Shown here: positions 1 to 64,000 of the stretch, one piece after another
Position numbering within the stretch: position 1 is the first letter of the stretch
Layout: every line of letters starts with the position of its first letter
Source: Reinekea marinisedimentorum
GTDB lineage: Bacteria > Pseudomonadota > Gammaproteobacteria > Pseudomonadales > Natronospirillaceae
Assembly: GCF_004341165.1 (NCBI RefSeq)
Contig: NZ_SLZR01000009.1
Location: 124,001-188,000, forward strand
Length of the DNA stretch: 64,000 bases
Reading direction: 5' to 3'
Notes under the pieces: generated by a model
Seen by the model: only the letters and a program-made list of their open reading frames with translations
Databases searched by the model: none
Told to the model about the DNA's origin: nothing
Translations under genes and position numbers: made by a program

Positions 1-609
1 AATTAAATGATGCAGCGCTGAGGCCACTGCGCCTTCTTCGCCGGAAAGCCAGGCGTCGATAATCATAAAGCCGGTCACTTCATCAACCCAGAACATCACG
101 TCGATACGCCCGGAAACCGGGGTGAGATCGAGCTGGATCGACATAAACAGAATGAGCAGTAAGCCCCACCAGAAGATGGGCATCGAATAGCCGGTGAGTG
201 AAATCGTCATCACCGTGTGGTCGAGCACGCTGCCGCGTTTTACGGCCGCCAGAATGCCCAGTGGCAGACCTACCAGAGCCGCAAAAACAGCGGCAAAAAA
301 CGCCAGCTCAATGGTCGCCGGGAATAGGGTTAAAAATTCGTCCATGACCGGTTCGCGGGTGACGAACGAGGTACCTAAGTCGCCTTTCAGTACGTTGCCG
401 GTATAGACCAGATATTGCTGGATGATGGGTTTATCCAACCCCAGTGTCTTTTCCATCTCGGCGCGTTGTTCTGCCGATACGCCACGTTCGCCGCCCATAA
501 TGGTGACCGGGTCGCCGGGGATCAGGTGAATCAGGGAAAAGGTCAGAATTGAGACGCCAATGAAGGTCGGTATCACCATACCCAGGCGTTTTAGAATGTA
601 TTGGATCAT
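1..609 (-). CDS. DppB-type peptide ABC transporter permease (3' part cut by window edge)
   Basis: Inner-membrane permease of a dipeptide/oligopeptide ABC importer. Translating the minus strand from the ATG at 609 gives MIQYILKRLGMVIPTFIGVS, the usual DppB/OppB start with TM1, then the family segment IHLIPGDPV followed by the GLDKPIIQQY region and the start of the transmembrane core (ATIELAFFAAVFAALVGLPL). No stop occurs before base 1, so about 203 residues are visible and the C-terminus lies outside. It follows the binding-protein gene at 682-2283 on the same strand, separated by a hairpin, as in dppABCDF operons. Family assignment is firm; the transported peptide class is not shown. Confidence 0.88.
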   Translation of the reverse strand, partial: MIQYILKRLGMVIPTFIGVSILTFSLIHLIPGDPVTIMGGERGVSAEQRAEMEKTLGLDKPIIQQYLVYTGNVLKGDLGTSFVTREPVMDEFLTLFPATIELAFFAAVFAALVGLPLGILAAVKRGSVLDHTVMTISLTGYSMPIFWWGLLLILFMSIQLDLTPVSGRIDVMFWVDEVTGFMIIDAWLSGEEGAVASALHHLI

Positions 610-618
610 GTCAGGGCC

Positions 619-654
619 TAATAAAAATTCGGCGCAACCATTAAGGTTGCGCCG
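619..654 (-). terminator. Attenuating terminator between binding protein and permease genes
   Basis: A perfect 10-bp stem (CGGCGCAACC / GGTTGCGCCG, loop ATTAA, 630-654) lies between the two transporter genes. Read on the minus strand it is followed by AATTTTTATTAG, an intrinsic-terminator signature. Partial termination here would give more binding protein than permease, a common design in ABC importers; that role is inferred. Confidence 0.7.
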
Positions 655-681
655 CTTATTACATCGTTTTATTTCGCCTGG

Positions 682-2283
682 TTAGTCGGCAAGGGTTACT
701 TCGTAGAAGTCGTGCTTACCGAACGGGCTCATCTTGTAGCCAGACACTTCTTTACGCATCGGTTCAAACACAACGGAGTGGGCCACAGTAATCCACGGCG
801 CCTGATCTTTGAAGATCACCTGAGCTTCTTCATAGAGCTTGGTGCGCTCGCTGATATCCGCAGTCACCTTCGCCGTTTCGAGCAGGCTGTTAAACTCGTT
901 GTCACACCAGAACGCACGGTTACCGCCCGATTCAGCCGCAGGGCAACCCAGCAATACGTACAGGAAGTTATCCGGATCGCCATTGTCGCCGGTCCAGCCT
1001 AACAGTACGGTATCGTGTTCGCCTTCTTTTGAACGCTGCAGGTATTCACCCCACTCGTAGGAAACGATTTCCGCTTCAACGCCCACTTTCGCCCAGTCTG
1101 CCTGCATCAGCTCAGCCATGCGCTTTGCATTCGGGTTGTACGGGCGCTGTACCGGCATGGCCCAGATGTTGGTTTTAAAACCATCCGGATAGCCTGCGTC
1201 GGCCAGCATTTTCTTGGCGATTTCAGGGTTGTAGTCGTAGTCGATTACATTCTCGTTGTAAGACCACATTGTGGGTGGGATCGGGTTCTTAGCCACTTCA
1301 CCGGCACCCTGGAAGACGGCATCCAAGATGGCATTTTTATCGGTTGCCATGTTCAGCGCCTGACGCACCAGCTGGTTATCGAACGGAGCTTTCTGAGTGT
1401 TGAATGCCAGGTAACCGACGTTCAAACCGTTAGACTGCATGACGTTGATGTCGTCATCGGCTTTCATCTGTTCAATATCGGCCGGGTTCGGGTAAGGCAT
1501 GTGGTGACACTCGCCCTTCTTCAGCTTGGCATAACGTACGGAGGCGTCCGGAGTGATGGAGAATACCAGACGGTCGATGTCTGCCCTGCCTTCCCAGTAA
1601 GCGTTGTGCGCCTCATAGCGAACAACCGAGTCTTTCTGATAGTAAGCCAGAATGAACGGACCGGTACCGATAGGGGTTTTATCAACCTGTTCCGGCGTAC
1701 CGGCATCCATCATGGCATCGCCGTATTCGGCCGACATGATGGACGCGAAATCCATCGCCATATTGGCCAGGAAGGTAGCATCGGCCTTGGTCAGGTTAAA
1801 GCGAACGGTCATGTCATCCACTTTTTCGATGCTGTCGATGATGTTGGCCATATCCATGTAACCGAAGTATTTGTACTCCTGATTACTGACGCTATGGTAC
1901 GGGTGGTCTTCCAGTAGCTGACGGTTAATGCTGAATAGTACGTCATCGGCATTGAAGTTACGGCTCGGGCGGAAGTCTGTGCGCTGGTGGAACTTAACGC
2001 CTTCACGCAAGTGGAACGTGTAGGTTTTGCCGTCTTCAGAAACATCCCAGCTTTCAGCCAGACCCGGAACAATATTGGTTCCGCCGCGTTCAAACTCGAC
2101 TAACCGGTTGAACATGGTAACGGAGGACGCATCGAAACTGGTCCCAGAGGTGTAAAACGACGGGTTAAAACCTTCCGGGCTTGCTTCAGAGCAATACACG
2201 AAAGTTTTGGTTGCCGCAGCTGCGCCCGTTGCCAGGCCAAAGGCCATGGTCGCGGCCGCTAATAAATTAAGACGTTTTTTCAT
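682..2283 (-). CDS. Periplasmic dipeptide-type ABC transporter substrate-binding protein (SBP_bac_5)
   Basis: Periplasmic receptor of the importer whose permease begins at 609. The 533-residue length matches DppA. The N-terminus MKKRLNLLAAATMAFGLATG ending in AAA-ATKTFVYCSEASPEGFNPS is a Sec signal peptide followed by the DppA-like mature start (FVYCSEASPEGFNP is nearly diagnostic of DppA/SapA-type receptors). The SBP family 5 landmarks are present: LAESWDVSEDGKTYTFHLREGVKFH and NADDVLFSINR. Cysteines near residues 258 and 447-462 could form the DppA disulphides. It is first in its visible operon. Specificity (dipeptide, haem precursor or D,D-dipeptide) cannot be told from the sequence. Confidence 0.9.
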   Translation of the reverse strand: MKKRLNLLAAATMAFGLATGAAAATKTFVYCSEASPEGFNPSFYTSGTSFDASSVTMFNRLVEFERGGTNIVPGLAESWDVSEDGKTYTFHLREGVKFHQRTDFRPSRNFNADDVLFSINRQLLEDHPYHSVSNQEYKYFGYMDMANIIDSIEKVDDMTVRFNLTKADATFLANMAMDFASIMSAEYGDAMMDAGTPEQVDKTPIGTGPFILAYYQKDSVVRYEAHNAYWEGRADIDRLVFSITPDASVRYAKLKKGECHHMPYPNPADIEQMKADDDINVMQSNGLNVGYLAFNTQKAPFDNQLVRQALNMATDKNAILDAVFQGAGEVAKNPIPPTMWSYNENVIDYDYNPEIAKKMLADAGYPDGFKTNIWAMPVQRPYNPNAKRMAELMQADWAKVGVEAEIVSYEWGEYLQRSKEGEHDTVLLGWTGDNGDPDNFLYVLLGCPAAESGGNRAFWCDNEFNSLLETAKVTADISERTKLYEEAQVIFKDQAPWITVAHSVVFEPMRKEVSGYKMSPFGKHDFYEVTLAD

Positions 2284-2827
2284 TCTAGATGGCTCCTGTT
2301 GTTCGCTCTTTTTGCAGGGCGATACACTTGAGTTTAAGACTTGCGATTACAGCGAGTTAACCGTTCTTTTTATGCGGTCAGGCGCCGTTTTTTTGGTTAG
2401 AAAAACAGACAGCCTGTCAAAATTGCGAACTTACCTTAATGCAGCCTTGTGAATAGAGCAACAAAATTGGAAAGACTGTATTGCACAAAACTTGAAAGCT
2501 GACTTTGCGCCCGCCGTGAAAATGCATCCTCATGGTACAACTGTGAATTTTTTAGGTTTTTTGTTGCACCTATGTAGTGCGATAATTTCAAGTTCCTCTG
2601 TAGCTCTTGAATCCTCTGAGGTCTTGCGCTAGACTCCATGCCTGCTTAAGCACCATTTTGGTAGCGCCGAGTGCGGTTCCCGGAAATAATTAGCGGTGTT
2701 TACGAGTTTTTGACGTTGCAGTCAGAATATTGGATCATTTCTTGTTCAGAAAAAAGCCCTGAACCAATCGGCTGGCGACAAAAAAGAAAAAGCCGCCACT
2801 CAATAATCAGTAATTAAAGGTAGTCTC
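2284..2827. other. Divergent intergenic region with no gene seen
   Basis: 544 bases separate the divergent peptide and amino-acid transporter operons, so promoters and operators for both should be here. The stretch is AT-rich and holds an isolated TTGACA on the minus strand (2420-2415) without a well-spaced -10 box. The plus-strand gene has a weak Shine-Dalgarno AAAGG a few bases before its ATG at 2828. No convincing small gene, RNA or operator was identified. Confidence 0.5.
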
Positions 2828-3598
2828 ATGTCTGAAAACGCGGCTCTGGTCGTTAGCGACATCCACAAGAAATTTGGCGATCACGAGGTGCTTAAAGGCA
2901 TTTCTCTCACAGCCTCGAAAGGCGATGTTATTTCCCTGATTGGTTCCTCCGGCTCCGGTAAGTCGACCTTTCTGCGTTGCATTAATCTGTTGGAAGTTCC
3001 GACTTCAGGTGAGATTCAGGTTCATGGTGAGAATATTGCCTTCAAAACCGATAAGCGTGGTGAACGCATTCCGGCTAATTCGCGTCAGGTAGAGCAAATG
3101 CGCTCCCGGCTTTCCATGGTGTTCCAGGGCTTTAACCTGTGGTCGCACATGACGGTGATGGAAAACATTATTGAAGCGCCTATTCATGTACTGGGTGTTT
3201 CTAAAGCCGAAGCCATTGAGCGTGCCGAAGAGCACCTGAACCGTGTGGGCCTGTATGAACGCAAAGATTATTACCCGGCGCATATGTCTGGTGGTCAGCA
3301 GCAGCGAGCCGCCATTGCCCGTGCGCTGGCGATGAACCCGGATGTGATGCTGTTCGACGAACCCACCTCCGCACTCGACCCAGAACTGGTCGGCGAGGTT
3401 TTAAAGGTGATGCGTGGTTTGGCTGAAGAGGGCCGCACCATGATTGTGGTCACGCATGAAATGAGCTTCGCGCGGGATGTATCCAATCATGTGGTGTATT
3501 TGCATCAGGGCGTCATTGAAGAGCAGGGTGACCCGCAGGAAGTATTCACCAACCCGAAATCGGAGCGGATGAAGCAGTTTTTATCACCGAAATACTAG
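2828..3598 (+). CDS. Basic amino-acid ABC transporter ATP-binding protein (HisP/AotP type)
   Basis: Cytoplasmic ATPase driving import of a polar/basic amino acid. At 256 residues it matches HisP/OccP/AotP. Walker [10 protein letters not shown] lies near residues 39-47, the Q-loop in [14 protein letters not shown], the signature SGGQQQR near residue 156, Walker B VMLFDEP, and the switch histidine in VVTHEMSFA. The [15 protein letters not shown] insertion is typical of HisP-like ATPases. It is first of four plus-strand genes (ATPase, binding protein, permease, permease), the gene order of arginine/ornithine (aot) and histidine/LAO operons. No regulator is adjacent. Confidence 0.92.
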
Positions 3599-3742
3599 TT
3601 TTGACACCTAAGTACGAGCCTGAACAAACAGGGGAAAGCGGTTACTTTTGTGAAGAAAGCAGCCACTGCCACAACCGGCAGCGGCGCGAATAAGTAAAAA
3701 ATTGGGCAAAAGACCCACAATAAATGCACTAGGAGCAAACAA

Positions 3743-4495
3743 ATGAAAAAAGTACTTTTAGCGTTGGCAGGTGCCTTAGCGGTTGCAAGTGCCGTTGAAG
3801 CAAAAGATTACGACCTGATCCGTGTGGGTGTTGATGCACCTTACCCGCCGTTTGAATACAAAGCACCGGATGGCACACTGACCGGCTTTGAAATTGAGCT
3901 GGGTAACGAAGTTTGTAAAGAAGTGACCGGTAAAGAATGTGAGTGGGTTATCCAGGCGTGGGACGGCATTATCCCTTCTCTGCTGGCGCGTAAGTACGAC
4001 ATGATCTTCTCTTCTATGTCGATCAACGCAGAGCGCATGGAAACGGTTCTGTTCTCTGACCCTTACTACACCACACCATCGGCTTTCTTCTCGGCAACCG
4101 GCTTTGACCCTGCTATGTCTAAAGGCAAGCGTGTTGGCGCACAGCGCGGCACCACTCAGGACACTTACATCACTGAGTTCCTGACGGACGCTGAAATTGT
4201 ACGTTACACCACGGCAGACGACATGGTTGTTGACCTGAAAGGCGGCCGTTTAGACGCGATGTTCGTCGACGCTCCGGTTGGTCTGGAACTGCTGGGTGAC
4301 GATACTGAAGTGAAGCAGGTTGGCGATTTCGTGAAAGAGCCGGCTCGTATCTTCGGTGAAGGTGTGGGTGCGGCGTTCCGTAAGCGCGATACCGACCTGG
4401 AAGATCAGGTTTCTGCAGCACTGAAAAAGCTGAAAGAAAACGGCACCTACGATGCCATCATGAAGAAATACTTCGATTTCGATATCAAAATCTAA
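3743..4495 (+). CDS. Periplasmic basic amino-acid binding protein (HisJ/ArgT/AotJ type)
   Basis: Periplasmic receptor, 250 residues, SBP family 3. A signal peptide MKKVLLALAGALAVASAVEA precedes KDYDLIRVGVDAPYPPFEYK, the standard first strand of lysine/arginine/ornithine receptors. Family hallmarks follow: GFEIELGNEVCKE, CEWVIQAWDGIIPSLLARKYDMIFSSMSI, and RVGAQRGTTQ. The paired cysteines in EVCKEVTGKECEW correspond to the HisJ/ArgT disulphide. A good Shine-Dalgarno (AGGAG) precedes the ATG. It lies 144 bases after the ATPase gene and is followed by a strong terminator-like hairpin, so its transcript may exceed that of the permeases. Exact ligand among Arg, Orn, Lys and His is not resolved. Confidence 0.92.
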   Translation: MKKVLLALAGALAVASAVEAKDYDLIRVGVDAPYPPFEYKAPDGTLTGFEIELGNEVCKEVTGKECEWVIQAWDGIIPSLLARKYDMIFSSMSINAERMETVLFSDPYYTTPSAFFSATGFDPAMSKGKRVGAQRGTTQDTYITEFLTDAEIVRYTTADDMVVDLKGGRLDAMFVDAPVGLELLGDDTEVKQVGDFVKEPARIFGEGVGAAFRKRDTDLEDQVSAALKKLKENGTYDAIMKKYFDFDIKI

Positions 4496-4513
4496 TCGGG
4501 TTTGAATTGAAGC

Positions 4514-4552
4514 AGCGGTGGCAGGCCTGTGCCTGCTGCCGCTTTGTTTTTT
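4514..4552 (+). terminator. Intrinsic terminator/attenuator after the binding-protein gene
   Basis: A 13-bp stem with two G-T pairs (4514-4526 with 4531-4543, loop CTGT) is followed directly by TTTGTTTTTT. It stands inside the operon, between the receptor and the two permease genes, so it probably reduces rather than ends transcription. Confidence 0.8.
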
Positions 4553-4650
4553 CGGCTTATCTATGCGTTCTGGCGGTACTTGCTTAGCAGAACCCATTGA
4601 TCAGCCGAGTGCTAACCTTAACTGAACCCTGTACGTTAAAGAGCAATTGA

Positions 4651-5358
4651 ATGTTTGATTTTCAAGGTTACGGCCCGTCTATTTTTGGTGGCGGAATCCT
4701 CACGCTGGAGCTGGCACTGTTGTCATTGTTGCTGGCCTTTACCCTGGGTTTGCTGGGCGCGCTGGGTAAGATGTCTCCCAGCCCGGTGCTGCGCGGTATT
4801 TCGTCCTTTTACACCACGCTGATTCGTGGCGTGCCGGATCTGGTCTGGATGATGCTGCTGTTCTTTGGCGGTCAGATTCTGGTGAATACCTTCTTTGACT
4901 TTTTATACGACGTTTCCGACGGTGAAATTGATATTTTTGTACCATTCAACGAGTTTACCGCCGGTGTGCTGACCATTGGTTTTATCTTTGGAGCCTACAT
5001 GGCCGAAACCTTCCGCGGCGCCATCATGGCGGTGGACCAGGGCCAGATAGAAGCCGGTAAGGCATACGGCATGAAGCCGATGCAGGTCTTTAAACGCATT
5101 TTGTTCCCGCAGATGATGCGCCATGCTATCCCCGGTATTGCCAACAACTGGCAGGTACTGCTGAAAACCACCGCGCTGGTTTCTGTGATTGGCCTGACCG
5201 ATATGGTGCGGCTGGCCACCGAGGCGGCAAAATCGACCGGCGACCCGTTTAAGTTTTTCATACCGGTGGCCATTGTTTACCTGGGCATTTCTGCCATTTC
5301 TGATGTGATATTTAAGCGCTTGACCACGGTATACAGCGTTGGTGTAGAAAAGGGATAA
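4651..5358 (+). CDS. Basic amino-acid ABC transporter permease (HisQ/AotQ type)
   Basis: Inner-membrane permease subunit, 235 residues. It begins MFDFQGYGPSIFGGGILTLE, typical of HisQ. Several hydrophobic helices are visible, with the His/Glu/Arg/opine family motif FIFGAYMAETFRGAIMAVDQGQIEAGKAYGMKP; its EAGKAYGM part is the ATPase-docking EAA loop. It pairs with the next gene, starting 3 bases after its stop, to make a heterodimeric channel. Confidence 0.92.
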   Translation: MFDFQGYGPSIFGGGILTLELALLSLLLAFTLGLLGALGKMSPSPVLRGISSFYTTLIRGVPDLVWMMLLFFGGQILVNTFFDFLYDVSDGEIDIFVPFNEFTAGVLTIGFIFGAYMAETFRGAIMAVDQGQIEAGKAYGMKPMQVFKRILFPQMMRHAIPGIANNWQVLLKTTALVSVIGLTDMVRLATEAAKSTGDPFKFFIPVAIVYLGISAISDVIFKRLTTVYSVGVEKG

Positions 5359-5361
5359 GTT

Positions 5362-6063
5362 ATGTTTGATGCGGCAATTAAGATCTTTTCTAACAGCTAC
5401 ACCTGGGCGCACTACTGGGAAGGCCTGGTAACGACGGTACAGTTGACTCTGCTTTCGTTGCTGGTGGGTGGCTTGCTGGCGGTACCGCTGGCTATTATGC
5501 GTACCTCTAAAAATAAACTGATCAACTGGCCGGTGTGGGTCTTTACTTACGTCTTTCGTGGCACACCGCTGCTGATTCAGTTGTACATGATCTACTACGG
5601 CGTAACGCTGATTGAGGGGATTCAGGAATCGTTCTGGTGGGAGATTTTCAAACACGCCCTGTACCCAACGCTGATCGCCTTTTCGCTGAATACCGCGGCG
5701 TACACCACCGAGATTTTCCGTGGCGCTATTGAAGCCACCCCGCGTGGCGAAATAGAAGCGGCCAAGGCTTACGGCATGGGCTGGGGCTTGCGTATGCGCC
5801 GCATCATTTTACCGAGCGCCTTCCGCCGTGCTATTCCGGCCTACAGCAACGAAGTGATCTTTATGATGCATGCCACCTCGATTGCCTCGCTGGTCACCAT
5901 CATTGATCTGCTCGGTGCCGCGCGGGATATTTACGCCAAATACTACGCACCCTTTGAAGCCTTTATCTTCGTTGGGCTTATCTACCTCTGCCTAACCTTT
6001 GGCATTCTGGCCATCTTTAAGCGCATTGAGAAGAAAATGCTGGCGCACCTGGCGCCGCGTTAA
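5362..6063 (+). CDS. Basic amino-acid ABC transporter permease (HisM/AotM type)
   Basis: Second membrane subunit, 233 residues, with the HisM-type sequence FRGTPLLIQLYMIYYGV and the EAA loop GEIEAAKAYGMGWGLRMRRIILPSAFRRAIPAY. SLNTAAYTTEIFRGAIEA is the conserved helix before the loop. It closes the four-gene importer operon; its stop lies only 2 bases from the stop of the convergent YibE/F gene. Presence of all four parts suggests a working transporter. Confidence 0.92.
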   Translation: MFDAAIKIFSNSYTWAHYWEGLVTTVQLTLLSLLVGGLLAVPLAIMRTSKNKLINWPVWVFTYVFRGTPLLIQLYMIYYGVTLIEGIQESFWWEIFKHALYPTLIAFSLNTAAYTTEIFRGAIEATPRGEIEAAKAYGMGWGLRMRRIILPSAFRRAIPAYSNEVIFMMHATSIASLVTIIDLLGAARDIYAKYYAPFEAFIFVGLIYLCLTFGILAIFKRIEKKMLAHLAPR

Positions 6064-6075
6064 CCTTACGCGGCG
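6053..6075. terminator. Short hairpin across two convergent stop codons
   Basis: CGCCGCG and CGCGGCG (6053-6059, 6069-6075) form a GC-rich stem around the two stop codons. There is no T-run on either side, so a role as a bidirectional transcription stop is only possible, not shown. Confidence 0.35.
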
Positions 6076-7250
6076 GCTGAATCTGCCGCACCTGCCGGCC
6101 GTTGGGCTTTCTCTGCAGTACCCTTCGGTCGTTCTTTAGTGAGCATCAGGCTTGCTATCCACGCGGTCGTTGGAGCGACGATGATCAGCGCGATACTGCC
6201 GATCAGCGTTCTGGTGATTTCCGATGCAATGAGCTTCATATTCAGAATTTGCATCAGGCTATTGCCGCGGCTGGCAAACAGCATAAGTAGCGTTAAAAAG
6301 CCGCCTGCATAGGCCAGTAGCAGCGTTGTGGTCATGGTGCCTATTACCGCATTGCCGACGCGTAACCCGGATTTCATCAGGTTGCTGCGGCTGATATCCG
6401 GGCTGTTGAATTTAATTTCTTCCATGGTTGCCGCCATTTCCATGGCAACATCCATCGCTGCGCCGCTGGCGCCAATCAGAATGGCTGCATAGAGAATGCC
6501 CACCATATTCAGGCGCATACCGTTTTCGAACAGCAGTGCCTGGGCAACCGGCTGGGTCATGCCATCCAGGTGCAGCAGCTTACCAACAGCGACACACAGC
6601 AGCAGGGTAAAGATAAGGCCAATAACCGTACCAGAGAGTGCGGCCTTGCCTTTGTATGTCCAGCCGGCAACGGAAAGAATAATCATGCTGCTGAGCACAA
6701 CCACGGTAAGGCCAGTGATCAGCAGCGGTGCAAAGCCGGCCAGCAGACCGGGGATCAACAGCCCAAAAATAATGCCGATAGAGCCAATAAACGAAAGCAG
6801 TGCGTACAGACCAACCTTGCGGGCATAGGCGAGCAAGCCAATGGCAAACGCCAGTGTCAGTGCAATAAGCATGGGCAGACGGTAGCGGGCAACCAGTGTG
6901 TAGCGGCCATTCATCTGCGCTACCACAACGTGATCGCCCGGTTGATAAAACTCATCAAATTCCAGCGCGCCGGTGAGCAGGTTCTGTAACTGCACCTGTG
7001 TGCCGTTTTTCAGCGCTACGGTTAATTGCTGATCGCCCAGGCGACCGGTGCCGATTATTGTAACTCGCTCGTTATTGACCGAGATTACGGTGGCTATGTT
7101 GTGGGAAGGCGTTTGCCCTGAGCTTGGTTGCCCAATAAAGGCGTAAAACCCAGCGGCAATAAGGACCAGCAAAAAGAGTGACATTCCGCGCATGTGGTGA
7201 CCTGCTAATGTGGGTGAACGGCGATGTTTAAAGAGGAAAAGGCAGCGCAT
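6066..7250 (-). CDS. YibE/F family membrane protein
   Basis: Polytopic membrane protein of the YibE/F family, whose biochemical function is unknown. The N-terminal helix (MSLFLLVLIAAGFYAF) anchors a soluble beta-rich segment of about 90 residues containing VISVNNERVTIIGTGRLGDQQLTVALKNGTQVQ, followed by about seven more hydrophobic helices and the family segment ILIGASGAAMDVAMEMAATMEEI. GNAVIGTMTTTLLLAYAGG is also typical. 394 residues from the ATG at 7250 (GGAGG 11 bases upstream); an in-frame ATG at 7193 with a closer AGG is an alternative. It is 47 bases downstream of the alkaline phosphatase gene on the same strand and may share its transcript. Confidence 0.85.
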   Translation of the reverse strand: MRCLFLFKHRRSPTLAGHHMRGMSLFLLVLIAAGFYAFIGQPSSGQTPSHNIATVISVNNERVTIIGTGRLGDQQLTVALKNGTQVQLQNLLTGALEFDEFYQPGDHVVVAQMNGRYTLVARYRLPMLIALTLAFAIGLLAYARKVGLYALLSFIGSIGIIFGLLIPGLLAGFAPLLITGLTVVVLSSMIILSVAGWTYKGKAALSGTVIGLIFTLLLCVAVGKLLHLDGMTQPVAQALLFENGMRLNMVGILYAAILIGASGAAMDVAMEMAATMEEIKFNSPDISRSNLMKSGLRVGNAVIGTMTTTLLLAYAGGFLTLLMLFASRGNSLMQILNMKLIASEITRTLIGSIALIIVAPTTAWIASLMLTKERPKGTAEKAQRPAGAADSAAA

Positions 7251-7297
7251 AACATGCCGCTGCCTCCGGGCTTTCTGATTTGCTTACCAGCCGGCGC

Positions 7298-8680
7298 TTA
7301 CAGGCCGATTTTTACGTCCATGGCCTTCGCCATCTTCATAGCAACTTCTGTGTTATCGGCGAAGCCACCAAAGCTTTCTGCGCCAACACCCATTGCAGAA
7401 ACGGGTAGCTGTGTGGCGGTGTGCGCGTAGGACGTCCAGTAAACCCCAGCGCGCTTAGACGTAATGTGCGCAACAGACATGGCCACCGGGTCGTAACCAC
7501 CCCAGATGTGGGCTTCGTCTTTTTGACCGGCATCGGCAAAATCCATCGCCTGTTCAATGCTGGCTTTCTCTTCGGCGCTCAGGTCGTTCAGGGCGTAGGT
7601 TTCTGCGATGTGCGCGAAGAACGCTGCACGGTCACCCTGATAAACCTTTTGCAGCTTGTCTTCGATAGATTCTTTGAAGTTGGCAACACGATCCAGGTTC
7701 ATAAAATACTGCTTGCCCAGGCCAAGGCCCATGCCGCCGGTTTCGTGATCGCCTACAACGACAATCAGCGTGTCTTTCGGGTGCTGGTGGTAGAATTCTA
7801 TGGCTGCTTTCACGGCGTTATCAAACGCGATGGTATCGCCAATTACGCCGGCCACGTCATTTGCGTGAGCGGCGTGGTCAATACGGCCACCTTCAACCAT
7901 CAGGAAGAAGCCATCTTTATCTTTTGCCAGCAGTTCGATGCCTTTTTCAGTCATTTGTGCCAGCGACGGCGTTTCGCCTTCAATACGGTCAATGGCATAG
8001 GGCAGGTGAGATTGACTGAACAGCGCCAAAACCTGTTCGCCATTTTTGGCCTTATGGCTCAGGAATGACCCGGTCGCATCAGCGCCGATGAAGGTTTGGT
8101 AGCCGTTGTTGGCAAATTCATCCACAAGGTTACGGTCATCGGTGCGTTTAGAGCCTTCACCATTAATGAAGTTGCGGTAGCCGCCGCCTGCCAGGAAATC
8201 GACTCCGGAATCCAGGTAATCGACTGCGATTTCATTTTCCGCATTGCGGTTGCTGTTTTTGGTGGCAAATACGGCCGGCGTTGCGTGTGTCAGCCGGGTG
8301 GTTGTAATCAGACCGGTGGCCTTGCCCTGCTTTTCAGCGCCTTCCAGCAGTGTGCTCAGCTCTTTACCGTCAGGCGTGAGTGAAATGACGCCGTTGTCTG
8401 TTTTCATACCGGTCGCCAGTGCTGTGCCGGCGGCGGCAGAATCTGTCACCAGTGAGTTGGACGATTGCGTGGTGATGATGCCGGTGACCGGCAGGGTATT
8501 GATCGCCAGGTGATAGTCTGGGTTGTTCTGCTGCCCCTGAGCGTAGTATTCGGCAACCTGACGCTGAGCAGAACTCAGGCCGTCACCGATCATATAGAAA
8601 ACGTATTTAGGTGCGTCTGCTTGTGCAATCGCGCTGAGCGCAATTGAGGAAGCCAGCAATACTTTATTAAGTTTTAACAT
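7298..8680 (-). CDS. Periplasmic alkaline phosphatase (PhoA superfamily)
   Basis: Secreted phosphomonoesterase. A signal peptide MLKLNKVLLASSIALSAIAQADA is followed by KYVFYMIGDGLSSAQ, in which Asp33 is a metal ligand. VTDSAAAGTALATG holds the nucleophile Ser81. GGRIDHAAHANDVAG, VVVGDHETGGMG and a C-terminal YWTSYAHTA supply the remaining metal ligands. 460 residues, within the family range. It is a single gene facing away from astE; no clear Pho box was found in the 255-base upstream region, so phosphate control is unproven. Role: release of inorganic phosphate from organic esters outside the inner membrane. Confidence 0.9.
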   Translation of the reverse strand: MLKLNKVLLASSIALSAIAQADAPKYVFYMIGDGLSSAQRQVAEYYAQGQQNNPDYHLAINTLPVTGIITTQSSNSLVTDSAAAGTALATGMKTDNGVISLTPDGKELSTLLEGAEKQGKATGLITTTRLTHATPAVFATKNSNRNAENEIAVDYLDSGVDFLAGGGYRNFINGEGSKRTDDRNLVDEFANNGYQTFIGADATGSFLSHKAKNGEQVLALFSQSHLPYAIDRIEGETPSLAQMTEKGIELLAKDKDGFFLMVEGGRIDHAAHANDVAGVIGDTIAFDNAVKAAIEFYHQHPKDTLIVVVGDHETGGMGLGLGKQYFMNLDRVANFKESIEDKLQKVYQGDRAAFFAHIAETYALNDLSAEEKASIEQAMDFADAGQKDEAHIWGGYDPVAMSVAHITSKRAGVYWTSYAHTATQLPVSAMGVGAESFGGFADNTEVAMKMAKAMDVKIGL

Positions 8681-8935
8681 AGGTAGCCCTGCAAAATTTA
8701 GTGTGAGGTAAATGGCCTGGCGACGATGAGCGCGGCAGCCTTGCCGAGAGTCGTTATATATAGGTGGCTATTATGTCGGTATTATTTCAGCTACGACTAA
8801 ATGAGGGTTTCTTTACATTTGTACCTGTGGAAGTTCAGTTTTGGCCGTTGAATTACGTATCGGCGGCGGCCGCAATTTATTATAAAGTGCGCATTCGCAA
8901 ACCTATGCCAGCCCGACGGGCCTAGCGACTACATT

Positions 8936-9970
8936 ATGACGAACACTCTTAAGGTCAATTTCATGTTCTCTCCGCACAAAGATTTTCTCGCGCACACGCT
9001 CGCCAACGCCGGTGCTGAGCACAGCGCCAGCCACTCTATTTTATCGGCCGGCACCGAAGTCACCTTTCTCGATACCGGCATCATCCGCTTTGAGCCCAAC
9101 ACCGCTGCCACCACGTCGCTGGTTATTTCCTGCGGTGTGCACGGTAATGAAACCGCACCCATCGAGATTGTGAATAAAATCATTTCCGATCTGCTGGATG
9201 AAGAGCAAAAGTGTACCCAGCGGGTGCTGTTCATTTTTGGCAACCCTCTGGCGATGGTCGCAGGCGAACGCTTTGTGGATATCAACATGAACCGTCTGTT
9301 TTGCGGTGACTGGCAACACAACGATTTAACCCTGCCGGAAGTCAAGCGTGCCGCCAAACTGGAAGCCTATGTGGCGAACTTTTTTGCTGAAGAGCCGGTT
9401 ACCGTTACCCAACGCCTGCACTGCGATTGCCATACCGCCATTCGTGAAAGTGCCCGCCAGAAGTTTGCTGTGTACCCCTTTGTAGAGGGCCGTGAGCTAC
9501 CGCAAAGCCAGCAGGATTTTCTCGCCCAGGCGCAGGTGAATACCGTGCTGCTGCAGCGCAAGCCAGCCAATACCTTCAGCTCGTTTACATCGCTGAAGCA
9601 GCAGGCTGAAAGCTTCACACTGGAACTGGGCAAGGCCCGGCCGTTTGGTGAAAACAATCTGCGCGAATTTACCGGCATTGATAATACCCTGCGTAAGTTG
9701 ATTGCCGGCGAGCCCTTGCCCACCTGCATGGAAGGCGCTGTCGAGGCGTTTGAGGTGTGCCATGAAGTGAACCGCAGCAGTGAAGCCTGGCAGTTTTTTA
9801 TCGCCGATGATGTGGCGAACTTCACCGAGTTTAAAACCGGCGCGCTCATCGAGCAGGATGGCGAACGTGAATACCGCGTCGGTGATGCGCCGGAATACAT
9901 CGTCTTCCCCAACCCGAAAGTGCCGGTTGGGCATCGGGCGGGGTTGATGCTGAAAAAGGTTGGGCTCTGA
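8936..9970 (+). CDS. astE: Succinylglutamate desuccinylase AstE
   Basis: Zinc hydrolase that splits N-succinyl-L-glutamate to succinate and glutamate, the last step of the arginine succinyltransferase pathway. ISCGVHGNETAPIEIV gives zinc ligands His69 and Glu72; LHCDCHTAIR supplies His166. FGNPLAMVAGERFVDINMNRLFCG is the AstE-type segment with the substrate arginine. 344 residues fits AstE. The rest of the ast operon (astA, B, C, D) is not in this window, so this is a detached gene; the nearby basic amino-acid importer (2.8-6.1 kb) could feed the same pathway, which is inference. It stands alone between convergent/divergent genes. Confidence 0.92.
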   Translation: MTNTLKVNFMFSPHKDFLAHTLANAGAEHSASHSILSAGTEVTFLDTGIIRFEPNTAATTSLVISCGVHGNETAPIEIVNKIISDLLDEEQKCTQRVLFIFGNPLAMVAGERFVDINMNRLFCGDWQHNDLTLPEVKRAAKLEAYVANFFAEEPVTVTQRLHCDCHTAIRESARQKFAVYPFVEGRELPQSQQDFLAQAQVNTVLLQRKPANTFSSFTSLKQQAESFTLELGKARPFGENNLREFTGIDNTLRKLIAGEPLPTCMEGAVEAFEVCHEVNRSSEAWQFFIADDVANFTEFKTGALIEQDGEREYRVGDAPEYIVFPNPKVPVGHRAGLMLKKVGL

Positions 9971-9982
9971 GCCGTTCTGCGC

Positions 9983-10693
9983 TCAGCGCGTCAGCTGAAC
10001 CACCCAATCGGCCAGCGGCATAACCGGCAATAAGAAAGCACTGATAATGCCGGTTAAGCTCATGGCCAGCCCGGCAAAGGCACCGGCCTGCACGCTGCGC
10101 TCAAATGCCTGTGCAGTGCCGAAGCCATGCGCGGTAACGCCAACGGCAAAGCCGTGAATGGCATCGTTTTTAACCCCTAACCGCTTGGTAGCATAAGGCA
10201 CAAACAGGCTGCCGAGCATGCCGGCAAACATAATGATGCCCGCCGCAAGCGAAGGGCTGCCACCCACTACCCGGCTGATGTCCATACCAATGGGTGTGGT
10301 GACGGATTTGGAAATCATACTCAGACTGATAATCTCATCGCCGGTCCAGACAGCACTCAACAAGGCGGCACTGCCCGCAGCCACCACCGCCCCTACCAGG
10401 CACGCCACCATCAGCGGCAGGGCCATCTGTTTGATCAGGCTCATTTGCTCGTACAGCGGAATGGCCAGCGCCACCGTAGCCGGGCCCAGAAGAAAAGAGA
10501 TTAGGTAGGTATCTTGCTGGTATCTGGCGTAATCCCAATCGAACAGCGCCAGTATGCCCATCAGCGAAAAGATGCTGATCACCACCGGGTGTACCAGCGC
10601 ACTGCGCTTCAGGCGCACGTAGAGTTTTTCAGCCGCCAGATAGATGCCCATGGTCAGGCTGATGGCCAGCAGCATTTCAACACTGGTATTCAT
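9983..10693 (-). CDS. LrgB/CidB-family membrane protein
   Basis: Inner-membrane protein of the LrgB family, associated in other bacteria with murein hydrolase control and with pyruvate or glycolate transport. 236 residues, about six helices, with family motifs FLLGPATVALAIPLYEQ, SMISKSVTTPIGMDISR and THGFGTAQAFE (here VTAHGFGTAQAFERS). Its start overlaps the stop of the LrgA-like gene by 4 bases (ATGA), so the two are translationally coupled. Physiological substrate is not visible. Confidence 0.9.
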   Translation of the reverse strand: MNTSVEMLLAISLTMGIYLAAEKLYVRLKRSALVHPVVISIFSLMGILALFDWDYARYQQDTYLISFLLGPATVALAIPLYEQMSLIKQMALPLMVACLVGAVVAAGSAALLSAVWTGDEIISLSMISKSVTTPIGMDISRVVGGSPSLAAGIIMFAGMLGSLFVPYATKRLGVKNDAIHGFAVGVTAHGFGTAQAFERSVQAGAFAGLAMSLTGIISAFLLPVMPLADWVVQLTR

Positions 10694-11058
10694 AGCTTCA
10701 CCCGGAACAGTTTAAAAATCAGAATCATCAGTACCACGGTCAGCAATGTACTGGCGGTGATGATGACAACCATGGCAAGGCCGTGTTCGGTAAGCCTGTC
10801 CCAGTGGTTGATCAGACCCACACCGGCGGGCACAAACAGCAGCGTCATATTGCGGATGAGCAGGCTGGATGGCTTTTTCAGCCACTCTGGCACGCCACCG
10901 TTAATGACCAGCGCCACCCACAGACCCATCAGCCCCATAACCGAGCCGGGAATTGGCCAGTTTAAAAATTCGACCAGCGCCGAGCCGCCCAGCCAAAACA
11001 GAATTAAAACGAAGATGCCCGCCACAGAAACCACCCAAGAAAAACCAGCGCAGAGCAT
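10690..11058 (-). CDS. LrgA/CidA-family holin-like membrane protein
   Basis: Small four-helix membrane protein, 122 residues, partner of the LrgB-like protein encoded directly after it. LIILFWLGG-like first helices, then the family core NWPIPGSVMGLMGLWVAL and LLIRNMTLLFVPAGVGLINHW. It is first of a two-gene unit transcribed away from smpB. The LrgAB pair may work as a holin-like regulator or as a small-metabolite transporter; the sequence does not decide. Confidence 0.88.
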   Translation of the reverse strand: MLCAGFSWVVSVAGIFVLILFWLGGSALVEFLNWPIPGSVMGLMGLWVALVINGGVPEWLKKPSSLLIRNMTLLFVPAGVGLINHWDRLTEHGLAMVVIITASTLLTVVLMILIFKLFRVKL

Positions 11059-11168
11059 AGGCGAAGCGGGCAGGTAAAATGAACCCCCGCGGCCAAATGA
11101 ATGGGCAAAAGCACTATCAATTTAAAGTTACAGGTGCGCTGCAAGCAAAAAGGCTTATAATCGCGGCC

Positions 11169-11654
11169 ATGAATAAACCAAAGAAAAAGAGCCTGCCTGG
11201 CGGCGGCTCGATCGCCCAAAATAAAAAAGCCCGTCACGACTACAGCATTGTCGATAAGTACGAGGCTGGCTTGGCCCTGCAAGGCTGGGAAGTAAAAAGC
11301 ATGCGTGCCGGCAAAATTCAGCTGGTCGATAGCTATGTGATCTTCCAGAACAGTGAAGCCTACCTGATTGGCGCGCACATCACCCCGCTAAAAACGGCTT
11401 CAACGCACGTGATTGCCGAGCCTGCCCGCGCCCGCAAACTGCTGATGCACCGCAAGCAGCTCGACGAAATTGAACGCGGCACCAATCAATCCGGCTATAC
11501 CGCCGTGTGCCTGGGTATTTACTGGAAGGGCAACAAAATTAAAGCCGATGTTGCGCTGGTAAAAGGTAAGCAGCAGCACGATAAGCGCGCCGCCGAGAAA
11601 GAAAAAGACTGGGGCCGCGAGAAGCAGCGCGTACTGAAGGCCTACAACCGCTGA
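11169..11654 (+). CDS. smpB: tmRNA-binding protein SmpB
   Basis: RNA-binding partner of tmRNA in trans-translation. The 161-residue protein starting at the ATG 11169 ([20 protein letters not shown]) has the normal SmpB length; an upstream ATG at 11079 would add 30 unconserved residues. Visible motifs: [35 protein letters not shown], then the basic C-terminal tail [19 protein letters not shown] that reaches the ribosomal A site and mRNA channel. The cognate ssrA gene is 1.3 kb downstream on the same strand, with one divergent gene between. Confidence 0.96.
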
Positions 11655-11660
11655 CAGAAC

Positions 11661-11681
11661 CCGGTTAAGCCGCTTAACCGG
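11661..11681. terminator. Palindromic stem between convergent smpB and binding-protein genes
   Basis: A perfect 9-bp stem CCGGTTAAG / CTTAACCGG with a 3-base loop lies between the stops of two convergent genes. There is no long T-run, so its strength as a terminator is uncertain. Confidence 0.5.
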
Positions 11682-11699
11682 CCTGCGCCTGCACGCCGG

Positions 11700-12482
11700 T
11701 TATTTGGGGTAGTTGGCTTCTATGTGCCACAAATTGCCGTAGTACTTATCCATAATCCGATCAAACACGCCTTCCTGCCGCAGCTGGTCGGTGGCCTGCT
11801 TCAGCGCCGGCACCGCATCCAGTTGATCTGAGTTTCGGGACATCAGCAACCACTGGTCACGCAAGCCCAGGTTTAAACTACCGGCCAGGTTTACGCTTTC
11901 GATTGCACCCGCCGTTTCCAGCTCTACGGTTAAGGAATTCAGCGTACCGGCGATGGCATCCACATGCCCGGCGGCCATCATCTTCGCCAGTTGGCTGTAA
12001 CTGTTAACCTCTACCCGATTCAGCGACTCATCGGCATCGAAACGATTGCTGAGCTGTGTGCCGCGGGTAACACCAATGTTCAGGCCGCTGAGATCTTCAT
12101 AGCTGTGCAGGCTAAGGCCAGCCCTGGGGATGGCAACAATTTGGATTTCCAGCGTTTGCGCAACCGGCAGGGTGATTTGTTCACGCTGCGGCGAACGAAA
12201 CACAATGCCGCCATCCACCGTACCCAGTTCAAGCGCAGACCAAAGCCGCGGAATGGGGAGCAGAACCTTCTCCATACAAATACCCGAGCGTTGCTCAATG
12301 GCAGACAAAAACTCCCAGTGAGCGCCGGTTGGCACCCCCTGTTCATCGACGTAGCCCATCAGGCTGTTTTCAATCACATGCATGCGCAGGCAATCGCTGG
12401 CCAGAGCCGGTGCCGCGGCAAGCGACACAGAAAACAGCAGGCTCAGCAGGAAGGAGCGCGCGTGGAGCGGTGTGATTTGCAT
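11700..12482 (-). CDS. Orphan periplasmic amino-acid-binding-like protein (SBP family 3)
   Basis: Secreted protein of 260 residues with a signal peptide (RSFLLSLLFSVSLAAAPALA) and an SBP_bac_3 fold: GAHWEFLSAIEQRSGICMEKVLLPIPRLWSALELGTVDGGIVF, then LNIGVTRGTQLSNRF and a C-terminal FDRIMDKYYGN. Cys30 and the ICMEK cysteine may pair. There are no permease or ATPase genes beside it, so it may be a stand-alone receptor, or a scavenging/sensing protein rather than a transporter subunit. It is convergent with smpB and divergent from ssrA. Ligand unknown. Confidence 0.8.
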   Translation of the reverse strand: MQITPLHARSFLLSLLFSVSLAAAPALASDCLRMHVIENSLMGYVDEQGVPTGAHWEFLSAIEQRSGICMEKVLLPIPRLWSALELGTVDGGIVFRSPQREQITLPVAQTLEIQIVAIPRAGLSLHSYEDLSGLNIGVTRGTQLSNRFDADESLNRVEVNSYSQLAKMMAAGHVDAIAGTLNSLTVELETAGAIESVNLAGSLNLGLRDQWLLMSRNSDQLDAVPALKQATDQLRQEGVFDRIMDKYYGNLWHIEANYPK

Positions 12483-12977
12483 GTATATCCTCTAACTGCA
12501 GCATGCATTGTTATTTTTAGGGCGCCTTTATAATAGACGAATGTCTAATTGATGGCCCGTACCGGTTGCTCACTGTAGTAACGTTGAGTTGGAGTTTTGT
12601 TACCCGTACGTTTACCTCGAAAAATCAGCAACCATCTGCCTTTGCTGGCGTTCGCCTTGGGTGCCATCCCCAAATTGACTACCAAAAAGGAATTAAAACG
12701 AGAAACTTAATAACTGAAGTGTAGGTTAGTCTGGCAGATGGGTAAAATCCGCCCGGCGATAGAATGACTCAGCTAATAATGGAAAGCTGTATTAAACCGT
12801 TTTAAGCCCTGATATACTGCGCAGCCCTTGAAAATCAGTCATTTAGACCGATAATCAAGGTATGGTGATTTGTATTCACCGAACCGGATTCCTTTAGTGT
12901 TTTATTAGTTTTCTTAAACAGATAAGGCATTACTTGAGCGTCATCGAGGAAATATCAGCGAGGCGCAACAAGTTAAA
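12483..12977. other. Intergenic region upstream of ssrA
   Basis: 495 bases between the divergent binding-protein gene and tmRNA. It should hold the ssrA promoter (see separate entry) and the 5' leader removed by RNase processing, because the best promoter lies over 100 bases before the mature 5' end. No open reading frame of note and no known RNA motif was seen. Confidence 0.45.
12828..12855 (+). promoter_or_regulatory. Candidate sigma-70 promoter for ssrA
   Basis: TTGAAA (12828-12833), a 16-base spacer and GATAAT (12850-12855). A transcript from here would start near 12862 and carry a leader of about 115 bases before the mature tmRNA 5' end. A TATACT at 12813-12818 is a second possible -10 but lacks a good -35. 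Confidence 0.4.
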
Positions 12978-13071
12978 GGGGGCGACTTGGTTTCGACGCG
13001 GATTACAAAGCTCCAGGTGCATGTCGTGTTGGTAGCCAAACACGTAAAACCAAAGCTGCAAAACTATAGTT

Positions 13072-13113
13072 GCAAATGATGACAACTACGAAGGTTACGC
13101 ACTAGCTGCATAA
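13072..13113 (+). other. tmRNA tag-peptide reading frame (ANDDNYEGYALAA)
   Basis: Codons GCA AAT GAT GAC AAC TAC GAA GGT TAC GCA CTA GCT GCA then TAA. Together with the alanine charged on tmRNA this gives a 14-residue degradation tag. The ends match the usual gammaproteobacterial ANDDNY...ALAA tag; EGY is an extra three residues in the middle. The C-terminal ALAA recognised by ClpXP is kept. Confidence 0.92.
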
Positions 13114-13337
13114 TCCTTCTAAACTGGGCCAATAGTTGCCCGGCGGTCACTGAACTGAGCCTGATCGGTTCTACTGACTGTTACTAATTCAGGATAAGCG
13201 AAAAGGTTGCCAAGGCCGGATCGCCGACAACTTATATCCCTGGCTCCCCGAGTCGCACCTGTCCTTCGGTAACGGCAAGGGTAAACCAAAGAAGAGACTA
13301 AACATGTAGGACCGCGAGTGGCGGATTTGCGGACGGG

Positions 13338-13362
13338 GGTTCGATTCCCCCCGCCTCCACCA
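13338..13362 (+). repeat. attL: 25-bp direct repeat in the ssrA 3' end
   Basis: Sequence begins GGTTCGATTCCCCCCGCC and ends in the encoded CCA. It is identical to 18778-18802; flanking bases differ on both sides, so the core is exactly 25 bp. It covers the T-arm 3' half and acceptor strand of tmRNA. Confidence 0.92.
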
Positions 13363-13366
13363 TTAC

Positions 13367-13390
13367 GAGGGCTGGTGAAAACCAGCCCTC
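13367..13390 (+). terminator. Element-borne hairpin just after ssrA
   Basis: A perfect 10-bp stem GAGGGCTGGT / ACCAGCCCTC with a GAAA tetraloop begins 5 bases after the tmRNA CCA, inside the element. There is no T-run after it. It may replace the lost native terminator or act as a 3' processing barrier; this is inference. Confidence 0.55.
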
Positions 13391-13496
13391 ACCCCTTCAA
13401 ACCTCGCTTTCAGCGGGATTCTCAACGTATCGACAATTCTTAGAATCGGTCTCGAATAGTCTGATTTGGTCTCCAAATTGGCGCAATTTAGGCACA

Positions 13497-14921
13497 ATGG
13501 TTCTGCGGGTTGAGAATACTAAGAAGCTGGCAGAGCTTTTTGCTACTCATGCCCGTCTTCGTATCAAGTCGCATCGAGACTCTGAAAAATCACTTCAATA
13601 CCTCAAAGAGCTAGCCGAAACCTTGGCAATTGAGCCGTTAGAGCCCAAAGCGGGAAAAACGGTCTCTGGCTGCCTGCAGCGCTATTCATTGGCCAACTGG
13701 TGGCGCAGGCGACTCGAAAGCCTATCCAGTCAGGGGTTGGAGCAATATTTAAGGTCAAAGGGACAGGTTTCTGCTCAGACGGGCAAGCATGTTTCAAACA
13801 GCACCTTTGAGCGCTTCTTATGGGCGCAATCCGAAAGCCAAAAATATCTTCAGCGTACAAAATTAGAGAGCCAGGACGGGGAAGAGCTGTTCCTTTCTGA
13901 AGTCTTTGAGCATTCTGTGGCAAACCCAGCTGTGCGCCGCAGTGAAATGATGGCTCGCATCCGTGGTATGGAAGAGTATGCGAATGTTCATGACTATGAA
14001 TCAGTTTTCCTGACTTTAACGCTCCCCTCAAGATTTCATGCAAGCCTGAAAGCCGGCTATCGAAACTCTAAATATGACGGCTCTACCCCAAAAGACGGCA
14101 ACAACCACCTTCAAAAGCTATGGTCGCTGATTCGGTCTAAATATGGCCGAGACGGTATGCGGCCATTTGGCATAAGAGTGGTTGAGCCTCATCACGATGG
14201 CACCCCACATTGGCATTTATTGCTGTTCGTTAAGCCCGCGCATAAAGAACAAATTGTGAATGTGTTTAAAGGTTATGTCCGCAATGACAGCGCCAGTCAG
14301 GGGGAGTTGAAGCGAAGGCTGGACGTTACCTATATCGATTCCAGCAAAGGCTCTGCGGCCGGGTATGTTGCTAAATACGTTGCTAAGAACATCGATGGGG
14401 CACATTTAGAAACGGATAAAGAGGGCGCTCCCTGCTCGAATGCCTCCGCTCGTATCAGAGCTTGGGCAAGTACTTGGAAGGTTCGTCAGTTTCAATTCTT
14501 AGGTTCTCCCCCTGTCAGCGTTTGGCGCGAATTGCGTCGTTTGACCAATGGCTCAGGGCTAATCGAGGAAGCTCGCCAAGCAGCGGACAGCGGTAATTGG
14601 TCGGCCTTCATGGAAGCAATGGCTAAGCCCCAGTTAGTCGGTACGGGCGTGGGTGTTGAGCTGATGTTTGCCCATGCCGAGACAGTTAACAAGATAACCG
14701 GTGAGGTTGTAAGCACTGAGACTAATTCGTTCGGTGAGCCCGGGCAGCCCAAAGTCATTGGGGTTATGTCTGGAATCCTTCGGAACAGAACTCGAATCAA
14801 ACATTGGCTGGGTAAACATTATGAGCCGTTGACGCTGTTAGGGCTTGTGCGCGGAGCGCACATCGCTAACTGCGGCAATGGTTCGATAGCTGCCGAAGGC
14901 AGCGCACTTGGACTTGTGTAA
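13497..14921 (+). CDS. HUH-type replication initiation endonuclease (phage gpA-like)
   Basis: Rolling-circle replication endonuclease of the element. The 474-residue protein holds an HUH metal motif HWH (His238, His240, in GTPHWHLLLF) and two candidate catalytic tyrosines spaced by three residues (Tyr290, Tyr294, in GYVAKYVAKNI), the arrangement of P2 gpA and phiX174 A proteins. The upstream segment FLTLTLPSRFHASLK with GNNHLQKLWSLIRSKYGRDG is motif I and following. P2 gpA itself is much longer (about 760 residues), so this is a shorter member. The N-terminal 160 residues are helical and basic. The short region before the ATG carries GGTCT repeats that could be part of an origin, which is weak. 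Confidence 0.85.
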   Translation: MVLRVENTKKLAELFATHARLRIKSHRDSEKSLQYLKELAETLAIEPLEPKAGKTVSGCLQRYSLANWWRRRLESLSSQGLEQYLRSKGQVSAQTGKHVSNSTFERFLWAQSESQKYLQRTKLESQDGEELFLSEVFEHSVANPAVRRSEMMARIRGMEEYANVHDYESVFLTLTLPSRFHASLKAGYRNSKYDGSTPKDGNNHLQKLWSLIRSKYGRDGMRPFGIRVVEPHHDGTPHWHLLLFVKPAHKEQIVNVFKGYVRNDSASQGELKRRLDVTYIDSSKGSAAGYVAKYVAKNIDGAHLETDKEGAPCSNASARIRAWASTWKVRQFQFLGSPPVSVWRELRRLTNGSGLIEEARQAADSGNWSAFMEAMAKPQLVGTGVGVELMFAHAETVNKITGEVVSTETNSFGEPGQPKVIGVMSGILRNRTRIKHWLGKHYEPLTLLGLVRGAHIANCGNGSIAAEGSALGLV

Positions 14922-14945
14922 ATAACTGTACGGGAGGGCAGAGAA

Positions 14946-15191
14946 ATGATTCAGGCATTCGGATTGGTAGGCGCAGGATTTAACTTAGAAGAAGCGAGCA
15001 GTTATTTATTGAAGGAGGTAGTTAGAAAAGGTGAGGACAGGACGGGAAAATCAATCGTGGATACAAACGGGATCGTTATTGGCCTTTTAGTGCTGAACGA
15101 TGAGATTGAACTGGTTGTGAAATGGTCTGAAGGCTTGAAGCAGTACGTTAAGGGCGAATTTCAAGAAAGTATTGAGGTGTTAGATGACTGA
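14946..15191 (+). CDS. Small element-encoded protein of unknown function (81 aa)
   Basis: Starts MIQAFGLVGAGFNLEEASSY after a GGGAGG-like Shine-Dalgarno (ACGGGAGGGCAGAG). Acidic, helical N-terminal half and a beta-like second half (TNGIVIGLLVLNDEIELVVKW). No recognised motif. It follows the replication gene by 24 bases and overlaps the next frame by 8 bases, so the three are probably co-transcribed. By position it may act in replication or maturation, but nothing in the sequence shows this. Confidence 0.6.
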   Translation: MIQAFGLVGAGFNLEEASSYLLKEVVRKGEDRTGKSIVDTNGIVIGLLVLNDEIELVVKWSEGLKQYVKGEFQESIEVLDD

Positions 15192-15537
15192 TCGCAGGCC
15201 TGATTTCGACTCAGAAACTTTCACTCCGTATGAGCTCTACGAGCGTAACAGCTTCGAATTCGGCTTCTTAATGAAATCTTGGTCTCAGCCTTTTTATGGT
15301 GGGTCAATTGTTAAGGTGTACGGGTGGTCAAAGTATGAGGCTGTAAATTCTAAGCAAGGCCAAGTGCTTTATTTGCCTTTTCCATCGCTGACGCGTGAAG
15401 AGTACAAGCACCCAGAAACTGGCAACCTCACAATTCCGAATCAGTTCGTTTGCAGCAGAAACTTTGATGAAAATAGAAGTTTTATGATCATTGAAAATGT
15501 GGCGGGTAAGGGGTGGCTGCCACATGACGAGGCTTAG
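15184..15537 (+). CDS. Element-encoded protein of unknown function (117 aa)
   Basis: Overlaps the preceding small gene by 8 bases, suggesting translational coupling. 117 residues, rich in aromatic residues (Phe, Tyr, Trp) with a run such as FEFGFLMKSWSQPFYGG; no signal peptide, helix or catalytic motif recognised. It ends 6 bases from the stop of the convergent membrane protein gene. Confidence 0.55.
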   Translation: MTDRRPDFDSETFTPYELYERNSFEFGFLMKSWSQPFYGGSIVKVYGWSKYEAVNSKQGQVLYLPFPSLTREEYKHPETGNLTIPNQFVCSRNFDENRSFMIIENVAGKGWLPHDEA

Positions 15538-15543
15538 AGGCTC

Positions 15544-16479
15544 CTATTTGGGTAAATACATAGGGGTGTGAGCGGGCACCCCTCGTTCTTTAACGTGGTC
15601 AAATGTGTATAGATGTTCGCTGGTTGCGAGGCATTGGCCGACTAGGCGCCCTTTCATGTTGTTCTTGCCTTCTTTGATTCGAACGCTACTCCCGCAGATG
15701 GGGCAGGTTGCCTGATAGGACTTCAAAGTCAGCTTAAAGCATCCTTGTTTTTGGTCTTTGTCGACTAGTAGCAATGAGTCTGTAAGTGAAGGCCTTAGCC
15801 AGAATGGAGCTAGCGTAGCCCCATCTAAGGCTTTAAATATGGGGCTAATGACGGAATACCAGAAATAAGGAATGCCGGCGGTCGCTACGGTTTTAAAGAA
15901 CCAAGAAGCATCACTCAGCCATACCCATAGCCAGGAAAAATACGAGCATACGAAGAAAGCAACAAAGGCGGTTAGAAGAATAAGGCCTGATCGTTTCGTG
16001 ATATTAAAATTCAGCTCACCGAAGGGCGTTTTTTCTATCGTGGGTTCATATTGAATTAGGTCAACAGTGCTTTCACTAGCTACAGAGGACTGCTGCGCTT
16101 TAAGCGGTATCTTCTTGAGGATCAGCTTACTTGCACCATCTACTTTCACCAATTCAATGAACTCTCGGTGGTTGGCTTTGTGAAGGCGGTTTTCAAGGGC
16201 AGGGCGGTAATTGATCAGCTTGCCCGAGATGTATTTATGTAAGCGCCGAACCTCTCGTGTCAGCTCTTCCTTGTCGCCTTTCAGGTTTAGATGGTCAGCA
16301 AGGTCTATGAAGTTGATGGTTAGCTCGCTGTGCTCCGGCTCTTTCTCTTTACAAATTCTGACCATAGCTTCTAGCAACCGGAAACCTTTAGTGTCAGTTG
16401 GAAATGTGGGGGTGCCTTTGGCTGCAGATACAATTGATTCAATTACTTGCGTTAAGTTTGGTTCTTTTTCTACATTCAT
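15544..16479 (-). CDS. Membrane protein with C-terminal zinc-ribbon-like segment (311 aa, unknown)
   Basis: The only minus-strand gene of the element. N-terminal 150 residues are soluble and charged. Two adjacent transmembrane segments follow (LILLTAFVAFFVCSYFSWLW and WFFKTVATAGIPYFWYSVIS). The C-terminal tail carries CPICGSSVRIKEG and, 20 residues later, GQCLATSEHLYTFDH, which could form a metal-binding knuckle. It is divergent from the excisionase gene across a region with an inverted repeat. Function unknown; superinfection control, immunity or a defence effector are all open. No close family was recognised. Confidence 0.6.
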   Translation of the reverse strand: MNVEKEPNLTQVIESIVSAAKGTPTFPTDTKGFRLLEAMVRICKEKEPEHSELTINFIDLADHLNLKGDKEELTREVRRLHKYISGKLINYRPALENRLHKANHREFIELVKVDGASKLILKKIPLKAQQSSVASESTVDLIQYEPTIEKTPFGELNFNITKRSGLILLTAFVAFFVCSYFSWLWVWLSDASWFFKTVATAGIPYFWYSVISPIFKALDGATLAPFWLRPSLTDSLLLVDKDQKQGCFKLTLKSYQATCPICGSSVRIKEGKNNMKGRLVGQCLATSEHLYTFDHVKERGVPAHTPMYLPK

Positions 16480-16512
16480 CGAAGTTTCGTAACCTATTGA
16501 TAAATAAAGACT

Positions 16513-16533
16513 TTACCGGGAATTTTTCGGTAA
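16513..16533. promoter_or_regulatory. Inverted repeat between divergent membrane-protein and excisionase genes
   Basis: TTACCG and CGGTAA (16513-16518, 16528-16533) sit in the 117-base region between the two divergent genes. The position fits an operator controlling excision/integration genes. No repressor gene of CI or Cro type was recognised in the element; the small excisionase is a candidate binder. Confidence 0.4.
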
Positions 16534-16596
16534 TTTCCGTTCCTAAAACACATAGACCAATCAAGACTAGCCATATCCAACGAATGGAGAGTCTAA

Positions 16597-16782
16597 ATGA
16601 ATCAATTAGTCACAATCAAAAAGTATTCGGAGCTTTCTGGGTACTCAGAAGAGGCTATACGCCAAAAGATTAAAAAGGGCGTGTGGCAGTTAAGTAAGCA
16701 TGTTTTTAAAGGCCCTGATGGCCGGTTGATGATTAAGGTTAAGGAGGTTGAAGCATGGATTACCAGCTCCCCCGCGGCATAA
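16597..16782 (+). CDS. Excisionase / small helix-turn-helix DNA-binding protein
   Basis: 61-residue winged-helix protein of the excisionase type: MNQLVTIKKYSELSGYSEEAIRQKIKKG is the helix-turn-helix, and the following KGPDGRLMIKVKEVEAWI is the wing and last helix. GGAGAG lies 5 bases before the ATG. Its 3' end overlaps the integrase start by 28 bases, the typical xis-int arrangement. Likely bends attachment-site DNA to favour excision and may also act on the neighbouring inverted repeat. Confidence 0.8.
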   Translation: MNQLVTIKKYSELSGYSEEAIRQKIKKGVWQLSKHVFKGPDGRLMIKVKEVEAWITSSPAA

Positions 16783-17840
16783 GCCAGCGTAACGGTATTT
16801 TGTATCTGAGTTTCTCAGTTCAAGGTGAGCGTTATAGAGAGTCATTAGGGCTTCCAGCAACAAAGCCGAATATCAAACATGCTGAACTGAGACTTCAATC
16901 AATTAAATACGAGATTTCTGTTGGGACTTTCGATTATTTGAAGCATTTCCCTAATAGCCGTAAGGCTGAAAAGTTTCGCCGGAATTCAGGTTGTTCATTG
17001 TTGGTTGCCGACTTGCTGAACGATTGGCTTAAAAGAGCTAAAGACCATTGTGCATATAGCACTTTGAAAGGTTACGCCTCAGTTATAAACTTTCATTTGA
17101 TACCAAGGTTCGGTGCGTTAACCATAGATGAGTTAACTTCTTTAATGGTGTCTGATTGGCTTTCAGATCTCAAAGTAAGTGGTAAGCGTAAAAGAAATAT
17201 TCTGATACCTCTGAGACAGGCACTCTCAGAAGCAATGCATGATGGGCTAATAGACCGAAATCCGCTGCTCACAATTAAGTCGCCGAAACATAAAACTCGC
17301 GAACCTAAGCCTTTTAATAAGCAGGAAGTAAGGGCTTTACTGAGTGCGATGGAAGGTGTTGGACGAAATTTTTATTGGTTTGCATTTGAAACAGGTTTAA
17401 GAACATCAGAGTTGATTGGTTTACGGTGGGAAGACGTATTTATAGAGTCTAAGTATATTTATGTTTCTAGAGCCTGTGTGTCGGGTAGAATCAAGGAGAC
17501 AAAGACAAGTTCTGGCACGCGAAATGTTCCGCTTTCCGAATCTGCACTGGAGTGTCTCGCTGATCAGAAAGAGCACGCAACTAATGAAGATGGATTTGTT
17601 TTCTTTGACCCGAAATCAAATAAGCGGTGGAAGACTGATCAGTTTCCAAGGAAAAGGATCTGGAAGCCTGCTGTTGAAAAGGCTGGTGTTGAATATAGGA
17701 ACCCATATCAGACAAGGCATACATACGCCTCAAAATTGTTGTCGAAAGGGGAAAACCCTCTTAAAGTAGCTCACTATATGGGGCATTCTGATTGGGGAAT
17801 GATTCGAAAAGTTTATGGAAGATGGATTGTTGATAGATGA
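16755..17840 (+). CDS. Tyrosine recombinase (integrase) of the tmRNA element
   Basis: Site-specific recombinase that inserts the element in ssrA. 361 residues. N-terminal arm-binding region (RGISQRNGILYLSFSVQGERYRESLGL), a core-binding SAM-like domain near residues 83-165, then the catalytic domain with Arg216 (ETGLRTSELIGLRW), Arg321 (NPYQTRHTYASK), His344 (MGHSDWG) and nucleophile Tyr354 (KVYGRW). The usual first His of HxxR is Tyr here, as seen in related phage integrases. A strong Shine-Dalgarno AAGGAGG precedes the ATG by 7 bases. Its stop overlaps the DUF2971 start (ATGA). Confidence 0.93.
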   Translation: MDYQLPRGISQRNGILYLSFSVQGERYRESLGLPATKPNIKHAELRLQSIKYEISVGTFDYLKHFPNSRKAEKFRRNSGCSLLVADLLNDWLKRAKDHCAYSTLKGYASVINFHLIPRFGALTIDELTSLMVSDWLSDLKVSGKRKRNILIPLRQALSEAMHDGLIDRNPLLTIKSPKHKTREPKPFNKQEVRALLSAMEGVGRNFYWFAFETGLRTSELIGLRWEDVFIESKYIYVSRACVSGRIKETKTSSGTRNVPLSESALECLADQKEHATNEDGFVFFDPKSNKRWKTDQFPRKRIWKPAVEKAGVEYRNPYQTRHTYASKLLSKGENPLKVAHYMGHSDWGMIRKVYGRWIVDR

Positions 17841-18730
17841 TTATTAGTTCATTGCAAGGTCTACAGAATCATAGATCAGATGAAGGATTGGTTTTTCATT
17901 ACACCTCACTAGATTCGTTTATAAAAATTTTGGATTCAAATGAAATTCGAATGTCCCACCTCGGATATTTAAACGACTCAAGAGAGATCTCTCAAGGTCT
18001 AAGTATATTTCAAAGAGAAATAAGCAATTGTTTGGAGAATGAAGAACTGAGGATAACTAAACTGATGGAAGAGCTACTCGGATATTTTATTTCTGATCAT
18101 AAGCCTGACATCTATGCCGCATCATTTTCTAGGCGAGGAGATTTACTAAGTCAGTGGCGCGGTTATGCTCCAAACGGTGGTCTATCATTTGGGATCGAGC
18201 TTGATAGATTAAAATCTATAGATGATGATAGGTTTTATCATGTTGAAGAGTGTATATATGATGATGTTAAAAGCCATCTAAAATCGAAAATCAAAGCAAG
18301 AGAGTTAGTTCAAGTTATTTTAGATAAGGCTACTTACCTAAAGACTGGGCAGATTCCAGATCATTCTGAAGGTGTTGAAATTAGTAATAACAAGATGGCT
18401 CGTTTAAGAGAGCTTGATAGTGAAATAGCTAAAAACATTTTTAAACTCTATGCATTATCTGCATCTATTAAAGACAATAGTTTTAGTGAAGAGCAGGAAG
18501 TTAGGATAATCTCTCATTTACTTGGAGAGAGAGAGGTTTGCTTTAGAGCTACTGACAAATTACTAATACCTTATACTTCATTTGGTATTGAAGACATAGA
18601 GATAAAGAAAATTTATGTTAGCCCAGGAATTGATTTCGAACTCAATTATAACTCTATAGTTAAATACTTTATGATTAATGGAAGACCTGTACCTGATATC
18701 TGCCCATCATCTTCAAGTTATAGGGGTTAA
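17837..18730 (+). CDS. DUF2971 family protein (element cargo)
   Basis: 297 residues with the DUF2971 hallmark sequence VFHYTSLDSFIKILDSNEIRMSHLGYLNDSRE and later YAASFSRRGDLLSQWRGYAPNGGLSFGIEL, which are the conserved blocks of this family. The biochemical function is unknown. The gene is translationally coupled to the integrase (ATGA overlap) and is the last gene before attR, the usual slot for cargo. It is clearly more AT-rich than the chromosome, a sign of recent transfer. A role in anti-phage defence is plausible from the context but is not shown by any motif. Confidence 0.75.
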   Translation: MIISSLQGLQNHRSDEGLVFHYTSLDSFIKILDSNEIRMSHLGYLNDSREISQGLSIFQREISNCLENEELRITKLMEELLGYFISDHKPDIYAASFSRRGDLLSQWRGYAPNGGLSFGIELDRLKSIDDDRFYHVEECIYDDVKSHLKSKIKARELVQVILDKATYLKTGQIPDHSEGVEISNNKMARLRELDSEIAKNIFKLYALSASIKDNSFSEEQEVRIISHLLGEREVCFRATDKLLIPYTSFGIEDIEIKKIYVSPGIDFELNYNSIVKYFMINGRPVPDICPSSSSYRG

Positions 18731-18777
18731 TAAGGGTATGTGTTTTATAACTAATTGAAAGGTAAGGAAAAATGCAA

Positions 18778-18802
18778 GGTTCGATTCCCCCCGCCTCCAC
18801 CA
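18778..18802 (+). repeat. attR: 25-bp direct repeat of the ssrA 3' end
   Basis: Identical to 13338-13362, ending in CCACCA. It marks the right end of the integrated element and is the original chromosomal ssrA 3' end, since the native terminator follows directly. Confidence 0.92.
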
Positions 18803-18810
18803 ATAAATAA

Positions 18811-18838
18811 CCCCAGGCAGAAATGCCTGGGGTTTTTT
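18811..18838 (+). terminator. Displaced native ssrA terminator
   Basis: CCCCAGGCA / TGCCTGGGG with a GAAA loop followed by six T: a classic intrinsic terminator, 8 bases after the attR copy of the tmRNA 3' end. Before integration it would have ended ssrA; now it ends element transcription through the DUF2971 gene. Confidence 0.88.
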
Positions 18839-19238
18839 ATTGGGCGAACGAAAGGGATCGTTCGCTTTTAACCCGTTCGGGTTCGACTGCACGTATGGAA
18901 CGTGCAGCGCTAACCTCGCCTGCGAGGTTACCCGCAGGGGCCGGGCTATGGATGGCCCGGAGCATTCCCCCGCCGTGTATAGCCGCAGGTCTTAAGCCAA
19001 AAGTGTACCCCCCCCAATAACCTCTATTCTCATAAATCGAATCGACCATGCGCCAGCCCTTGCCAGCTTGAGTGCCTATAAATTCTACGCAAGCCATAAA
19101 CTGGGCGCTGATTGAATTAAAAGGATCGCGATTACCCTTCTTTACTGACCAGAGAGAATAGATGGCACAGCGTTTAAAGGGCGGAGACTCAGGTGCAGAA
19201 ATACAAACATTGACAATCTTTGTATCCGTACCTAGCAT
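18837..19238 (-). other. Open frame of uncertain status over a structured repeat (133 aa)
   Basis: A minus-strand open frame whose C-terminal half is encoded by the structured repeat at 18871-18982; the same peptide string (MLRAIH.P.PAGNLA.EVS) recurs antisense to the second copy at 19903-20016, so that half is almost surely not a protein. The N-terminal half (about 70 residues with PFKRCAIYSLWSVKKGNRD and FMACVEFIGTQAGKGWRMV) looks protein-like and could be a remnant of a small gene. No family recognised. Listed so the 18.8-19.3 kb stretch is accounted for. Confidence 0.25.
18871..18982. repeat. Structured intergenic repeat, copy 1 (four hairpins)
   Basis: About 112 bp with consecutive stems: ACCCG-TT-CGGGT; CTGCACGT/ACGTGCAG; TAACCTCGC/GCGAGGTTA; CCGGGC/GCCCGG. 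A second copy lies at 19903-20016 on the other side of the ParD/ParE genes. Stem 2 differs between the copies but stays paired (copy 2: AGCACTGCAC/GTGCAGTGCT), which suggests that structure matters. Confidence 0.8.
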
Positions 19239-19271
19239 GATCTGTATAAATGTCTACTCTTGGAGGCCACC

Positions 19272-19529
19272 ATGCATGTTTCCCTGACTGCCGAGCTAGA
19301 GTCTCGAGTTAAAGCCAAAGTTGAAAGTGGCCTGTACAACAATGCCAGCGAAGTGATCCGCGAAGCACTGCGCTTTATGGATACACACGAAGATTGGATC
19401 CACGAAGTGAAATTGGCTCACCTGCGCGAACAACTGAAAGTGGGTACTGATCAGTTAGATAAAGGCGAAGGTATTTCCATCGAATCAAAATCTGCCCTGG
19501 ATTCGCTGTTCGACGACATTAAAGCTTAA
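19272..19529 (+). CDS. ParD-family antitoxin
   Basis: DNA-binding antitoxin of a ParD/ParE type II module, 85 residues from the ATG at 19272. TGGAGG five bases upstream is a strong Shine-Dalgarno; an in-frame TTG at 19260 is less likely. The N-terminus HVSLTAELESRVKAKVESG with NASEVIREALRFM is the ribbon-helix-helix of CopG/ParD proteins; the acidic C-terminus (STESKSALDSLFDDI-like) is the toxin-neutralising arm. The toxin gene starts 5 bases after its stop. Role: autoregulation and neutralisation of ParE. Confidence 0.9.
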   Translation: MHVSLTAELESRVKAKVESGLYNNASEVIREALRFMDTHEDWIHEVKLAHLREQLKVGTDQLDKGEGISIESKSALDSLFDDIKA

Positions 19530-19534
19530 GCCTC

Positions 19535-19834
19535 ATGCCTGCACATCAACTTGTTATAGCGCCGGCCGCCAAAGCCGACTTGAAAGACATATACCAGTAT
19601 GGGCTTCGGCAACGGGGGCAAGTCCAATCCGACAGTTACCTGGAAAACCTAAAAGACCATTTTTGGTCCCTTACTGAACAACCACTTATGGGCCCTGAGC
19701 GCCCCGAGCTGCTGCCCAGCGCCAGAAGCCTACCCATCGAAAGCCATACGCTGTTTTACAGAGTTACTGCAGATGCGGTAGAAATTATCCGTGTACTACA
19801 TGGCCGCCAAGACCCGCAGCGACACTTAAAATAG
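19535..19834 (+). CDS. ParE-family toxin
   Basis: 99-residue ParE/RelE-superfamily toxin: LVIAPAAKADLKDIYQYGLRQRG is the helical start, then the family patterns ARSLPIESHTLFYRVTADAVEIIRVLHGRQD. ParE toxins inhibit DNA gyrase, whereas RelE relatives cut mRNA; the RVLHGRQD ending favours the ParE branch. It forms an operon with the antitoxin gene 5 bases upstream. The pair lies between two copies of a structured repeat, so it may have arrived as a unit and may stabilise this accessory region. Confidence 0.9.
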   Translation: MPAHQLVIAPAAKADLKDIYQYGLRQRGQVQSDSYLENLKDHFWSLTEQPLMGPERPELLPSARSLPIESHTLFYRVTADAVEIIRVLHGRQDPQRHLK

Positions 19835-20398
19835 CTCAAGAGGCTTTTCTTCTTGGCACCGACTGAGCAACCCTCGGACAATTTTTCATATTGATAATTG
19901 CCACCCGTTCGGGTTAGCACTGCACGTACGGAAAGTGCAGTGCTAACCTCGCTTGCGAGGTTACCCGCAGGGGGCGGGCCATGGATGGCCCGGAGCATTC
20001 CCCCCGCCGTGTATAGCTAAAGACCCCCTAGCCAAAAGGAGATGGGCTTTTTTATTGGTCAGCGAAACGCAGGAAACGTTTGCTTTCAACCTGTTCGGGC
20101 TCGGTGGCGCGTAGTGAGCGATCGGCCCCAATCAAGCATGTGCCGGTTGCCTAGCAGCGCTAGCGCTACCTTCACTCCACCTTTTAATGTCGCAGCGGTG
20201 CCGCAGAAAAGAAAACGGCTTTTTGTATTGCTCGAGTGTTAGAGGTCACATAGCCCGAAACTTGACTGTTTTTCGCTCACTTTTCAGGTAATACCCCAAG
20301 TCGTATACTGTTGCAGACGAGTAATACTCGGCCATTTTTAGCTAGGCCGCAGCAATGCTGTTGGGGTTAAAGTGAAAAATCATAAATCGAGACTGTGC
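19835..20398. other. Intergenic stretch with repeat copy 2 and a degenerate third repeat
   Basis: Contains the second structured repeat (19903-20016), then 20048-20100, which resembles the bases 18833-18885 around the start of copy 1 (TTTTTTATTGG, GCGAA, AACC-GTTCGGG elements). TATACT at 20304-20309 is a possible -10 box for the NERD gene with a poor -35. No convincing gene lies here. Confidence 0.5.
19903..20016. repeat. Structured intergenic repeat, copy 2
   Basis: About 114 bp, closely similar to 18871-18982, with the same four stems in the same order. Copies 1 and 2 flank the ParD/ParE operon in the same orientation. Recombination between them would delete the module. Confidence 0.8.
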
Positions 20399-21391
20399 AT
20401 GATCGTAAAAGATAAAAAGGATATCGAAGCGTCAAACCAATTTGAAGCTGCCGGAAATAGGCAAGAAAAGTCTATCGCATTTTATTTGCGCAGAGCTTTT
20501 AAAATGCACGAGGAAGTATTCGTATTTCACGATCTTAATATCACCTATGGCGGCGAGTTTGCCCAGATCGACCACCTAATTCTTTATAGGTATGGGTTTA
20601 TCATTATTGAATCCAAAAGCATTTCAGGTGAGGTTAAGGTTAATGCAGAAGGCGAGTGGAGCAGAAGCTACCAAGGCAAGTGGAAAGGAATTTCATCTCC
20701 TCTCAAGCAAGTAGAGCTTCAAGCAGATCTTCTCAAAAAATTATTAGATGCAAACGCAAAAAATATATTGGGAAAAATTCTGTTTAACACGCTTCAGTGT
20801 CGATTTGGTGGGCGCCGCTGGGATTTTCTATGTGCGATTTCAAGTAGTTCAATAATTAGCCGAGAAAATGCACCTAAAGACATAGCAGACAAAATGGTTA
20901 AGTCTGAGTTCGTTTCGGAAAAAGTTATCGAAATTATGAACTTGCCGAAGAACATTATCGAGAAAGCTAAGAGCGTAATGGATGAGCGCGCAGCCTTTCC
21001 GGCGGGTGAGTTGAGCAATATCTGTAAGTTTCTCTTGGCGGTTGACAAAAAAACATTAGAACTCAAAGCTGTAAAAGAACAAAACAACCAATCTATTCGA
21101 GAAGTGGCGCAAGTTGTGGACGTGCCGCTACAGCCAGAGCCAGTGGGTAGCGCAACTAGTCCTACTGCCAGTATTCGTTGTAAACAATGCGTTACCAAAT
21201 CTCAGCTAGAGGGTAAGTGGGGTAAGTATGGCTACTATGTCCACTGTGAACAGTGTGGAACCAATACATCCATGAAAACTCATTGCTCATCTTGTGAATC
21301 TGGCAATGTTCGCATCAGGAAGTCGGGTGCAGAGTTCTTTGCCCGTTGTGAGGATTGTGGCGTAGAAGTACTGGTGCACAGAAATGTGTAG
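20399..21391 (+). CDS. NERD-domain nuclease-like protein with C-terminal zinc ribbons
   Basis: 330 residues from the ATG at 20399; an in-frame GTG at 20372 is an alternative. The N-terminal NERD domain shows FAQIDHLILYRYGFIIIESKSISGEV, with the Asp and the E-x-K of a restriction-endonuclease-like fold, then SPLKQVELQADLLKKLL. A linker leads to a cysteine-rich tail: RCKQC, HCEQCGTNTSMKTHCSSCESGN and ARCEDCGVEV, i.e. two topoisomerase-type zinc ribbons. NERD proteins are predicted DNA-processing enzymes often met in mobile or defence regions. It is followed by an HNH gene on the same strand. Cellular target unknown. Confidence 0.82.
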   Translation: MIVKDKKDIEASNQFEAAGNRQEKSIAFYLRRAFKMHEEVFVFHDLNITYGGEFAQIDHLILYRYGFIIIESKSISGEVKVNAEGEWSRSYQGKWKGISSPLKQVELQADLLKKLLDANAKNILGKILFNTLQCRFGGRRWDFLCAISSSSIISRENAPKDIADKMVKSEFVSEKVIEIMNLPKNIIEKAKSVMDERAAFPAGELSNICKFLLAVDKKTLELKAVKEQNNQSIREVAQVVDVPLQPEPVGSATSPTASIRCKQCVTKSQLEGKWGKYGYYVHCEQCGTNTSMKTHCSSCESGNVRIRKSGAEFFARCEDCGVEVLVHRNV

Positions 21392-21459
21392 TCAGGAATC
21401 TATGTGTTATTTATTTTCGAATTTGACTTCTGAGTGCTATTTAGGAATGGGCTGAATCT

Positions 21460-22302
21460 ATGTCCGAGATTAAACAAAGATTCACCGATTATCTGACGGT
21501 ACGAAATAAGCCAGGAAGTAAAAAGGCTGCTTCATATATCAAGGCCTTGGAATGGCAAGAAGATATGATTAAGTCTTCGCCACAAGGCTTTAATGAGTTT
21601 AAATCAATCTGGCAATTGCATGACTTGGATCGTTTAGCTGAGCTGTATCAGTTTGTAATACAGGAGTCAAAAAGTTGCTCAACACCTTGGGATATTGATG
21701 GCATTCCTCGAAGCTATTTGAGAAATGGTTTTTGCTCGGCTGCGCTGGCCAAGTTTCATCAGTTTTTGATGGAATATTTAGTTGAACTTAACGCATTAAA
21801 ACATTTAGATTTGAAAGGAGCGCGAGACCTAAAAATTAAAGCTAAGCCAGACTATAAGGTTTTGTCTGAAAATTTGGATGGCCTACATTTAGCTGAAGGG
21901 TTGGAAAATAAAGCACAAGTAAAGGTGCGGGTTAACCAAAGTGCTTTCCGAACCATGGTATTGAACAACTTTAATCAAGCATGCTGTATAACAGGGCTAC
22001 GTATTCCTCAGTTGAATAGGGCAAGCCATATAGTTGGTTGGGCGGAACGGGCAGAGTCACGTTTAGACCCCAGAAATGGTCTGTGTTTATCGGCTACTTA
22101 CGATGCTGCATTTGATCGGCATCTGATAGGGTTAGATGATGATTATCGTCTGATTTTGTCGAAAGACTTAAAAGACTATAGGGACGACAATTCGTTTAAA
22201 GAATGTTTTCTTTCAATTGAGGGTAAGCGTATTCAGCTTCCAACGCAATATATGCCGAGACTGGATTACATTGAGCATCATAGAGGTAAGGGGAGCTTTT
22301 AA
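21460..22302 (+). CDS. HNH endonuclease family protein
   Basis: 280 residues. The C-terminal half has an HNH-type nuclease motif: CCITGLRIPQLNRASHIVGWAERAESRLDPRNGLCLSATYDAAFDRHLIGL, with His in ASHIVGW, Asn in RNGLCL and His in DRHLIGL. The N-terminal half is helical and unlike any family I recognise; it may bind DNA or a modified base. It is the type of gene annotated as a restriction-like HNH nuclease. It lies 68 bases after the NERD gene and ends 8 bases from the convergent helicase gene. No methyltransferase is in the same transcript, so a classical restriction pair is not evident. Confidence 0.82.
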   Translation: MSEIKQRFTDYLTVRNKPGSKKAASYIKALEWQEDMIKSSPQGFNEFKSIWQLHDLDRLAELYQFVIQESKSCSTPWDIDGIPRSYLRNGFCSAALAKFHQFLMEYLVELNALKHLDLKGARDLKIKAKPDYKVLSENLDGLHLAEGLENKAQVKVRVNQSAFRTMVLNNFNQACCITGLRIPQLNRASHIVGWAERAESRLDPRNGLCLSATYDAAFDRHLIGLDDDYRLILSKDLKDYRDDNSFKECFLSIEGKRIQLPTQYMPRLDYIEHHRGKGSF

Positions 22303-22310
22303 CTAAAAGC

Positions 22311-25190
22311 TCACCCTACAACCCCAACCAACCGTGCAAAAGTCGCCATCCCCTCATTTGCAATCAAATCCCCATACTCGGGGTTATTGGCAACAAGCCG
22401 ATAGCTGCCATCAGAGTTCTTCTTTACAACCCGTAAAAGATATTGGTTGTCTCCACCCTCATCCTGGCGCTCAATCGCCATAGTCAGATTTGAAATGGAG
22501 CCTGCATTATTGCTGGTGATGCGTTCCAGTAGCAGTAGGTCACCATCCTGGATCGGATTTTTACCGCCATTCATTGAGTTGCCGCTGGCGCGTGCCAGAA
22601 ACAGCCGGCTGTTGTCTTTACGATTATAGTCAGTGGGGATCTCCATGAGTTCTGCCTCATCGGCAGTACCGTTTTTAAAATGCCCGCACGCAATTTTCAG
22701 GTTTGGGAAGTAAGGCAGCTGAACAACATTGCTTTCTGGCTGCTTTGCTTCGACCTGAGGTTTGTCTTTCTCTTTTTTGCGTGAAATTCTGTCGCTGTAC
22801 AGTGCGAGCAGAAGTTCAACCAGTTCCTGCATCATTCTTTCAAGCACATTAATGTGCGCAGCATCGATGTTGATGTTTGCTTTGAAAACACCATGTTCGA
22901 CGGTAAACCATGCTTGCGAATGATTTTGGTCTTTCTTGCTCAGGAAATTGATCGGGTTACTCAACCAGTATTTATGCCAGCGGCTGTCGGTGCTGCTGCA
23001 GTTTTGCAGATCAGCCCTTATATCCGGTAGTAGCTCCGGGTGGCGGTCAAAAATTTCGCGGCTGCGCTGTGCCAGGGCTTCTGTTGTTGGTGGCGTACGC
23101 AGCCCATCCAGCTCAAGAAAGGCTTCGAGCAGAATCGGTTTAAAGCTCTTTGCCATTGAAGTAGTTTCAATGCCCTGCAGCAAAAAGTTCCGATAGACAG
23201 GGTTTCGGGTTATTTTCTGAATTTTTGCGTCATCTTCCTGGTTAGCGACCAGTTCAAACCAGCTGCCTTGTTGCTCTCGCATTTTGGTGAGCTTGAAACC
23301 ATCGTAGAAAAATTCACTCGCGCTTGGCCGGCGGCCAAGGTATTCGCTTAAGCTTTGGTAGGCTTGTATTGCGGTTTTGCCCATTCGAACTAAGTCGGCC
23401 CAGAAGTCGATCAGCTCTGGTGCAATATTTACGAAGCAGCCGTCGGTTAATTCTGGTGTCTTTTTAAGTTTGTTAATTTCTGTCGCACTTGGGTGGTTTT
23501 TGCCAAGCAGCGCCATTGCCCGGTTTAAATAGCTTTTGTGGTTGCCAATAAAATCCAGAACGACCAGATGCGTTTTATCGGTTTCTGGCGACTGACGCAG
23601 GCCGCGTCCCAGTTGTTGCAGGAATAAAATTTTCGATTCTGTTGGGCGTAAAATCAGTACTGTGTCTATAGCAGGTAAGTCTGTACCTTCATTGAACAGA
23701 TCGACAGAGAACAGAACGGAGAGCTTGCCTCTATTGAGTTGTTCCAGCGCTTCATTGCGATGAAGCGTTGAACCTGAATATACCGCAGCAGACGGAATTC
23801 CTTCCTTATTAAACCAGCTGGCCATAAAGTCTGCGTGCCGTTTGCTTATGCAAAAAGCGAGTGTTCTTTGCTGGTGGTGCTTATGCCAGTGCTCGGTAAT
23901 ATGAGTGGCGCGTTTGTTGGTGGCAAAAGCATTGGTGGCTTCGTTAGGGTCAAAGCGCCCATTGCGCCATGGCAGTGCCTGGTAATCGACCGTTTCATCA
24001 TTGATGCCGTAATAGTGAAAGGGCACCAGGATTTTGTCTTCAATACCATTAATAAGGGTGCGTTCAAAAACCCGGTTGTTATCACACAGCTGAATAATGT
24101 CAGCCTGGTCTGTGCGTTCCGGGGTGGCGGTTAAGCCGAGCAGGAATTTTGGTTTGAAGTGATTCAGTAGCTGGCGGTAAGTATTGGCGGTGGCGTGGTG
24201 AAATTCATCAACAATTATGTAATCGAAGTGTTCCGCAGAGAACTGTTCCAGATGGCTTTGCTGGCCGATGGTTTGAACCGAGGCAAACAGAAAATCACTT
24301 TCCTGCTGTTTCTGTTTGCCATTGTAGAACCCAGTGGTTTGCTCCGGCATCAACTGTGTGAAGGTTCTTGCCGCCTGAGTCAGAATTTCTTCACGGTGCG
24401 CAACGAATAGCACGGTTTTAGCGCCTAGCTGCTGAACATCAAAGGCTGAAAGCCAGGTTTTCCCCATGCCGGTTGCCAGTACCACAAGGCCGCGTTTAAA
24501 GCCTTTGTCTCGTGAGCCTTGCAGGGCAGTGAGTGCCTCTAATTGTGCGTTATTGGGTACGGCTTTTGGTTCGTCAATGGCCCCTACTTGCTGTAGTGCT
24601 GGTTTAACCTCACTTCGGCGCTCTATATAATTGCTAATCCAATGATCAGTCAGTTCAACGGTTTGAGAGTGGTTAAATACAGCATCAAACTGATTAAGAA
24701 TATTTTTAAACTCAGGTTCTTTGGTGTTTTGGTCGTAGCGCAGGCACCATTCAATTGCACTGGTTAGTGCCGCTTCACTGATGTTATTTGAACCCACGAA
24801 GGCACAGCCGTTGTACTCTGTGTCATCCTCATTCCTGACAAATATATAAGACTTCATGTGGAAGCTTTGGCGGCCCTTGCATACAAACATTTTTACCTGA
24901 GCACCACTTTGCTGTAATAGCTGTAGATCGCGCAGAGCAGTGGGGTCGGTGATGCACATATAGTCGGAACTGACCAGTTTAATGCTGGCATTACGCTGAA
25001 GGGCGTCTGATAACGCCTCAAAGAGCAGGCGAATACCAGATTTCTGAATGAACGAAACGCTAATGAAAATTTCGTTCGCTCTGTTGATGGCATGCACCAG
25101 CTTTTCCAGCAGTTGATCTTCACCGCCGGTTGTTAATTTTGATCCGTAGCTGAGTGGGTTACTTTTTTGGTTCATACGTTTATTGCTCAA
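22311..25190 (-). CDS. PLD-nuclease / SF2 helicase / S24-like fusion protein
   Basis: 959-residue multidomain protein. Residues 25-150: phospholipase-D-like nuclease half-site (His111, Lys113 in FHMKSY, then FVGSNNISEAAL). Residues 210-560: superfamily 2 helicase with Walker A ATGMGKTW (239-246), DEFHH (328-332), TATP (354-357), and QQLGRGLRQ (525-533). Residues 560-820: unknown helical region. Residues 822-959: LexA/S24-type domain with Ser872 in GNSM and FLARASGNSMNGG. The gene is coupled to a methyltransferase (11-base overlap using a TTG start with AAGGA five bases before; an ATG at 25175 is the alternative). Nuclease plus helicase plus methyltransferase points to DNA defence or restriction. 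No close named system is recognised. Confidence 0.85.
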   Translation of the reverse strand: MSNKRMNQKSNPLSYGSKLTTGGEDQLLEKLVHAINRANEIFISVSFIQKSGIRLLFEALSDALQRNASIKLVSSDYMCITDPTALRDLQLLQQSGAQVKMFVCKGRQSFHMKSYIFVRNEDDTEYNGCAFVGSNNISEAALTSAIEWCLRYDQNTKEPEFKNILNQFDAVFNHSQTVELTDHWISNYIERRSEVKPALQQVGAIDEPKAVPNNAQLEALTALQGSRDKGFKRGLVVLATGMGKTWLSAFDVQQLGAKTVLFVAHREEILTQAARTFTQLMPEQTTGFYNGKQKQQESDFLFASVQTIGQQSHLEQFSAEHFDYIIVDEFHHATANTYRQLLNHFKPKFLLGLTATPERTDQADIIQLCDNNRVFERTLINGIEDKILVPFHYYGINDETVDYQALPWRNGRFDPNEATNAFATNKRATHITEHWHKHHQQRTLAFCISKRHADFMASWFNKEGIPSAAVYSGSTLHRNEALEQLNRGKLSVLFSVDLFNEGTDLPAIDTVLILRPTESKILFLQQLGRGLRQSPETDKTHLVVLDFIGNHKSYLNRAMALLGKNHPSATEINKLKKTPELTDGCFVNIAPELIDFWADLVRMGKTAIQAYQSLSEYLGRRPSASEFFYDGFKLTKMREQQGSWFELVANQEDDAKIQKITRNPVYRNFLLQGIETTSMAKSFKPILLEAFLELDGLRTPPTTEALAQRSREIFDRHPELLPDIRADLQNCSSTDSRWHKYWLSNPINFLSKKDQNHSQAWFTVEHGVFKANINIDAAHINVLERMMQELVELLLALYSDRISRKKEKDKPQVEAKQPESNVVQLPYFPNLKIACGHFKNGTADEAELMEIPTDYNRKDNSRLFLARASGNSMNGGKNPIQDGDLLLLERITSNNAGSISNLTMAIERQDEGGDNQYLLRVVKKNSDGSYRLVANNPEYGDLIANEGMATFARLVGVVG

Positions 25191-25770
25191 TAACTTCCTT
25201 TACAACAATGGCATTCAGCCACTTCTCTTGTTCTCGACCTGGTCTCTGGTCATTTGTTATCCACATGTTTTTCAGGGCTAAACCAGACCCGGAAATAAAA
25301 TCCCTTAGTCGCACCTCTGTCGCATTGGTAAAATTGCGCCCATTTCGACTGACGTCTTCGTTCCCATATTTAAACGAGCAATAAATAATGCCGCTCTGTT
25401 TTAGTTGGTTTGCCAGGTGCTTGAACGTTGCTGGTAGTTCTGGAGCCGGGACATGCAGTAAGCTGGCACAGGCCCATATAGCATCCGCAGGATGCTCTGT
25501 TTTAAACTCCAGAAAGGTCGCAACCTGAACAGCTTGGCCAGATAATTTGCTTGCAGCATCGGCAAGTGGTTTGCTGGCATCGAAGGCGGTTACGTTGTAG
25601 CCAAGCTCTGTAAAGGCTTTGGTATCGCGCCCGCTGCCGCAACCTGCGTCTATTATGTGCGCGCCAGTAGTGAGCAGAGGCAGGAACTGATCGTACAGTG
25701 GCTGCATGTTGACGTTCACCGTGCTCTCTATAAAGGCTTGTGCGTTCAGGGTGTAGTATTTGTTAGACAT
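25180..25770 (-). CDS. Class I SAM-dependent methyltransferase
   Basis: 196 residues with a Rossmann-type SAM site: AHIIDAGCGSGRDTKAF (motif I), VTAFDASKPLA (motif II), and ADAIWACASLLHVPAPELP (motif IV region). It resembles small TehB/UbiE-like methyltransferases, not classic N6-adenine DNA methylases, as no DPPY/NPPY motif is present; in the motif IV position it has ACASLLHVP. It is first of a two-gene unit and overlaps the helicase start by 11 bases, so both are expected in fixed ratio. Substrate (protein, small molecule or nucleic acid) cannot be told. Confidence 0.85.
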   Translation of the reverse strand: MSNKYYTLNAQAFIESTVNVNMQPLYDQFLPLLTTGAHIIDAGCGSGRDTKAFTELGYNVTAFDASKPLADAASKLSGQAVQVATFLEFKTEHPADAIWACASLLHVPAPELPATFKHLANQLKQSGIIYCSFKYGNEDVSRNGRNFTNATEVRLRDFISGSGLALKNMWITNDQRPGREQEKWLNAIVVKEVIEQ

Positions 25771-25856
25771 GACTTCGCTATATTTCCTGTGCGAGGCTGT
25801 GAATTGTAATAGTTCTGGTGCTTGATTGGGACAGTTAGGAGGCCACCTGTTTATAT

Positions 25857-26216
25857 CTAAGCCAACGTTAATATATAGGCTTGCTCAATCTTTTCGGCTG
25901 AAAACACCTGCGCTGGTGAGTCCTTAAACTCAACAACAAGCGCCACTCCTGATATGTACCAGCATTCATACTCTTTCTGCTGGGTTAGTAAATCAATATT
26001 GTTGCTCAGGTAGCTGTGTACTTCGAAGAACGCTTTTACTTTATCGATCTCAACCTCAAACACGCTGCTCATTTGTTCAACGCTGAGTGAGCGTTCTTCG
26101 TTATGTTGCTCTAGAATCAAGGTTTCGTCGTTGGTATCCCAGTAGGTGCTCTTCGGCAATTTCTGGTCGATTAGGTTGCACACCTCAAAGTAGCGATTAA
26201 TCCTGTTGGTGTTCAT
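25857..26216 (-). CDS. Hypothetical protein (119 aa)
   Basis: 119 residues starting MNTNRINRYFEVCNLIDQKL, acidic, with a predicted helical first half and a beta segment CWYISGVALVVEFKDSPAQVF. No signal peptide, helix span or catalytic motif recognised. It lies between the methyltransferase and VIT/VWA genes on the same strand, 41 bases after the latter's stop; it may be part of that transcript. Confidence 0.6.
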   Translation of the reverse strand: MNTNRINRYFEVCNLIDQKLPKSTYWDTNDETLILEQHNEERSLSVEQMSSVFEVEIDKVKAFFEVHSYLSNNIDLLTQQKEYECWYISGVALVVEFKDSPAQVFSAEKIEQAYILTLA

Positions 26217-26257
26217 AGTAGCCGTGCCTCATAGCGCCATTAAACGTGAGGTGGTAT

Positions 26258-28417
26258 TTAAACCACCTCAGTAAACGCTTCTTCAAACAACGCATTGAGC
26301 GTTTCTTCCGAATACTCGCTCTCGGCATAAATTCTTTTAGCCCTAGCCTTACACCATGCCGCCACAGCATCAGATAGAATCTGCCAGTCTGCATCCATCC
26401 AAAGCAGAATCGCCGGCAGTAGCAGCGTCTTATCCAATTCTATCTGGCTCAGCTCAAATACAACTTCTTCATCCAGCCCGTTAGCCTCCAGCCAGAACAA
26501 TTCTACATGGGTTTTGGCTGTGTATTTTTTGCGGTCAAAGTCGATATTGGCTTTTTCCAGTAGCTGCTCAATGATGCCTTCATAAGGCAAGTGCACGCTC
26601 TTGGTGATGTCTATTTTTGTATCCCCATAGGATGCTCTGCGCAGGAGCGCCGGGGTTTCCAAATGATCCGGTTCTGCTGTTGTTCTTCCGGTTCGCAAAG
26701 ATGGGTGCAATTCTATTAATTCGGGTGCGGCTTCCATTGGGCTGCTTGGCGCGCTCGCGTAAAAGTCGTCGCAGGTGTCTGCCATAAAGCTTGGAGTCAT
26801 CTGGCTGGCTTGTTTTAGTACCGGTAAGCCATCGCTGCCGGTTACGGTTTCACTATCCACAAACACAAAGCTGGTGTATTCACTGACAATCTGCAGCTCT
26901 GTGGCTAATGTTGTTGCTTGGCCATCGTTAAGGTTGGGTAGCTGCTTGAGTGTGGCGAGCTTGATCAGTGCATCTGCACTTTCATCGCTGGCAGCCTGCA
27001 TTGGTAAGGTGAATAGTGGTTCGTTGTCAGGCACCGTTTGGACTTTCCCGGGTCTCAGTTCATGCCCGGTGAAGTAGGCGGGTACTGTAGAGTTTTCAAA
27101 TAGCGTTGCAGGAAGGTAATGCCAGTCTGAAATTTCATCTTTAAGTTCAGCTCGCACTGGCGTGCTGCGCACCTGGTCAATCAGGTTGCCGATCTGTGCA
27201 TCCATATTGCTGCGCGGGTTGAGCATGAGTGCATTCCCGGCGCTACCTCGGGATAGGGTTTCCAGCAGCTGCGCATCCACGCCGGTGCCTACGCCGATGC
27301 AGAAAATCCGGCAACCCGCTGTAATGGCTTTGGCTGCAAGTGTGTTAACGGCGTTGTTTGGGTTCCAGACTTGAGCATCGGTAACCAGCAGTATGTCGCC
27401 ACTGCCGTTTTCTTTGACTTGCTCTAATGCCTGCTCAAGCGCAGCAAAGAGTTCTGTACCGCCCATGTTGGCCTGAATGTTGTCGATGTATCTGTAGAGT
27501 TTTTTGCGGTTGGTGTCGGTCAGCTGCTGTAAGCCGGAAAACAGACTGTTGGTGGTGCTACCAAATTTTATGATGTTCAGTTTGTCTTCGGCTTCGAAGT
27601 GCTCAATGGCCTCGCTGATCCCCAGCTTTGCTTCGTTGATTGCTGCGCCTGTCATGGAGCCGGAGCAGTCGATAACCAGCTGTACACTGGTTCTTCTTCT
27701 GGCTTGCCCGGTGGCCGGCGCTTCTAATAAGGCAATGCCGTAGTGTTTTTGGTTTGCTTCGGAACGGGCGGTGAACAACTGGTTGGTGGGCATGCTTGAG
27801 GCCCAGCTGAACATGAAGGTACGGTCCAGTTTTGCCTGGAAGCGCCAGCCATCGTCTTGTGCTTTTATGGCGGTGTTGGCCTGCAGCTTTGCTTCGGGGT
27901 GGTTAGCCAGCCGAATGGTGCCGCTCAGGTTGTAGTCGGCGAAGATGGAGCTGCGCGGCTGGTTGTGTAAGGGTAATGGCGAGTGGCCGTATTTTTCCCC
28001 GATCACCGTGGGCAGGTAGTAGTGCCATAGCCCCTGTTTCATGAATATCAGTGATGCGACTTCCAGTTCCAGTATGGCTTTCTCGCCCGGGGGCAGGTTA
28101 CCGGCATTGACCTGGTACAGGCCGTCACCCAACAGCTCCAGCAGGAAGCTACGCTTGCCACTGGCAATGCCTTCTTCATAGCTTGCAGAGGCCTGCTGGC
28201 TTGCCTGTACCTTGCCGGTAAAGCGTTTGTCGTTGATTAGAATGTTAAAACTGGTGACAACCGCATCGCTCGGTAATGGGAATTGATAGACCGCCTCTAT
28301 GATGTCGTCGGTGTCGTTGGTAAAGCTTTGTTTAATGGTGGTACGCGCAACAATGCCGTCGATGGTGATGTTCACTTCTGCCGATTTCAGTGGCGATTCC
28401 ATAAATACTTCAGTCAT
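26258..28417 (-). CDS. Cytoplasmic VIT and VWA domain protein
   Basis: 719 residues from the ATG at 28417 (AAGGA eight bases upstream; the open frame extends a little further). N-terminal VIT domain (about 1-125: SAEVNITIDGIVARTTIKQSF, IEAVYQFPLPSDAVVTSF), then a von Willebrand A domain with an intact MIDAS motif DCSGS (Asp250, Ser252, Ser254) and later DILLVTDAQVW. The C-terminal 250 residues are unassigned. There is no signal peptide or membrane anchor, unlike sortase-linked relatives. Metal-dependent adhesion-type protein binding is expected; partner unknown. It overlaps the MerR regulator by 8 bases, so it is very probably regulated with or by it. Confidence 0.85.
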   Translation of the reverse strand: MTEVFMESPLKSAEVNITIDGIVARTTIKQSFTNDTDDIIEAVYQFPLPSDAVVTSFNILINDKRFTGKVQASQQASASYEEGIASGKRSFLLELLGDGLYQVNAGNLPPGEKAILELEVASLIFMKQGLWHYYLPTVIGEKYGHSPLPLHNQPRSSIFADYNLSGTIRLANHPEAKLQANTAIKAQDDGWRFQAKLDRTFMFSWASSMPTNQLFTARSEANQKHYGIALLEAPATGQARRRTSVQLVIDCSGSMTGAAINEAKLGISEAIEHFEAEDKLNIIKFGSTTNSLFSGLQQLTDTNRKKLYRYIDNIQANMGGTELFAALEQALEQVKENGSGDILLVTDAQVWNPNNAVNTLAAKAITAGCRIFCIGVGTGVDAQLLETLSRGSAGNALMLNPRSNMDAQIGNLIDQVRSTPVRAELKDEISDWHYLPATLFENSTVPAYFTGHELRPGKVQTVPDNEPLFTLPMQAASDESADALIKLATLKQLPNLNDGQATTLATELQIVSEYTSFVFVDSETVTGSDGLPVLKQASQMTPSFMADTCDDFYASAPSSPMEAAPELIELHPSLRTGRTTAEPDHLETPALLRRASYGDTKIDITKSVHLPYEGIIEQLLEKANIDFDRKKYTAKTHVELFWLEANGLDEEVVFELSQIELDKTLLLPAILLWMDADWQILSDAVAAWCKARAKRIYAESEYSEETLNALFEEAFTEVV

Positions 28418-28811
28418 CTGTGTTGTCCTTTTCTGCTGCTGCAATGAGCGCCACGATCTGTTTGCTGAGTGTGCGTAGCTGCTCCGAGTTCATGCCGGCC
28501 TTTTGCGGGTCTATGGTGAGCTCTACACCGGCGGCCAGGTGAATGTGCGTGAGTACGCGCAGGCTGCCGGGCTCTGCTTCAATGGCCGGCGCTGCCGCTT
28601 CACCTTTCAATATCCGCTGAATGGCATCCAGCGAAAGCCCGGAACTTTGCCACTTCTTAATCGTCAGCAACTGCTCTACGTGGGTCTCGCTGTAGCGTGC
28701 GGTTTTGCGGCTGCCTGTGGGGCGGTCGACCAGGCCCTGCTGTATGTAGTAGCGCACGGTGCGGGCGGGTATGTCCGTTAGGGTGCTCAGTTGTTCCAGT
28801 GTGTGTTCCAT
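28410..28811 (-). CDS. MerR-family transcriptional regulator
   Basis: 133 residues from the ATG at 28811 (MEHTLEQLSTLTDIPARTVRYYIQQGL). The MerR winged helix DIPARTVRYYIQQGLVDRP is clear, followed by SETHVEQLLTIKKWQSSGLSLDAIQRIL. The open frame reaches 28868, but that codon falls in a perfect -35 box (next entry), so 28811 is the better start. The effector domain is short and lacks conserved cysteines, so metal sensing is not indicated. It is translationally coupled to the VIT/VWA gene. Confidence 0.88.
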   Translation of the reverse strand: MEHTLEQLSTLTDIPARTVRYYIQQGLVDRPTGSRKTARYSETHVEQLLTIKKWQSSGLSLDAIQRILKGEAAAPAIEAEPGSLRVLTHIHLAAGVELTIDPQKAGMNSEQLRTLSKQIVALIAAAEKDNTDD

Positions 28812-28839
28812 GGTCGGTCCGGGTGTGGGGCTTGGGGTA

Positions 28840-28868
28840 TTTATAGTAAATGACAGTATAGGTGTCAA
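28840..28868 (-). promoter_or_regulatory. Sigma-70 promoter of the MerR-VIT/VWA operon
   Basis: Read on the minus strand: TTGACA (28868-28863), a 17-base spacer, TATAAA (28845-28840). The overlapping CTATACTG and TGTCA elements around it could be an operator. Expected transcription start is near 28833, 22 bases before the chosen ATG. Confidence 0.8.
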
Positions 28869-28951
28869 ATAGGGGTGTCACTTAAAAGTGTGCTGGGTAT
28901 CGGCGAGGGGCTTCTGTTTACATGGATTATTCGAAATAGGTTTGAGTTTTT

Positions 28952-28990
28952 GATGCTTAAGGCTTACCGGTGCGGTGAGCCTTAAGCATC
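28952..28990. other. Long imperfect hairpin (18-bp stem)
   Basis: GATGCTTAAGGCTTACCG pairs with CGGTGAGCCTTAAGCATC (one G-T pair), loop GTG. It lies between the MerR promoter and the end of the secreted-protein gene. There is no T-run on the correct side, so it may be a repeat remnant or a 3' stabilising stem rather than an intrinsic terminator. Confidence 0.55.
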
Positions 28991-29028
28991 AGTACTTTCT
29001 TGGCCAGTGATTAACTAACCATCAGCAA

Positions 29029-29979
29029 TCAATAAACCCCCGTCAGCATGTTCCGTTTAATCGTCACCGAATAAGCATCTGATTTAGAAATAGAAAAATT
29101 CAGTAGCTCGGCTGATTTATCAATGTAGTCTGAGTTTTGATTAGCAAGCCCAACAATATATTGCTTACGCGGGGATGACCACTTTACCTTCAGCTCTTTC
29201 TTAAGGGCCTGGTAATTACCACCGTAGTAAGCACTGGCCACAACGTTTTCATTGCCTTGAACGGCCAACCAAACCATTAGAAAATCATCTTGGCTGCCAT
29301 ACCAGCCGCTTATTTCATTATTGTGGGTGAAACTACCCTGGTCTATAAGCGCAACGACATGGGTAATGGGGCCTGTATGCTGTTTAAATGGAATGTCGGG
29401 TTGTTGGAAGCTTGCACGAAAGTTACGTTCGGAGCCCTCAATAAAGATTACCCGCCAGGCGCTATCTATCGGGTCTACCGTGGCTGGCAGGGTGGCGCGT
29501 AATAGATTGGGCAGATTGTTTACAGAATGTAGGGCCTCCATATTATATTGAAGTATCTTTAAGCGATCGTTTTCCGATCGATAGAACGACTTCACGCAGC
29601 TGGTCGTATTACAGGATGCGCGCTCATCAAGTAATTCTCTGCTTTCGGTAACACCCAAAAACTGTGGGTACTTATAGGCCCAGCGCTCGTTGCTGCTATG
29701 CAGCAATTCATCGTACAGATCAGCAAAGCTAGCGTGGTAGCTGTTTAGTAGAGTGTCATCGCAAAACTGGCTCGGTATGGGCCGGGTGCCGCTTTGGCAT
29801 AAGCTGGCCGTGGTTGATTTCACTTCACCCGTACCCATGACCAACGTGCCTGTAGCTACCGATGGGCAGGGTGTGCTCTGGAATGCTATTTGTCCCTGAG
29901 CGTTTTTGCACTGGTAGATATTGCCTGCTAAGGCACTACCGGATATCAAAGCAGTAGCAAGTAATAAACCCTTTTTCAT
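29029..29979 (-). CDS. Secreted Cys-rich protein with DUF4124-like start (paralogue A)
   Basis: 316 residues with signal peptide MKKGLLLATALISGSALAG. The mature start NIYQCKNAQGQIAFQSTPCP is like DUF4124. A middle block with LCQSG...FCDDTLLNSYHASFADLYDELL and ERASCNTTSCVKSFYRSENDRLKIL recalls the LprI-type lysozyme-inhibitor motif (Cys-x4-Cys-Val, Tyr-Arg...Leu). Its cysteine positions match those of the plus-strand paralogue at 30902-31852, also 316 residues. Periplasmic location expected. Function unknown; the LprI likeness is weak and only suggestive. Confidence 0.7.
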   Translation of the reverse strand: MKKGLLLATALISGSALAGNIYQCKNAQGQIAFQSTPCPSVATGTLVMGTGEVKSTTASLCQSGTRPIPSQFCDDTLLNSYHASFADLYDELLHSSNERWAYKYPQFLGVTESRELLDERASCNTTSCVKSFYRSENDRLKILQYNMEALHSVNNLPNLLRATLPATVDPIDSAWRVIFIEGSERNFRASFQQPDIPFKQHTGPITHVVALIDQGSFTHNNEISGWYGSQDDFLMVWLAVQGNENVVASAYYGGNYQALKKELKVKWSSPRKQYIVGLANQNSDYIDKSAELLNFSISKSDAYSVTIKRNMLTGVY

Positions 29980-30131
29980 TTCGTTTTAATCTCCTTTCGC
30001 AATGTCCCTTAATGGCGTCCGAAATGCGCCCCAGTTTTATTAAAAGCAGCCAATATGATTTGCTGGCATTTATTTGTAAAGTAATTGTGGTAAAAATGAG
30101 CAGAATCATAAGGACAGCAAGGGAGTTAATC

Positions 30132-30902
30132 GTGTTTTCAATAATTAAGGACATTCTTTCACTAAAATTTATTGCCAATCGCCCACTGAGCTGGCTGATC
30201 CGTATAGGCCTTCTTTGGTTGGTGGTTGATCATCTGGCCTCGATAAAGTTCGTGGGTACGCAAATGCAGGAGCAGGCAGAAAGCATTAATGGCGGCGCAG
30301 CTGCACAATCTGCTGTGTTGATATCTGAAGTAAATGTTCCGGAATTAATTGCGGATGAGCAGCTGCGGCAATGCATTAGTCGCAGCTCGGGTTTTATCGT
30401 CAATCGCGAAAAAACAACCGATGCTCTCACCTATCTGGATTGTGCTGGCCTGGGTATCACCAATCTTTCCGGGGTAGAGTTGTTTCCTCAGATTCATTCT
30501 GTTTCTCTGCAGCAGGCAGAGGTGCTCAGTCTTGAGCCACTGCACTCCTTAGCACAGTTGAACAGTGTGGATTTAACTGACGTCACTACCGTGACCATTG
30601 AACAGGTTTATGCCTTGGCTCCGCTGAAGAAAATACGCTGGCCGGTGTTGGCAGAAATACCCTGTACCCGGCTACGTGAATTAGCCGGTGCAGATAAAGA
30701 TAAGTTAATGCTTTTAAAGCAAGCCGATAACCGGTCGTGTTGGGGCGCAAATTCAAATGCAACCCGTAATGAACTGGTGAGCTTCAGAATGAAGGATAGC
30801 CGTGGCGAATACATCAGTAATGAAGATTGGTTTTATTTTCAGAAGCTGGAAAAAGAATACAACGCCAATAAAAGCTATGACGATGCAAAAGGGAGTTTCT
30901 AA
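30132..30902 (+). CDS. Membrane-anchored LRR-like protein (about 256 aa)
   Basis: Start chosen at a GTG (30132) six bases after AAGGGAG; the frame is open from 30012 with an ATG at 30096, but these lack a ribosome site. An N-terminal helix (WLIRIGLLWLVVDHL) is followed by a periplasmic region containing a short leucine-rich stretch: LDCAGLGITNLSGVELFPQIHSV, LEPLHSLAQLNSVDL, LAPLKKI. Cysteines are present near SRCISR-like, LDCAG, IPCTR and SCWGA. Its stop and the next gene's start share one base (TAATG), so the two are coupled. No family recognised. Confidence 0.6.
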   Translation: MFSIIKDILSLKFIANRPLSWLIRIGLLWLVVDHLASIKFVGTQMQEQAESINGGAAAQSAVLISEVNVPELIADEQLRQCISRSSGFIVNREKTTDALTYLDCAGLGITNLSGVELFPQIHSVSLQQAEVLSLEPLHSLAQLNSVDLTDVTTVTIEQVYALAPLKKIRWPVLAEIPCTRLRELAGADKDKLMLLKQADNRSCWGANSNATRNELVSFRMKDSRGEYISNEDWFYFQKLEKEYNANKSYDDAKGSF

Positions 30903-31852
30903 TGAAGCAGTGGTTGTCTCTGATATTATTTACCTTGCCGCTTAGCGGTTATGCCGCAGGTATAAATCAGTGCGTTAAACCTGATGGCAGTATGTACTTT
31001 TCAAACCTTCCGTGCCCTGAAAAAGCTGAACTTGTGAATACCATTAAGCCGGCTTCATCATCGGGAATCCGCGGTTCCATGTGTGCCGAACGTAATCAAG
31101 CAATCCGTGAAATTATCTGTGATAACAAATCGATCGAGCCTTATTTTACAGAACATAAGGAACTCTATAACGCACTATTGAGTTATGTTGGGAGCAAGAA
31201 AAATTACCGACTGGTGTCGTCTGCTGGCGTAGATGATAGTGGCGAAAAATGGAATGAAGAAAGGGATAAATGTAAAACGGAATCATGCGTAATCGGCTTT
31301 TACACTAGCCGCATCGATATACTGAAAAACCTGAAGAGGCAAAGCGTGGATCTGGATGCTGTTGCTGATTTGCCCGGCGTTTTAGCTCGTGCTTTACAGC
31401 ACAGGTATGGTGTTAGCAGCAGCGCCTGGCAGGTTCGCTATGCCAAGCGAATTCCAACCCGTATTAATGTGGTTGGCGATGCGCAATACAGCGAGATCAC
31501 CAGCCTAACAATACCTGGCCCGGTAACCGTGATTGTGGCTCTGGTTGAAGATTCGTTAATTACCGTTGACGGCCGGCAATCGGCACTGACGGGCACCATC
31601 AACGACTACCTGGGAGTGTATGCGGCATTAGATGATGCGGGTAACCTGATCGATAGCCATTACTTTGTTGGTAACCGCCTGAATGGCAATGGATTTCGAC
31701 CCTATGTGGATATCTCTTACGGCATGAGCGATTCGGTCTACGCCGGCCAGATGTACACCACCACGAGTGGTAAAGAACGGGCCGATACTCCCATTCGTTT
31801 GTCTTTGAATGAGCGTGGATTCAGCCATGTTTGGAAGCGTAAGGGAAGGTAA
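30902..31852 (+). CDS. Secreted Cys-rich protein with DUF4124-like start (paralogue B)
   Basis: 316 residues; signal peptide MKQWLSLILFTLPLSGYAAG, then INQCVKPDGSMYFSNLPCPE, the same opening as paralogue A. SMCAERNQAIREIICDNKSIEPYFTEHKELYNALL and ERDKCKTESCVIGFYTSRIDILKNL repeat its cysteine pattern. C-terminal 170 residues are beta-rich with no known motif. Coupled to the LRR-like gene upstream. The divergent arrangement of A with LRR-B suggests duplication and a shared task in the periplasm. Confidence 0.68.
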   Translation: MKQWLSLILFTLPLSGYAAGINQCVKPDGSMYFSNLPCPEKAELVNTIKPASSSGIRGSMCAERNQAIREIICDNKSIEPYFTEHKELYNALLSYVGSKKNYRLVSSAGVDDSGEKWNEERDKCKTESCVIGFYTSRIDILKNLKRQSVDLDAVADLPGVLARALQHRYGVSSSAWQVRYAKRIPTRINVVGDAQYSEITSLTIPGPVTVIVALVEDSLITVDGRQSALTGTINDYLGVYAALDDAGNLIDSHYFVGNRLNGNGFRPYVDISYGMSDSVYAGQMYTTTSGKERADTPIRLSLNERGFSHVWKRKGR

Positions 31853-31933
31853 ATAACGGCATTGAAAAAGTCTGCGGCCTTCTGTGCTTCGCTGTTAAAC
31901 TGATGCTATCTCATTCAACATTTGGATCACAGC

Positions 31934-32881
31934 ATGTCTGATTTTCTGGTTTACCAATGGGATTTTTCTGCGACAGCACCGCAGCCGTGCGCTGTGCAGA
32001 GCGTGCCGCCATCTGTCACCGCCGGCCACTGGTACCACTGCCACCGCGAAGCCGAGGGCCTGTACGAGTGGCTGCTGGCCAACCGTGTTTCGCATGCGGC
32101 GATCAACAGTTTGCTGGATAAAGATACCCGCCCTAACTTTGAGTTGATCAACGATGATCAGTGGGTGTTGATTCTGCGCGGCCTGAACCTGAACGAAAAT
32201 GCCAACCCGGAAGATATGCTCAGCTTGCGTATTTTGTATCTCAACGGGGCGCTGATTTCGGTGCGCAAAACGCCGTCCAGTACCATCGAGGCGCTGCAGC
32301 GCTCGCTACAGGATAAAACCGGGCCGGCGGATATCAAGTCGTTGCTGCTGGCGATGGTGAATGGCCTGAACCGCAACATCGATAACTTCCTGCAAAGTCA
32401 GGAAGAGCTGATTGAAACCTTTGACGATGAAAGCGAGCTGACGCAGGAGATGATGCAAACCCATAAGGCGCTGCTGAAGATTAAGCGTTTTATTAAGCCG
32501 CAGCAGTATGCGCTGTCAGATCTGTACGAGGCCGAGGTGCCTTCGCTGGCGCAAGCCAGTATTCACCTTCGGCAGTCGCTGAATACCATTACCCGCATCA
32601 ACGAAACGCTCGATTTCTACCTAACGCATCTGGATATCATCAAGGGCGAGTTACGCCAGTTTCATGCTGAAAAGATGAACCAGAACACCTACCTGTTTTC
32701 GGTGATCGCGGCCATCTTTTTGCCGACCAGTTTTTTAACCGGCTTGCTGGGGGTGAATGTGGGCGGTATTCCGGGCGCCGATTCGCCCATTGCATTTGGC
32801 CTGTTTTGCCTGGGGCTGGTGTTCATTTTTGGTTTCGAAATCTGGTTTTTGCGTAAGCTGCGCATGTTCGATAAGGAGTAA
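31934..32881 (+). CDS. zntB: ZntB-type CorA-family zinc/divalent cation transporter
   Basis: 315 residues from the ATG at 31934 (an in-frame TTG lies at 31922). Long soluble N-terminal funnel domain, then two C-terminal transmembrane helices. The pore motif is GVNVGGIPG (GxN with the ZntB-type following GGIPG), in FLTGLLGVNVGGIPGADSP. NTYLFSVIAAIFLPTSFLTGL is the first helix. ZntB members transport Zn2+, by recent evidence inward and proton-coupled in E. coli. Single gene with no neighbour of related function. Confidence 0.9.
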   Translation: MSDFLVYQWDFSATAPQPCAVQSVPPSVTAGHWYHCHREAEGLYEWLLANRVSHAAINSLLDKDTRPNFELINDDQWVLILRGLNLNENANPEDMLSLRILYLNGALISVRKTPSSTIEALQRSLQDKTGPADIKSLLLAMVNGLNRNIDNFLQSQEELIETFDDESELTQEMMQTHKALLKIKRFIKPQQYALSDLYEAEVPSLAQASIHLRQSLNTITRINETLDFYLTHLDIIKGELRQFHAEKMNQNTYLFSVIAAIFLPTSFLTGLLGVNVGGIPGADSPIAFGLFCLGLVFIFGFEIWFLRKLRMFDKE

Positions 32882-33023
32882 AATAAGAGTCCGTATAAGC
32901 GGGCTGACACTGTCAAATGCGGTAAAAGAGCGGCTCAGCATCCGGTAAGGTGTGAACGGCTTCACGGGCATTACTGTGCAGCCGGTTAGGATGCCTGCAA
33001 CCTAACGCCAAAAGGACACACCC

Positions 33024-33527
33024 ATGACTCAATCGACTCCGTTACCGCTGTCGCAACCCAACGAAGCCGAGCAGCCATTCAGTATTTCCAGTCTCTTTGC
33101 CAATGCCTTTACGCTGATCTTTTTTGCCATGTCGGCCATTGTGATGTGCTCGTCCATTATCACTGCCTTGATCAGTTTTATTAGCACGCAGGATTTCACC
33201 CAGCTCACCATTCAGGTGGTGAACGGCGGCATTATTGGCATGGCGCTGTTTGAACTGGCCACGGTTATTGCGGCGGAGTATGGCCGCGAACGCAGCCACG
33301 ATGTTATCACCATGATGAAGCGCACCATGCCGCGTTTTATTGGTACGGTGGTTATTGCGTTATCGCTGGAAGGCCTGATGATGGTCATTAAATACAGCCA
33401 GTTGGATCTGGCCGGCAACCTCTATTATCCGGTGGCCATTATTATCAGCGCGGCCTGTTTGCTGGTGGCGCTGGGCCTGTTTATCCGCTTTGCGCAAAGC
33501 CCGAAAACCGCTGTCCACTCTGCGTAA
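33024..33527 (+). CDS. Four-helix membrane protein of unknown function (167 aa)
   Basis: Four hydrophobic spans near residues 22-55, 64-88, 104-127 and 135-157, with a conserved-looking polar segment VIAAEYGRERSHDVITMMKRTMPRFIGT between spans 2 and 3. AAAAGGACACACCC before the ATG supplies a Shine-Dalgarno (AAAGGA). No family recognised. It is monocistronic, ended by a hairpin at 33586-33607. Confidence 0.65.
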   Translation: MTQSTPLPLSQPNEAEQPFSISSLFANAFTLIFFAMSAIVMCSSIITALISFISTQDFTQLTIQVVNGGIIGMALFELATVIAAEYGRERSHDVITMMKRTMPRFIGTVVIALSLEGLMMVIKYSQLDLAGNLYYPVAIIISAACLLVALGLFIRFAQSPKTAVHSA

Positions 33528-33585
33528 CACCCGGCCTGAAAATTTCTGAAAATAAATTTCAAAAGCCTATTTTAAATAGCGCGCC

Positions 33586-33607
33586 AAGCCCCATAATGCT
33601 GGGGCTT
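33586..33607 (+). terminator. Hairpin after the four-helix membrane protein gene
   Basis: AAGCCCC / GGGGCTT stem (7 bp, 8-base loop) followed by TCCTTCTGCTT. A second small stem TAGGCA-TTCC-TGCCTA follows at 33618-33633. Likely transcription end. Confidence 0.55.
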
Positions 33608-33752
33608 TCCTTCTGCTTAGGCATTCCTGCCTAACTGATGTTTTAACGGTATTTTTTGAATAACCCGTCGCCATTTTTGGTTCCGGGTTTTCATGCTGCG
33701 CGGTTAAAAAAGCAGCCGGCTGCGTTCAGCAGTTTTGCGACGTCTGGCTTAA

Positions 33753-34014
33753 GGGCACCTCTAATAACTCTGATATGTCTCTGCGGAGTCTAAAAAGCTC
33801 AGCGGCAAGGCGACGATGAAAAATCATAGTTATTCTATCTTTTGAAATCGTCAACGCAGTCGGTGGGCTTTTTAGGCCCGCCCTTTGGGGCCTTCAGGAA
33901 AAACATCTGTCGTTGTTGCGATTCTTGCGAAGGTCTCGACATTCGCTGCGAACCGCGCCTAGTCAGCTGTTTTTCCTGAAGGCCAGAGATATATCAGAGT
34001 TATTAGAGGTGCCC
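33753..34014. mobile_element. MITE-like element, about 262 bp, with 31-bp terminal inverted repeats
   Basis: Ends begin GGGCACCTCTAATAACTCTG (33753) and its reverse complement closes at 34014; 30 of 31 terminal bases match. TTAA stands on both sides (33749-33752, 34015-34018), a likely target duplication. A second inverted pair inside (33889-33905 with 33968-33984, 17 bp) makes it foldable. No transposase is encoded. It lies 61 bases before the RMD1-family ATG and may supply or disturb its promoter. The rest of 33528-34075 holds no gene. Confidence 0.85.
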
Positions 34015-34075
34015 TTAAATGTTTGTAACAATATTTTGCAAGGGCATTATGCAGATGTGCCCAGGAGCCTTATTT

Positions 34076-34873
34076 ATGTCAGTTCAATCTTCGGCGGCGA
34101 CGAAACCGATCACCATCGCTTTGCTGGGTGCCCGTTTAAACCCTGAATGCGGCGCCGAGTTTTTAGTGCCGCAATTGCAGGCAACCCGCAACCGGGATGC
34201 CTTTTTAATTACCCTGGAAAGCGGCCTGGTATGGCTGTTTGATTACGGCGTGCTGGTGGGGTGGGGCGTTAGCGAAGCCGATCGTCAGGCGCTTTGTGCC
34301 AAGCTGGAGCCGTGGGTGAAAGACCCGGTCAACCGCCCGCTGATGGAGCAGTATTCCTACAGCGTGGATATCGCTCAGCCGGTACGTGTTCACCACGATA
34401 TGCTGATGGTGCCCGATGAGCAGCCGCTGCGGCTGTTGGGCTTAAGCCATGCCTTTGCGCAATCGGCCAAGCTGATCTTCTTTGAAGAAAAGGCACTGTC
34501 GGTTATTGAAAGCAACGCCTACATCTCTAAAGAGCTGGCGCGAACCGGCAAGGTGGTGCTGAAGCGTCGTCAGCTTTCCAAGTTGCGCGGTGTACTGTTT
34601 GATACCAGCAGTGATATTTCTCTGAACTTCAACCTGCTGGATACGCCGGAGTTCTTCTGGGATTACCCAGAGCTGGAAGAAGACTATTTGAAGCTGGCCC
34701 GTTATCTGGATTTACACCCCAGAATTGAAATTCTGAACCGCAAGATCAGCACCATTCACGAGCTGCTGGAAATGCTGGTGGCCGAGGGTTATCACAAGCA
34801 CTCGGCGTTTCTGGAATGGATTATTATCTGGCTGATTGCGGTCGATATCCTGATCTATTTCATCCCTAAATAA
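34076..34873 (+). CDS. RMD1/YagE (DUF155) family protein
   Basis: 265 residues from the ATG at 34076, with AGGAG eight bases upstream; the open frame begins earlier at 34019 inside the insertion junction. The DUF155 features are: ITLESGLVWLFDYGVLVGWGVSE near the N-terminus, a middle helical region YISKELARTGKVVLKRRQLSKLRG, FFWDYPELEEDYLKLARYLDLHPRIEILNRKI, and a C-terminal single transmembrane helix FLEWIIIWLIAVDILIYFI. In yeast, relatives act in mitochondria; bacterial function is unknown. Single gene, MITE immediately upstream. Confidence 0.85.
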   Translation: MSVQSSAATKPITIALLGARLNPECGAEFLVPQLQATRNRDAFLITLESGLVWLFDYGVLVGWGVSEADRQALCAKLEPWVKDPVNRPLMEQYSYSVDIAQPVRVHHDMLMVPDEQPLRLLGLSHAFAQSAKLIFFEEKALSVIESNAYISKELARTGKVVLKRRQLSKLRGVLFDTSSDISLNFNLLDTPEFFWDYPELEEDYLKLARYLDLHPRIEILNRKISTIHELLEMLVAEGYHKHSAFLEWIIIWLIAVDILIYFIPK

Positions 34874-34938
34874 CGCAAAAAGGTCCGGTTTTTACGCCGG
34901 GCTTAGACTGCTGACAAAGTCACCACAGTCCTCAAGAC

Positions 34939-35041
34939 GATGAAAAGGTAGCTCCTAAATAGACGTCGAAAACATGGATGTTTTCGTCGAGCGTATCAGG
35001 ACGATACTTGCAGCGGTCTATTTAGGAGCTACCTTTTCATC
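34939..35041. repeat. Double-hairpin palindromic repeat, copy A
   Basis: A perfect 26-bp inverted repeat (34939-34964, 35016-35041) encloses two small hairpins, CGAAAACA-TGGA-TGTTTTCG and GTATC-AGGAC-GATAC. It lies between two convergent genes. Copy B at 57611-57700 has the same plan with different arm sequence and shares the inner CGTCGAGCGT. Confidence 0.85.
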
Positions 35042-35063
35042 TTCTCTGAGTTTACTCAGTCAA

Positions 35064-36182
35064 TCAGCGCACGTAGCGCTGCTCAACAAACGGCATCTTG
35101 CTGACGGTCATCGCAATCTTTTTACCACGCACTTCAGCAAACACCTCAGTGCCAACTTCGTGCTCGCCAAAATTCACATAAGCCATTGAGATGCTCTTTT
35201 CACAGCTGGGGCCAAAGGTACCACTGGTCACTACACCAATGGGCTTATCGCTGGCATCGAACAGCTGAGTGCCTTCACGCACCGGCGCGCGCGTGCTGCC
35301 AATCAGGCCAACGCGTTTTTTCGCCGGGCGCTTTTCGGCCAGCGCCTTCAGCACCGGCTCTGCACCCATGAAGCCGCCGGCACGCTCACCGTCGGCACGG
35401 CGCGCTTTGGATATCGCCCAAATCAGGCTGGCACTCACCGGGTCGGTTTCGGCATTCATATCGTGACCATACAGGCACAGGCCGCTTTCCAGGCGCAGTG
35501 AATCGCGCGCACCCAGGCCAATCAATTCGCACTGTTCATGGCTGAGCAGTTCACTTGCCAGTGCTACGGCCTTGGCAGCGGGTACGGAAATTTCGTAACC
35601 ATCTTCACCGGTATAGCCGGAGCGGGAAACACGGCAGGTTTCGCCCAGCAACGTCAGCTCGACGTTATCCATAAACTTCAGTTCGGCCACGGCAGGGTTC
35701 AGCGTTGCCAGTACATCAACAGCGGCCGGGCCCTGTAAGGCCAACAGGGCATGGTCGGCCATTTCCTGCAGTTCCAGGCCTTCCGGCAGGTGCGCGCGAA
35801 TGTGTGCGGCATCTTCAACCTTGCAGGCTGCGTTCACCACCAGGTAGTGGTAGCTGCCGGCGTTGGTGACCATTAGGTCGTCGAGAATGCCGCCCTGTTC
35901 GTTCAGCAGCAGTGCATAGCGTTGCTTGCCTTCGGGCAGGTCGATAACGTCGATCGGCAGTAACTGTTCCAGTGCCTGCGCACCGTTGCTGCCGACCAGC
36001 TTAAACTGGCCCATGTGGCTGACATCAAACAACCCAGCCTTGGCGCGGGTGTGCAGGTGTTCCTGTTTAACGCCCAGCGGGTATTGCACCGGCATGTCGT
36101 AACCGGCGAACGGTACCATGCGCGCGCCGTTTTCAATGTGGAAGCTGTGCAGCGGGGTTTTCAGCAGATGGGTATCGGTCAT
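35064..36182 (-). CDS. gcvT: Aminomethyltransferase GcvT (glycine cleavage T protein)
   Basis: Transfers the methylene group from the GcvH aminomethyl-lipoyl arm to tetrahydrofolate and releases ammonia. 372 residues from the ATG at 36182 (AGGA nine bases before); the upstream in-frame ATG at 36251 falls inside a palindromic operator. Motifs: MVPFAGYDMPVQYPLG, AGLFDVSHMGQ, RSGYTGEDGYEISVP, GLGARDSLRLESGLCLYGHD, and PSCEKSISMAYV. The gene is separate from gcvH-gcvP and faces the other way, with the XRE-cupin regulator between. Confidence 0.96.
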   Translation of the reverse strand: MTDTHLLKTPLHSFHIENGARMVPFAGYDMPVQYPLGVKQEHLHTRAKAGLFDVSHMGQFKLVGSNGAQALEQLLPIDVIDLPEGKQRYALLLNEQGGILDDLMVTNAGSYHYLVVNAACKVEDAAHIRAHLPEGLELQEMADHALLALQGPAAVDVLATLNPAVAELKFMDNVELTLLGETCRVSRSGYTGEDGYEISVPAAKAVALASELLSHEQCELIGLGARDSLRLESGLCLYGHDMNAETDPVSASLIWAISKARRADGERAGGFMGAEPVLKALAEKRPAKKRVGLIGSTRAPVREGTQLFDASDKPIGVVTSGTFGPSCEKSISMAYVNFGEHEVGTEVFAEVRGKKIAMTVSKMPFVEQRYVR

Positions 36183-36241
36183 GTTGAGCAATCCTGTAAG
36201 CATGGGCGAAAAAGTTGCGACAATATTGCATAAGGTGACGG

Positions 36242-36261
36242 AAGTTTCCAATAGGAAACTT
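36242..36261. promoter_or_regulatory. Palindromic operator upstream of gcvT
   Basis: AAGTTTCC-AATA-GGAAACTT, two perfect 8-bp arms, about 60 bases before the gcvT start. The GTTTCC...GGAAAC core recurs at 37002-37017 before gcvH. The intervening XRE-cupin protein is the natural candidate to bind both; that is inference. Confidence 0.75.
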
Positions 36262-36285
36262 GGGTAATGGCTAAATTGCCGCTTG

Positions 36286-36921
36286 TTAGGCCGTTACCCA
36301 CAGTACTTCGGCATCCTGCTCGCTCAGGCTCACCAGCGCGTGGCCCATGGTGCAGTCGTAATACGCCGAGTCGCCGGTGCTCAGCGCCACCGGTTCGTAA
36401 AACTCGGTATACAGCATCACCTCGCCGCTGAGCACGTACAGAAATTCCTCACCGCCATGCCGCACCCACTGGCCAAACTCATCAATCGAGCGGGCATGAA
36501 CGCGGGTTTTAAAGGGGATCATCTTCTTCTGCGAAAGCTGCGTGGCATGCAGCTCGTGGTCGTAGGTTTTGGTGGGGTGCGGCTCGGCCTGGCCGGCCCG
36601 GGTAATGTCGCGGCGGCCGCCACCGGTCTGCTCCGGCTCTGGTTGGGTGAACAGTTGGGGAATATTAATGCCCAGCCCGGCCACCAGTTTCGAAACCACG
36701 GCAAAGGTCGGTGAAACCTGTTCGTTTTCTATCTTGGAAAGGGTAGAGCGTGCCAGCCCTGCGCGTTGGGCGGCTTCTTCCAGCGTCAGGTTCTGGCTAA
36801 GGCGCAATGCCTTCACCCGCTCACCCAGCTTCAATGGTTCAACTAGGGCTTCGCTGCCGGCCTTTTTATTGATTTGCAGCGTTTGTTTCTGGTCGTTTAA
36901 AAAACTCGGTGAATCTGCCAT
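36286..36921 (-). CDS. XRE-family regulator with cupin domain (likely glycine cleavage regulator)
   Basis: 211 residues. Helix-turn-helix at about 34-88 (LGERVKALRLSQNLTLEEAAQRAGLARSTLSKIENEQVSP), C-terminal cupin at 135-211 (RHGGEEFLYVLSGEVMLYTEFYEPVALSTGDSAYYDCTMGHAL), a possible small-molecule pocket. The gene sits between gcvT and divergent gcvH. Matching GTTTCC palindromes lie in front of gcvT and in front of gcvH/its own start, so it probably senses glycine or a C1 metabolite and controls the whole system. Related XRE-cupin genes are known beside glycine betaine/glycine genes in other bacteria. Confidence 0.88.
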   Translation of the reverse strand: MADSPSFLNDQKQTLQINKKAGSEALVEPLKLGERVKALRLSQNLTLEEAAQRAGLARSTLSKIENEQVSPTFAVVSKLVAGLGINIPQLFTQPEPEQTGGGRRDITRAGQAEPHPTKTYDHELHATQLSQKKMIPFKTRVHARSIDEFGQWVRHGGEEFLYVLSGEVMLYTEFYEPVALSTGDSAYYDCTMGHALVSLSEQDAEVLWVTA

Positions 36922-37001
36922 AGAGCTCGTCAGTTCTGATTATTAGACGCCGGAGTATTGCACAGTTCTTTTAAGTCATAAAAGATCGCTTATGAATATA
37001 T

Positions 37002-37017
37002 GTTTCCTATAGGAAAC
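37002..37017. promoter_or_regulatory. Palindromic operator upstream of gcvH
   Basis: GTTTCCTATAGGAAAC, a perfect 16-bp palindrome, in the 159-base region between the regulator and gcvH. A weaker similar site TTGCATAGGCAA follows at 37024-37035. Confidence 0.78.
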
Positions 37018-37080
37018 TTTTGCTTGCATAGGCAACTTTTGGTTGCTAATTTCTCGACCAATTTCGAATGAGGGTGAGTT

Positions 37081-37467
37081 ATGTCTGAAGTAATCGAAAA
37101 ATTGCTGTATTCCGAAAGCCACGAATGGGTTCGCCGCGAAGCCGATGGCACCGTTACCGTGGGCCTTTCCGATCACGCGCAAAAGGCGCTGGGTGATGTT
37201 GTTTATGTAGAGCTGCCGGAAGTTGGCAGCGAAGTGAATATGCAGGATGAAGTCGCCCTGGTGGAATCCGTTAAGGCGGCTTCCGATGTGTACACGCCCA
37301 TCAGCGGTGAAGTACTGGCCATTAATGATGTACTGGCAGACGAGCCACAAATTATCAACGAAAGCTGCTACGACAATGGCTGGCTGTTCAAGCTGAAGCC
37401 GGCCGATGAAGCCGAGCTGGATTCACTGCTGAGCGCGGCCGCCTACGCTGAGCAAACAGAGGAATAA
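37081..37467 (+). CDS. gcvH: Glycine cleavage system H protein
   Basis: Lipoyl carrier of the glycine cleavage complex, 128 residues. The lipoylated lysine is Lys65 in [46 protein letters not shown] and [14 protein letters not shown] are the conserved strands. GAGGGTGAGTT before the ATG gives a ribosome site. Followed 4 bases later by gcvP in one operon, with the palindromic operator upstream. Confidence 0.97.
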
Positions 37468-37471
37468 ACCC

Positions 37472-40327
37472 ATGAATGCCAAGGCTGATCTGTTAAGCGC
37501 AGTGCGCAAACACAACTCGCAATTCAGTCAACGTCACATCGGTTTGGCCGATGCGGATGTACAGTCCATGCTGCAAACCATTGGTTGCGCCAGCGTGGAT
37601 GCGTTGATTGAACAGACCATTCCCGAGTCTATTCGACTTGCCGAAGCGCCCGATATTGGCGTTGGGCTTTCCGAGGTCGATGCGCTGGATCAGCTGCGCA
37701 CGCTTGCCAGCCACAATAAGGTGCTGACATCACTGATCGGCCAGGGCTATTACAATACCCATGTGCCTAATGTGATTGCCCGCAATGTGCTGGAAAACCC
37801 CGGCTGGTACACCGCCTACACGCCTTATCAGCCTGAAATCTCGCAGGGTCGGCTGGAGGCGTTGCTGAACTATCAGCAGATGGTGATGGATTTAACCGGC
37901 ATGAGCATTGCCAACGCCTCGCTGCTCGATGAAGCCACCGCCGCTGCCGAAGCCATGATGCTCTGCAAGCGCGGCAATCGTAAGAATAAATCGTCGGTAT
38001 TTTTTGTTGCCGACGATGTGCACCCGCAAACACTGGCGGTGTTAACCACGCGCGCCAAAACGCTGGGCATCACTCTGGCGGTGCAGCCGCTGCAGGCGTT
38101 TGACCAGCACCCATACTTCGGTGCATTGCTGCAATACCCCAATACTCAGGGCGAAGTTGTGGATATCGCCAGCCTGATCAGCCGCGCGCACGAAAAAGAT
38201 TGCCTGGTGGCGGTCGGTGCCGATCTGCTGGCATTAACGCTGCTGGAAGCGCCCGGTGAGTTCGGTGCCGACATCGTCTTCGGCAGCGCACAACGCTTTG
38301 GTGTGCCGATGGGCTTTGGTGGCCCGCACGCGGCCTTCTTTGCCTGCCGTGATGATTTAAAACGGCAGATGCCCGGCCGGGTGATCGGGGTTTCCAAAGA
38401 TACCAACAACCGCCCGGCGCTGCGCATGGCCATGCAAACGCGTGAACAGCACATCCGCCGCGAGAAGGCGACCTCGAACATCTGTACCGCGCAGGCACTG
38501 CTGGCCAACATGGCCGGCTTTTATGCGGTGTATCACGGCCCCGATGGCCTGCAGGAAATCGCCCGCCGCGTGCATCGCTTCACCGGCATCTTCGCCGGCG
38601 CGCTGGCCGAACAGGGCATCGCCTGCAACAGCAGCTACTTTGATACGCTGCGCTTTGCCAACGCCCAGGGCTTTGCTGAGGCGCTGCTGGCCGCCGGTTA
38701 CAACGTGCGCCGCTACGATAACGGCGATGTTGGCGTCAGCTTCGATGAAACCACCACCGAGCAGGATGTCGCCACGCTGCTGTTTGCCCTTGGCTGCAGC
38801 GAGCAGGCGGTCGAAGCCGCACTGGCGGCACAACCGGTTTCCGCTATTCCGCAGCCGTATCAGCGCCAAACCCCCTTCCTGCAAAATGAGGTTTTCCACA
38901 ACTACCGCAGCGAAACGCAAATGCTGCGCTACCTGAAGCAGCTGGAAAACAAAGATTACTCGTTGACGCACGGCATGATTCCACTCGGCTCCTGCACCAT
39001 GAAGCTGAACGCCACGGCAGAGATGATTCCGGTTTCCTGGCCGGAATTTGCCAATATGCACCCGTTTGCGCCGCAGGATCAGACGCTGGGTTATCAGCAG
39101 ATCTTCCGCGATTTAACCGCGCAGCTGGCCGGGGTAACCGGCTACGATGCGGTTTCTCTGCAACCGAACTCCGGTGCGCAGGGGGAGTACGCCGGCCTGC
39201 TGGCCATTGCCCGCTACCATGAAGCGCGTGGCGAGGGCGATCGCAACATCTGTTTGATCCCGGCTTCTGCACATGGCACCAACCCGGCCTCGGCGGCGTT
39301 GCTGAACATGAAGATTGTGGTGGTGAAGTGCGACGACAGCGGCAATGTCGATATGACCGATTTCCGCGCCAAGGCCGAAAAAGCCGGTGCGCAACTGGCG
39401 GCCTGCATGATTACCTACCCGTCAACGCATGGCGTGTTTGAAACGCAGGTGCGTGAGCTGTGTAACATCGTGCATGAGTTTGGCGGCCAGGTGTATCTGG
39501 ATGGCGCCAACATGAACGCGCAGGTGGGCTTCACCAGCCCCGGCTTTATCGGGGCCGATGTTTCGCACCTGAACCTGCACAAAACCTTTGCCATTCCGCA
39601 TGGCGGCGGTGGCCCGGGTATGGGCCCGATCGGCGTGAAGGCGCATTTGGCCGAGTTTTTACCGGGCGACAGCCAAAGCAGCGAGGGCGCGCCGGTTTCG
39701 GCAGCCAGCTTCGGCAGTGCCAGCATTCTGCCGATCTCGTGGATGTATCTGCGCATGCTCGGCAGCGAGGGCATTCGCCAGTCCACCGCGGCGGCGATTC
39801 TCAGCGCCAACTATCTGGCCGATGCCCTGGCAGACGATTTTGAAGTGCTCTACCGCGGCGAACATGGCCGTGTGGCGCACGAATGCATCATTGATCTGCG
39901 GCCGTTCAAAGCCAGCTGTGGCATCAGTGAAGAAGACGTGGCCAAACGCCTGATGGATTACGGCTTCCATGCGCCGACCATGAGCTTCCCGGTACCGGGC
40001 ACGCTGATGATCGAGCCGACGGAATCGGAAGATTTAGCCGAGCTGAACCGCTTTGTGGCCGCGATGAAATCGATTCGCAAAGAAATTGCCGATGTCGAAA
40101 GTGGTCTGCTCAGTGCGGAAGCCAGCCCGTTGCGCCATGCACCCCATACCACGCTGGATCTGACCGGAGCATGGAACCGGGCCTACAGCCGCGAGCAGGG
40201 TGTCTTCCCGCTGCCGTCGCTGGTGGCCAATAAGTTCTGGCCGGCGATGAACCGCATCGATAACGTCTATGGCGACCGCAATCTGATCTGTTCGTGCGTG
40301 CCGCTCAGTGAGTACCTGAGCGACTAA
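37472..40327 (+). CDS. gcvP: Glycine dehydrogenase (decarboxylating), GcvP
   Basis: PLP enzyme that decarboxylates glycine and passes the aminomethyl group to lipoyl-GcvH. 951 residues, the long single-chain form common in proteobacteria and eukaryotes. The N-terminus has [14 protein letters not shown]; the PLP lysine is about residue 704 in [21 protein letters not shown]; other motifs are [31 protein letters not shown], and [14 protein letters not shown]. It is translationally close to gcvH. Together with GcvT at 35.1-36.2 kb and an unlinked lipoamide dehydrogenase this makes a complete glycine cleavage system. Confidence 0.97.
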
Positions 40328-40430
40328 ACATTTAAACGGAGTTAGAAACTCAGCGATTGCACCACCTGAAATGAAAATCCGCGCCAATTCCGTTAGGCTG
40401 TGCGCGAATTTTTTACCAGATGGACAATTA

Positions 40431-42002
40431 ATGAGTACAGATACCGATAAATACAGTATCGAAAACACCGACTACACCGTTGGTCAGGACAACATCCAGA
40501 AGTGGGGTTTTGATATTCACAACCCCGTTTTTGGCAGCTGTGCGGCGCTGGTGTTGGTGTTTTTGATCGCTACACTGATCAGTGACCCGGCGGTTGCCAA
40601 GGCGACCCTCGATGGCCTGAAGTGGAAGATCATTGGCAACTTTGACGCCCTCTTTATGTGGGCCGGCAATATTTTTGTCGTGTTCTGTATCGTTATCGCA
40701 TTCTCGCCGTTCGGAAAGATCCGCCTGGGCGGTGTTAACGCCAAACCGGCGCATTCGCGTCTTTCCTGGTTTGCCATGCTGTTTGCTGCCGGTATGGGCA
40801 TTGGCCTGATGTTCTGGGGTGTGGCCGAGCCGGTCGCCTATTTAACGGGCTGGTATGAAACACCGCTGGGTGTCGAGCCTTACACCGATGAAGCTGCCCG
40901 TATGGCGCTGGGTGCCACCATGTATCACTGGGGTTTACACCCGTGGGCCATCTACTGCGTGGTTGCGCTTTCGCTGGCGTTCTTCACCTACAACAAGGGC
41001 CTGCCGCTTTCAATCCGCTCTATCTTTTACCCGCTGCTGGGGGATCGCGCCTGGGGCTGGGCCGGTCATGTTGTTGATGTGATCGCGGTTCTGGCAACGC
41101 TGTTTGGTCTGGCCACATCGTTGGGCCTGGGCGCACAACAGGCGGCCAGTGGTATTAACCATGTGTTCGGCACCAGCGGTGGCATTGGCCTGCAGTTGCT
41201 GATCATCCTTGGCGTTACCGCGCTGGCGATTGTTTCGGTGGTACGCGGCTTGGATGGCGGCGTGAAGGTGCTCAGTAATATCAATATGGTGGTGGCGCTG
41301 GTGCTCATCCTGTTCGTTGCTTTAACCAGCCTTGCTCTGGTAATGGGGACCATTCCGGAAACACTGGGTGCCTATGTTGAGAACATCATTCCCTTGAGTA
41401 ACCCGCACGGCCGTGAAGACGAAGCCTGGCTCCAGGGCTGGACAGTCTTCTACTGGGCCTGGTGGATTTCCTGGTCACCATTTGTCGGTATGTTTATCGC
41501 GCGCATCTCGGAAGGCCGCAGCATTCGTGAGTTTATTCTCGCCGTTCTGGTGATCCCAACGCTGGTGACCGTTATCTGGATGTCCATCTACGGTGGCATT
41601 GCCATTGAACAGGTGATGGATGGCATTGGGGAGTTGGGCGCTAACGGTTTAACCGATGTGCCACTGGCAATGTTCCAGATGTTCGATGCCATGCCGCTGG
41701 GCAATGTGCTTTCTATTATTGCCGTGGTACTGGTGCTGGTGTTCTTTATCACCTCGTCCGACTCCGGTTCGCTGGTGATCGACAGCATTACGGCCGGTGG
41801 CAAGATTGATGCGCCGGTTCCGCAGCGCATCTTCTGGGCATCTGTCGAGGGTGCGATTGCCGCAGCGTTGCTGTGGATTGGCGGAACCGAGGCCATTCAG
41901 GCGCTGCAGGCCGGTGCTATTTCTACCGGGCTGCCGTTCACCTTTGTATTGCTGCTGATGTGCGTAAGCCTTGTTCTGGGGCTTTCCACCGAGAAGCGCT
42001 AA
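40431..42002 (+). CDS. BCCT-family betaine/choline/carnitine-type transporter
   Basis: 523 residues from the ATG at 40431; the frame is open upstream from 40371. Twelve hydrophobic helices with the BCCT motif WTVFYWAWWISWSPFVGMFIARISEGRSIREF and the ligand-box tryptophans; GMGIGLMFWGVAEPVAYLTG is the glycine-rich TM3 segment. Uptake of a quaternary amine, driven by sodium or protons, is expected. It lies about 100 bases after gcvP on the same strand, which hints at glycine betaine or sarcosine as ligand feeding glycine; this is inference. Confidence 0.92.
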   Translation: MSTDTDKYSIENTDYTVGQDNIQKWGFDIHNPVFGSCAALVLVFLIATLISDPAVAKATLDGLKWKIIGNFDALFMWAGNIFVVFCIVIAFSPFGKIRLGGVNAKPAHSRLSWFAMLFAAGMGIGLMFWGVAEPVAYLTGWYETPLGVEPYTDEAARMALGATMYHWGLHPWAIYCVVALSLAFFTYNKGLPLSIRSIFYPLLGDRAWGWAGHVVDVIAVLATLFGLATSLGLGAQQAASGINHVFGTSGGIGLQLLIILGVTALAIVSVVRGLDGGVKVLSNINMVVALVLILFVALTSLALVMGTIPETLGAYVENIIPLSNPHGREDEAWLQGWTVFYWAWWISWSPFVGMFIARISEGRSIREFILAVLVIPTLVTVIWMSIYGGIAIEQVMDGIGELGANGLTDVPLAMFQMFDAMPLGNVLSIIAVVLVLVFFITSSDSGSLVIDSITAGGKIDAPVPQRIFWASVEGAIAAALLWIGGTEAIQALQAGAISTGLPFTFVLLLMCVSLVLGLSTEKR

Positions 42003-42018
42003 ACCGCGTTTGTCTTTT

Positions 42019-42040
42019 CAGGCCAGCGCTCGCTGGCCTG
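42019..42040. terminator. Hairpin between convergent BCCT and exonuclease genes
   Basis: A 9-bp stem CAGGCCAGC / GCTGGCCTG with loop GCTC in the 38-base gap between two convergent stops. T-rich on the minus-strand side only weakly; probably a shared stop. Confidence 0.55.
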
Positions 42041-42751
42041 TTAAACCCACAAATCCCTGACCGGTGTATCCGGCCGATAATGGTACGCCAGCTGAGCCTG
42101 CAACAGTTCGGCCGTGGCGATGGCATCGGTCAGGGCGTGGTGCGCCTGGTAAGCCGGCAGCGAATAGCGCTTGCGCGCATCGGCCAGCCGGAGTGAGCCC
42201 AGCGGGCGGCGCAGTAGCTTATCCAACGCGCCACGGCGGCCTTCCAGGGCCCGTCGTTCTATCTCCATGGTATCGATGATGGGCAGTTTAAGCGTCTCGC
42301 CGGTTATTTGCAGGCAGCGGCGGTTAAGGAATTCCTGCTCGATGCTGCGGCAATGCACCACCACTATTTTGCTGGCCAGCGCGCCCAGCAGCTGTTCAAA
42401 AACAGCGTCAAAGCTCGGTGCCGATTCGACATCGGAATGGGTAATGCCATGAATCAGGATGGAGTCTTCCGACATCGGTTTGCGTGGCTTTACCACCCAG
42501 TGACGATAATCCCGAAGATAAACCCGTTGAGTGGAAAAGGGCACCAGGCCAATGCTGACAATCTCGCTCTGATCCGGATCCAGCCCGGTGGTTTCCAGAT
42601 CCAGTGCGACCAGCGGTGCATCGGCCAGCGGCGTGGTCTGCTCGGGCAGCTCTTCGCTGTAGTAGCTGCGCAGCCGGGCATCTTCTGCCTGAGCCTGAAG
42701 TATCTGGAACTGCTGTTGCCAGTCGACAGACTGGTTTCGTTGCGAACGCAT
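42041..42751 (-). CDS. DnaQ-like 3'-5' exonuclease (DEDDh)
   Basis: 236 residues with the exonuclease motifs LVALDLETTGLDPDQSEIVSIG (Exo I), ILIHGITHSDVESAPSFDAVFEQLL (Exo II) and HHALTDAIATAELLQAQL (Exo III, DEDDh His and Asp). Likely a stand-alone proofreading-type or RNA/oligonucleotide-trimming nuclease. The gene follows the cNMP-CBS-DUF294 gene by 3 bases on the same strand; this gene pair is common in gammaproteobacteria. Whether they act together is not shown. Confidence 0.9.
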   Translation of the reverse strand: MRSQRNQSVDWQQQFQILQAQAEDARLRSYYSEELPEQTTPLADAPLVALDLETTGLDPDQSEIVSIGLVPFSTQRVYLRDYRHWVVKPRKPMSEDSILIHGITHSDVESAPSFDAVFEQLLGALASKIVVVHCRSIEQEFLNRRCLQITGETLKLPIIDTMEIERRALEGRRGALDKLLRRPLGSLRLADARKRYSLPAYQAHHALTDAIATAELLQAQLAYHYRPDTPVRDLWV

Positions 42752-42754
42752 AGT

Positions 42755-44674
42755 TTACTGACGCCGGTTGTTTGCCTGACCGGGTCGGTGACCACCGGTA
42801 TAGCGGAATTTTAAAAAGTTCTGGGCATTGCTGAGCACCTGAAAGGCTTCTTTCAGGTTGCGCTTTTCGAACGAGGAGAGGCTTTCCGGCTCAATGTTGT
42901 TATCCGGCTTGCGGCCCGCTTCTATATCCTCCGCCTGATGAATAATGCGCACCATGGCGATGTATTCCAGTGCGTCGCTCAAATCGCGTGCCTTACCGGG
43001 CGGCAGAATATCGGCGGCGATGATGTCGTCGATGCGCTCAAAGGAATTCAGCGAGCGCGAGCCAATGGCCAGTGCATGCACTCGAATCACATCGGTCAGC
43101 GGGGCGGTGCCGCGGCGCTTCAGGTTGATCGAATTTTTATGCTCACCATCCTTTTCCACCACAAAGCCTTTAAAGAAGGCCAGCGGCGGGGTTCGGTTCA
43201 GGGCATTGCGCGCCATGGCCGCGAGAAAGCGCGGGTTATCCTTTGCCTTGCGGGCGATGTGGCGCTTCAGCTCATCGGCCCAGCGGGTATGGCCGGCAAC
43301 ACCATCCAGATCAAAAAAGATGGAGCTGTGCAGCAGCGCCTTCGGTGACGGCTGTTCAAACCAGCTGTCGAACAGGGCCTTCCATTCGCTCAGGGTTTTG
43401 CGCCACTGCCCGTTGCTGGCCATGATGTCGCCGCTGCAGTAGCTGTAGCCGCAGGCGTTGAGGCCATCCGTTAAAAACGTCGCCAGCTTAATAAAGTAGT
43501 CTTCGTGCTGCTCCGGGTTGTAGGCCTCATCGAGAATCAGCGCGTTATCCTGATCGGTAATAATCAGTTGCTCATTGCGCGCCATAGAACCCAGCGCCAG
43601 CAGGCAGTATTTGACTGGCGGCGGGCCCAGCTCGTTCTCGGCCAGCTCCAGCAGGCGCTGTTTAAAGCAGCGGCCAATCACTGACATGGCACTGCCGATC
43701 ATATGGGAGTTGGCATCCTCTTTTACTTGACGCAAAAACACGGCCGGCAGCTGTTCGGCGTAGGTGATCAGTTCATCAACGCTTTGCTGACTGAAGATGC
43801 CGCGTACAAACAGAATGCTGCTCTGGGATTCGTGCAGCAGAATATCGGAAAGCGAAACCACGCCGACCGGTTTACGGCGATGCACAATGGGCAGGTGGTG
43901 CACGTTCTGCCGCAGCATCTTGAGCACCACCTCGAAGACATAGGTATTTTCATCGATCACGATCAGGTCGGTGGTCATTACGTCTTTTACCGCTGTGGTG
44001 GCCGGCAGATCGGCGGCCAGCAGGCGGGTGCGTAAATCCTGATCGGTGATGATGCCGACCACCTGGCCGTCGTCGTCCTCCGGGTCATCCGGTACGGGCA
44101 GATCGGGGTCGGTTACCAGCACTGAGGAGATCATTTCCTCGGTCATCACCACGGCGGCATCGCGCACGCTGGTGTTTTTGGATACGGTCACCACGTCACG
44201 CAGCTGAAGGTTTTTAACCTTGACGGTGGAAAGATCATTGCTGTCGGTGTTGGCGGAAATAGCCTGACGCAGTTGTGCACCGCCATCGAGATCGAAAAAA
44301 TCGGCGAAGTAATCGTTTTCGTCAAACAGCTTGTGGAACAGCTGCGCCGGAATGCAGTACAGCAGGGTGTCTTCCAGCGCAACGGCGGGCAGGCGAACGC
44401 GCCGGTTCATCAACAGGCCGGAATGACCGAACACTTCGCCCTGCGTCAGCCGGTTATACAGCTCGCCATCGCGCTTATACATTTCCACGGCGCCGCTGCG
44501 GATAACGTATAAATCCTGAATTGGGTCTGAAAGCTTCAGTATCTCTGCGCCGGCTCGGTAATAGGCGACCTCAACCTGCTGGCTCAGCCCGGCCAATTGT
44601 TCAGGTTCCAGTTCGTCAAAGGGTGGGTGTTTAATCAGAAAGTTGCTGATTTCATTCAGCTCAGAGTTTTCCAT
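42755..44674 (-). CDS. cNMP-binding / CBS / DUF294 nucleotidyltransferase-like protein
   Basis: 639 residues. N-terminal cyclic-nucleotide-binding domain (residues about 15-130: DLYVIRSGAVEMYKRDGELYNRLTQGEVFG), two CBS motifs (about 155-285: VKNLQLRDVVTVSKNTSVRDAAVVMTE and VKDVMTTDLIVIDENTYVFE), then a GlnD-like nucleotidyltransferase DUF294 domain with LGSMARNEQLIITDQDNALI (Gly362-Arg366, Asp374/Asp376) and a helical DUF294 C-terminal domain. Likely a cytoplasmic signalling nucleotidyltransferase responding to nucleotides; its target is unknown. It is the first gene of a two-gene unit with the DnaQ-like exonuclease. Confidence 0.9.
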   Translation of the reverse strand: MENSELNEISNFLIKHPPFDELEPEQLAGLSQQVEVAYYRAGAEILKLSDPIQDLYVIRSGAVEMYKRDGELYNRLTQGEVFGHSGLLMNRRVRLPAVALEDTLLYCIPAQLFHKLFDENDYFADFFDLDGGAQLRQAISANTDSNDLSTVKVKNLQLRDVVTVSKNTSVRDAAVVMTEEMISSVLVTDPDLPVPDDPEDDDGQVVGIITDQDLRTRLLAADLPATTAVKDVMTTDLIVIDENTYVFEVVLKMLRQNVHHLPIVHRRKPVGVVSLSDILLHESQSSILFVRGIFSQQSVDELITYAEQLPAVFLRQVKEDANSHMIGSAMSVIGRCFKQRLLELAENELGPPPVKYCLLALGSMARNEQLIITDQDNALILDEAYNPEQHEDYFIKLATFLTDGLNACGYSYCSGDIMASNGQWRKTLSEWKALFDSWFEQPSPKALLHSSIFFDLDGVAGHTRWADELKRHIARKAKDNPRFLAAMARNALNRTPPLAFFKGFVVEKDGEHKNSINLKRRGTAPLTDVIRVHALAIGSRSLNSFERIDDIIAADILPPGKARDLSDALEYIAMVRIIHQAEDIEAGRKPDNNIEPESLSSFEKRNLKEAFQVLSNAQNFLKFRYTGGHRPGQANNRRQ

Positions 44675-44773
44675 GTGAATAACCCGCCGTGGTCATGCAA
44701 TTCATAAGGTAAGCCGGAATCGGTTGTGGACTGGGCGGTAATTTAACACAGCTGAACAGGCTCAGCGCGGCTT

Positions 44774-45226
44774 TCAGCGGCGGCCGGCAGCGACCGGGCG
44801 ACCGAACACATAGCGCATCAGGCTGGGAATAATTTCCGGATAGGTGAGGGCGGGTGGCAGCGCATGGAACAGCTCAACGCGCTCCATTTCAAAATCCGGC
44901 AGCTCTGCAAAGGCGGTGATTTCAGCCCGGTACATCATGCCGCCGCTGAGCCTGCCATCGTGCAGTCGGATGCTGTAAGCGGCGATGGGCGTAAGTTGAT
45001 ACTCACTTGCACCGGTTTCTTCGTACAGCTCGCGGTGCGCACATTGATCTATGCTTTCACCCGGTTCACGGGTGCCGCCCGGGCATTCATAGGTGTTGCG
45101 TTGTTTGTGTTTCACCAATACCAGCTTACGCTGATGTTGGGCGATAATGATGGCCCATTCGAGCTGGGCATCTGTCAGGCTGGTATCGGGCAGGGCATGG
45201 ATTTTGGCCAGAGCAGGTTGTTGCAT
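44774..45226 (-). CDS. Nudix hydrolase
   Basis: 150 residues from the ATG at 45226, which lies 10 bases after the stop of the serine hydrolase gene on the same strand. Perfect Nudix box GGTREPGESIDQCAHRELYEETG (G-x5-E-x7-REUxEExGU). Pyrophosphohydrolase for a nucleoside diphosphate derivative; the substrate cannot be told. Preceding KQRNTYECPGG is the usual strand. Confidence 0.9.
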   Translation of the reverse strand: MQQPALAKIHALPDTSLTDAQLEWAIIIAQHQRKLVLVKHKQRNTYECPGGTREPGESIDQCAHRELYEETGASEYQLTPIAAYSIRLHDGRLSGGMMYRAEITAFAELPDFEMERVELFHALPPALTYPEIIPSLMRYVFGRPVAAGRR

Positions 45227-45236
45227 GAGTGACTCG

Positions 45237-46283
45237 TTAGTTGGATACGGCCTGGCTGCTGAGCCGGGCATTGGCGGTTAGCGGTGCAATAATATCGCGG
45301 CTGACCATCTCGAGCAGCAAATCGCGGTAGCCGGTTCGGCCCGAGGGCAGGGTTTCCTGCGAGGTAATGGCAATGGTGAGTTCCTGGTCGGGGAATACAT
45401 AGATCATCTGCCCGCCGTAGCCCCAGCCATAGTAGCCTTGCACCCCGGCAAAGCTTTGAATAAACCAGCCGTAGCCGTACTGGCCACGATGAAAGCGCGA
45501 TTGAGTGCGTGGTTGCCAGCTTTCGTTGATCCATTGCTGCGGAATAATACGCTGGCCGTCTGCGCTGACGCCGCCACGCCGGTAAAGCTCACCAAAGGCG
45601 AGCAGCGAGGCAGGCTTCATGCCTACCTGATTGCCACCCATGGGGATGCCTTGTGGGTCGGTCTCCCAACTTTCAATGCGCACGCCGCTGCCGGCGAGCC
45701 ATTGGTTGGCCAGCCGGTAGGTGTGCTCACCGGTTTCGCGCATGATTATGGCTGAAAGCAGATGCGTGCTGCCGGTGGAATATTGCATGTTGCCACCCAC
45801 CTGTTCCACGAAGGGCCAGGAAAGTGCGGTTTTTACCCAGTTGCTGCTGGTCACCCAGCGGCCGTAGTTGCGGCCGGAGGTGCGCTCTAAGCCGGCCTGC
45901 ATGGAGAGCAAGTGGCCGATGGTAATCTGGTTCAGTTGCGGGTCGGGGTTTTCTGGCAGTTGATCCTGCAGCAGTGCGGCAATGGGCTGATCGACGCCGC
46001 TAAGAATGCCTTTATCAATGGCGATACCGACCACGGCAGACATTATGGATTTCGACGCAGATTTAATATTGGCCACGGCATTCAGATCGGCGTTGTTGTA
46101 GGCCTTGGCCCACACCTGTTCACCCTTGTAGGCGATGTGAATGGTTTTGATGTTTTCAAAACTGCGGGCGGTTTTGTCCATGGCCGATAAATCCAACGCG
46201 TAGGCTGACAGGCTTAGTAGAAGCGTCAAAAGAGTGAAGATGCTTTGGGTGATGGGGAGACGTAAGATTGATGTCTGTATCAA
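45237..46283 (-). CDS. Secreted beta-lactamase-like serine hydrolase
   Basis: 348 residues with a signal peptide (MIQTSILRLPITQSIFTLLT, cleavage near SAYA-LDLS). The penicillin-binding-protein/class C fold is shown by the nucleophile motif SASK (SxxK, within NIKSASKSIMSAVVG). MQYSTGSTHLLSAIIM occupies the place of YxN, and YGYGWFIQ lies in the C-terminal part. It is like the 6-aminohexanoate-dimer-hydrolase and esterase branch rather than a true beta-lactamase. Periplasmic or outer-membrane exposed. Natural substrate unknown. Confidence 0.85.
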   Translation of the reverse strand: MIQTSILRLPITQSIFTLLTLLLSLSAYALDLSAMDKTARSFENIKTIHIAYKGEQVWAKAYNNADLNAVANIKSASKSIMSAVVGIAIDKGILSGVDQPIAALLQDQLPENPDPQLNQITIGHLLSMQAGLERTSGRNYGRWVTSSNWVKTALSWPFVEQVGGNMQYSTGSTHLLSAIIMRETGEHTYRLANQWLAGSGVRIESWETDPQGIPMGGNQVGMKPASLLAFGELYRRGGVSADGQRIIPQQWINESWQPRTQSRFHRGQYGYGWFIQSFAGVQGYYGWGYGGQMIYVFPDQELTIAITSQETLPSGRTGYRDLLLEMVSRDIIAPLTANARLSSQAVSN

Positions 46284-46370
46284 AGCGTATGAGCCCTTTT
46301 CGTGCAGTGTTCGTTTGTACGTGGGGTTTGACCGGCAAGATCACAATAAGTGCCGTAGATGCCAGTTTTA

Positions 46371-46482
46371 TCGGGCTTCAGTCCGACAAGCAAACCCCGA
46401 ATGATGAACGGAGCCACGCTTTGTTGGCCTGAAGACCAACCTACAGCAGCGGCTCATCTGTAGGTCGGGCTTCAGCCCGACA
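46371..46482. repeat. Cluster of three short palindromic repeats
   Basis: TCGGGCTTCAGTCCGA at 46371-46386, an inverted variant TTGGCCTGAAGACCAACCTA at 46424-46443, and TAGGTCGGGCTTCAGCCCGA at 46461-46480. Each folds on itself (GTCGGGC-TTCA-GCCCGAC). They fill the intergenic gap 46284-46506; no gene was seen there. They are REP-like. Confidence 0.7.
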
Positions 46483-46506
46483 ATTAAACTCGTATCTCTA
46501 AGCTGA

Positions 46507-47631
46507 TTACCTGCCAATAACAATTGCCGTGCGCAGCTTCTCTTTGCCAAAAGCCGTCATTTTGTCGAAATCTTCCAGTGCAATAGGCACATGCTGGGAA
46601 TCAACCGGAAGTAAGTCATCACTCACATCGGGATCGTGCACAAAAATACAGCGGTCGTTTACGTGCGTCACCACTACCCAGTGCGGCGTTTTCTTTTTAT
46701 CCATGCGATAGGTGCTGATCAATACCAGCACGGTTTCACCGCGGTTCATGGCTTCGGTAATTCCGGCCAGCGTTGGCGTTTCGTATTGGATGTTTACGCC
46801 TTCGGCCTGTGCGGTTTCCAGAAAGCGTTCATGCACCGATTGGATAATTTCCTTCTTATGCGCCGAGCGCACGCCATCGACAAACAACGGCTTTTCGGTA
46901 TTCACCAGCACGTTGACGTTAAAGCCGCGCCGTCGTGCGGAAATAGCCAGACCAAAGGGGTGGGTGCCGCCGTGACCAGAGGTCATAAAAATGGTGGTGG
47001 CCTCGCGCCAGATATCCAGCTCCAGTTCCTGGCTGGCTTTCGGCGCACCCTCGTAGCCATTCATGGCCATCATCAGTGACGCCGGGCCGCAGGTGAATTC
47101 GGTGGTCTGTTGATACCACGGCAGTGCGCGCGCTATTTCGTTCGCCGGGGCGGTGTAAATAGTCTTCTGCATACGAATGGCGTCTTCGTGGTTTTCGTAG
47201 TAGTCGTGGTACTCACCAAAAACCCGGTAACCCATTTTTAAATACAGCTGGTAGGCGGCGCTGTTGGAGCGCGCCACTTCCAGGCGCATAAACAGCCGCT
47301 GCTGGTCCAGTGCCAGCTGTTCCAGATGTTCAATCAGGCGCGCGCCAATACCTCGGCCCTGCACCTGTGGTGAAACGGCAATGGAATACAGCCGTGCCAG
47401 CTTGGTGCCCCGGTTGCACAGCACCAGCCCGTAGCCGACCAGTTGTTCATCGGCGAGCACCACCTGAAAGAGGGTGTCGTGCGATTTCAACCAGCGCTTA
47501 AAGCTGCGGCGGTGAATGCGGTCGACGGTGAACAGGGCGTTCTCCAGCTCAACCAGTGCATCCAGGTGGGCTTCGGTTGCTGCGGCGAAGTGGATCTCGG
47601 CCTGTTGTGTTTTTACTGCTGTGTTACTCAT
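46507..47631 (-). CDS. GNAT acetyltransferase fused to a C39-like peptidase
   Basis: 374-residue fusion. Residues about 10-155: GNAT fold with acetyl-CoA loop VSPQVQGRGIGARLI. Residues about 165-370: C39-like cysteine peptidase with Cys181 in TTEFTCGPASLMMAM, His317 in PHWVVVTHV and Asp333 in VHDPD. Cytoplasmic, as no signal peptide is seen. It is coupled to the RimK-type ligase gene upstream (16 bases apart); the pairing of GNAT-C39 with RimK-like ATP-grasp is a recognised conserved arrangement but its product is unknown. Candidate role: peptide tailoring with acetylation and cleavage. Confidence 0.88.
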   Translation of the reverse strand: MSNTAVKTQQAEIHFAAATEAHLDALVELENALFTVDRIHRRSFKRWLKSHDTLFQVVLADEQLVGYGLVLCNRGTKLARLYSIAVSPQVQGRGIGARLIEHLEQLALDQQRLFMRLEVARSNSAAYQLYLKMGYRVFGEYHDYYENHEDAIRMQKTIYTAPANEIARALPWYQQTTEFTCGPASLMMAMNGYEGAPKASQELELDIWREATTIFMTSGHGGTHPFGLAISARRRGFNVNVLVNTEKPLFVDGVRSAHKKEIIQSVHERFLETAQAEGVNIQYETPTLAGITEAMNRGETVLVLISTYRMDKKKTPHWVVVTHVNDRCIFVHDPDVSDDLLPVDSQHVPIALEDFDKMTAFGKEKLRTAIVIGR

Positions 47632-47647
47632 AAGCGTTGTTTGCTCA

Positions 47648-49102
47648 TTAAATACGGCCGCGCGCTTCCAGCCGTTGCTGGAACTCAGCCATGATCTGCA
47701 TATAAAGTTCTTTGCCTAAATAGGCATCTTCCACGCCGCTTTCCAGGCTTGGGTTATCGTTCACTTCAATCACGTATGGCTTGCCGTTGACCGATTTAAT
47801 ATCCACACCGTACAGGCCGTCACCAATGATGCGGCAGGCTTTCAGTGCGGCATCCAGAATGTACTTCGGCACTTCAAAGGTGGGCAGGGTATCCCAGCCG
47901 CCGCTGAAGTTACGCTTGCTGGCATCGTGGTTGTATATCTGCCAGTGGCCGCGCGCCATCTTGTAACGGCAGGCGTACAGCGGCCGGCCGTTAAGCACAC
48001 CAATGCGCCAGTCGAACTCGGTGAACATGTACTCCTGCACCAGCACCAGGGCGGTAAACTGGAACAGCTCGGTTAAACGGTCGTGCAGCTCATCACGGTT
48101 TTTCGCTTTGTACACCCCGCGTGAGAACGAACCTTCCGGCATCTTCAACACCATCGGGAAACCAAACTCGCGCTCCAGTTCATCGAGCGTGTCTTCGTTG
48201 TACTCGTGCAAAATACGCGTGTTCGGCGACGGCACCTTCTGGTAGCTGAAGGCATCGTGTAAGAACGCCTTGTTGCAGCAGCGCAGAATGGACTGCGGGT
48301 CGTCTATGACCACCAGGCCTTCGTTCTCGGCTTTAATCGCCAGCTCGTAGGTGTGGTGATCAATCGCGGTGGTTTCACGAATGAACAGCGCGTCAAAGTG
48401 CGATAAATCGGTCAGCTCGTCTTTGGTGACCAGCGTCGCGTTTATCGAAAACTTGCGCGCGGCCTTCACAAAGCGGTTCAGCGCAATGCTGTTGCTCGGC
48501 GGGCTGGGTTCACTCGGGTTGACCAGAATGGCCAAATCCCAACGCATCTTGCGGCCCTTGGACGAACGCCAGGTGGATTGCGTAAAGCGCTCAATCGCCA
48601 CCTTAAAGTGCGCCTTTTCTTCTTCGCTCAGCGAGCTGATTGCAACACGCTCTACCAGTGCAAAGGTGCGGCTTGCTTTCACGGAAAAAGAGAGTCGCAG
48701 CAGCGGTGCCTGGTATTTGTTAAAGACAAAGCCAGAGATCTTCGCCAGTTCCGGCAGTTGGCACATGCCAAACATCACCAGTTGTGGTTCCGCCAATACC
48801 GAGGCACCGACCTTGGCACACAGGTGCGAGATATCCACGCGTGGCTTGGTGTCGCGATCTTTGGTGCGCAGTGCATTCACAACCTTCAGCGAAGGCATCA
48901 CCTGATGCTGACGGGCTTCGGCCAGCAGCGAGCAGTAGTAACCCTGGCTCAAATAGTTGGCGGTGTCGCACAGGTTAATGACGCGCGTTTTCGGTTCGCT
49001 TTTTTTCGGGTAATCCGTGAGGTACGACTTAAAGCTAATGGCCTGAAAGTCGATAGATTCCAAATCCGAAAGTTCATCGGAAACGATGAGGGTTTTATAC
49101 AT
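47648..49102 (-). CDS. RimK-family ATP-grasp ligase
   Basis: 484 residues. The C-terminal half is an ATP-grasp with the RimK features FGFPMVLKMPEGSFSRGVYKAKN, LVQEYMFTEFDWRIGVLNGRPL, and the metal/ATP loop GVDIKSVNGKPYVIEVNDNPSLESG. The N-terminal ~280 residues contain the RimK-like N-domain. Such enzymes ligate an amino acid (often glutamate) to a carboxylate of a peptide, protein or cofactor. It is first of a two-gene unit with the GNAT-C39 fusion. Substrate unknown. Confidence 0.9.
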   Translation of the reverse strand: MYKTLIVSDELSDLESIDFQAISFKSYLTDYPKKSEPKTRVINLCDTANYLSQGYYCSLLAEARQHQVMPSLKVVNALRTKDRDTKPRVDISHLCAKVGASVLAEPQLVMFGMCQLPELAKISGFVFNKYQAPLLRLSFSVKASRTFALVERVAISSLSEEEKAHFKVAIERFTQSTWRSSKGRKMRWDLAILVNPSEPSPPSNSIALNRFVKAARKFSINATLVTKDELTDLSHFDALFIRETTAIDHHTYELAIKAENEGLVVIDDPQSILRCCNKAFLHDAFSYQKVPSPNTRILHEYNEDTLDELEREFGFPMVLKMPEGSFSRGVYKAKNRDELHDRLTELFQFTALVLVQEYMFTEFDWRIGVLNGRPLYACRYKMARGHWQIYNHDASKRNFSGGWDTLPTFEVPKYILDAALKACRIIGDGLYGVDIKSVNGKPYVIEVNDNPSLESGVEDAYLGKELYMQIMAEFQQRLEARGRI

Positions 49103-49340
49103 GTTCTGGGGTTCCTGATTAAGCGAAAGAGGCAGCGCGCCACGTTGAGTTTAAAACGCCTTATACGCTTAAATTTCCGGAACACAATGGGGGCCGGTGG
49201 GCGCTTAACCGGCCGGAGCGGGCTGTTGAAAACCTCTGTCAGAAAAGATGCGGCCTGCAGGGCAGTGGATAAAAAATTTTATGGTGACCAATAAAAAGTT
49301 TTGAGCTGTGGCTAAGGCGAGAAGCGGAAATCCTGTTCGG

Positions 49341-49880
49341 CTATTTACTCAGCCAGCTATCAAACAGCTTGCTCAGGTTGGGCATTATCAGCCAGGTCAG
49401 AGCGGCCACCACCGCGAAGGTTTCCATGCCTAAGCCTACCCACAAAGGCAGCCCCATACCCTGATGCACCGGGCCGATGATGCGAGCGGCGGCGTAAACG
49501 CAGGGCCATACGCCAATCCAGGTAACGGCGGCCATCTTCCATTGCGGCGGGTTCTTAAATTTTTTCGACGCGAAGAAGGCTTCCATGCCGTGCAGCTTGG
49601 TTCGGCTGTAATCGAGCTCAACAAACGGCTGAATGTATTCCACCCACTGCCGAAAGGTATCGGAAGCGTAGAAGGCATCGTGATCTTCTTTGGTCTCAAA
49701 GGATCGGATGATGCCGTATTCGTTGCTCTTATCACCCGGCATGGGTTTGATCAGCTGAGCGCCCAACAAGCCGGGAATCTTCGCAGTGGTTGAGAAGAAA
49801 TCGCGAATGGCCTGCTCAAACGCCTCCTCCTGACCAAGCTTAATTTTGCGGGTAATCGCAACGTGAACGGGCTGACTCAT
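49341..49880 (-). CDS. Antibiotic-biosynthesis-monooxygenase-fold protein with membrane tail
   Basis: 179 residues from the ATG at 49880 (AGGAAA upstream); the open frame begins at 49931. N-terminal ABM fold: VHVAITRKIKLGQEEAFEQAIRDFF and YGIIRSFETKEDHDAFYASDTFRQW. The C-terminal third is hydrophobic with two probable helices (KMAAVTWIGVWPCVYAAARII and LWVGLGMETFAVVAALTWLIM). ABM-fold enzymes oxidise or bind aromatic or small molecules; membrane attachment here suggests a lipophilic substrate. Single gene. Confidence 0.8.
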   Translation of the reverse strand: MSQPVHVAITRKIKLGQEEAFEQAIRDFFSTTAKIPGLLGAQLIKPMPGDKSNEYGIIRSFETKEDHDAFYASDTFRQWVEYIQPFVELDYSRTKLHGMEAFFASKKFKNPPQWKMAAVTWIGVWPCVYAAARIIGPVHQGMGLPLWVGLGMETFAVVAALTWLIMPNLSKLFDSWLSK

Positions 49881-50268
49881 GAGCTTTCCTTTGGTGTACA
49901 TAATTTGAACTGCGGGAGTATAGGTTGCCATTTTCGAATAAAAAGTGGCCGCCTGTCGGACTTTTTACCGAGGCAAAGCCCCTGGTAGCTGTTAAAGCCT
50001 TTGGCTATGCGGCCTGCCGGTGAGTTTTCGTTTTTGGGAAAGGCCATCCCATAGATGGAAGGCTGTTGTTCAGAGTGCCGGTCTTTGTCTTATCGCCCCC
50101 GCCAGGCTGCGCACAGCCGCTATAGGCCTTTCTCCGGCAAAATCGTGAAATCGCCGGGAACTGCACTAGTCTCTAGATGAGTACGAAAGGCGTGATTAAT
50201 CGCAACACAAAACCGGTTGCAGGTTTCTGCCTGCGCATCCGTAAACAGATTTATCCGGAGGCTTTTTT
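49881..50268. other. Intergenic region before the binding-protein/GGDEF-EAL operon
   Basis: About 390 bases with no long open frame. It should contain the promoter(s) of both divergent units. A short GCAGG...CCTGC stem lies near 50217-50232, before the leader ORF. No riboswitch consensus (such as GEMM) was matched by eye. Confidence 0.4.
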
Positions 50269-50325
50269 ATGACCGTCCGCAGTTCCAGAGTTGTCCATTT
50301 GCCAGCATTGGTTGATCAAGGTTAA
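50269..50325 (+). CDS. Candidate 18-residue upstream/leader ORF
   Basis: ATG at 50269 follows CCGGAGG with 8-base spacing, an excellent ribosome site, and reads MTVRSSRVVHLPALVDQG then TAA. The stop overlaps the Shine-Dalgarno of the next gene (AAAGGTG at 50324-50331), so translation of this small frame could control or couple expression of the binding-protein gene. It may be a leader peptide or simply a chance frame; no peptide evidence is available. Confidence 0.4.
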   Translation: MTVRSSRVVHLPALVDQG

Positions 50326-50338
50326 AGGTGATGATGCT

Positions 50339-51442
50339 ATGAGAAAATCAGGGCTGTTCTATTTATGGCTAGTGCTGAGTGTGGGCACCTGGGTCGCGCC
50401 GGCTTGGTCCGCCACTGAGCCGCTGGCTGAACCCAGTATTGTTTTTCTTAACCCCGGAGAGCCGGTCGATCGCGGTAAGGGTCTGTTCTGGCCGATGACC
50501 GGGCGGTTGATGTCTATCGCGGCAGAAGCATTCGGTATGCAGCTGGAGGTGCTGTATGCCGAGCGCGATCACCTGCGGATGCTGCGTCAGGCCGAAAGCC
50601 TTTTGCAGCGTGAAAGCCTGCCGGATTACCTGGTCATGGTGAATGAAAAGCGGGCCGCCGAGCAGATGTTGCAGCTGTTTGCAGGCACCGAAACCAAAAT
50701 TCTGCTGATTCACAACGATTTAACCGAGCTGCAAAGAAGCCGGATCGGCAACGAACGCGAACAGATTAGCAACTGGATTGGTACAGCCACCACCGATGAA
50801 GAAAGCGGCACCTATCGCATGATGGCAGAGCTGTATCGGCAGCTGGGCAGCACCGAACCGCAGGTAGTGGGCATTACCGGTGACCGCAGTACGCCGGTTT
50901 CCATGAAGCGGGCTCAGGGCGTGACCGACTACATGACCGATGCCGGTCGCGGCCGCTCGCTGCAGCTGGTGTTCAGCAACTGGAGCACCGCAGATGCCTA
51001 CAGCAAAACAGAGGTGCTGTTGAAGCGTTACCCGCAGGCTAACGTCATTTGGGCGGCGAACTATTCCATGGCCCTGGGTGCACTGCGCGCGGTGCAGGCC
51101 AGCCATGCGGCGGTTGTGGTGGGCAGCAGTGCCGCTGCGCCGCCAGACGTTAAAGACAGTGGTCAGGGCATGGCGGTAAGCCTGGGCAGCCACTTTTTTA
51201 TTGGTGCCTGGGCCATGGTTCTGTTGCACGACTATCACCATGGCGTTGACTTTGCCGACTATGGCGGGGCAAGACAGGTACTCGATCACCTGTATGTGAT
51301 CAATGCCGATAATGCCCCGGGCTATTACCAGGCGGTTTACGAACAGACCGACGAATTGAATTTCCGGGTCTTCTCCAAATACCTTCATCCTGAAACCGGG
51401 GGCTATGCCTTCTCACTGGAGCCATTGTTGCCTGCGAAGTGA
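50339..51442 (+). CDS. Periplasmic sugar-binding-like receptor
   Basis: 367 residues from the ATG at 50339 (AAAGGTG nearby). Signal peptide MRKSGLFYLWLVLSVGTWVAPAWSA, then SIVFLNPGEPVDRGKGLFWPMTG: a Peripla_BP_4/LacI-type binding-protein fold. GLSLQ... VFSNWSTADAYSKTEVLLKRYPQANVIWAANYSMALGALRAV and VGSSAAAPPD follow the type I receptor pattern. No permease or ATPase is adjacent; instead the next gene, two bases on, encodes a GGDEF/EAL membrane protein. So it probably presents a ligand signal to that protein rather than feeding a transporter. Confidence 0.85.
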   Translation: MRKSGLFYLWLVLSVGTWVAPAWSATEPLAEPSIVFLNPGEPVDRGKGLFWPMTGRLMSIAAEAFGMQLEVLYAERDHLRMLRQAESLLQRESLPDYLVMVNEKRAAEQMLQLFAGTETKILLIHNDLTELQRSRIGNEREQISNWIGTATTDEESGTYRMMAELYRQLGSTEPQVVGITGDRSTPVSMKRAQGVTDYMTDAGRGRSLQLVFSNWSTADAYSKTEVLLKRYPQANVIWAANYSMALGALRAVQASHAAVVVGSSAAAPPDVKDSGQGMAVSLGSHFFIGAWAMVLLHDYHHGVDFADYGGARQVLDHLYVINADNAPGYYQAVYEQTDELNFRVFSKYLHPETGGYAFSLEPLLPAK

Positions 51443-51443
51443 T

Positions 51444-54400
51444 ATGCGAATTCTCAATAAACTGACCACATCGGGCGCCCGCCTGCACACCAAGCTGACC
51501 TTAGCGCTGGCGTTTTTAATAACCCTGGTGGTGACCGGTGCAACCGTGCTGTTGATCGATTACGAGCGTGAGCTGCGCTTCAATGAACTGGTGTCGCGTG
51601 CCGACCGTATTGCTGAACTGACCAGTCGTTCACTCGCCTACACGGTTTGGAATATAGATCGCGATACCCTTGCAGATCAGCTTGTGCCACTGAGTTTGGT
51701 TCCCGATATTATTGAATTCAGTGTTACGGCAACCGGCTATGGCGTACTTCACGAATTCAAAAAAACGGCACCGGCTGCGGAGCAGGATCTGTTCACCCTT
51801 ACCAAAGACATCAGCTTCGCAACGGCCGACTCCGGCACTCAGCTTATCGGCCAGCTTCATATGGTATTTACCCGTGCGGTAACCGACCGGGCAACCCGGG
51901 AAGCCTTTCACGCCATCTGGTGGTTGGTCGGGGTCATTCTTGTTGTGCTGTATGTGGCAACCTATTTACTGCTTCAGCGAATGGTGAGTTCCCGGGTGCA
52001 CCGGCTGAAAGCGATGGTCGACCGCATCGCCAAAGGAGATTTCGATGCCCGCTGCGAGGTTGAATCGCTCGATGAGTTGGGGCAACTGGCGGTGCGCGTG
52101 AATGTGATGGCCAAACAGCTGAGTGTTTCTGACCGGCAGCTGCGCGATAACGAGGAAAACCTGGCGATTACACTGAACTCTATCGGCGATGGCGTGATCG
52201 CAACCGATGCCTATGGCAATGTGACGCGCATGAATCCGGAGGCTGAACTGCTCACCGGCTGGGCTCAGCAGGACGCACAAGGCCTGCCGCTGGAAGAGGT
52301 GTTTCAGATACGTAATTCTGTGACCGGTGAGGCATCCATCAACCCGGTGCAAAAGGTTTTTGAGCGCGGCGATGTGGTTGGCCTGGCTAACGATACGGTG
52401 CTGACCAGCCGTAATGGTGTTGAATACCAGATCGCCGACAGTGCCGCGCCGATACGCAAAGCCGAAGGTGAAATTGTTGGCGTTGTGCTGGTTTTCAGCG
52501 ATGTTTCCGAGCAGTACCGGGTGAATAGAGAGCTTGCGCTCACGCAGGTGCATATGCAGGCCCTACTGGATGCGATCCCCGATATTCTGTTCGAGGTGAA
52601 CAGAAGCGGCCGTATTTTGAGTTATCACACTCACCGCACTGATCTGCTGATTCAGCGCCCCGAAGACTTTGTGGGCAAGCTTATTTCCGAAGTTTTGCCG
52701 CCGGAGCCAGCCGCGGTTGCTATGGCTGCCATCGAAGAAGCGGCCGCCAAGGGTAATTGCAGCGGCAGTATCTACTCATTGGAGCTGCCCGACGGCACAG
52801 TCTGGTTTGAACTCTCAATAGCGGCCATGAAAAGTGAAACAGCAGGCGAGGGGCCAGAAAACGAACGCTTCACTGTTTTATCGCGCGATGTAACCGAACG
52901 CATGCAAGCCGACGCCAAGCTGAAACTGGCCGCGAGCGTATTTGTGAACGCCGGTGAGGGCATCATGATTGTCGACACCAACAAGATTATTGTCGATGTG
53001 AACCGCGCCTTCACCAAAATTACCGGTTACAGCTGGCAGGACGCCGTTGGCCAGAAAACCAGCCTGTTAAAATCCGGCAGGCATGACGCTGCGTTTTATC
53101 GGGCGATGTGGAAAACCATTCACCGGGATGGCCAATGGAGCGGCGAAATCTGGAATCGCCGCAAGAATGGTGAAGAGTATGCCGAGCTGCTCACTATCAG
53201 CGCCATTCACGACGAACAAGACAATATACAGCAGTTTGTTGGGTTGTTTACCGACATCACCGATATCAAAACACATCAGACTCAGCTGGAGTACATCGCG
53301 CACTTTGATTCCTTAACCGGCCTGCCTAACCGAACCCTGCTGGCAGACCGGCTGCATCAGGCCATGGCGCAAACCATGCGGCGGAAAAAACAACTGGCCG
53401 TTGCCTTTTTAGACCTGGATGGCTTTAAAGAAATTAACGACAGCTACACACATGAAACTGGTGATCAGGTGCTGGTGACACTGACCCAGCGAATGAAAGA
53501 CACACTGCGCGAAGGTGATACTCTGGCGCGTTTGGGCGGCGATGAATTTGTTGCTGTACTGATTGATCTGGATGGCCCTTCCGACAGCCTGCCGCTGATT
53601 AAAAGGCTGCTCGGTGCCGCTGCCCAGCCGATGCAGATTGGCGCCAACAGTCTGCAGGTTACCGCCAGCCTGGGTGTAACCTTTTACCCGCAAACGCCGG
53701 GCATGGATGCTGATCAGCTGCTGCGTCAGGCAGACCAGGCGATGTATCAGGCCAAGCTGGCCGGTAAAAATCGTTATTCAATATTCGATGCCGCGCAGGA
53801 CAGCAGCTTGCGCTGGTACCATGAAAGCCTGGAGCGGATTCAGCAGGCGCTGGATAACAACGAGTTCGTTCTGCATTACCAGCCCAAGGTGAATATGCGC
53901 ACCGGGCAGGTGATTGGCGCAGAAGCGCTGATCCGCTGGCAACACCCGGAAAAAGGGCTGTTGGCGCCGGCGGCTTTTTTACCCACCATTGAAGACCATC
54001 CGCTTGCGGTTTCGGTCGGTGAATGGGTGATAAACAGTGCACTGACCCAGCTGGAAACATGGCACAAGCGTGGCCTGGCACTGCCGGAAGTCAGCGTTAA
54101 TGTGGGCGCGCGCCAGCTGCAGCAACATGACTTTCTGGAGCGGCTGAAGTTTATCCTGCGCCGGCACCGCAACGTGGCGCCGGGCAGCTTGCAGATTGAA
54201 GTGCTGGAGACCAGTGCGCTGGCCGATATCGCTCAGGTTTCGCGGCTGATTGAAGACTGTGCAAACATCGGTATCTCGTTCGCGCTGGATGATTTCGGCA
54301 CCGGCTATTCATCACTGACCTACCTGAAGCGGCTTAACGTGGCGATGCTTAAAATTGATCAGAGCTTTGTTCGCGATATGCTGGACGACCCCGATGACCT

Positions 54401-54638
54401 AGCCATTCTGCAGGGCGTGATCGGTCTGGCGAGGGCCTTTAAGCGAAACGTCATTGCTGAGGGTGTTGAGACAATCGAACACGGCACCGAGCTGTTAAAG
54501 CTCGGTTGTGAATATGCTCAGGGCTACGGCATTGCCCGACCAATGCCGGGCTGTGAATTAGCCGCCTGGGCAGAGCAGTGGCATAACGATGCCCGCTGGA
54601 GCCGCCTGAAGCAGCTTTCCGACACCTTCGATATTTAA
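51444..54638 (+). CDS. Membrane PAS-GGDEF-EAL cyclic-di-GMP signalling protein
   Basis: 1064 residues. N-terminal transmembrane helix (LTLALAFLITLVVTGATVLLI), a periplasmic sensor region, a second helix near residue 160 (AIWWLVGVILVVLYVATYLLL), a HAMP-like segment, then three PAS-like domains, an intact GGDEF (Gly698-Phe702 in ARLGGDEFVAVL) and an intact EAL (Glu827-Leu829 in GAEALIRWQHPEKG). Both diguanylate cyclase and phosphodiesterase catalytic motifs are present, so the net activity is unknown. It starts two bases after the stop of the receptor gene, and the pair is likely a receptor-sensor unit in which ligand binding alters c-di-GMP. Confidence 0.92.
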   Translation: MRILNKLTTSGARLHTKLTLALAFLITLVVTGATVLLIDYERELRFNELVSRADRIAELTSRSLAYTVWNIDRDTLADQLVPLSLVPDIIEFSVTATGYGVLHEFKKTAPAAEQDLFTLTKDISFATADSGTQLIGQLHMVFTRAVTDRATREAFHAIWWLVGVILVVLYVATYLLLQRMVSSRVHRLKAMVDRIAKGDFDARCEVESLDELGQLAVRVNVMAKQLSVSDRQLRDNEENLAITLNSIGDGVIATDAYGNVTRMNPEAELLTGWAQQDAQGLPLEEVFQIRNSVTGEASINPVQKVFERGDVVGLANDTVLTSRNGVEYQIADSAAPIRKAEGEIVGVVLVFSDVSEQYRVNRELALTQVHMQALLDAIPDILFEVNRSGRILSYHTHRTDLLIQRPEDFVGKLISEVLPPEPAAVAMAAIEEAAAKGNCSGSIYSLELPDGTVWFELSIAAMKSETAGEGPENERFTVLSRDVTERMQADAKLKLAASVFVNAGEGIMIVDTNKIIVDVNRAFTKITGYSWQDAVGQKTSLLKSGRHDAAFYRAMWKTIHRDGQWSGEIWNRRKNGEEYAELLTISAIHDEQDNIQQFVGLFTDITDIKTHQTQLEYIAHFDSLTGLPNRTLLADRLHQAMAQTMRRKKQLAVAFLDLDGFKEINDSYTHETGDQVLVTLTQRMKDTLREGDTLARLGGDEFVAVLIDLDGPSDSLPLIKRLLGAAAQPMQIGANSLQVTASLGVTFYPQTPGMDADQLLRQADQAMYQAKLAGKNRYSIFDAAQDSSLRWYHESLERIQQALDNNEFVLHYQPKVNMRTGQVIGAEALIRWQHPEKGLLAPAAFLPTIEDHPLAVSVGEWVINSALTQLETWHKRGLALPEVSVNVGARQLQQHDFLERLKFILRRHRNVAPGSLQIEVLETSALADIAQVSRLIEDCANIGISFALDDFGTGYSSLTYLKRLNVAMLKIDQSFVRDMLDDPDDLAILQGVIGLARAFKRNVIAEGVETIEHGTELLKLGCEYAQGYGIARPMPGCELAAWAEQWHNDARWSRLKQLSDTFDI

Positions 54639-54685
54639 ACCGCAGCGTTGCCATACTCCGCAACCGGCGCAGGGCAGGCGTCGGG

Positions 54686-56920
54686 TTACTCTGAAACCGG
54701 TACTGAAATTAACCGGTCATTGATCGTCACTTCTATCGCCAGTTTATTCTCGCTGTATTTAACGCACGGTAAGGCTGCACCCTCATTAATGCAGCAGGCC
54801 AGCACCAGGTGTTCGGTGTTTTGTTGCAGTCGCCAGTTGATGTGCACAACCTCGCTGCTGGCGTCCGATTCAATCGCCCGTTCCGGCAGCAGCAGATCGT
54901 CTTCATAGCCGTGTGCCAGTGTGGCGGTAACATCGGTATGGCTGAGCAGCTGGCACTGGTAGTGGTAGTTGTCACCGTTGGGGTTTTTCAGTGTCACAAT
55001 GCTGGTTTGCTCGCTGGCCGTTGCCGTCAGTTCGCTGTGCAGCCGCCAGTTCACGGCCTCGGGTTTGTCCAGCGAGATGGCATCGATGAGGATTAAGCCG
55101 TAGTCGTTGACCAGCACCATTTTGCGCCGAAACTGAGCCAACGGCTCGCCATAGGCTGCGCTTAAATCGAGATCGACCAGCTGAAAACCGGGCTCGGTTG
55201 TGCGCTGGTTAATGGTTGCCACGGCGCTCTGGTCATCCAGCTTTTGGCCCTGCTGGCCAATCAAGGGCAGGTTGTGCGCCAGGGTTTGCCGGGTCCATTC
55301 TTTGTGATGTTTGCTGCCGAATTTGTAGCCGTAACTGCCGGTGGGTATCAGCACGCCTGCGCCGTCATCAAACAGCGCGATGTTGCCCTGATCACCATGC
55401 CGGTGCGAGCTGTTACCGAAGGCGCTGGCTCGGTAGAAGAGCGAGAGCGATCCCTGCGCACACTTCCCTAAACCGGCAACACCGTAGTAGTTGTTGATCT
55501 GTTCTGATTCTCTGTTGCTGCTGCTGGCCGGCACCCGGCTTTGGGCTTGCTGTTCAAAGGCCAGTTGATTCACCGTGGGGATAACATCAAGCAGGTGCAG
55601 CTGGTAATCGTCAATGGCGTTTTCCAGCTGTTGGGATAGTTCAATATCCTGCGCGGTGCCAAAGCGGGTGGCGTAAATTCTTAGTGGGTTTTGCGAGAAA
55701 AAGCCGGGCCATTCTTTGCCGTCGCGGCGGCACCAGAAGCCATCGCCAAAGGGGTGTATGGATTGTTCCGGGGCGATAAAGTCGCGCGCAAAATTCAAAA
55801 AGTTTTTATAAAACGGGTGGTTGTAAAAAGAGAAGCCGGACAGCCGCTCCACACTTAAAAAGAACGGGTGATACCACTTGGTATAGGTGGAGGCATAGAA
55901 CGGGCCTTCTGCCCAGCTGCCATCGATGCCGCCGTAAAACGGCAGTATGCCGCGATAGATCATCAGTGCGTAACTGAGCCATTGTTCGCATTCGTCGATG
56001 TCGTGTTCGCGGTACAGCGTCAATGCGGCTAAGCCTAAATAAGACGGTAAACGCGAGGTGTGCGAGTGGCCGGGGTACTGTTCAAATTCGTCTTCGGCCA
56101 GGCGCTGGCGCAGTTGTTTGCCAATGCGTACCAGCATGGGCCGTATAAACCATTTTTCGTTGTCGTTCAGCAGCGGTCTGAGCCAGTGATAGGCCAGAAA
56201 CAGGTTGCGCGACAGCGAACAGCCAACTTCATCGCCCCAGGTGCAGGGGCGCAATAAAGACGCCGGGCCTTCGGGGCTCCATTCGGCCAGCTGCAGCAGG
56301 CGCTTGCGGGCTTCATGACCGTGTTCTTCTTCACCCCAGATGCGGTAGAGCAGGGTGTGCGCCATCAGGTCGCGGTCGATCCACAACCGTGAGTTGGCAA
56401 TGGCTTCGCGCTTGCCTTCTTCTTCGCCGCGTTGATAGTGACTGGGGTAGCGGATGTCATTCATCGGCACACTCAGTGCCGTGGTTTGTTTTAATTTCCG
56501 GTAGATGTCGGCGCTGTTGTGTTTAATCTGCTCGATGTCGTCATCGAGGTACATCAGCCACTGGTCTTTACCGTTGCAGAGCTCAAATAATTCGGTTGCG
56601 GTGGGCGCGCAGTAGTTGGCTAAGGATTCGGTAATGTCAAAGCGGGTCCATTCAGAGCTTTCCGTTGCTTCGGCTTCGCTCAGCGTTGTTAAGCGCCATT
56701 GGTACTGACCGGGCGCGAGCTGAAACGAAAGCTGCACCGGTGAACTCACCGGCTCAAAATACCATTCTTCGCCGTTGCTCAGGCTCTTGAGTTCCAGATG
56801 GTACTTTTGGCCTGTGCGGTTTTGTGGCCAGTTGAAACTGGGTGGGTTGACCGTGGCGGGGTAGTCGGCACTGGGTGAAAGGTTCACCTGAAAATCATGT
56901 GTTCGGTTCAGGCTCAGCAT
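54686..56920 (-). CDS. Heparinase-II/III-type polysaccharide lyase (alginate-lyase-like)
   Basis: 744 residues. N-terminal about 430 residues match the DUF4962/heparinase N-terminal region: LSPSADYPATVNPPSFNWPQ, YSHTSRLPSYLGLAALTLY-type segment and SWAEGPFYASTYTKWYHPFFL. C-terminal half is the Hepar_II_III beta-sandwich (GNSSHRHGDQGNIALFDDGAGVLIPTGSYGY with the catalytic-looking HRHGDQ, and WTRQTLAHNLPLIGQQGQK). Fits families that eliminate uronic-acid oligosaccharides such as oligoalginate. No signal peptide at the start, so a cytoplasmic role on imported oligosaccharides is likely. Its start overlaps the acyltransferase gene by 7 bases. Confidence 0.8.
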   Translation of the reverse strand: MLSLNRTHDFQVNLSPSADYPATVNPPSFNWPQNRTGQKYHLELKSLSNGEEWYFEPVSSPVQLSFQLAPGQYQWRLTTLSEAEATESSEWTRFDITESLANYCAPTATELFELCNGKDQWLMYLDDDIEQIKHNSADIYRKLKQTTALSVPMNDIRYPSHYQRGEEEGKREAIANSRLWIDRDLMAHTLLYRIWGEEEHGHEARKRLLQLAEWSPEGPASLLRPCTWGDEVGCSLSRNLFLAYHWLRPLLNDNEKWFIRPMLVRIGKQLRQRLAEDEFEQYPGHSHTSRLPSYLGLAALTLYREHDIDECEQWLSYALMIYRGILPFYGGIDGSWAEGPFYASTYTKWYHPFFLSVERLSGFSFYNHPFYKNFLNFARDFIAPEQSIHPFGDGFWCRRDGKEWPGFFSQNPLRIYATRFGTAQDIELSQQLENAIDDYQLHLLDVIPTVNQLAFEQQAQSRVPASSSNRESEQINNYYGVAGLGKCAQGSLSLFYRASAFGNSSHRHGDQGNIALFDDGAGVLIPTGSYGYKFGSKHHKEWTRQTLAHNLPLIGQQGQKLDDQSAVATINQRTTEPGFQLVDLDLSAAYGEPLAQFRRKMVLVNDYGLILIDAISLDKPEAVNWRLHSELTATASEQTSIVTLKNPNGDNYHYQCQLLSHTDVTATLAHGYEDDLLLPERAIESDASSEVVHINWRLQQNTEHLVLACCINEGAALPCVKYSENKLAIEVTINDRLISVPVSE

Positions 56921-57474
56921 TCTTGTTCACCCTTTTTAAACCAGTGGTATTCACCGCTGTCACGATCGATACGGCCAATGATTTTTGCCGGTGAGCCGGC
57001 GGCGATGCCGTAAGGCGGAACATCTTTGGTGACAACGGCATTGGCGCACACCAGTGCGCAACGGCCGATGGTGCAGCCGGGGGTGACGACGACACCGGAG
57101 GTGAGCCAGACGCCATCTTCAATGATGACTTTGCCGGCTGTTTCATCACTGCGGGCGCTGAAGAAATCGTCTTCCGGGCTGTACATATGATTGGAAGCAA
57201 CAATGCTGACGTGCGGGCCGATCAGAACATTTTCACCAATGGCCACATCGCCATTCACATAGCTGTACAAACCAACGTAAGATTTTTTGCCAATCTGATT
57301 GCCTTTTATGCGCACGACGGCACCGGGGGCAATGCGTACGCCTTCGCCGGTTTGGCCAAGAATTTGCGCGCGCAGGGAATCGTCTTGTTGGTTATTGCTT
57401 TGGTTGCAGTAGAGGGTGAATTTGCGGAACTCTTCGTCGGTTAGTTCGCCACCATGTTTTTGTTGTACTGACAT
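56914..57474 (-). CDS. Hexapeptide (LbetaH) acyltransferase
   Basis: 186 residues. The left-handed beta-helix hexapeptide repeats run from IRIAPGAVVRIKGNQIGKKSYVG through IGENVLIGPHVSIVASNHMYSPEDDF (catalytic His in NHMY), to WLTSGVVVTPGCTIGRCALVCANAVVTKDVPPYGIAAGSPAKIIGRI, which is the maltose/galactoside acetyltransferase-like C-terminus. It overlaps the lyase gene by 7 bases, so it probably acts in the same pathway, for example in acetylating or modifying a sugar intermediate. The exact acceptor is unknown. Confidence 0.85.
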   Translation of the reverse strand: MSVQQKHGGELTDEEFRKFTLYCNQSNNQQDDSLRAQILGQTGEGVRIAPGAVVRIKGNQIGKKSYVGLYSYVNGDVAIGENVLIGPHVSIVASNHMYSPEDDFFSARSDETAGKVIIEDGVWLTSGVVVTPGCTIGRCALVCANAVVTKDVPPYGIAAGSPAKIIGRIDRDSGEYHWFKKGEQEC

Positions 57475-57610
57475 TGGCTGTTTCCGTTAAATATTCTGGT
57501 TTTAATAACTACTGAGTGACCTGTTTCAATCAGTGAAGTTAAGTTGTAACTGTAAAGGTACGGCGCTGTTCTCTAATTGAATAGTCAGCCACCGGATTTA
57601 AGCGATTTTC

Positions 57611-57700
57611 CAGTAGCTCTATTTGGTGCGTCGACAGGCAGGGATGCCTGTCGTCGAGCGTTACATGGATGTACTTGAGCGTCACCAAATAGAGCTACTG
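57611..57700. repeat. Double-hairpin palindromic repeat, copy B
   Basis: 18-bp perfect arms CAGTAGCTCTATTTGGTG (57611-57628 with 57683-57700), extended outward imperfectly, enclosing hairpins GACAGGCA-GGGA-TGCCTGTC and TACA-TGGA-TGTA. Same plan as copy A at 34939-35041. It occupies the gap 57475-57769, between the receptor gene and the acyltransferase gene, where no gene was seen. Confidence 0.85.
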
Positions 57701-57769
57701 GGAAATTGCGTAAGTTAGCTAAACAATACAGGCCTACCTTTTCAGGCAAGCCTGCATTGAAAGTCGAAA

Positions 57770-59632
57770 TTAGTCCTCGATATAGTACTGCTCTTTCAGG
57801 TGGAAGAACGGGCTCTTGTAAACCGAGTAGAATTTCTCCGGTACGTTCTTCATACGGTTATGAACCACAGCCGGTGAACCGGTGTAACGCAGAATACCGA
57901 TCGCATACAGGTTTTCAGAGTGAATCTTCATCACCTCGTCGACCATCTGTGCGAATTTTTCTTTATCGGTTTCTTTGGTCATCTTCTCGTACAGATCGAC
58001 CAGTGGCTGCATCTCGGCGGTTGTCTTCTTACCGTTAGTACCGTTAGACAGGTAGTAAGCGGCCTGCAAAGGTGCAAAGTTGGTGTTCGACATAACCGGG
58101 AAGTAGTTGTTGGCACCGAACAGCGGGTTCAAACCAGCGGTGTTGTTGTGCAGTACCATCTGGTATTCACTGCCACGACGAATCTGGTTGAAGTAGCTCT
58201 TTTCATCGGAACGCATAATGAAGCGCAGACCCAGGTTGTCCATATCGGCTTTCAGCAGAATGGCGCCTTCTTCACTGATCTTACGGCCGGCCTGGAAGTG
58301 CACCAGGAAGCTCAGCGGCTCGCCATCGGAACCCAAACGGTAGCCTTCGTTATCGCGCTTATCCAAACCGATGCTGTCGAGCATTTTGTTGGCACGGTCT
58401 ACATCCAGCTGGGTGTAGGCTTCGGTGGTTTCCATGCTGCCACCCGGTGCGTCCGGCAGAACAACCGATTGCGCTGGTGCGGAAAGGCCAACGCCTAGGA
58501 TCTGGTTTTGTGTATCACGGTCGATACCCAGTGAAACCGCCTGACGGAAGGTTTTGTTCTGCATTAGGCGCAGCACTTCTTTGTCGTCACCGGTGTAATC
58601 CTGGTTGGGGATGAGTACCAGCATGTTGGCGTGGTCGCTCAGGTCCATCAGTCGGGTTTTGTAGTTACCGGCCTTCTCACCTTTTTTCAGTGCTGTGAAG
58701 TCACTGGTCAGTTTAGATATACGGTCGATATCCACTTCGCCGGCCAGTGCTTTCAGGATGCGCACCTGTGGCTCTGCGGTTTGCGGCCAGGTCATGGCGT
58801 CGATGTAGGGCAGCTGGTTGCCTTCGGTATCAACTTTCCAGTAGTACGGGTTACGCACGGCGCGCTGCTGAAGTTCCTGCGGGTCGGTGTCATACACCCA
58901 GGTGTACAGAACCGGCAGTTCCGGGTTGGTGTTGGAGCGGGTATTCCAGCGGTTCTGGAACAGCTGACGCCAATCGGTCATGCCGGCATCGGTTACTTTC
59001 GCCTGCAGTTCCGCTTCATCCATATACTTCGGCAGGTACTCTTTCAGGTAGTGCTTAGGGCTCTGCGGTAAGCGGAATTCCATGGTGGAACGCAGGTGCT
59101 TTTCAATGAAGTGCGGGTTGGGCTCTTTGTAGTGCAGCTCAAAGGTTTGCTCATCAATAATCTTCAGTTCTGCCGGTTCACCGCCGGATAAAAACAGCGA
59201 CTTCACACTGGGTTCCAGTTCGGAATTCATTTCCAGATCGTTGTACCAGAAGTCAACGTCTTCGGTCGTGAACGGCGCGCCATCGGACCACTTCATGCCC
59301 TTGCGCAGGGTAAAACGGTAAACGCGTGAGTCATCAGAGATAGACCAGGATTCAGCCAGGTTAGGAATGCGGTTCTGATTGTCGTCCAGATCAACCAGCG
59401 GTTCGTTACTCCATTCGTGGAATTGATAGTTCGGCTCAACGCGGCGCCAGGTGCCACCGTATTTACCCACCTCATTGACCGGTGTGATCACCAGCGGGTT
59501 TTCGGGAAGGCGATCATCAACCGCCGGAATGGCGCCGGACTCGACCATATCATTCAGCATGGGTGCTTCCTGATAGGCCCAGGCGTTCAGTGCCCCCAAC
59601 ATCATGGACAGTGCTGCAAGTTTGAGTTTCAC
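57770..59632 (-). CDS. Periplasmic SBP_bac_5 receptor of the oligosaccharide/peptide importer
   Basis: 620 residues, long for an SBP family 5 receptor. Signal peptide MKLKLAALSMMLGALNAWA, then YQEAPMLNDMVESGAIPAVD, an opening found in receptors linked to sugar-oligomer importers rather than the DppA type. LAESWSISDDSRVYRFTLRKGMKWSDGAPFTTEDVDFW is the conserved SBP_bac_5 block. It is the last gene of the transporter transcript (permeases and ATPases upstream), just before the repeat and the lyase genes. Ligand is inferred to be an oligosaccharide from the lyase neighbour; oligopeptide is the alternative. Confidence 0.85.
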   Translation of the reverse strand: MKLKLAALSMMLGALNAWAYQEAPMLNDMVESGAIPAVDDRLPENPLVITPVNEVGKYGGTWRRVEPNYQFHEWSNEPLVDLDDNQNRIPNLAESWSISDDSRVYRFTLRKGMKWSDGAPFTTEDVDFWYNDLEMNSELEPSVKSLFLSGGEPAELKIIDEQTFELHYKEPNPHFIEKHLRSTMEFRLPQSPKHYLKEYLPKYMDEAELQAKVTDAGMTDWRQLFQNRWNTRSNTNPELPVLYTWVYDTDPQELQQRAVRNPYYWKVDTEGNQLPYIDAMTWPQTAEPQVRILKALAGEVDIDRISKLTSDFTALKKGEKAGNYKTRLMDLSDHANMLVLIPNQDYTGDDKEVLRLMQNKTFRQAVSLGIDRDTQNQILGVGLSAPAQSVVLPDAPGGSMETTEAYTQLDVDRANKMLDSIGLDKRDNEGYRLGSDGEPLSFLVHFQAGRKISEEGAILLKADMDNLGLRFIMRSDEKSYFNQIRRGSEYQMVLHNNTAGLNPLFGANNYFPVMSNTNFAPLQAAYYLSNGTNGKKTTAEMQPLVDLYEKMTKETDKEKFAQMVDEVMKIHSENLYAIGILRYTGSPAVVHNRMKNVPEKFYSVYKSPFFHLKEQYYIED

Positions 59633-59644
59633 GTGTTTCTCCTA

Positions 59645-60673
59645 TTATTGTTTTAGGTATATCTCTTCTGCCAAGTGACAAGCACTTTGCCTAAGGATTT
59701 CTTCACCGTTGTGCGTTTCACTGAAGGTTTTCAGTTCCGGTGTTTTGGTTTTGCAGATTTCTTTGCAGTATTTACAGCGGTTATGGAAGGCGCAGCCGGA
59801 AGGCGGGTTTGCCGCATCGGGGATTTCACCACCAAGAATATCGCTGCGGATAGAGCGCTCTTCAATATCGGGAATGGCATGCATCAGCGCTTCGGTGTAC
59901 GGGTGCAGTGGTTTGTTGTAGAGCACGTCGGTATCTGCCACTTCAACAATGCGGCCCAGGTACATTACGCCGACGCGGTCACACAGGTATTTCACCACGC
60001 TTAAATCGTGGGAAATAAACAGGTAAGAAAGATCGAATTTTTCTTTCAGCTCACTGAGAATTTCCAGGATCTGCGCCTGTACGGAAACATCCAGCGCACT
60101 CACCGCTTCATCGGCAACAATAAAGCGCGGCCGGGTAATCAGTGCGCGGGCAATGCCGATGCGCTGGCGCTGACCGCCGGAAAACGCATGCGGGTAACGC
60201 ATCAGGTGCGATGCGCGCAGGCCCACTTGCTGGATCATTTCTTTGGCTTGTTCGTACAGGTATTTTTTATCTTTGATGCCGGCCAAACGCAGCGGCTCTT
60301 CCAGAATTTCCTGCACGGTCATACGAGGTGACAGCGATGAGTACGGGTCCTGGAAGATCATTTGAACTTCCTGACGGATCGGCCGCAGTTGTTTCTGGTT
60401 GAGCGGAACCAGATCGACCTTGTCACCGTTCTTTCGCTGGTAAACCACCTTGCCGCCGGTGGGTTCCATGGCTTTTAAAATGGCGCGGCCAACGGTTGTT
60501 TTACCGCAGCCGGATTCACCCACCAGGCCAAAGGTTTCATTCGGATAAATTTTAAAATTAATATCATCAACCGCTTTGATCACGCCCTGGCGACGACTGA
60601 ACGCTCCGCCTTTCATGCTGAAATGCATTTTAAGGCCGTCAACTTCCACTAATGGTATTGCCTTTGAATTCAT
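59645..60673 (-). CDS. ABC transporter ATP-binding protein (OppF/DppF type)
   Basis: 342 residues. Walker [18 protein letters not shown], signature [14 protein letters not shown], Walker [22 protein letters not shown], and the C-terminal oligopeptide-type tail with four cysteines in [23 protein letters not shown], expected to bind an iron-sulphur cluster as in the DppD/OppF group. Works with the partner ATPase encoded 3 bases upstream. Confidence 0.92.
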
Positions 60674-60676
60674 GAT

Positions 60677-61657
60677 TTACGCCTCAAAACATCTGACCTT
60701 GTGGCCATTTTCTTGTGTAACAAACGGAGGAACTTCCGCGCGGCATTTTTCACTGGCTTTATCGCAACGCATCCAGAACGGGCAGCCGGTAATCTTGGCG
60801 TACGGGTCTGGCACGCTGCCTTTAATCGGCTTCAGGGCTTCCTCGGTGTGCAGCGTCGGGATCGATTCAATCAGCGCCTTGGTGTAAGGGTGTTTGGGTT
60901 CGTTAAGAATCTGATCGGTGCTGCCGTATTCCACGATGTAACCCAGATAAAACACGGCGATCTCTTCCACCATGTTGGCGACCACGGCCAGGTCATGAGT
61001 GATCAGCACCAGCGCCATATTCTGCTCGGCCTGTACATCTTTGATCAGGCTGAGAATCTGTGCCTGCACGGTAACATCCAGCGCGGTGGTGGGTTCATCG
61101 GCAAACAGCAGGCGCGGGTGGCAACTGATGGCCATGGCGATCATGACCCGCTGACGCATGCCGCCGGAAAGCTGGAAGGTGTAGTCTTCATACACGTCAT
61201 GGGCACGCGGTACCCGGGCACGTTCCAGCATGTGAATGGCATGCTCTTTCGCTTCCTCTTTGTTCATGTCGGTGTGCTGCATAATCAGCTCACGCATCTG
61301 GCTGCCAATGGTGTGAATGGGGCTTAGGCTGCTCATCGGCTCCTGAAAAATCATCGAAATTTCTTTGCCACGAATGCTGTTAATCTCTTTGCCGTTGCGC
61401 TTGGTTTTCACCACATTCACCGGTGTGCCGTTGCGGTGGTAAGTGACCTCGCCGCTGGTCACACGGAATGACGGCTCTGGCAGCAGGCGAATGGCCAGAC
61501 GCGAGGTCACACTTTTACCGCAGCCGGATTCGCCAACAATGCCCAGGCTCATGCCTTCGTAAATGGTCAGGTCGATATCGTTGAGGGTGTTGGTTACGCC
61601 TTCAATGGTGTGAAACTGAGCCGCAACATTTTTGTATTCCAGTAATTTATTCCGCAT
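60677..61657 (-). CDS. ABC transporter ATP-binding protein (OppD/DppD type)
   Basis: 326 residues. Walker [17 protein letters not shown], signature [15 protein letters not shown], Walker [22 protein letters not shown] and the oligopeptide tail [15 protein letters not shown] with cysteines. It is encoded between the permease gene and the second ATPase gene in the same transcript, with 3-base gaps on both sides, so stoichiometric production is likely. Confidence 0.92.
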
Positions 61658-61660
61658 AAC

Positions 61661-62827
61661 TTACGCTCTATTCATGTACGGGTCGGCAGCATCGCGCAGG
61701 CCGTCACCTAAGAAGTTGAAAAACAGGACCGTGACAATCACGAAGAAGGATGGATACAGAATCCATGGATAGTTGGCGATCACTTCAATGCTCTGTGCTT
61801 CCTGCAGCAGTACGCCCCAGCTCACCACCGGTGGGCGCAGGCCAATGCCTAAAAAGCTCAGTGAGGTTTCTGCAATGATCATCGCCGGAATGCTCAGCGT
61901 GGCCTGGGCGATCACAAAGCTGGTTGCGCCGGGCAGCAGGTGTTTGCGAATGATGTAGAAATTATTGGCACCGGAAAGCAACGCGGCTTCGGTGTACTTT
62001 TCTTCCTTCAGGCGCATCACAATGCCGCGTACCACCCGGGCGATGCCGGTCCATCCGATCACCGAAAGGATCAGTGTGATCATGAAGTAAACGAAAATCG
62101 GCGACCATTGCGGTGGCAGAGAAGCCGCCAGTGCCATCCATAAGGGAATCGACGGGAACGACATCAGCACCTCAATTAAACGCTGAATAAAGGTATCTAT
62201 TTTGCCGCCGTAGAAGCCGGAAATACCCCCGAGTACCACACCAAACACCAGGCTGAGCAGCACACCGATCAGACCGATGGACAGTGAAATACGCGCGCCA
62301 TGGACAATTTTACTGAACACATCACGGCCGAGTTTATCCGAGCCCATCAGGAACAACGCAGCACCGTCGTCAACACCGAACAGATGGATATCGGTTTTGA
62401 ACAGGCCGAGCACCCTGTACTCGTAGCCACGGTGTAAAAAGCGAATCGGAAATTCTTTATCGCCTTCGGTGTATTCAAACTCCAGGGTTTCCATGTTCAG
62501 TTCACGTTTTAAATCGTGAATAAACGGCCAGGTGAAATCCCCTTCAGAATTTACCCAGTGCACAGCCGAAGGCGGCGCATACTTGTACTTTGCGGCGTAC
62601 TTGTTGATGTCCTGTACGGCGATTAAATCGGCAAAGATAGCCACCAGATAAAACAGGATGATCATGATGGCACTGAACAACGCGACCTTGTGCTGCTTAA
62701 AGCGCAGCCACATCAGTTTGGTTTTCGAGGCGTAGGCGATATCGCTGCCGTTATCTTCCGCCTGCGCACTTAGGGTTTGGTTCAGTTCGGTATCCGGGCT
62801 TTGCTCCAGATGAGTTTGCGACGTCAT
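61661..62827 (-). CDS. ABC transporter permease (OppC type) with large periplasmic insertion
   Basis: 388 residues; typical OppC is about 300. After the first helix ([23 protein letters not shown]) there is an insertion of about 95 residues (71-165: [40 protein letters not shown]) before the usual [24 protein letters not shown]. The rest has the EAA loop [29 protein letters not shown]. Such insertions occur in YejE/oligosaccharide-type permeases. It pairs with the OppB-type permease. Confidence 0.9.
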
Positions 62828-62835
62828 GGTAACTC

Positions 62836-63825
62836 CTAGGCAAGACGAATGCGTGGATCTAACAACGCAATAAGAATGTCAGAAATGAGCGTGCCGATAA
62901 TGGTCAGCACCGCCAGCATCATCAGGAAGGTGCCGGCCAGGTACATATCCTGACTGCGCAAGGCTTCCAGCAGGTAAGGGCCGGTGGTGGGCAAGCTCAG
63001 AACAATGGCGACAATGGCACTGCCGGAAACCAGCTCGGGCAGCATCCAGCCAATGGTGGACGCCAACGGGTTAACGGCGTGACGCACCGGGTACTTCAGA
63101 ATAACCTTGTAAGCCGGTAAGCCTTTGGAACGCGCGGTATCAACATACGGCTTGTGCAGCTCGTCCATCATGGTGGCGCGCATAATGCGAATCTTGCTGG
63201 CGGTGCCGGCGGTGCCGACCACAATAACCGGAATCCAGATGTGCTTCATGGCATCCATGAACTTGGCGAAGCTCCACGGTGCATTTAAATATTCCGGTGA
63301 GAACAGACCGGAAAACGGTGTGCCGAACCAATCCAGTGACAGGTACATCAGCAGCAGCGCCAGTAAAAAGTTGGGGATGGCCAGGCCTAAAAAGCCGAAG
63401 AAACTGACGATGTAATCGAAGAAGGTGTAAGGCTTAAGTGAGGTAAAAATACCGGTGAAAAATGCCGTGACCAGTGTGAAGATAAGGGTGACAAAGGTGA
63501 TCAGGAAGGTTAAGCCCAGCTTACCCCAGATAAGGTCCTGAACCGGCTTCTGGTGCTGGAACGAATAGCCGAAATCGCCCTGCGGGAAACCGCTGATCCA
63601 CTTGAAGTAGTTGACGAACATGTTATCGCTGATGCCCAGCTCGGCCTGAATACTGGCGCGCAGTGCGTCAACATCGTTGATGGAACCGTCGATCACTAAA
63701 CGTTCGGAAATATAGGCGTCTACAAAGTCGCCCGGTGGAATCTGGATAATCACAAACGACACGATCGAAATAATAATCAGCGTCGGTATTGAGATTAAAC
63801 ACCGTCTTAAAATATAGGAAAACAT
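62836..63825 (-). CDS. ABC transporter permease (OppB type)
   Basis: 329 residues, starting MFSYILRRCLISIPTLIIIS with AAGGAGC just before the ATG. Motifs: FVIIQIPPGDFVDAYISERL, FGYSFQHQKPVQDLIW, and the EAA loop MMDELHKPYVDTARSKGLPAYKVILKYPVRHAVNPL. It is first of the five-gene minus-strand importer unit: OppB, OppC, OppD, OppF, receptor. Upstream, 63826-64000 holds the promoter region and the start of a neighbour that lies outside. Confidence 0.92.
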   Translation of the reverse strand: MFSYILRRCLISIPTLIIISIVSFVIIQIPPGDFVDAYISERLVIDGSINDVDALRASIQAELGISDNMFVNYFKWISGFPQGDFGYSFQHQKPVQDLIWGKLGLTFLITFVTLIFTLVTAFFTGIFTSLKPYTFFDYIVSFFGFLGLAIPNFLLALLLMYLSLDWFGTPFSGLFSPEYLNAPWSFAKFMDAMKHIWIPVIVVGTAGTASKIRIMRATMMDELHKPYVDTARSKGLPAYKVILKYPVRHAVNPLASTIGWMLPELVSGSAIVAIVLSLPTTGPYLLEALRSQDMYLAGTFLMMLAVLTIIGTLISDILIALLDPRIRLA

Positions 63826-64000
63826 AAAGCTCCTTTCTTATTGTTCTTAAGTTCGTATAAGCACTGTTTTTTCTGGGTTATTTCGGGGCCGCAGATGGTG
63901 ATTGCGGGTCTCCATGTTCATATCAAACTGAAAGGCGCCTCCTGAATGTATGCAGCAGTGAGATGTTCGCCGGCCCTACGCCACTGCGTTCTTGCTCACC
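63826..64000. other. Upstream region of the importer operon (window edge)
   Basis: 175 bases before the OppB-type gene, containing its ribosome site (AAAGGAGC). No -35/-10 pair stands out and no complete gene is visible before the window ends. Confidence 0.4.

Follow-up and report, generated by a model that had tools for sequence, protein, structure and literature searches.

The window, a stretch of 64,000 nucleotides of Reinekea marinisedimentorum DNA, carries a pair of reverse-strand genes encoding a class I methyltransferase and a nuclease-helicase protein (Table 1). Our analysis confirms both open reading frames, their coordinates and the 11-base overlap between them, provided that the TTG codon is the start of the 959-aa protein. 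An alternative in-frame ATG at residue 6 lies 4 bases past the methyltransferase stop, so the two genes are tightly coupled with either start. Pfam matches also bear out the NERD, HNH and ParDE neighbours named in a preliminary description of this DNA. The HNH_2 gene is a recurrent neighbour of the nuclease gene, and is probably an independent restriction gene. An upstream 119-aa open reading frame (25857-26216) was considered as a part of the system and rejected, having no phmmer match among the open reading frames of 112 loci and no Pfam match.

Table 1 Features of the locus, with positions numbered from the first base of the window and residues on the full-length protein
Feature	Position	Strand	Remarks
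tmRNA	12978-13362		
ParD and ParE	19260-19834		Pfam
NERD protein	20372-21391		Pfam
HNH_2 endonuclease, 280 aa	21460..22302	+	Pfam; convergent, 8 bp from nuclease gene end
Predicted restriction nuclease, 959 aa, PLD-SF2 translocase-coupler-like-S24	22311..25190	-	TTG start
S24/UmuD-like domain, residues 815-959	22314..22748	-	Peptidase_S24 833-946, 2.5e-8, 34.1 bits vs cut-off 23.3
Coupler-like region, about residues 581-817	22740..23450	-	No Pfam family; mostly helical in model
SF2 helicase/translocase core, residues 212-532	23595..24557	-	
PLD nuclease domain, residues 32-165	24696..25097	-	PLDc_2, E 4.6e-8, 33.4 bits vs cut-off 27
Class I SAM-dependent methyltransferase, 196 aa	25180..25770	-	ATG start; motif I DAGCGSGRD; no motif IV pattern

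The 3' end of the tmRNA gene is repeated at 18778-18805 (27/28 bases), and a 5.4-kb, integrase-bearing island lies between the two copies. The methyltransferase-nuclease pair is located outside these att sites, 3.5 kb beyond them, and the window holds no further att copy near the pair besides those at 13338 and 18778. The adjoining VWA gene had no match in 18 other relatives, and an empty insertion site was consequently not found.

Pfam matches confirm that PLD, SF2 helicase and LexA/S24-type domains are joined in one 959-aa chain, whose helicase core is made up of ResIII (212-359, 4e-42) and Helicase_C (432-532, 6.4e-15), with Walker A K244, DEFHH at 328-332 and QQLGRGLR at 525-532. The SauUSI structure 7clg was matched at E 1e-89, with an alignment covering residues 14-629, compared with 2.7e-20 for RadD in the same search; the SF2 core also resembles XPB. 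H111 and K113 align with the FHxK motif of SauUSI, where the H119A mutant is nuclease-inactive (PMC7913695, in excerpt), and an N-terminal PLD HxK pattern is present in 75/75 relatives read in one frame. Identity to 41 aligned relatives is 46-57%, far above chance. Residues 591-808 are helical in the AF2 model, and a Foldseek alignment to 7clg_B (983 columns including gaps) spans the coupler-like region, while VIA aligns only 14..600. Judged by sequence and fold comparison, the 959-aa protein is a SauUSI-type PLD nuclease and SF2 translocase with a C-terminal S24 domain. The earlier view of the architecture as undescribed thus fails for the PLD-helicase half, which belongs to the known SauUSI family of type IV restriction enzymes; the S24-ended, methyltransferase-linked combination is a variant of that family.

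Enzymes of the SauUSI family normally end in an SRA domain (PMC7913695, in excerpt), and SauUSI itself is a nuclease-ATPase-coupler-SRA chain in which a single polypeptide is sufficient for activity (PMC3874153, in excerpt). The window protein has no DUF3427/SRA match and ends in S24, so target selection in window-type proteins would fall to some other part. In relatives, S24 is placed between coupler and SRA: a DUF3427 match follows S24 in loci L041 and L054, and the modelled C-terminal end of L041 matches both lambda repressor/LexA and SauUSI SRA structures. A VIA search with the whole window-protein model returned no S24 or SRA structure among the 50 matches listed. An SRA-like tail is kept in 49/71 S24-type proteins read in one frame, comprising 48 that were scored and L066, whose tail the scoring missed; one of the 71, L104, carries an internal deletion. 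In the midpoint-rooted tree, the SRA group was set by a length rule and includes L059 (1080 aa, without SRA, probably with an over-called start), and the two rows labelled as lacking S24 inside the S24 clade, L038 and L090, are broken copies.

The survey of linkage covered 80 genome loci, those among 274 whose S24 was most similar to that of the window, together with one viral locus, a sample biased toward close S24 kin, in whose selection the methyltransferase played no part. A methyltransferase is present at 75/81 S24 loci, in the same chain as the nuclease at 36 and as a separate gene at 39, and the remaining 6/81 are contig edges or truncated genes. The proposed coupling of the two genes is therefore well founded, and among untruncated S24-type genes we saw no homologue that lacks the methyltransferase. 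At SauUSI-like loci without S24 (19 controls with 5-kb flanks, some ended by a contig edge, and with L155 frameshifted), a stand-alone methyltransferase adjoined the nuclease in 0/19 and a methyltransferase-HNH fusion was present in 2/19; the other 17/19 had no methyltransferase. L154 has a weak methyltransferase match (2.1e-5), to a protein of 304 aa whose gene lies 1.9 kb from that of the nuclease, and L151 a separate 191-aa protein with a weak S24 profile match (8.7e-4).

The methyltransferase is also paired with HNH nucleases, with S24 present or absent. The HNH part of L157 scores 34.2 bits against a Pfam cut-off of 22, that of L162 just short of it at 21.8. The L218 HNH nuclease, without S24, and its S24-bearing counterpart in L166 share 81% identity over 340 residues, indicating that S24 is dispensable in kin. 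At L184 the methyltransferase stands beside a PLD-SF2 nuclease without S24 (PLDc_2 below cut-off, 23.6 vs 27). Of the methyltransferase relatives on viral contigs, 10/14 have neither nuclease in the stretch fetched. The S24 domain is therefore an add-on, and the methyltransferase family has other contexts.

In the S24 domain, the putative cleavage site is A834-C835-G836, aligned to the C-G of UmuD, and the putative nucleophile is S872. The serine and the A-C-G site are kept in 86/86 alignment rows, the site reading I-A-C-G in all 86 and M-A-C-G in L166. The catalytic-lysine position is occupied by R920, with Arg in 86/86 rows; hhalign pairs this lysine with R920 at a probability of 97 for a UmuD-type template (7 rows) and of 32 for a LexA template (1 row). 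We considered the invariant K924, close to R920 in sequence, as the catalytic base, but both hhalign runs place the lysine position at R920. With Arg at this position in every row, S24 may have lost its protease activity or may have it in changed form. In the AF2 model, pLDDT is <50 for loop 835-837 at the cleavage site, meaning that its placement is not predicted. The arginine, this loop and the window-type proteins that end in S24 without an SRA domain are all consistent with a pseudo-protease whose role is dimerisation or ligand binding, and which might stand in for SRA as the sensor of DNA or of a protein in window-type enzymes. We regard this as a real, though minority, possibility: an invariant serine and A-C-G site would hardly be expected of a purely structural remnant, and K924 is near enough in sequence that it could serve as base.

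The reading that we favour as probable, from sequence and fold comparisons, is an accessory restriction system directed against phages or plasmids, with S24 control and a linked methyltransferase partner. Weighing against it are the arginine at the lysine position, the missing SRA domain of the window protein, the lack of strong LexA boxes, the kin that do without S24 and the other contexts of the methyltransferase. As in SauUSI, the nuclease would dimerise via its nuclease domains, translocate on DNA at the expense of ATP and then cut or shred incoming DNA (PMC7913695, in excerpt). Less surely, S24 would be the control switch. LexA and UmuD self-cleavage is stimulated by RecA on single-stranded DNA, and cleavage at C835-G836 might be stimulated likewise. 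In SRA-bearing relatives, S24 lies exactly where the motor/nuclease part meets the target reader, so self-cleavage would free nuclease and motor from S24 and, where present, from SRA. Tentatively, this could be an off-switch by which a damaged host chromosome escapes cutting, and would amount to restriction alleviation built into the enzyme itself. The same anatomy would also suit an on-switch, by which phage infection or DNA damage frees an abortive, DNA-destroying nuclease, and this S24 would set free both the HNH and the PLD-SF2 nucleases that are joined to it. However, cleavage in SRA-bearing forms would remove the target reader, which in SauUSI activates the ATPase on binding (PMC7913695, in excerpt). 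The two directions appear about equally likely, each of them tentative, with a slight lean to the off-switch. A broader and rather doubtful extension of S24 control is that methyltransferase and S24 form a portable control cassette for DNA-destroying nucleases, in which the same two modules would frame a nuclease of either kind, the translocating PLD type of SauUSI or an HNH type unrelated to it. Here S24 would be a self-cleaving Ser-Arg, not Ser-Lys, switch that ties restriction to RecA and DNA damage, and the methyltransferase would set or reset this switch, or read the SAM level.

Matches of the 196-aa protein to methyltransferase families lie at about 1e-11, and its nearest solved structure, 3e23, is listed as uncharacterised. 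SAM motif I follows G[AC]G[ST][GA] in 78/80 linked methyltransferases. A pattern search of their first 235 residues for motif IV ([DNS]PP[YFW] or PC[QN]) gave 0/80, and the window sequence contains neither PP nor PC. The chain is roughly as long as a catalytic core, leaving scant space for a target-recognition domain. That none of the 80 has a motif IV pattern of the DNA-amino or C5-cytosine type weakens the suggestion that this enzyme marks self through ordinary DNA methylation; its most likely substrate is the nuclease itself, some cofactor or a non-standard position in DNA, and it would not set ordinary m6A, m4C or m5C marks. It seems unlikely that the two genes form an ordinary restriction-modification pair of the kind seen in single-chain type I/ISP enzymes, with host DNA shielded by the methyltransferase and unmodified DNA cut by the nuclease. 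Close linkage and single-chain fusion (36/81 loci) do resemble such pairs, and modification-dependent enzymes would be expected to stand alone (PMC11037411, in excerpt), but the motif IV result and the core-sized chain speak against it, as do the SRA-like tails of the 49/71 one-frame proteins and the kinship with SauUSI, which recognises modified, not unmodified, DNA (PMC7913695, in excerpt).

Occurrence of the system is sporadic: it was not found in 37/37 other relatives or in 391/397 other genomes of the phylum. It occurs on a plasmid record (H1), and also near other restriction genes. Across 79 operon starts, scanned from 250 bp before to 30 bp into each, strong LexA boxes were found at 0/79, with 0.2 expected from mononucleotide shuffles, and the loose pattern CTGN10CAG at 7/79, against 4.2 expected. 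LexA-box control of the operon was rejected on this result, which gives no tie to the SOS regulon. Although the RadD- and XPB-like core and UmuD/LexA-like domains, familiar from DNA-damage biology, would fit a chromosomal DNA-repair helicase-nuclease, this housekeeping role is highly improbable given the weaker RadD score, the patchy distribution, the plasmid copy, the occurrence near other restriction genes and the lack of strong LexA boxes at the operon starts. The restriction or defence role proposed at the outset is supported by the SauUSI homology, by intact nuclease and motor motifs and by the sporadic occurrence.

DNA-shredding restriction enzymes need restraint during host DNA damage. 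EcoKI, according to an excerpted source, is restrained from outside by ClpXP. If the favoured reading is true, a LexA/UmuD-like domain at the motor-reader joint would be a direct link between damage sensing and restriction, and point mutants at the invariant cleavage site and at the invariant Lys-to-Arg exchange could test it. Close linkage to a methyltransferase, with 36 fusions, in kin of an enzyme that should not depend on one also raises the question of the methylated target.

Among known systems, the likeness to MADS and BREX is weak: the methyltransferase matches PADLOC mad2 (1.5e-13) and the neighbouring NERD protein matches MAD6 (3e-6) and PglW (2e-5), but these are single-domain matches, with no component set among the 8 window proteins scanned. 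What sets the pair apart from single-chain type ISP enzymes (LlaBIII, LlaGI) is an N-terminal methyltransferase of roughly core size without motif IV, a PLD-type nuclease and the presence of S24. RadD and EcoAI HsdR-type SF2 helicases share the helicase core, with weaker scores than SauUSI, and to our knowledge they do not have the PLD-S24 combination. With UmuD, LexA and phage repressors the protein shares, judged by sequence and by the modelled fold of the L041 domain, an S24 fold, a Ser nucleophile and an A/C-G site N-terminal to the domain; it differs in being fused to a translocating nuclease, in the invariant Arg for the catalytic Lys and in having no LexA box. SauUSI-type enzymes cut 5mC/5hmC DNA with ATP. 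The window protein has their PLD nuclease with the same FHxK, their SF2 ATPase and their domain order, extending to SRA in relatives, whereas S24 replaces SRA in the window or precedes it in relatives, and a methyltransferase accompanies an enzyme type expected to stand alone.

The gene pair in the window encodes a class I methyltransferase and, downstream of it, a 959-aa effector protein in which the PLDc_2, ResIII/Helicase_C and Peptidase_S24 domains each exceed their curated Pfam cut-off. The preliminary description coupled the two genes through an 11-base overlap, which our analysis confirms, although an alternative start codon would leave a 4-base gap instead. A profile search of genome contigs matched 274 relatives with the S24 domain, and we examined 81 loci, comprising the best 80 of 274 and one viral contig. 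Single chains combining methyltransferase, PLD, SF2 helicase, S24 and SRA (the C-terminal reader of modified DNA in the type IV restriction nuclease SauUSI) make up 36 of these loci, including one with an internal deletion (L104), while 35 have a one-frame PLD-SF2-S24 protein and a separate methyltransferase gene, located upstream in 33 and downstream in two. Two further loci pair the methyltransferase with an HNH-S24 protein, and two are frameshifted copies with a methyltransferase. The methyltransferase is missing only from six loci, three at contig edges and three with truncated effectors, so that every uncut S24 locus of this set has one (75/75), in keeping with the linkage first proposed. 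The slot is filled by either subfamily A, the type in the window, or subfamily B, with one locus (L176) holding both. The pair is real and widespread in Proteobacteria; the 80 genome loci are gammaproteobacterial (45), betaproteobacterial (34) and alphaproteobacterial (1).

None of 19 control loci, which are SauUSI-like and have no S24, has a stand-alone methyltransferase adjoining the nuclease. Two controls carry methyltransferase-HNH fusions of 567-575 aa beside their SauUSI-like genes (L157, 7780-9507; L162, 2348-4051), with HNH_4 scores of 34.2 and 21.8 bits, respectively, against a Pfam cut-off of 22. A second SauUSI-like gene lies right behind the S24-type gene at L043 (4398-7523; PLD-helicase-DUF3427 by Pfam) and L069 (4956-8081). 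Several betaproteobacterial fused copies, L060, L064, L071, L077, L094 and L096 among them, have nearby genes that read as gyrB-, dnaN-, dnaA- and type I restriction-like.

Within our genome samples the system is rare, with S24 carriers in 6/397 other genomes of the phylum and 6/368 of the class. Across both samples, 11 other genomes have the S24; of the ten whose loci were examined, nine have the methyltransferase and one (G725) is cut by a contig end, the eleventh (G476) having a split gene. This S24 was found in none of 37 relatives searched. The pair was initially placed next to an integration hotspot; the tmRNA 3' end is duplicated around an integrase (28-nt copies, 27 identical), but the pair itself lies outside this att pair, beyond the second copy. 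G+C content is 0.40-0.50 in the measured parts of 13.3-26.2 kb and 0.52-0.57 in the flanks. Homologues of the HNH_2 neighbour occur at 14/86 S24-type loci, and 13 of these have it no more than 2.5 kb from the system; the 19 controls, whose flanks are shorter, have none. Two controls have homologues of the NERD protein: the one in L158 (at 7159-8097, E 5.6e-81) immediately adjoins an ordinary SauUSI-like gene, and the one in L147, a weaker match (E 6.5e-16), is close to the SauUSI-like gene there. The VWA protein was looked for in 18 other relatives and found in none.

Features of the window around the gene pair
Feature	Position	Strand	Remark
tmRNA 3'-end copy	13338-13365		
Tyrosine integrase	16755-17840		inside 5.4-kb island bracketed by tmRNA 3'-end copies
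DUF2971 protein	17837-18730		inside the same island
tmRNA 3'-end copy	18778-18805		
86-nt direct repeats	18886-18971, 19919-20004		93% identical, flanking ParDE genes
ParDE genes	19260-19834		
NERD protein	20372-21391		
HNH_2 endonuclease	21460-22302		convergent neighbour of effector
959-aa effector	22311-25190	(-)	PLDc_2, ResIII/Helicase_C, Peptidase_S24
Methyltransferase, 196 aa	25180-25770	(-)	generic methyltransferase families by Pfam
VIT/VWA-domain protein with MerR regulator	26258-28868		

A PDB search with a profile built from five S24 domains retrieved UmuD (8gmt, E 0.0036); in this alignment C835-G836 falls on the C-G of UmuD, and S872 on the serine of GDSM. In hhalign, 87 S24 rows matched seven UmuD-type rows with E 4.7e-11 (probability 97) and one LexA row with E 4.9e-4 (probability 32). 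Residues I833, A834, C835, G836, F838, S872, M873, R920 and K924 are each invariant across 86 S24 rows, and it is R920 that pairs with the template lysine, UmuD-type and LexA alike, which we take to be the catalytic base of this family. Arginine at this place in LexA slows cleavage and need not abolish it. The invariant arginine may mean that the S24 protease is slow, triggered or dead.

By analogy with SauUSI, a nuclease dimer would translocate with ATP and cut DNA. Self-cleavage of S24 would split the protein between its motor/nuclease part and its reader end. We lean slightly towards such cleavage turning restriction off, as restriction alleviation; that it instead frees an active nuclease is slightly less favoured. 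Since the DNA motif IV pattern is present in none of the 80 linked methyltransferases, whose length is about that of a catalytic core, ordinary self-marking by the methyltransferase appears doubtful.

In the nuclease/helicase-part tree, a single branch (SH-aLRT 95) separates the S24 proteins from the rest once two broken copies are set aside, another (SH-aLRT 100) separates the fused proteins, and the window protein pairs with that of Shewanella ulleungensis (SH-aLRT 95). Three loci combine the methyltransferase with HNH-S24 (L053, L120 and L166). In module trees, of which that of S24 has few columns and weak support, both modules of L053 are nearest to Oceanisphaera/Oceanimonas-type systems and both of L120 to a Pseudoalteromonas system. 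The L166 methyltransferase is also nearest a Pseudoalteromonas system, its S24 being a long branch. This pattern suggests that methyltransferase and S24 move as a unit and that the nuclease is swapped. The HNH protein of plasmid unit L218, which has no S24, shares 81% identity across 340 residues with the HNH-S24 protein of L166, and their methyltransferases are 69% identical; by this sequence comparison, S24 is a detachable module.

Wider kin of the methyltransferase were found in 27 plasmid records. In three of six examined, the gene immediately downstream codes for a nuclease of the same HNH family and S24 is absent: Acinetobacter lwoffii, where cas1f is adjacent, A. baumannii, where BREX genes are adjacent, and Pseudoalteromonas HL-AS2. 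Another, H56, has a same-family HNH 3.6 kb away, adjoining a DEAD/DEAH helicase gene; in H52 and H66, an annotated HNH gene ~1.1 kb off on the opposite strand did not match the HNH query. The two-gene plasmid units (L215, 3992-5631; L216, 4001-5509; L218, 4980-6667) are possibly an unnamed defence unit of their own. In the A. baumannii copy, the match to the methyltransferase is split in two and carries no annotation. Among 14 viral contigs with a methyltransferase match, L179 is the contig on which L120 lies and carries HNH-S24, in L180 an HNH overlaps the methyltransferase end, L185 has a broken methyltransferase with an HNH somewhat downstream, and in L184 the methyltransferase overlaps a PLD-SF2 protein without S24; the other ten matched neither the HNH nor the PLD-SF2 query. 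Across these plasmid and viral kin, the core therefore seems to be methyltransferase plus nuclease, with S24 added in one large branch.

In the open-licence literature on S24 with PLD, helicase or methyltransferase, S24/LexA-like anti-phage proteins, S24 peptidases with HNH in defence systems, DUF3427 defence, SauUSI with SRA, LexA or methyltransferase fusions and HNH/methyltransferase defence islands, titles and abstract openings held no description of the S24-PLD-helicase-methyltransferase architecture, nor did passages of PMC7159879, PMC3874153, PMC10853773 and PMC11037411. PMC11037411 leads one to expect modification-dependent enzymes without a partner methyltransferase, and PMC7641849 suggests that additional methyltransferases have a precedent where modified DNA is read. 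The preliminary description regarded the pair as a candidate undescribed system, which holds in part: the PLD-helicase nuclease belongs to a known family, and the novelty is the S24 graft together with the linked methyltransferase.
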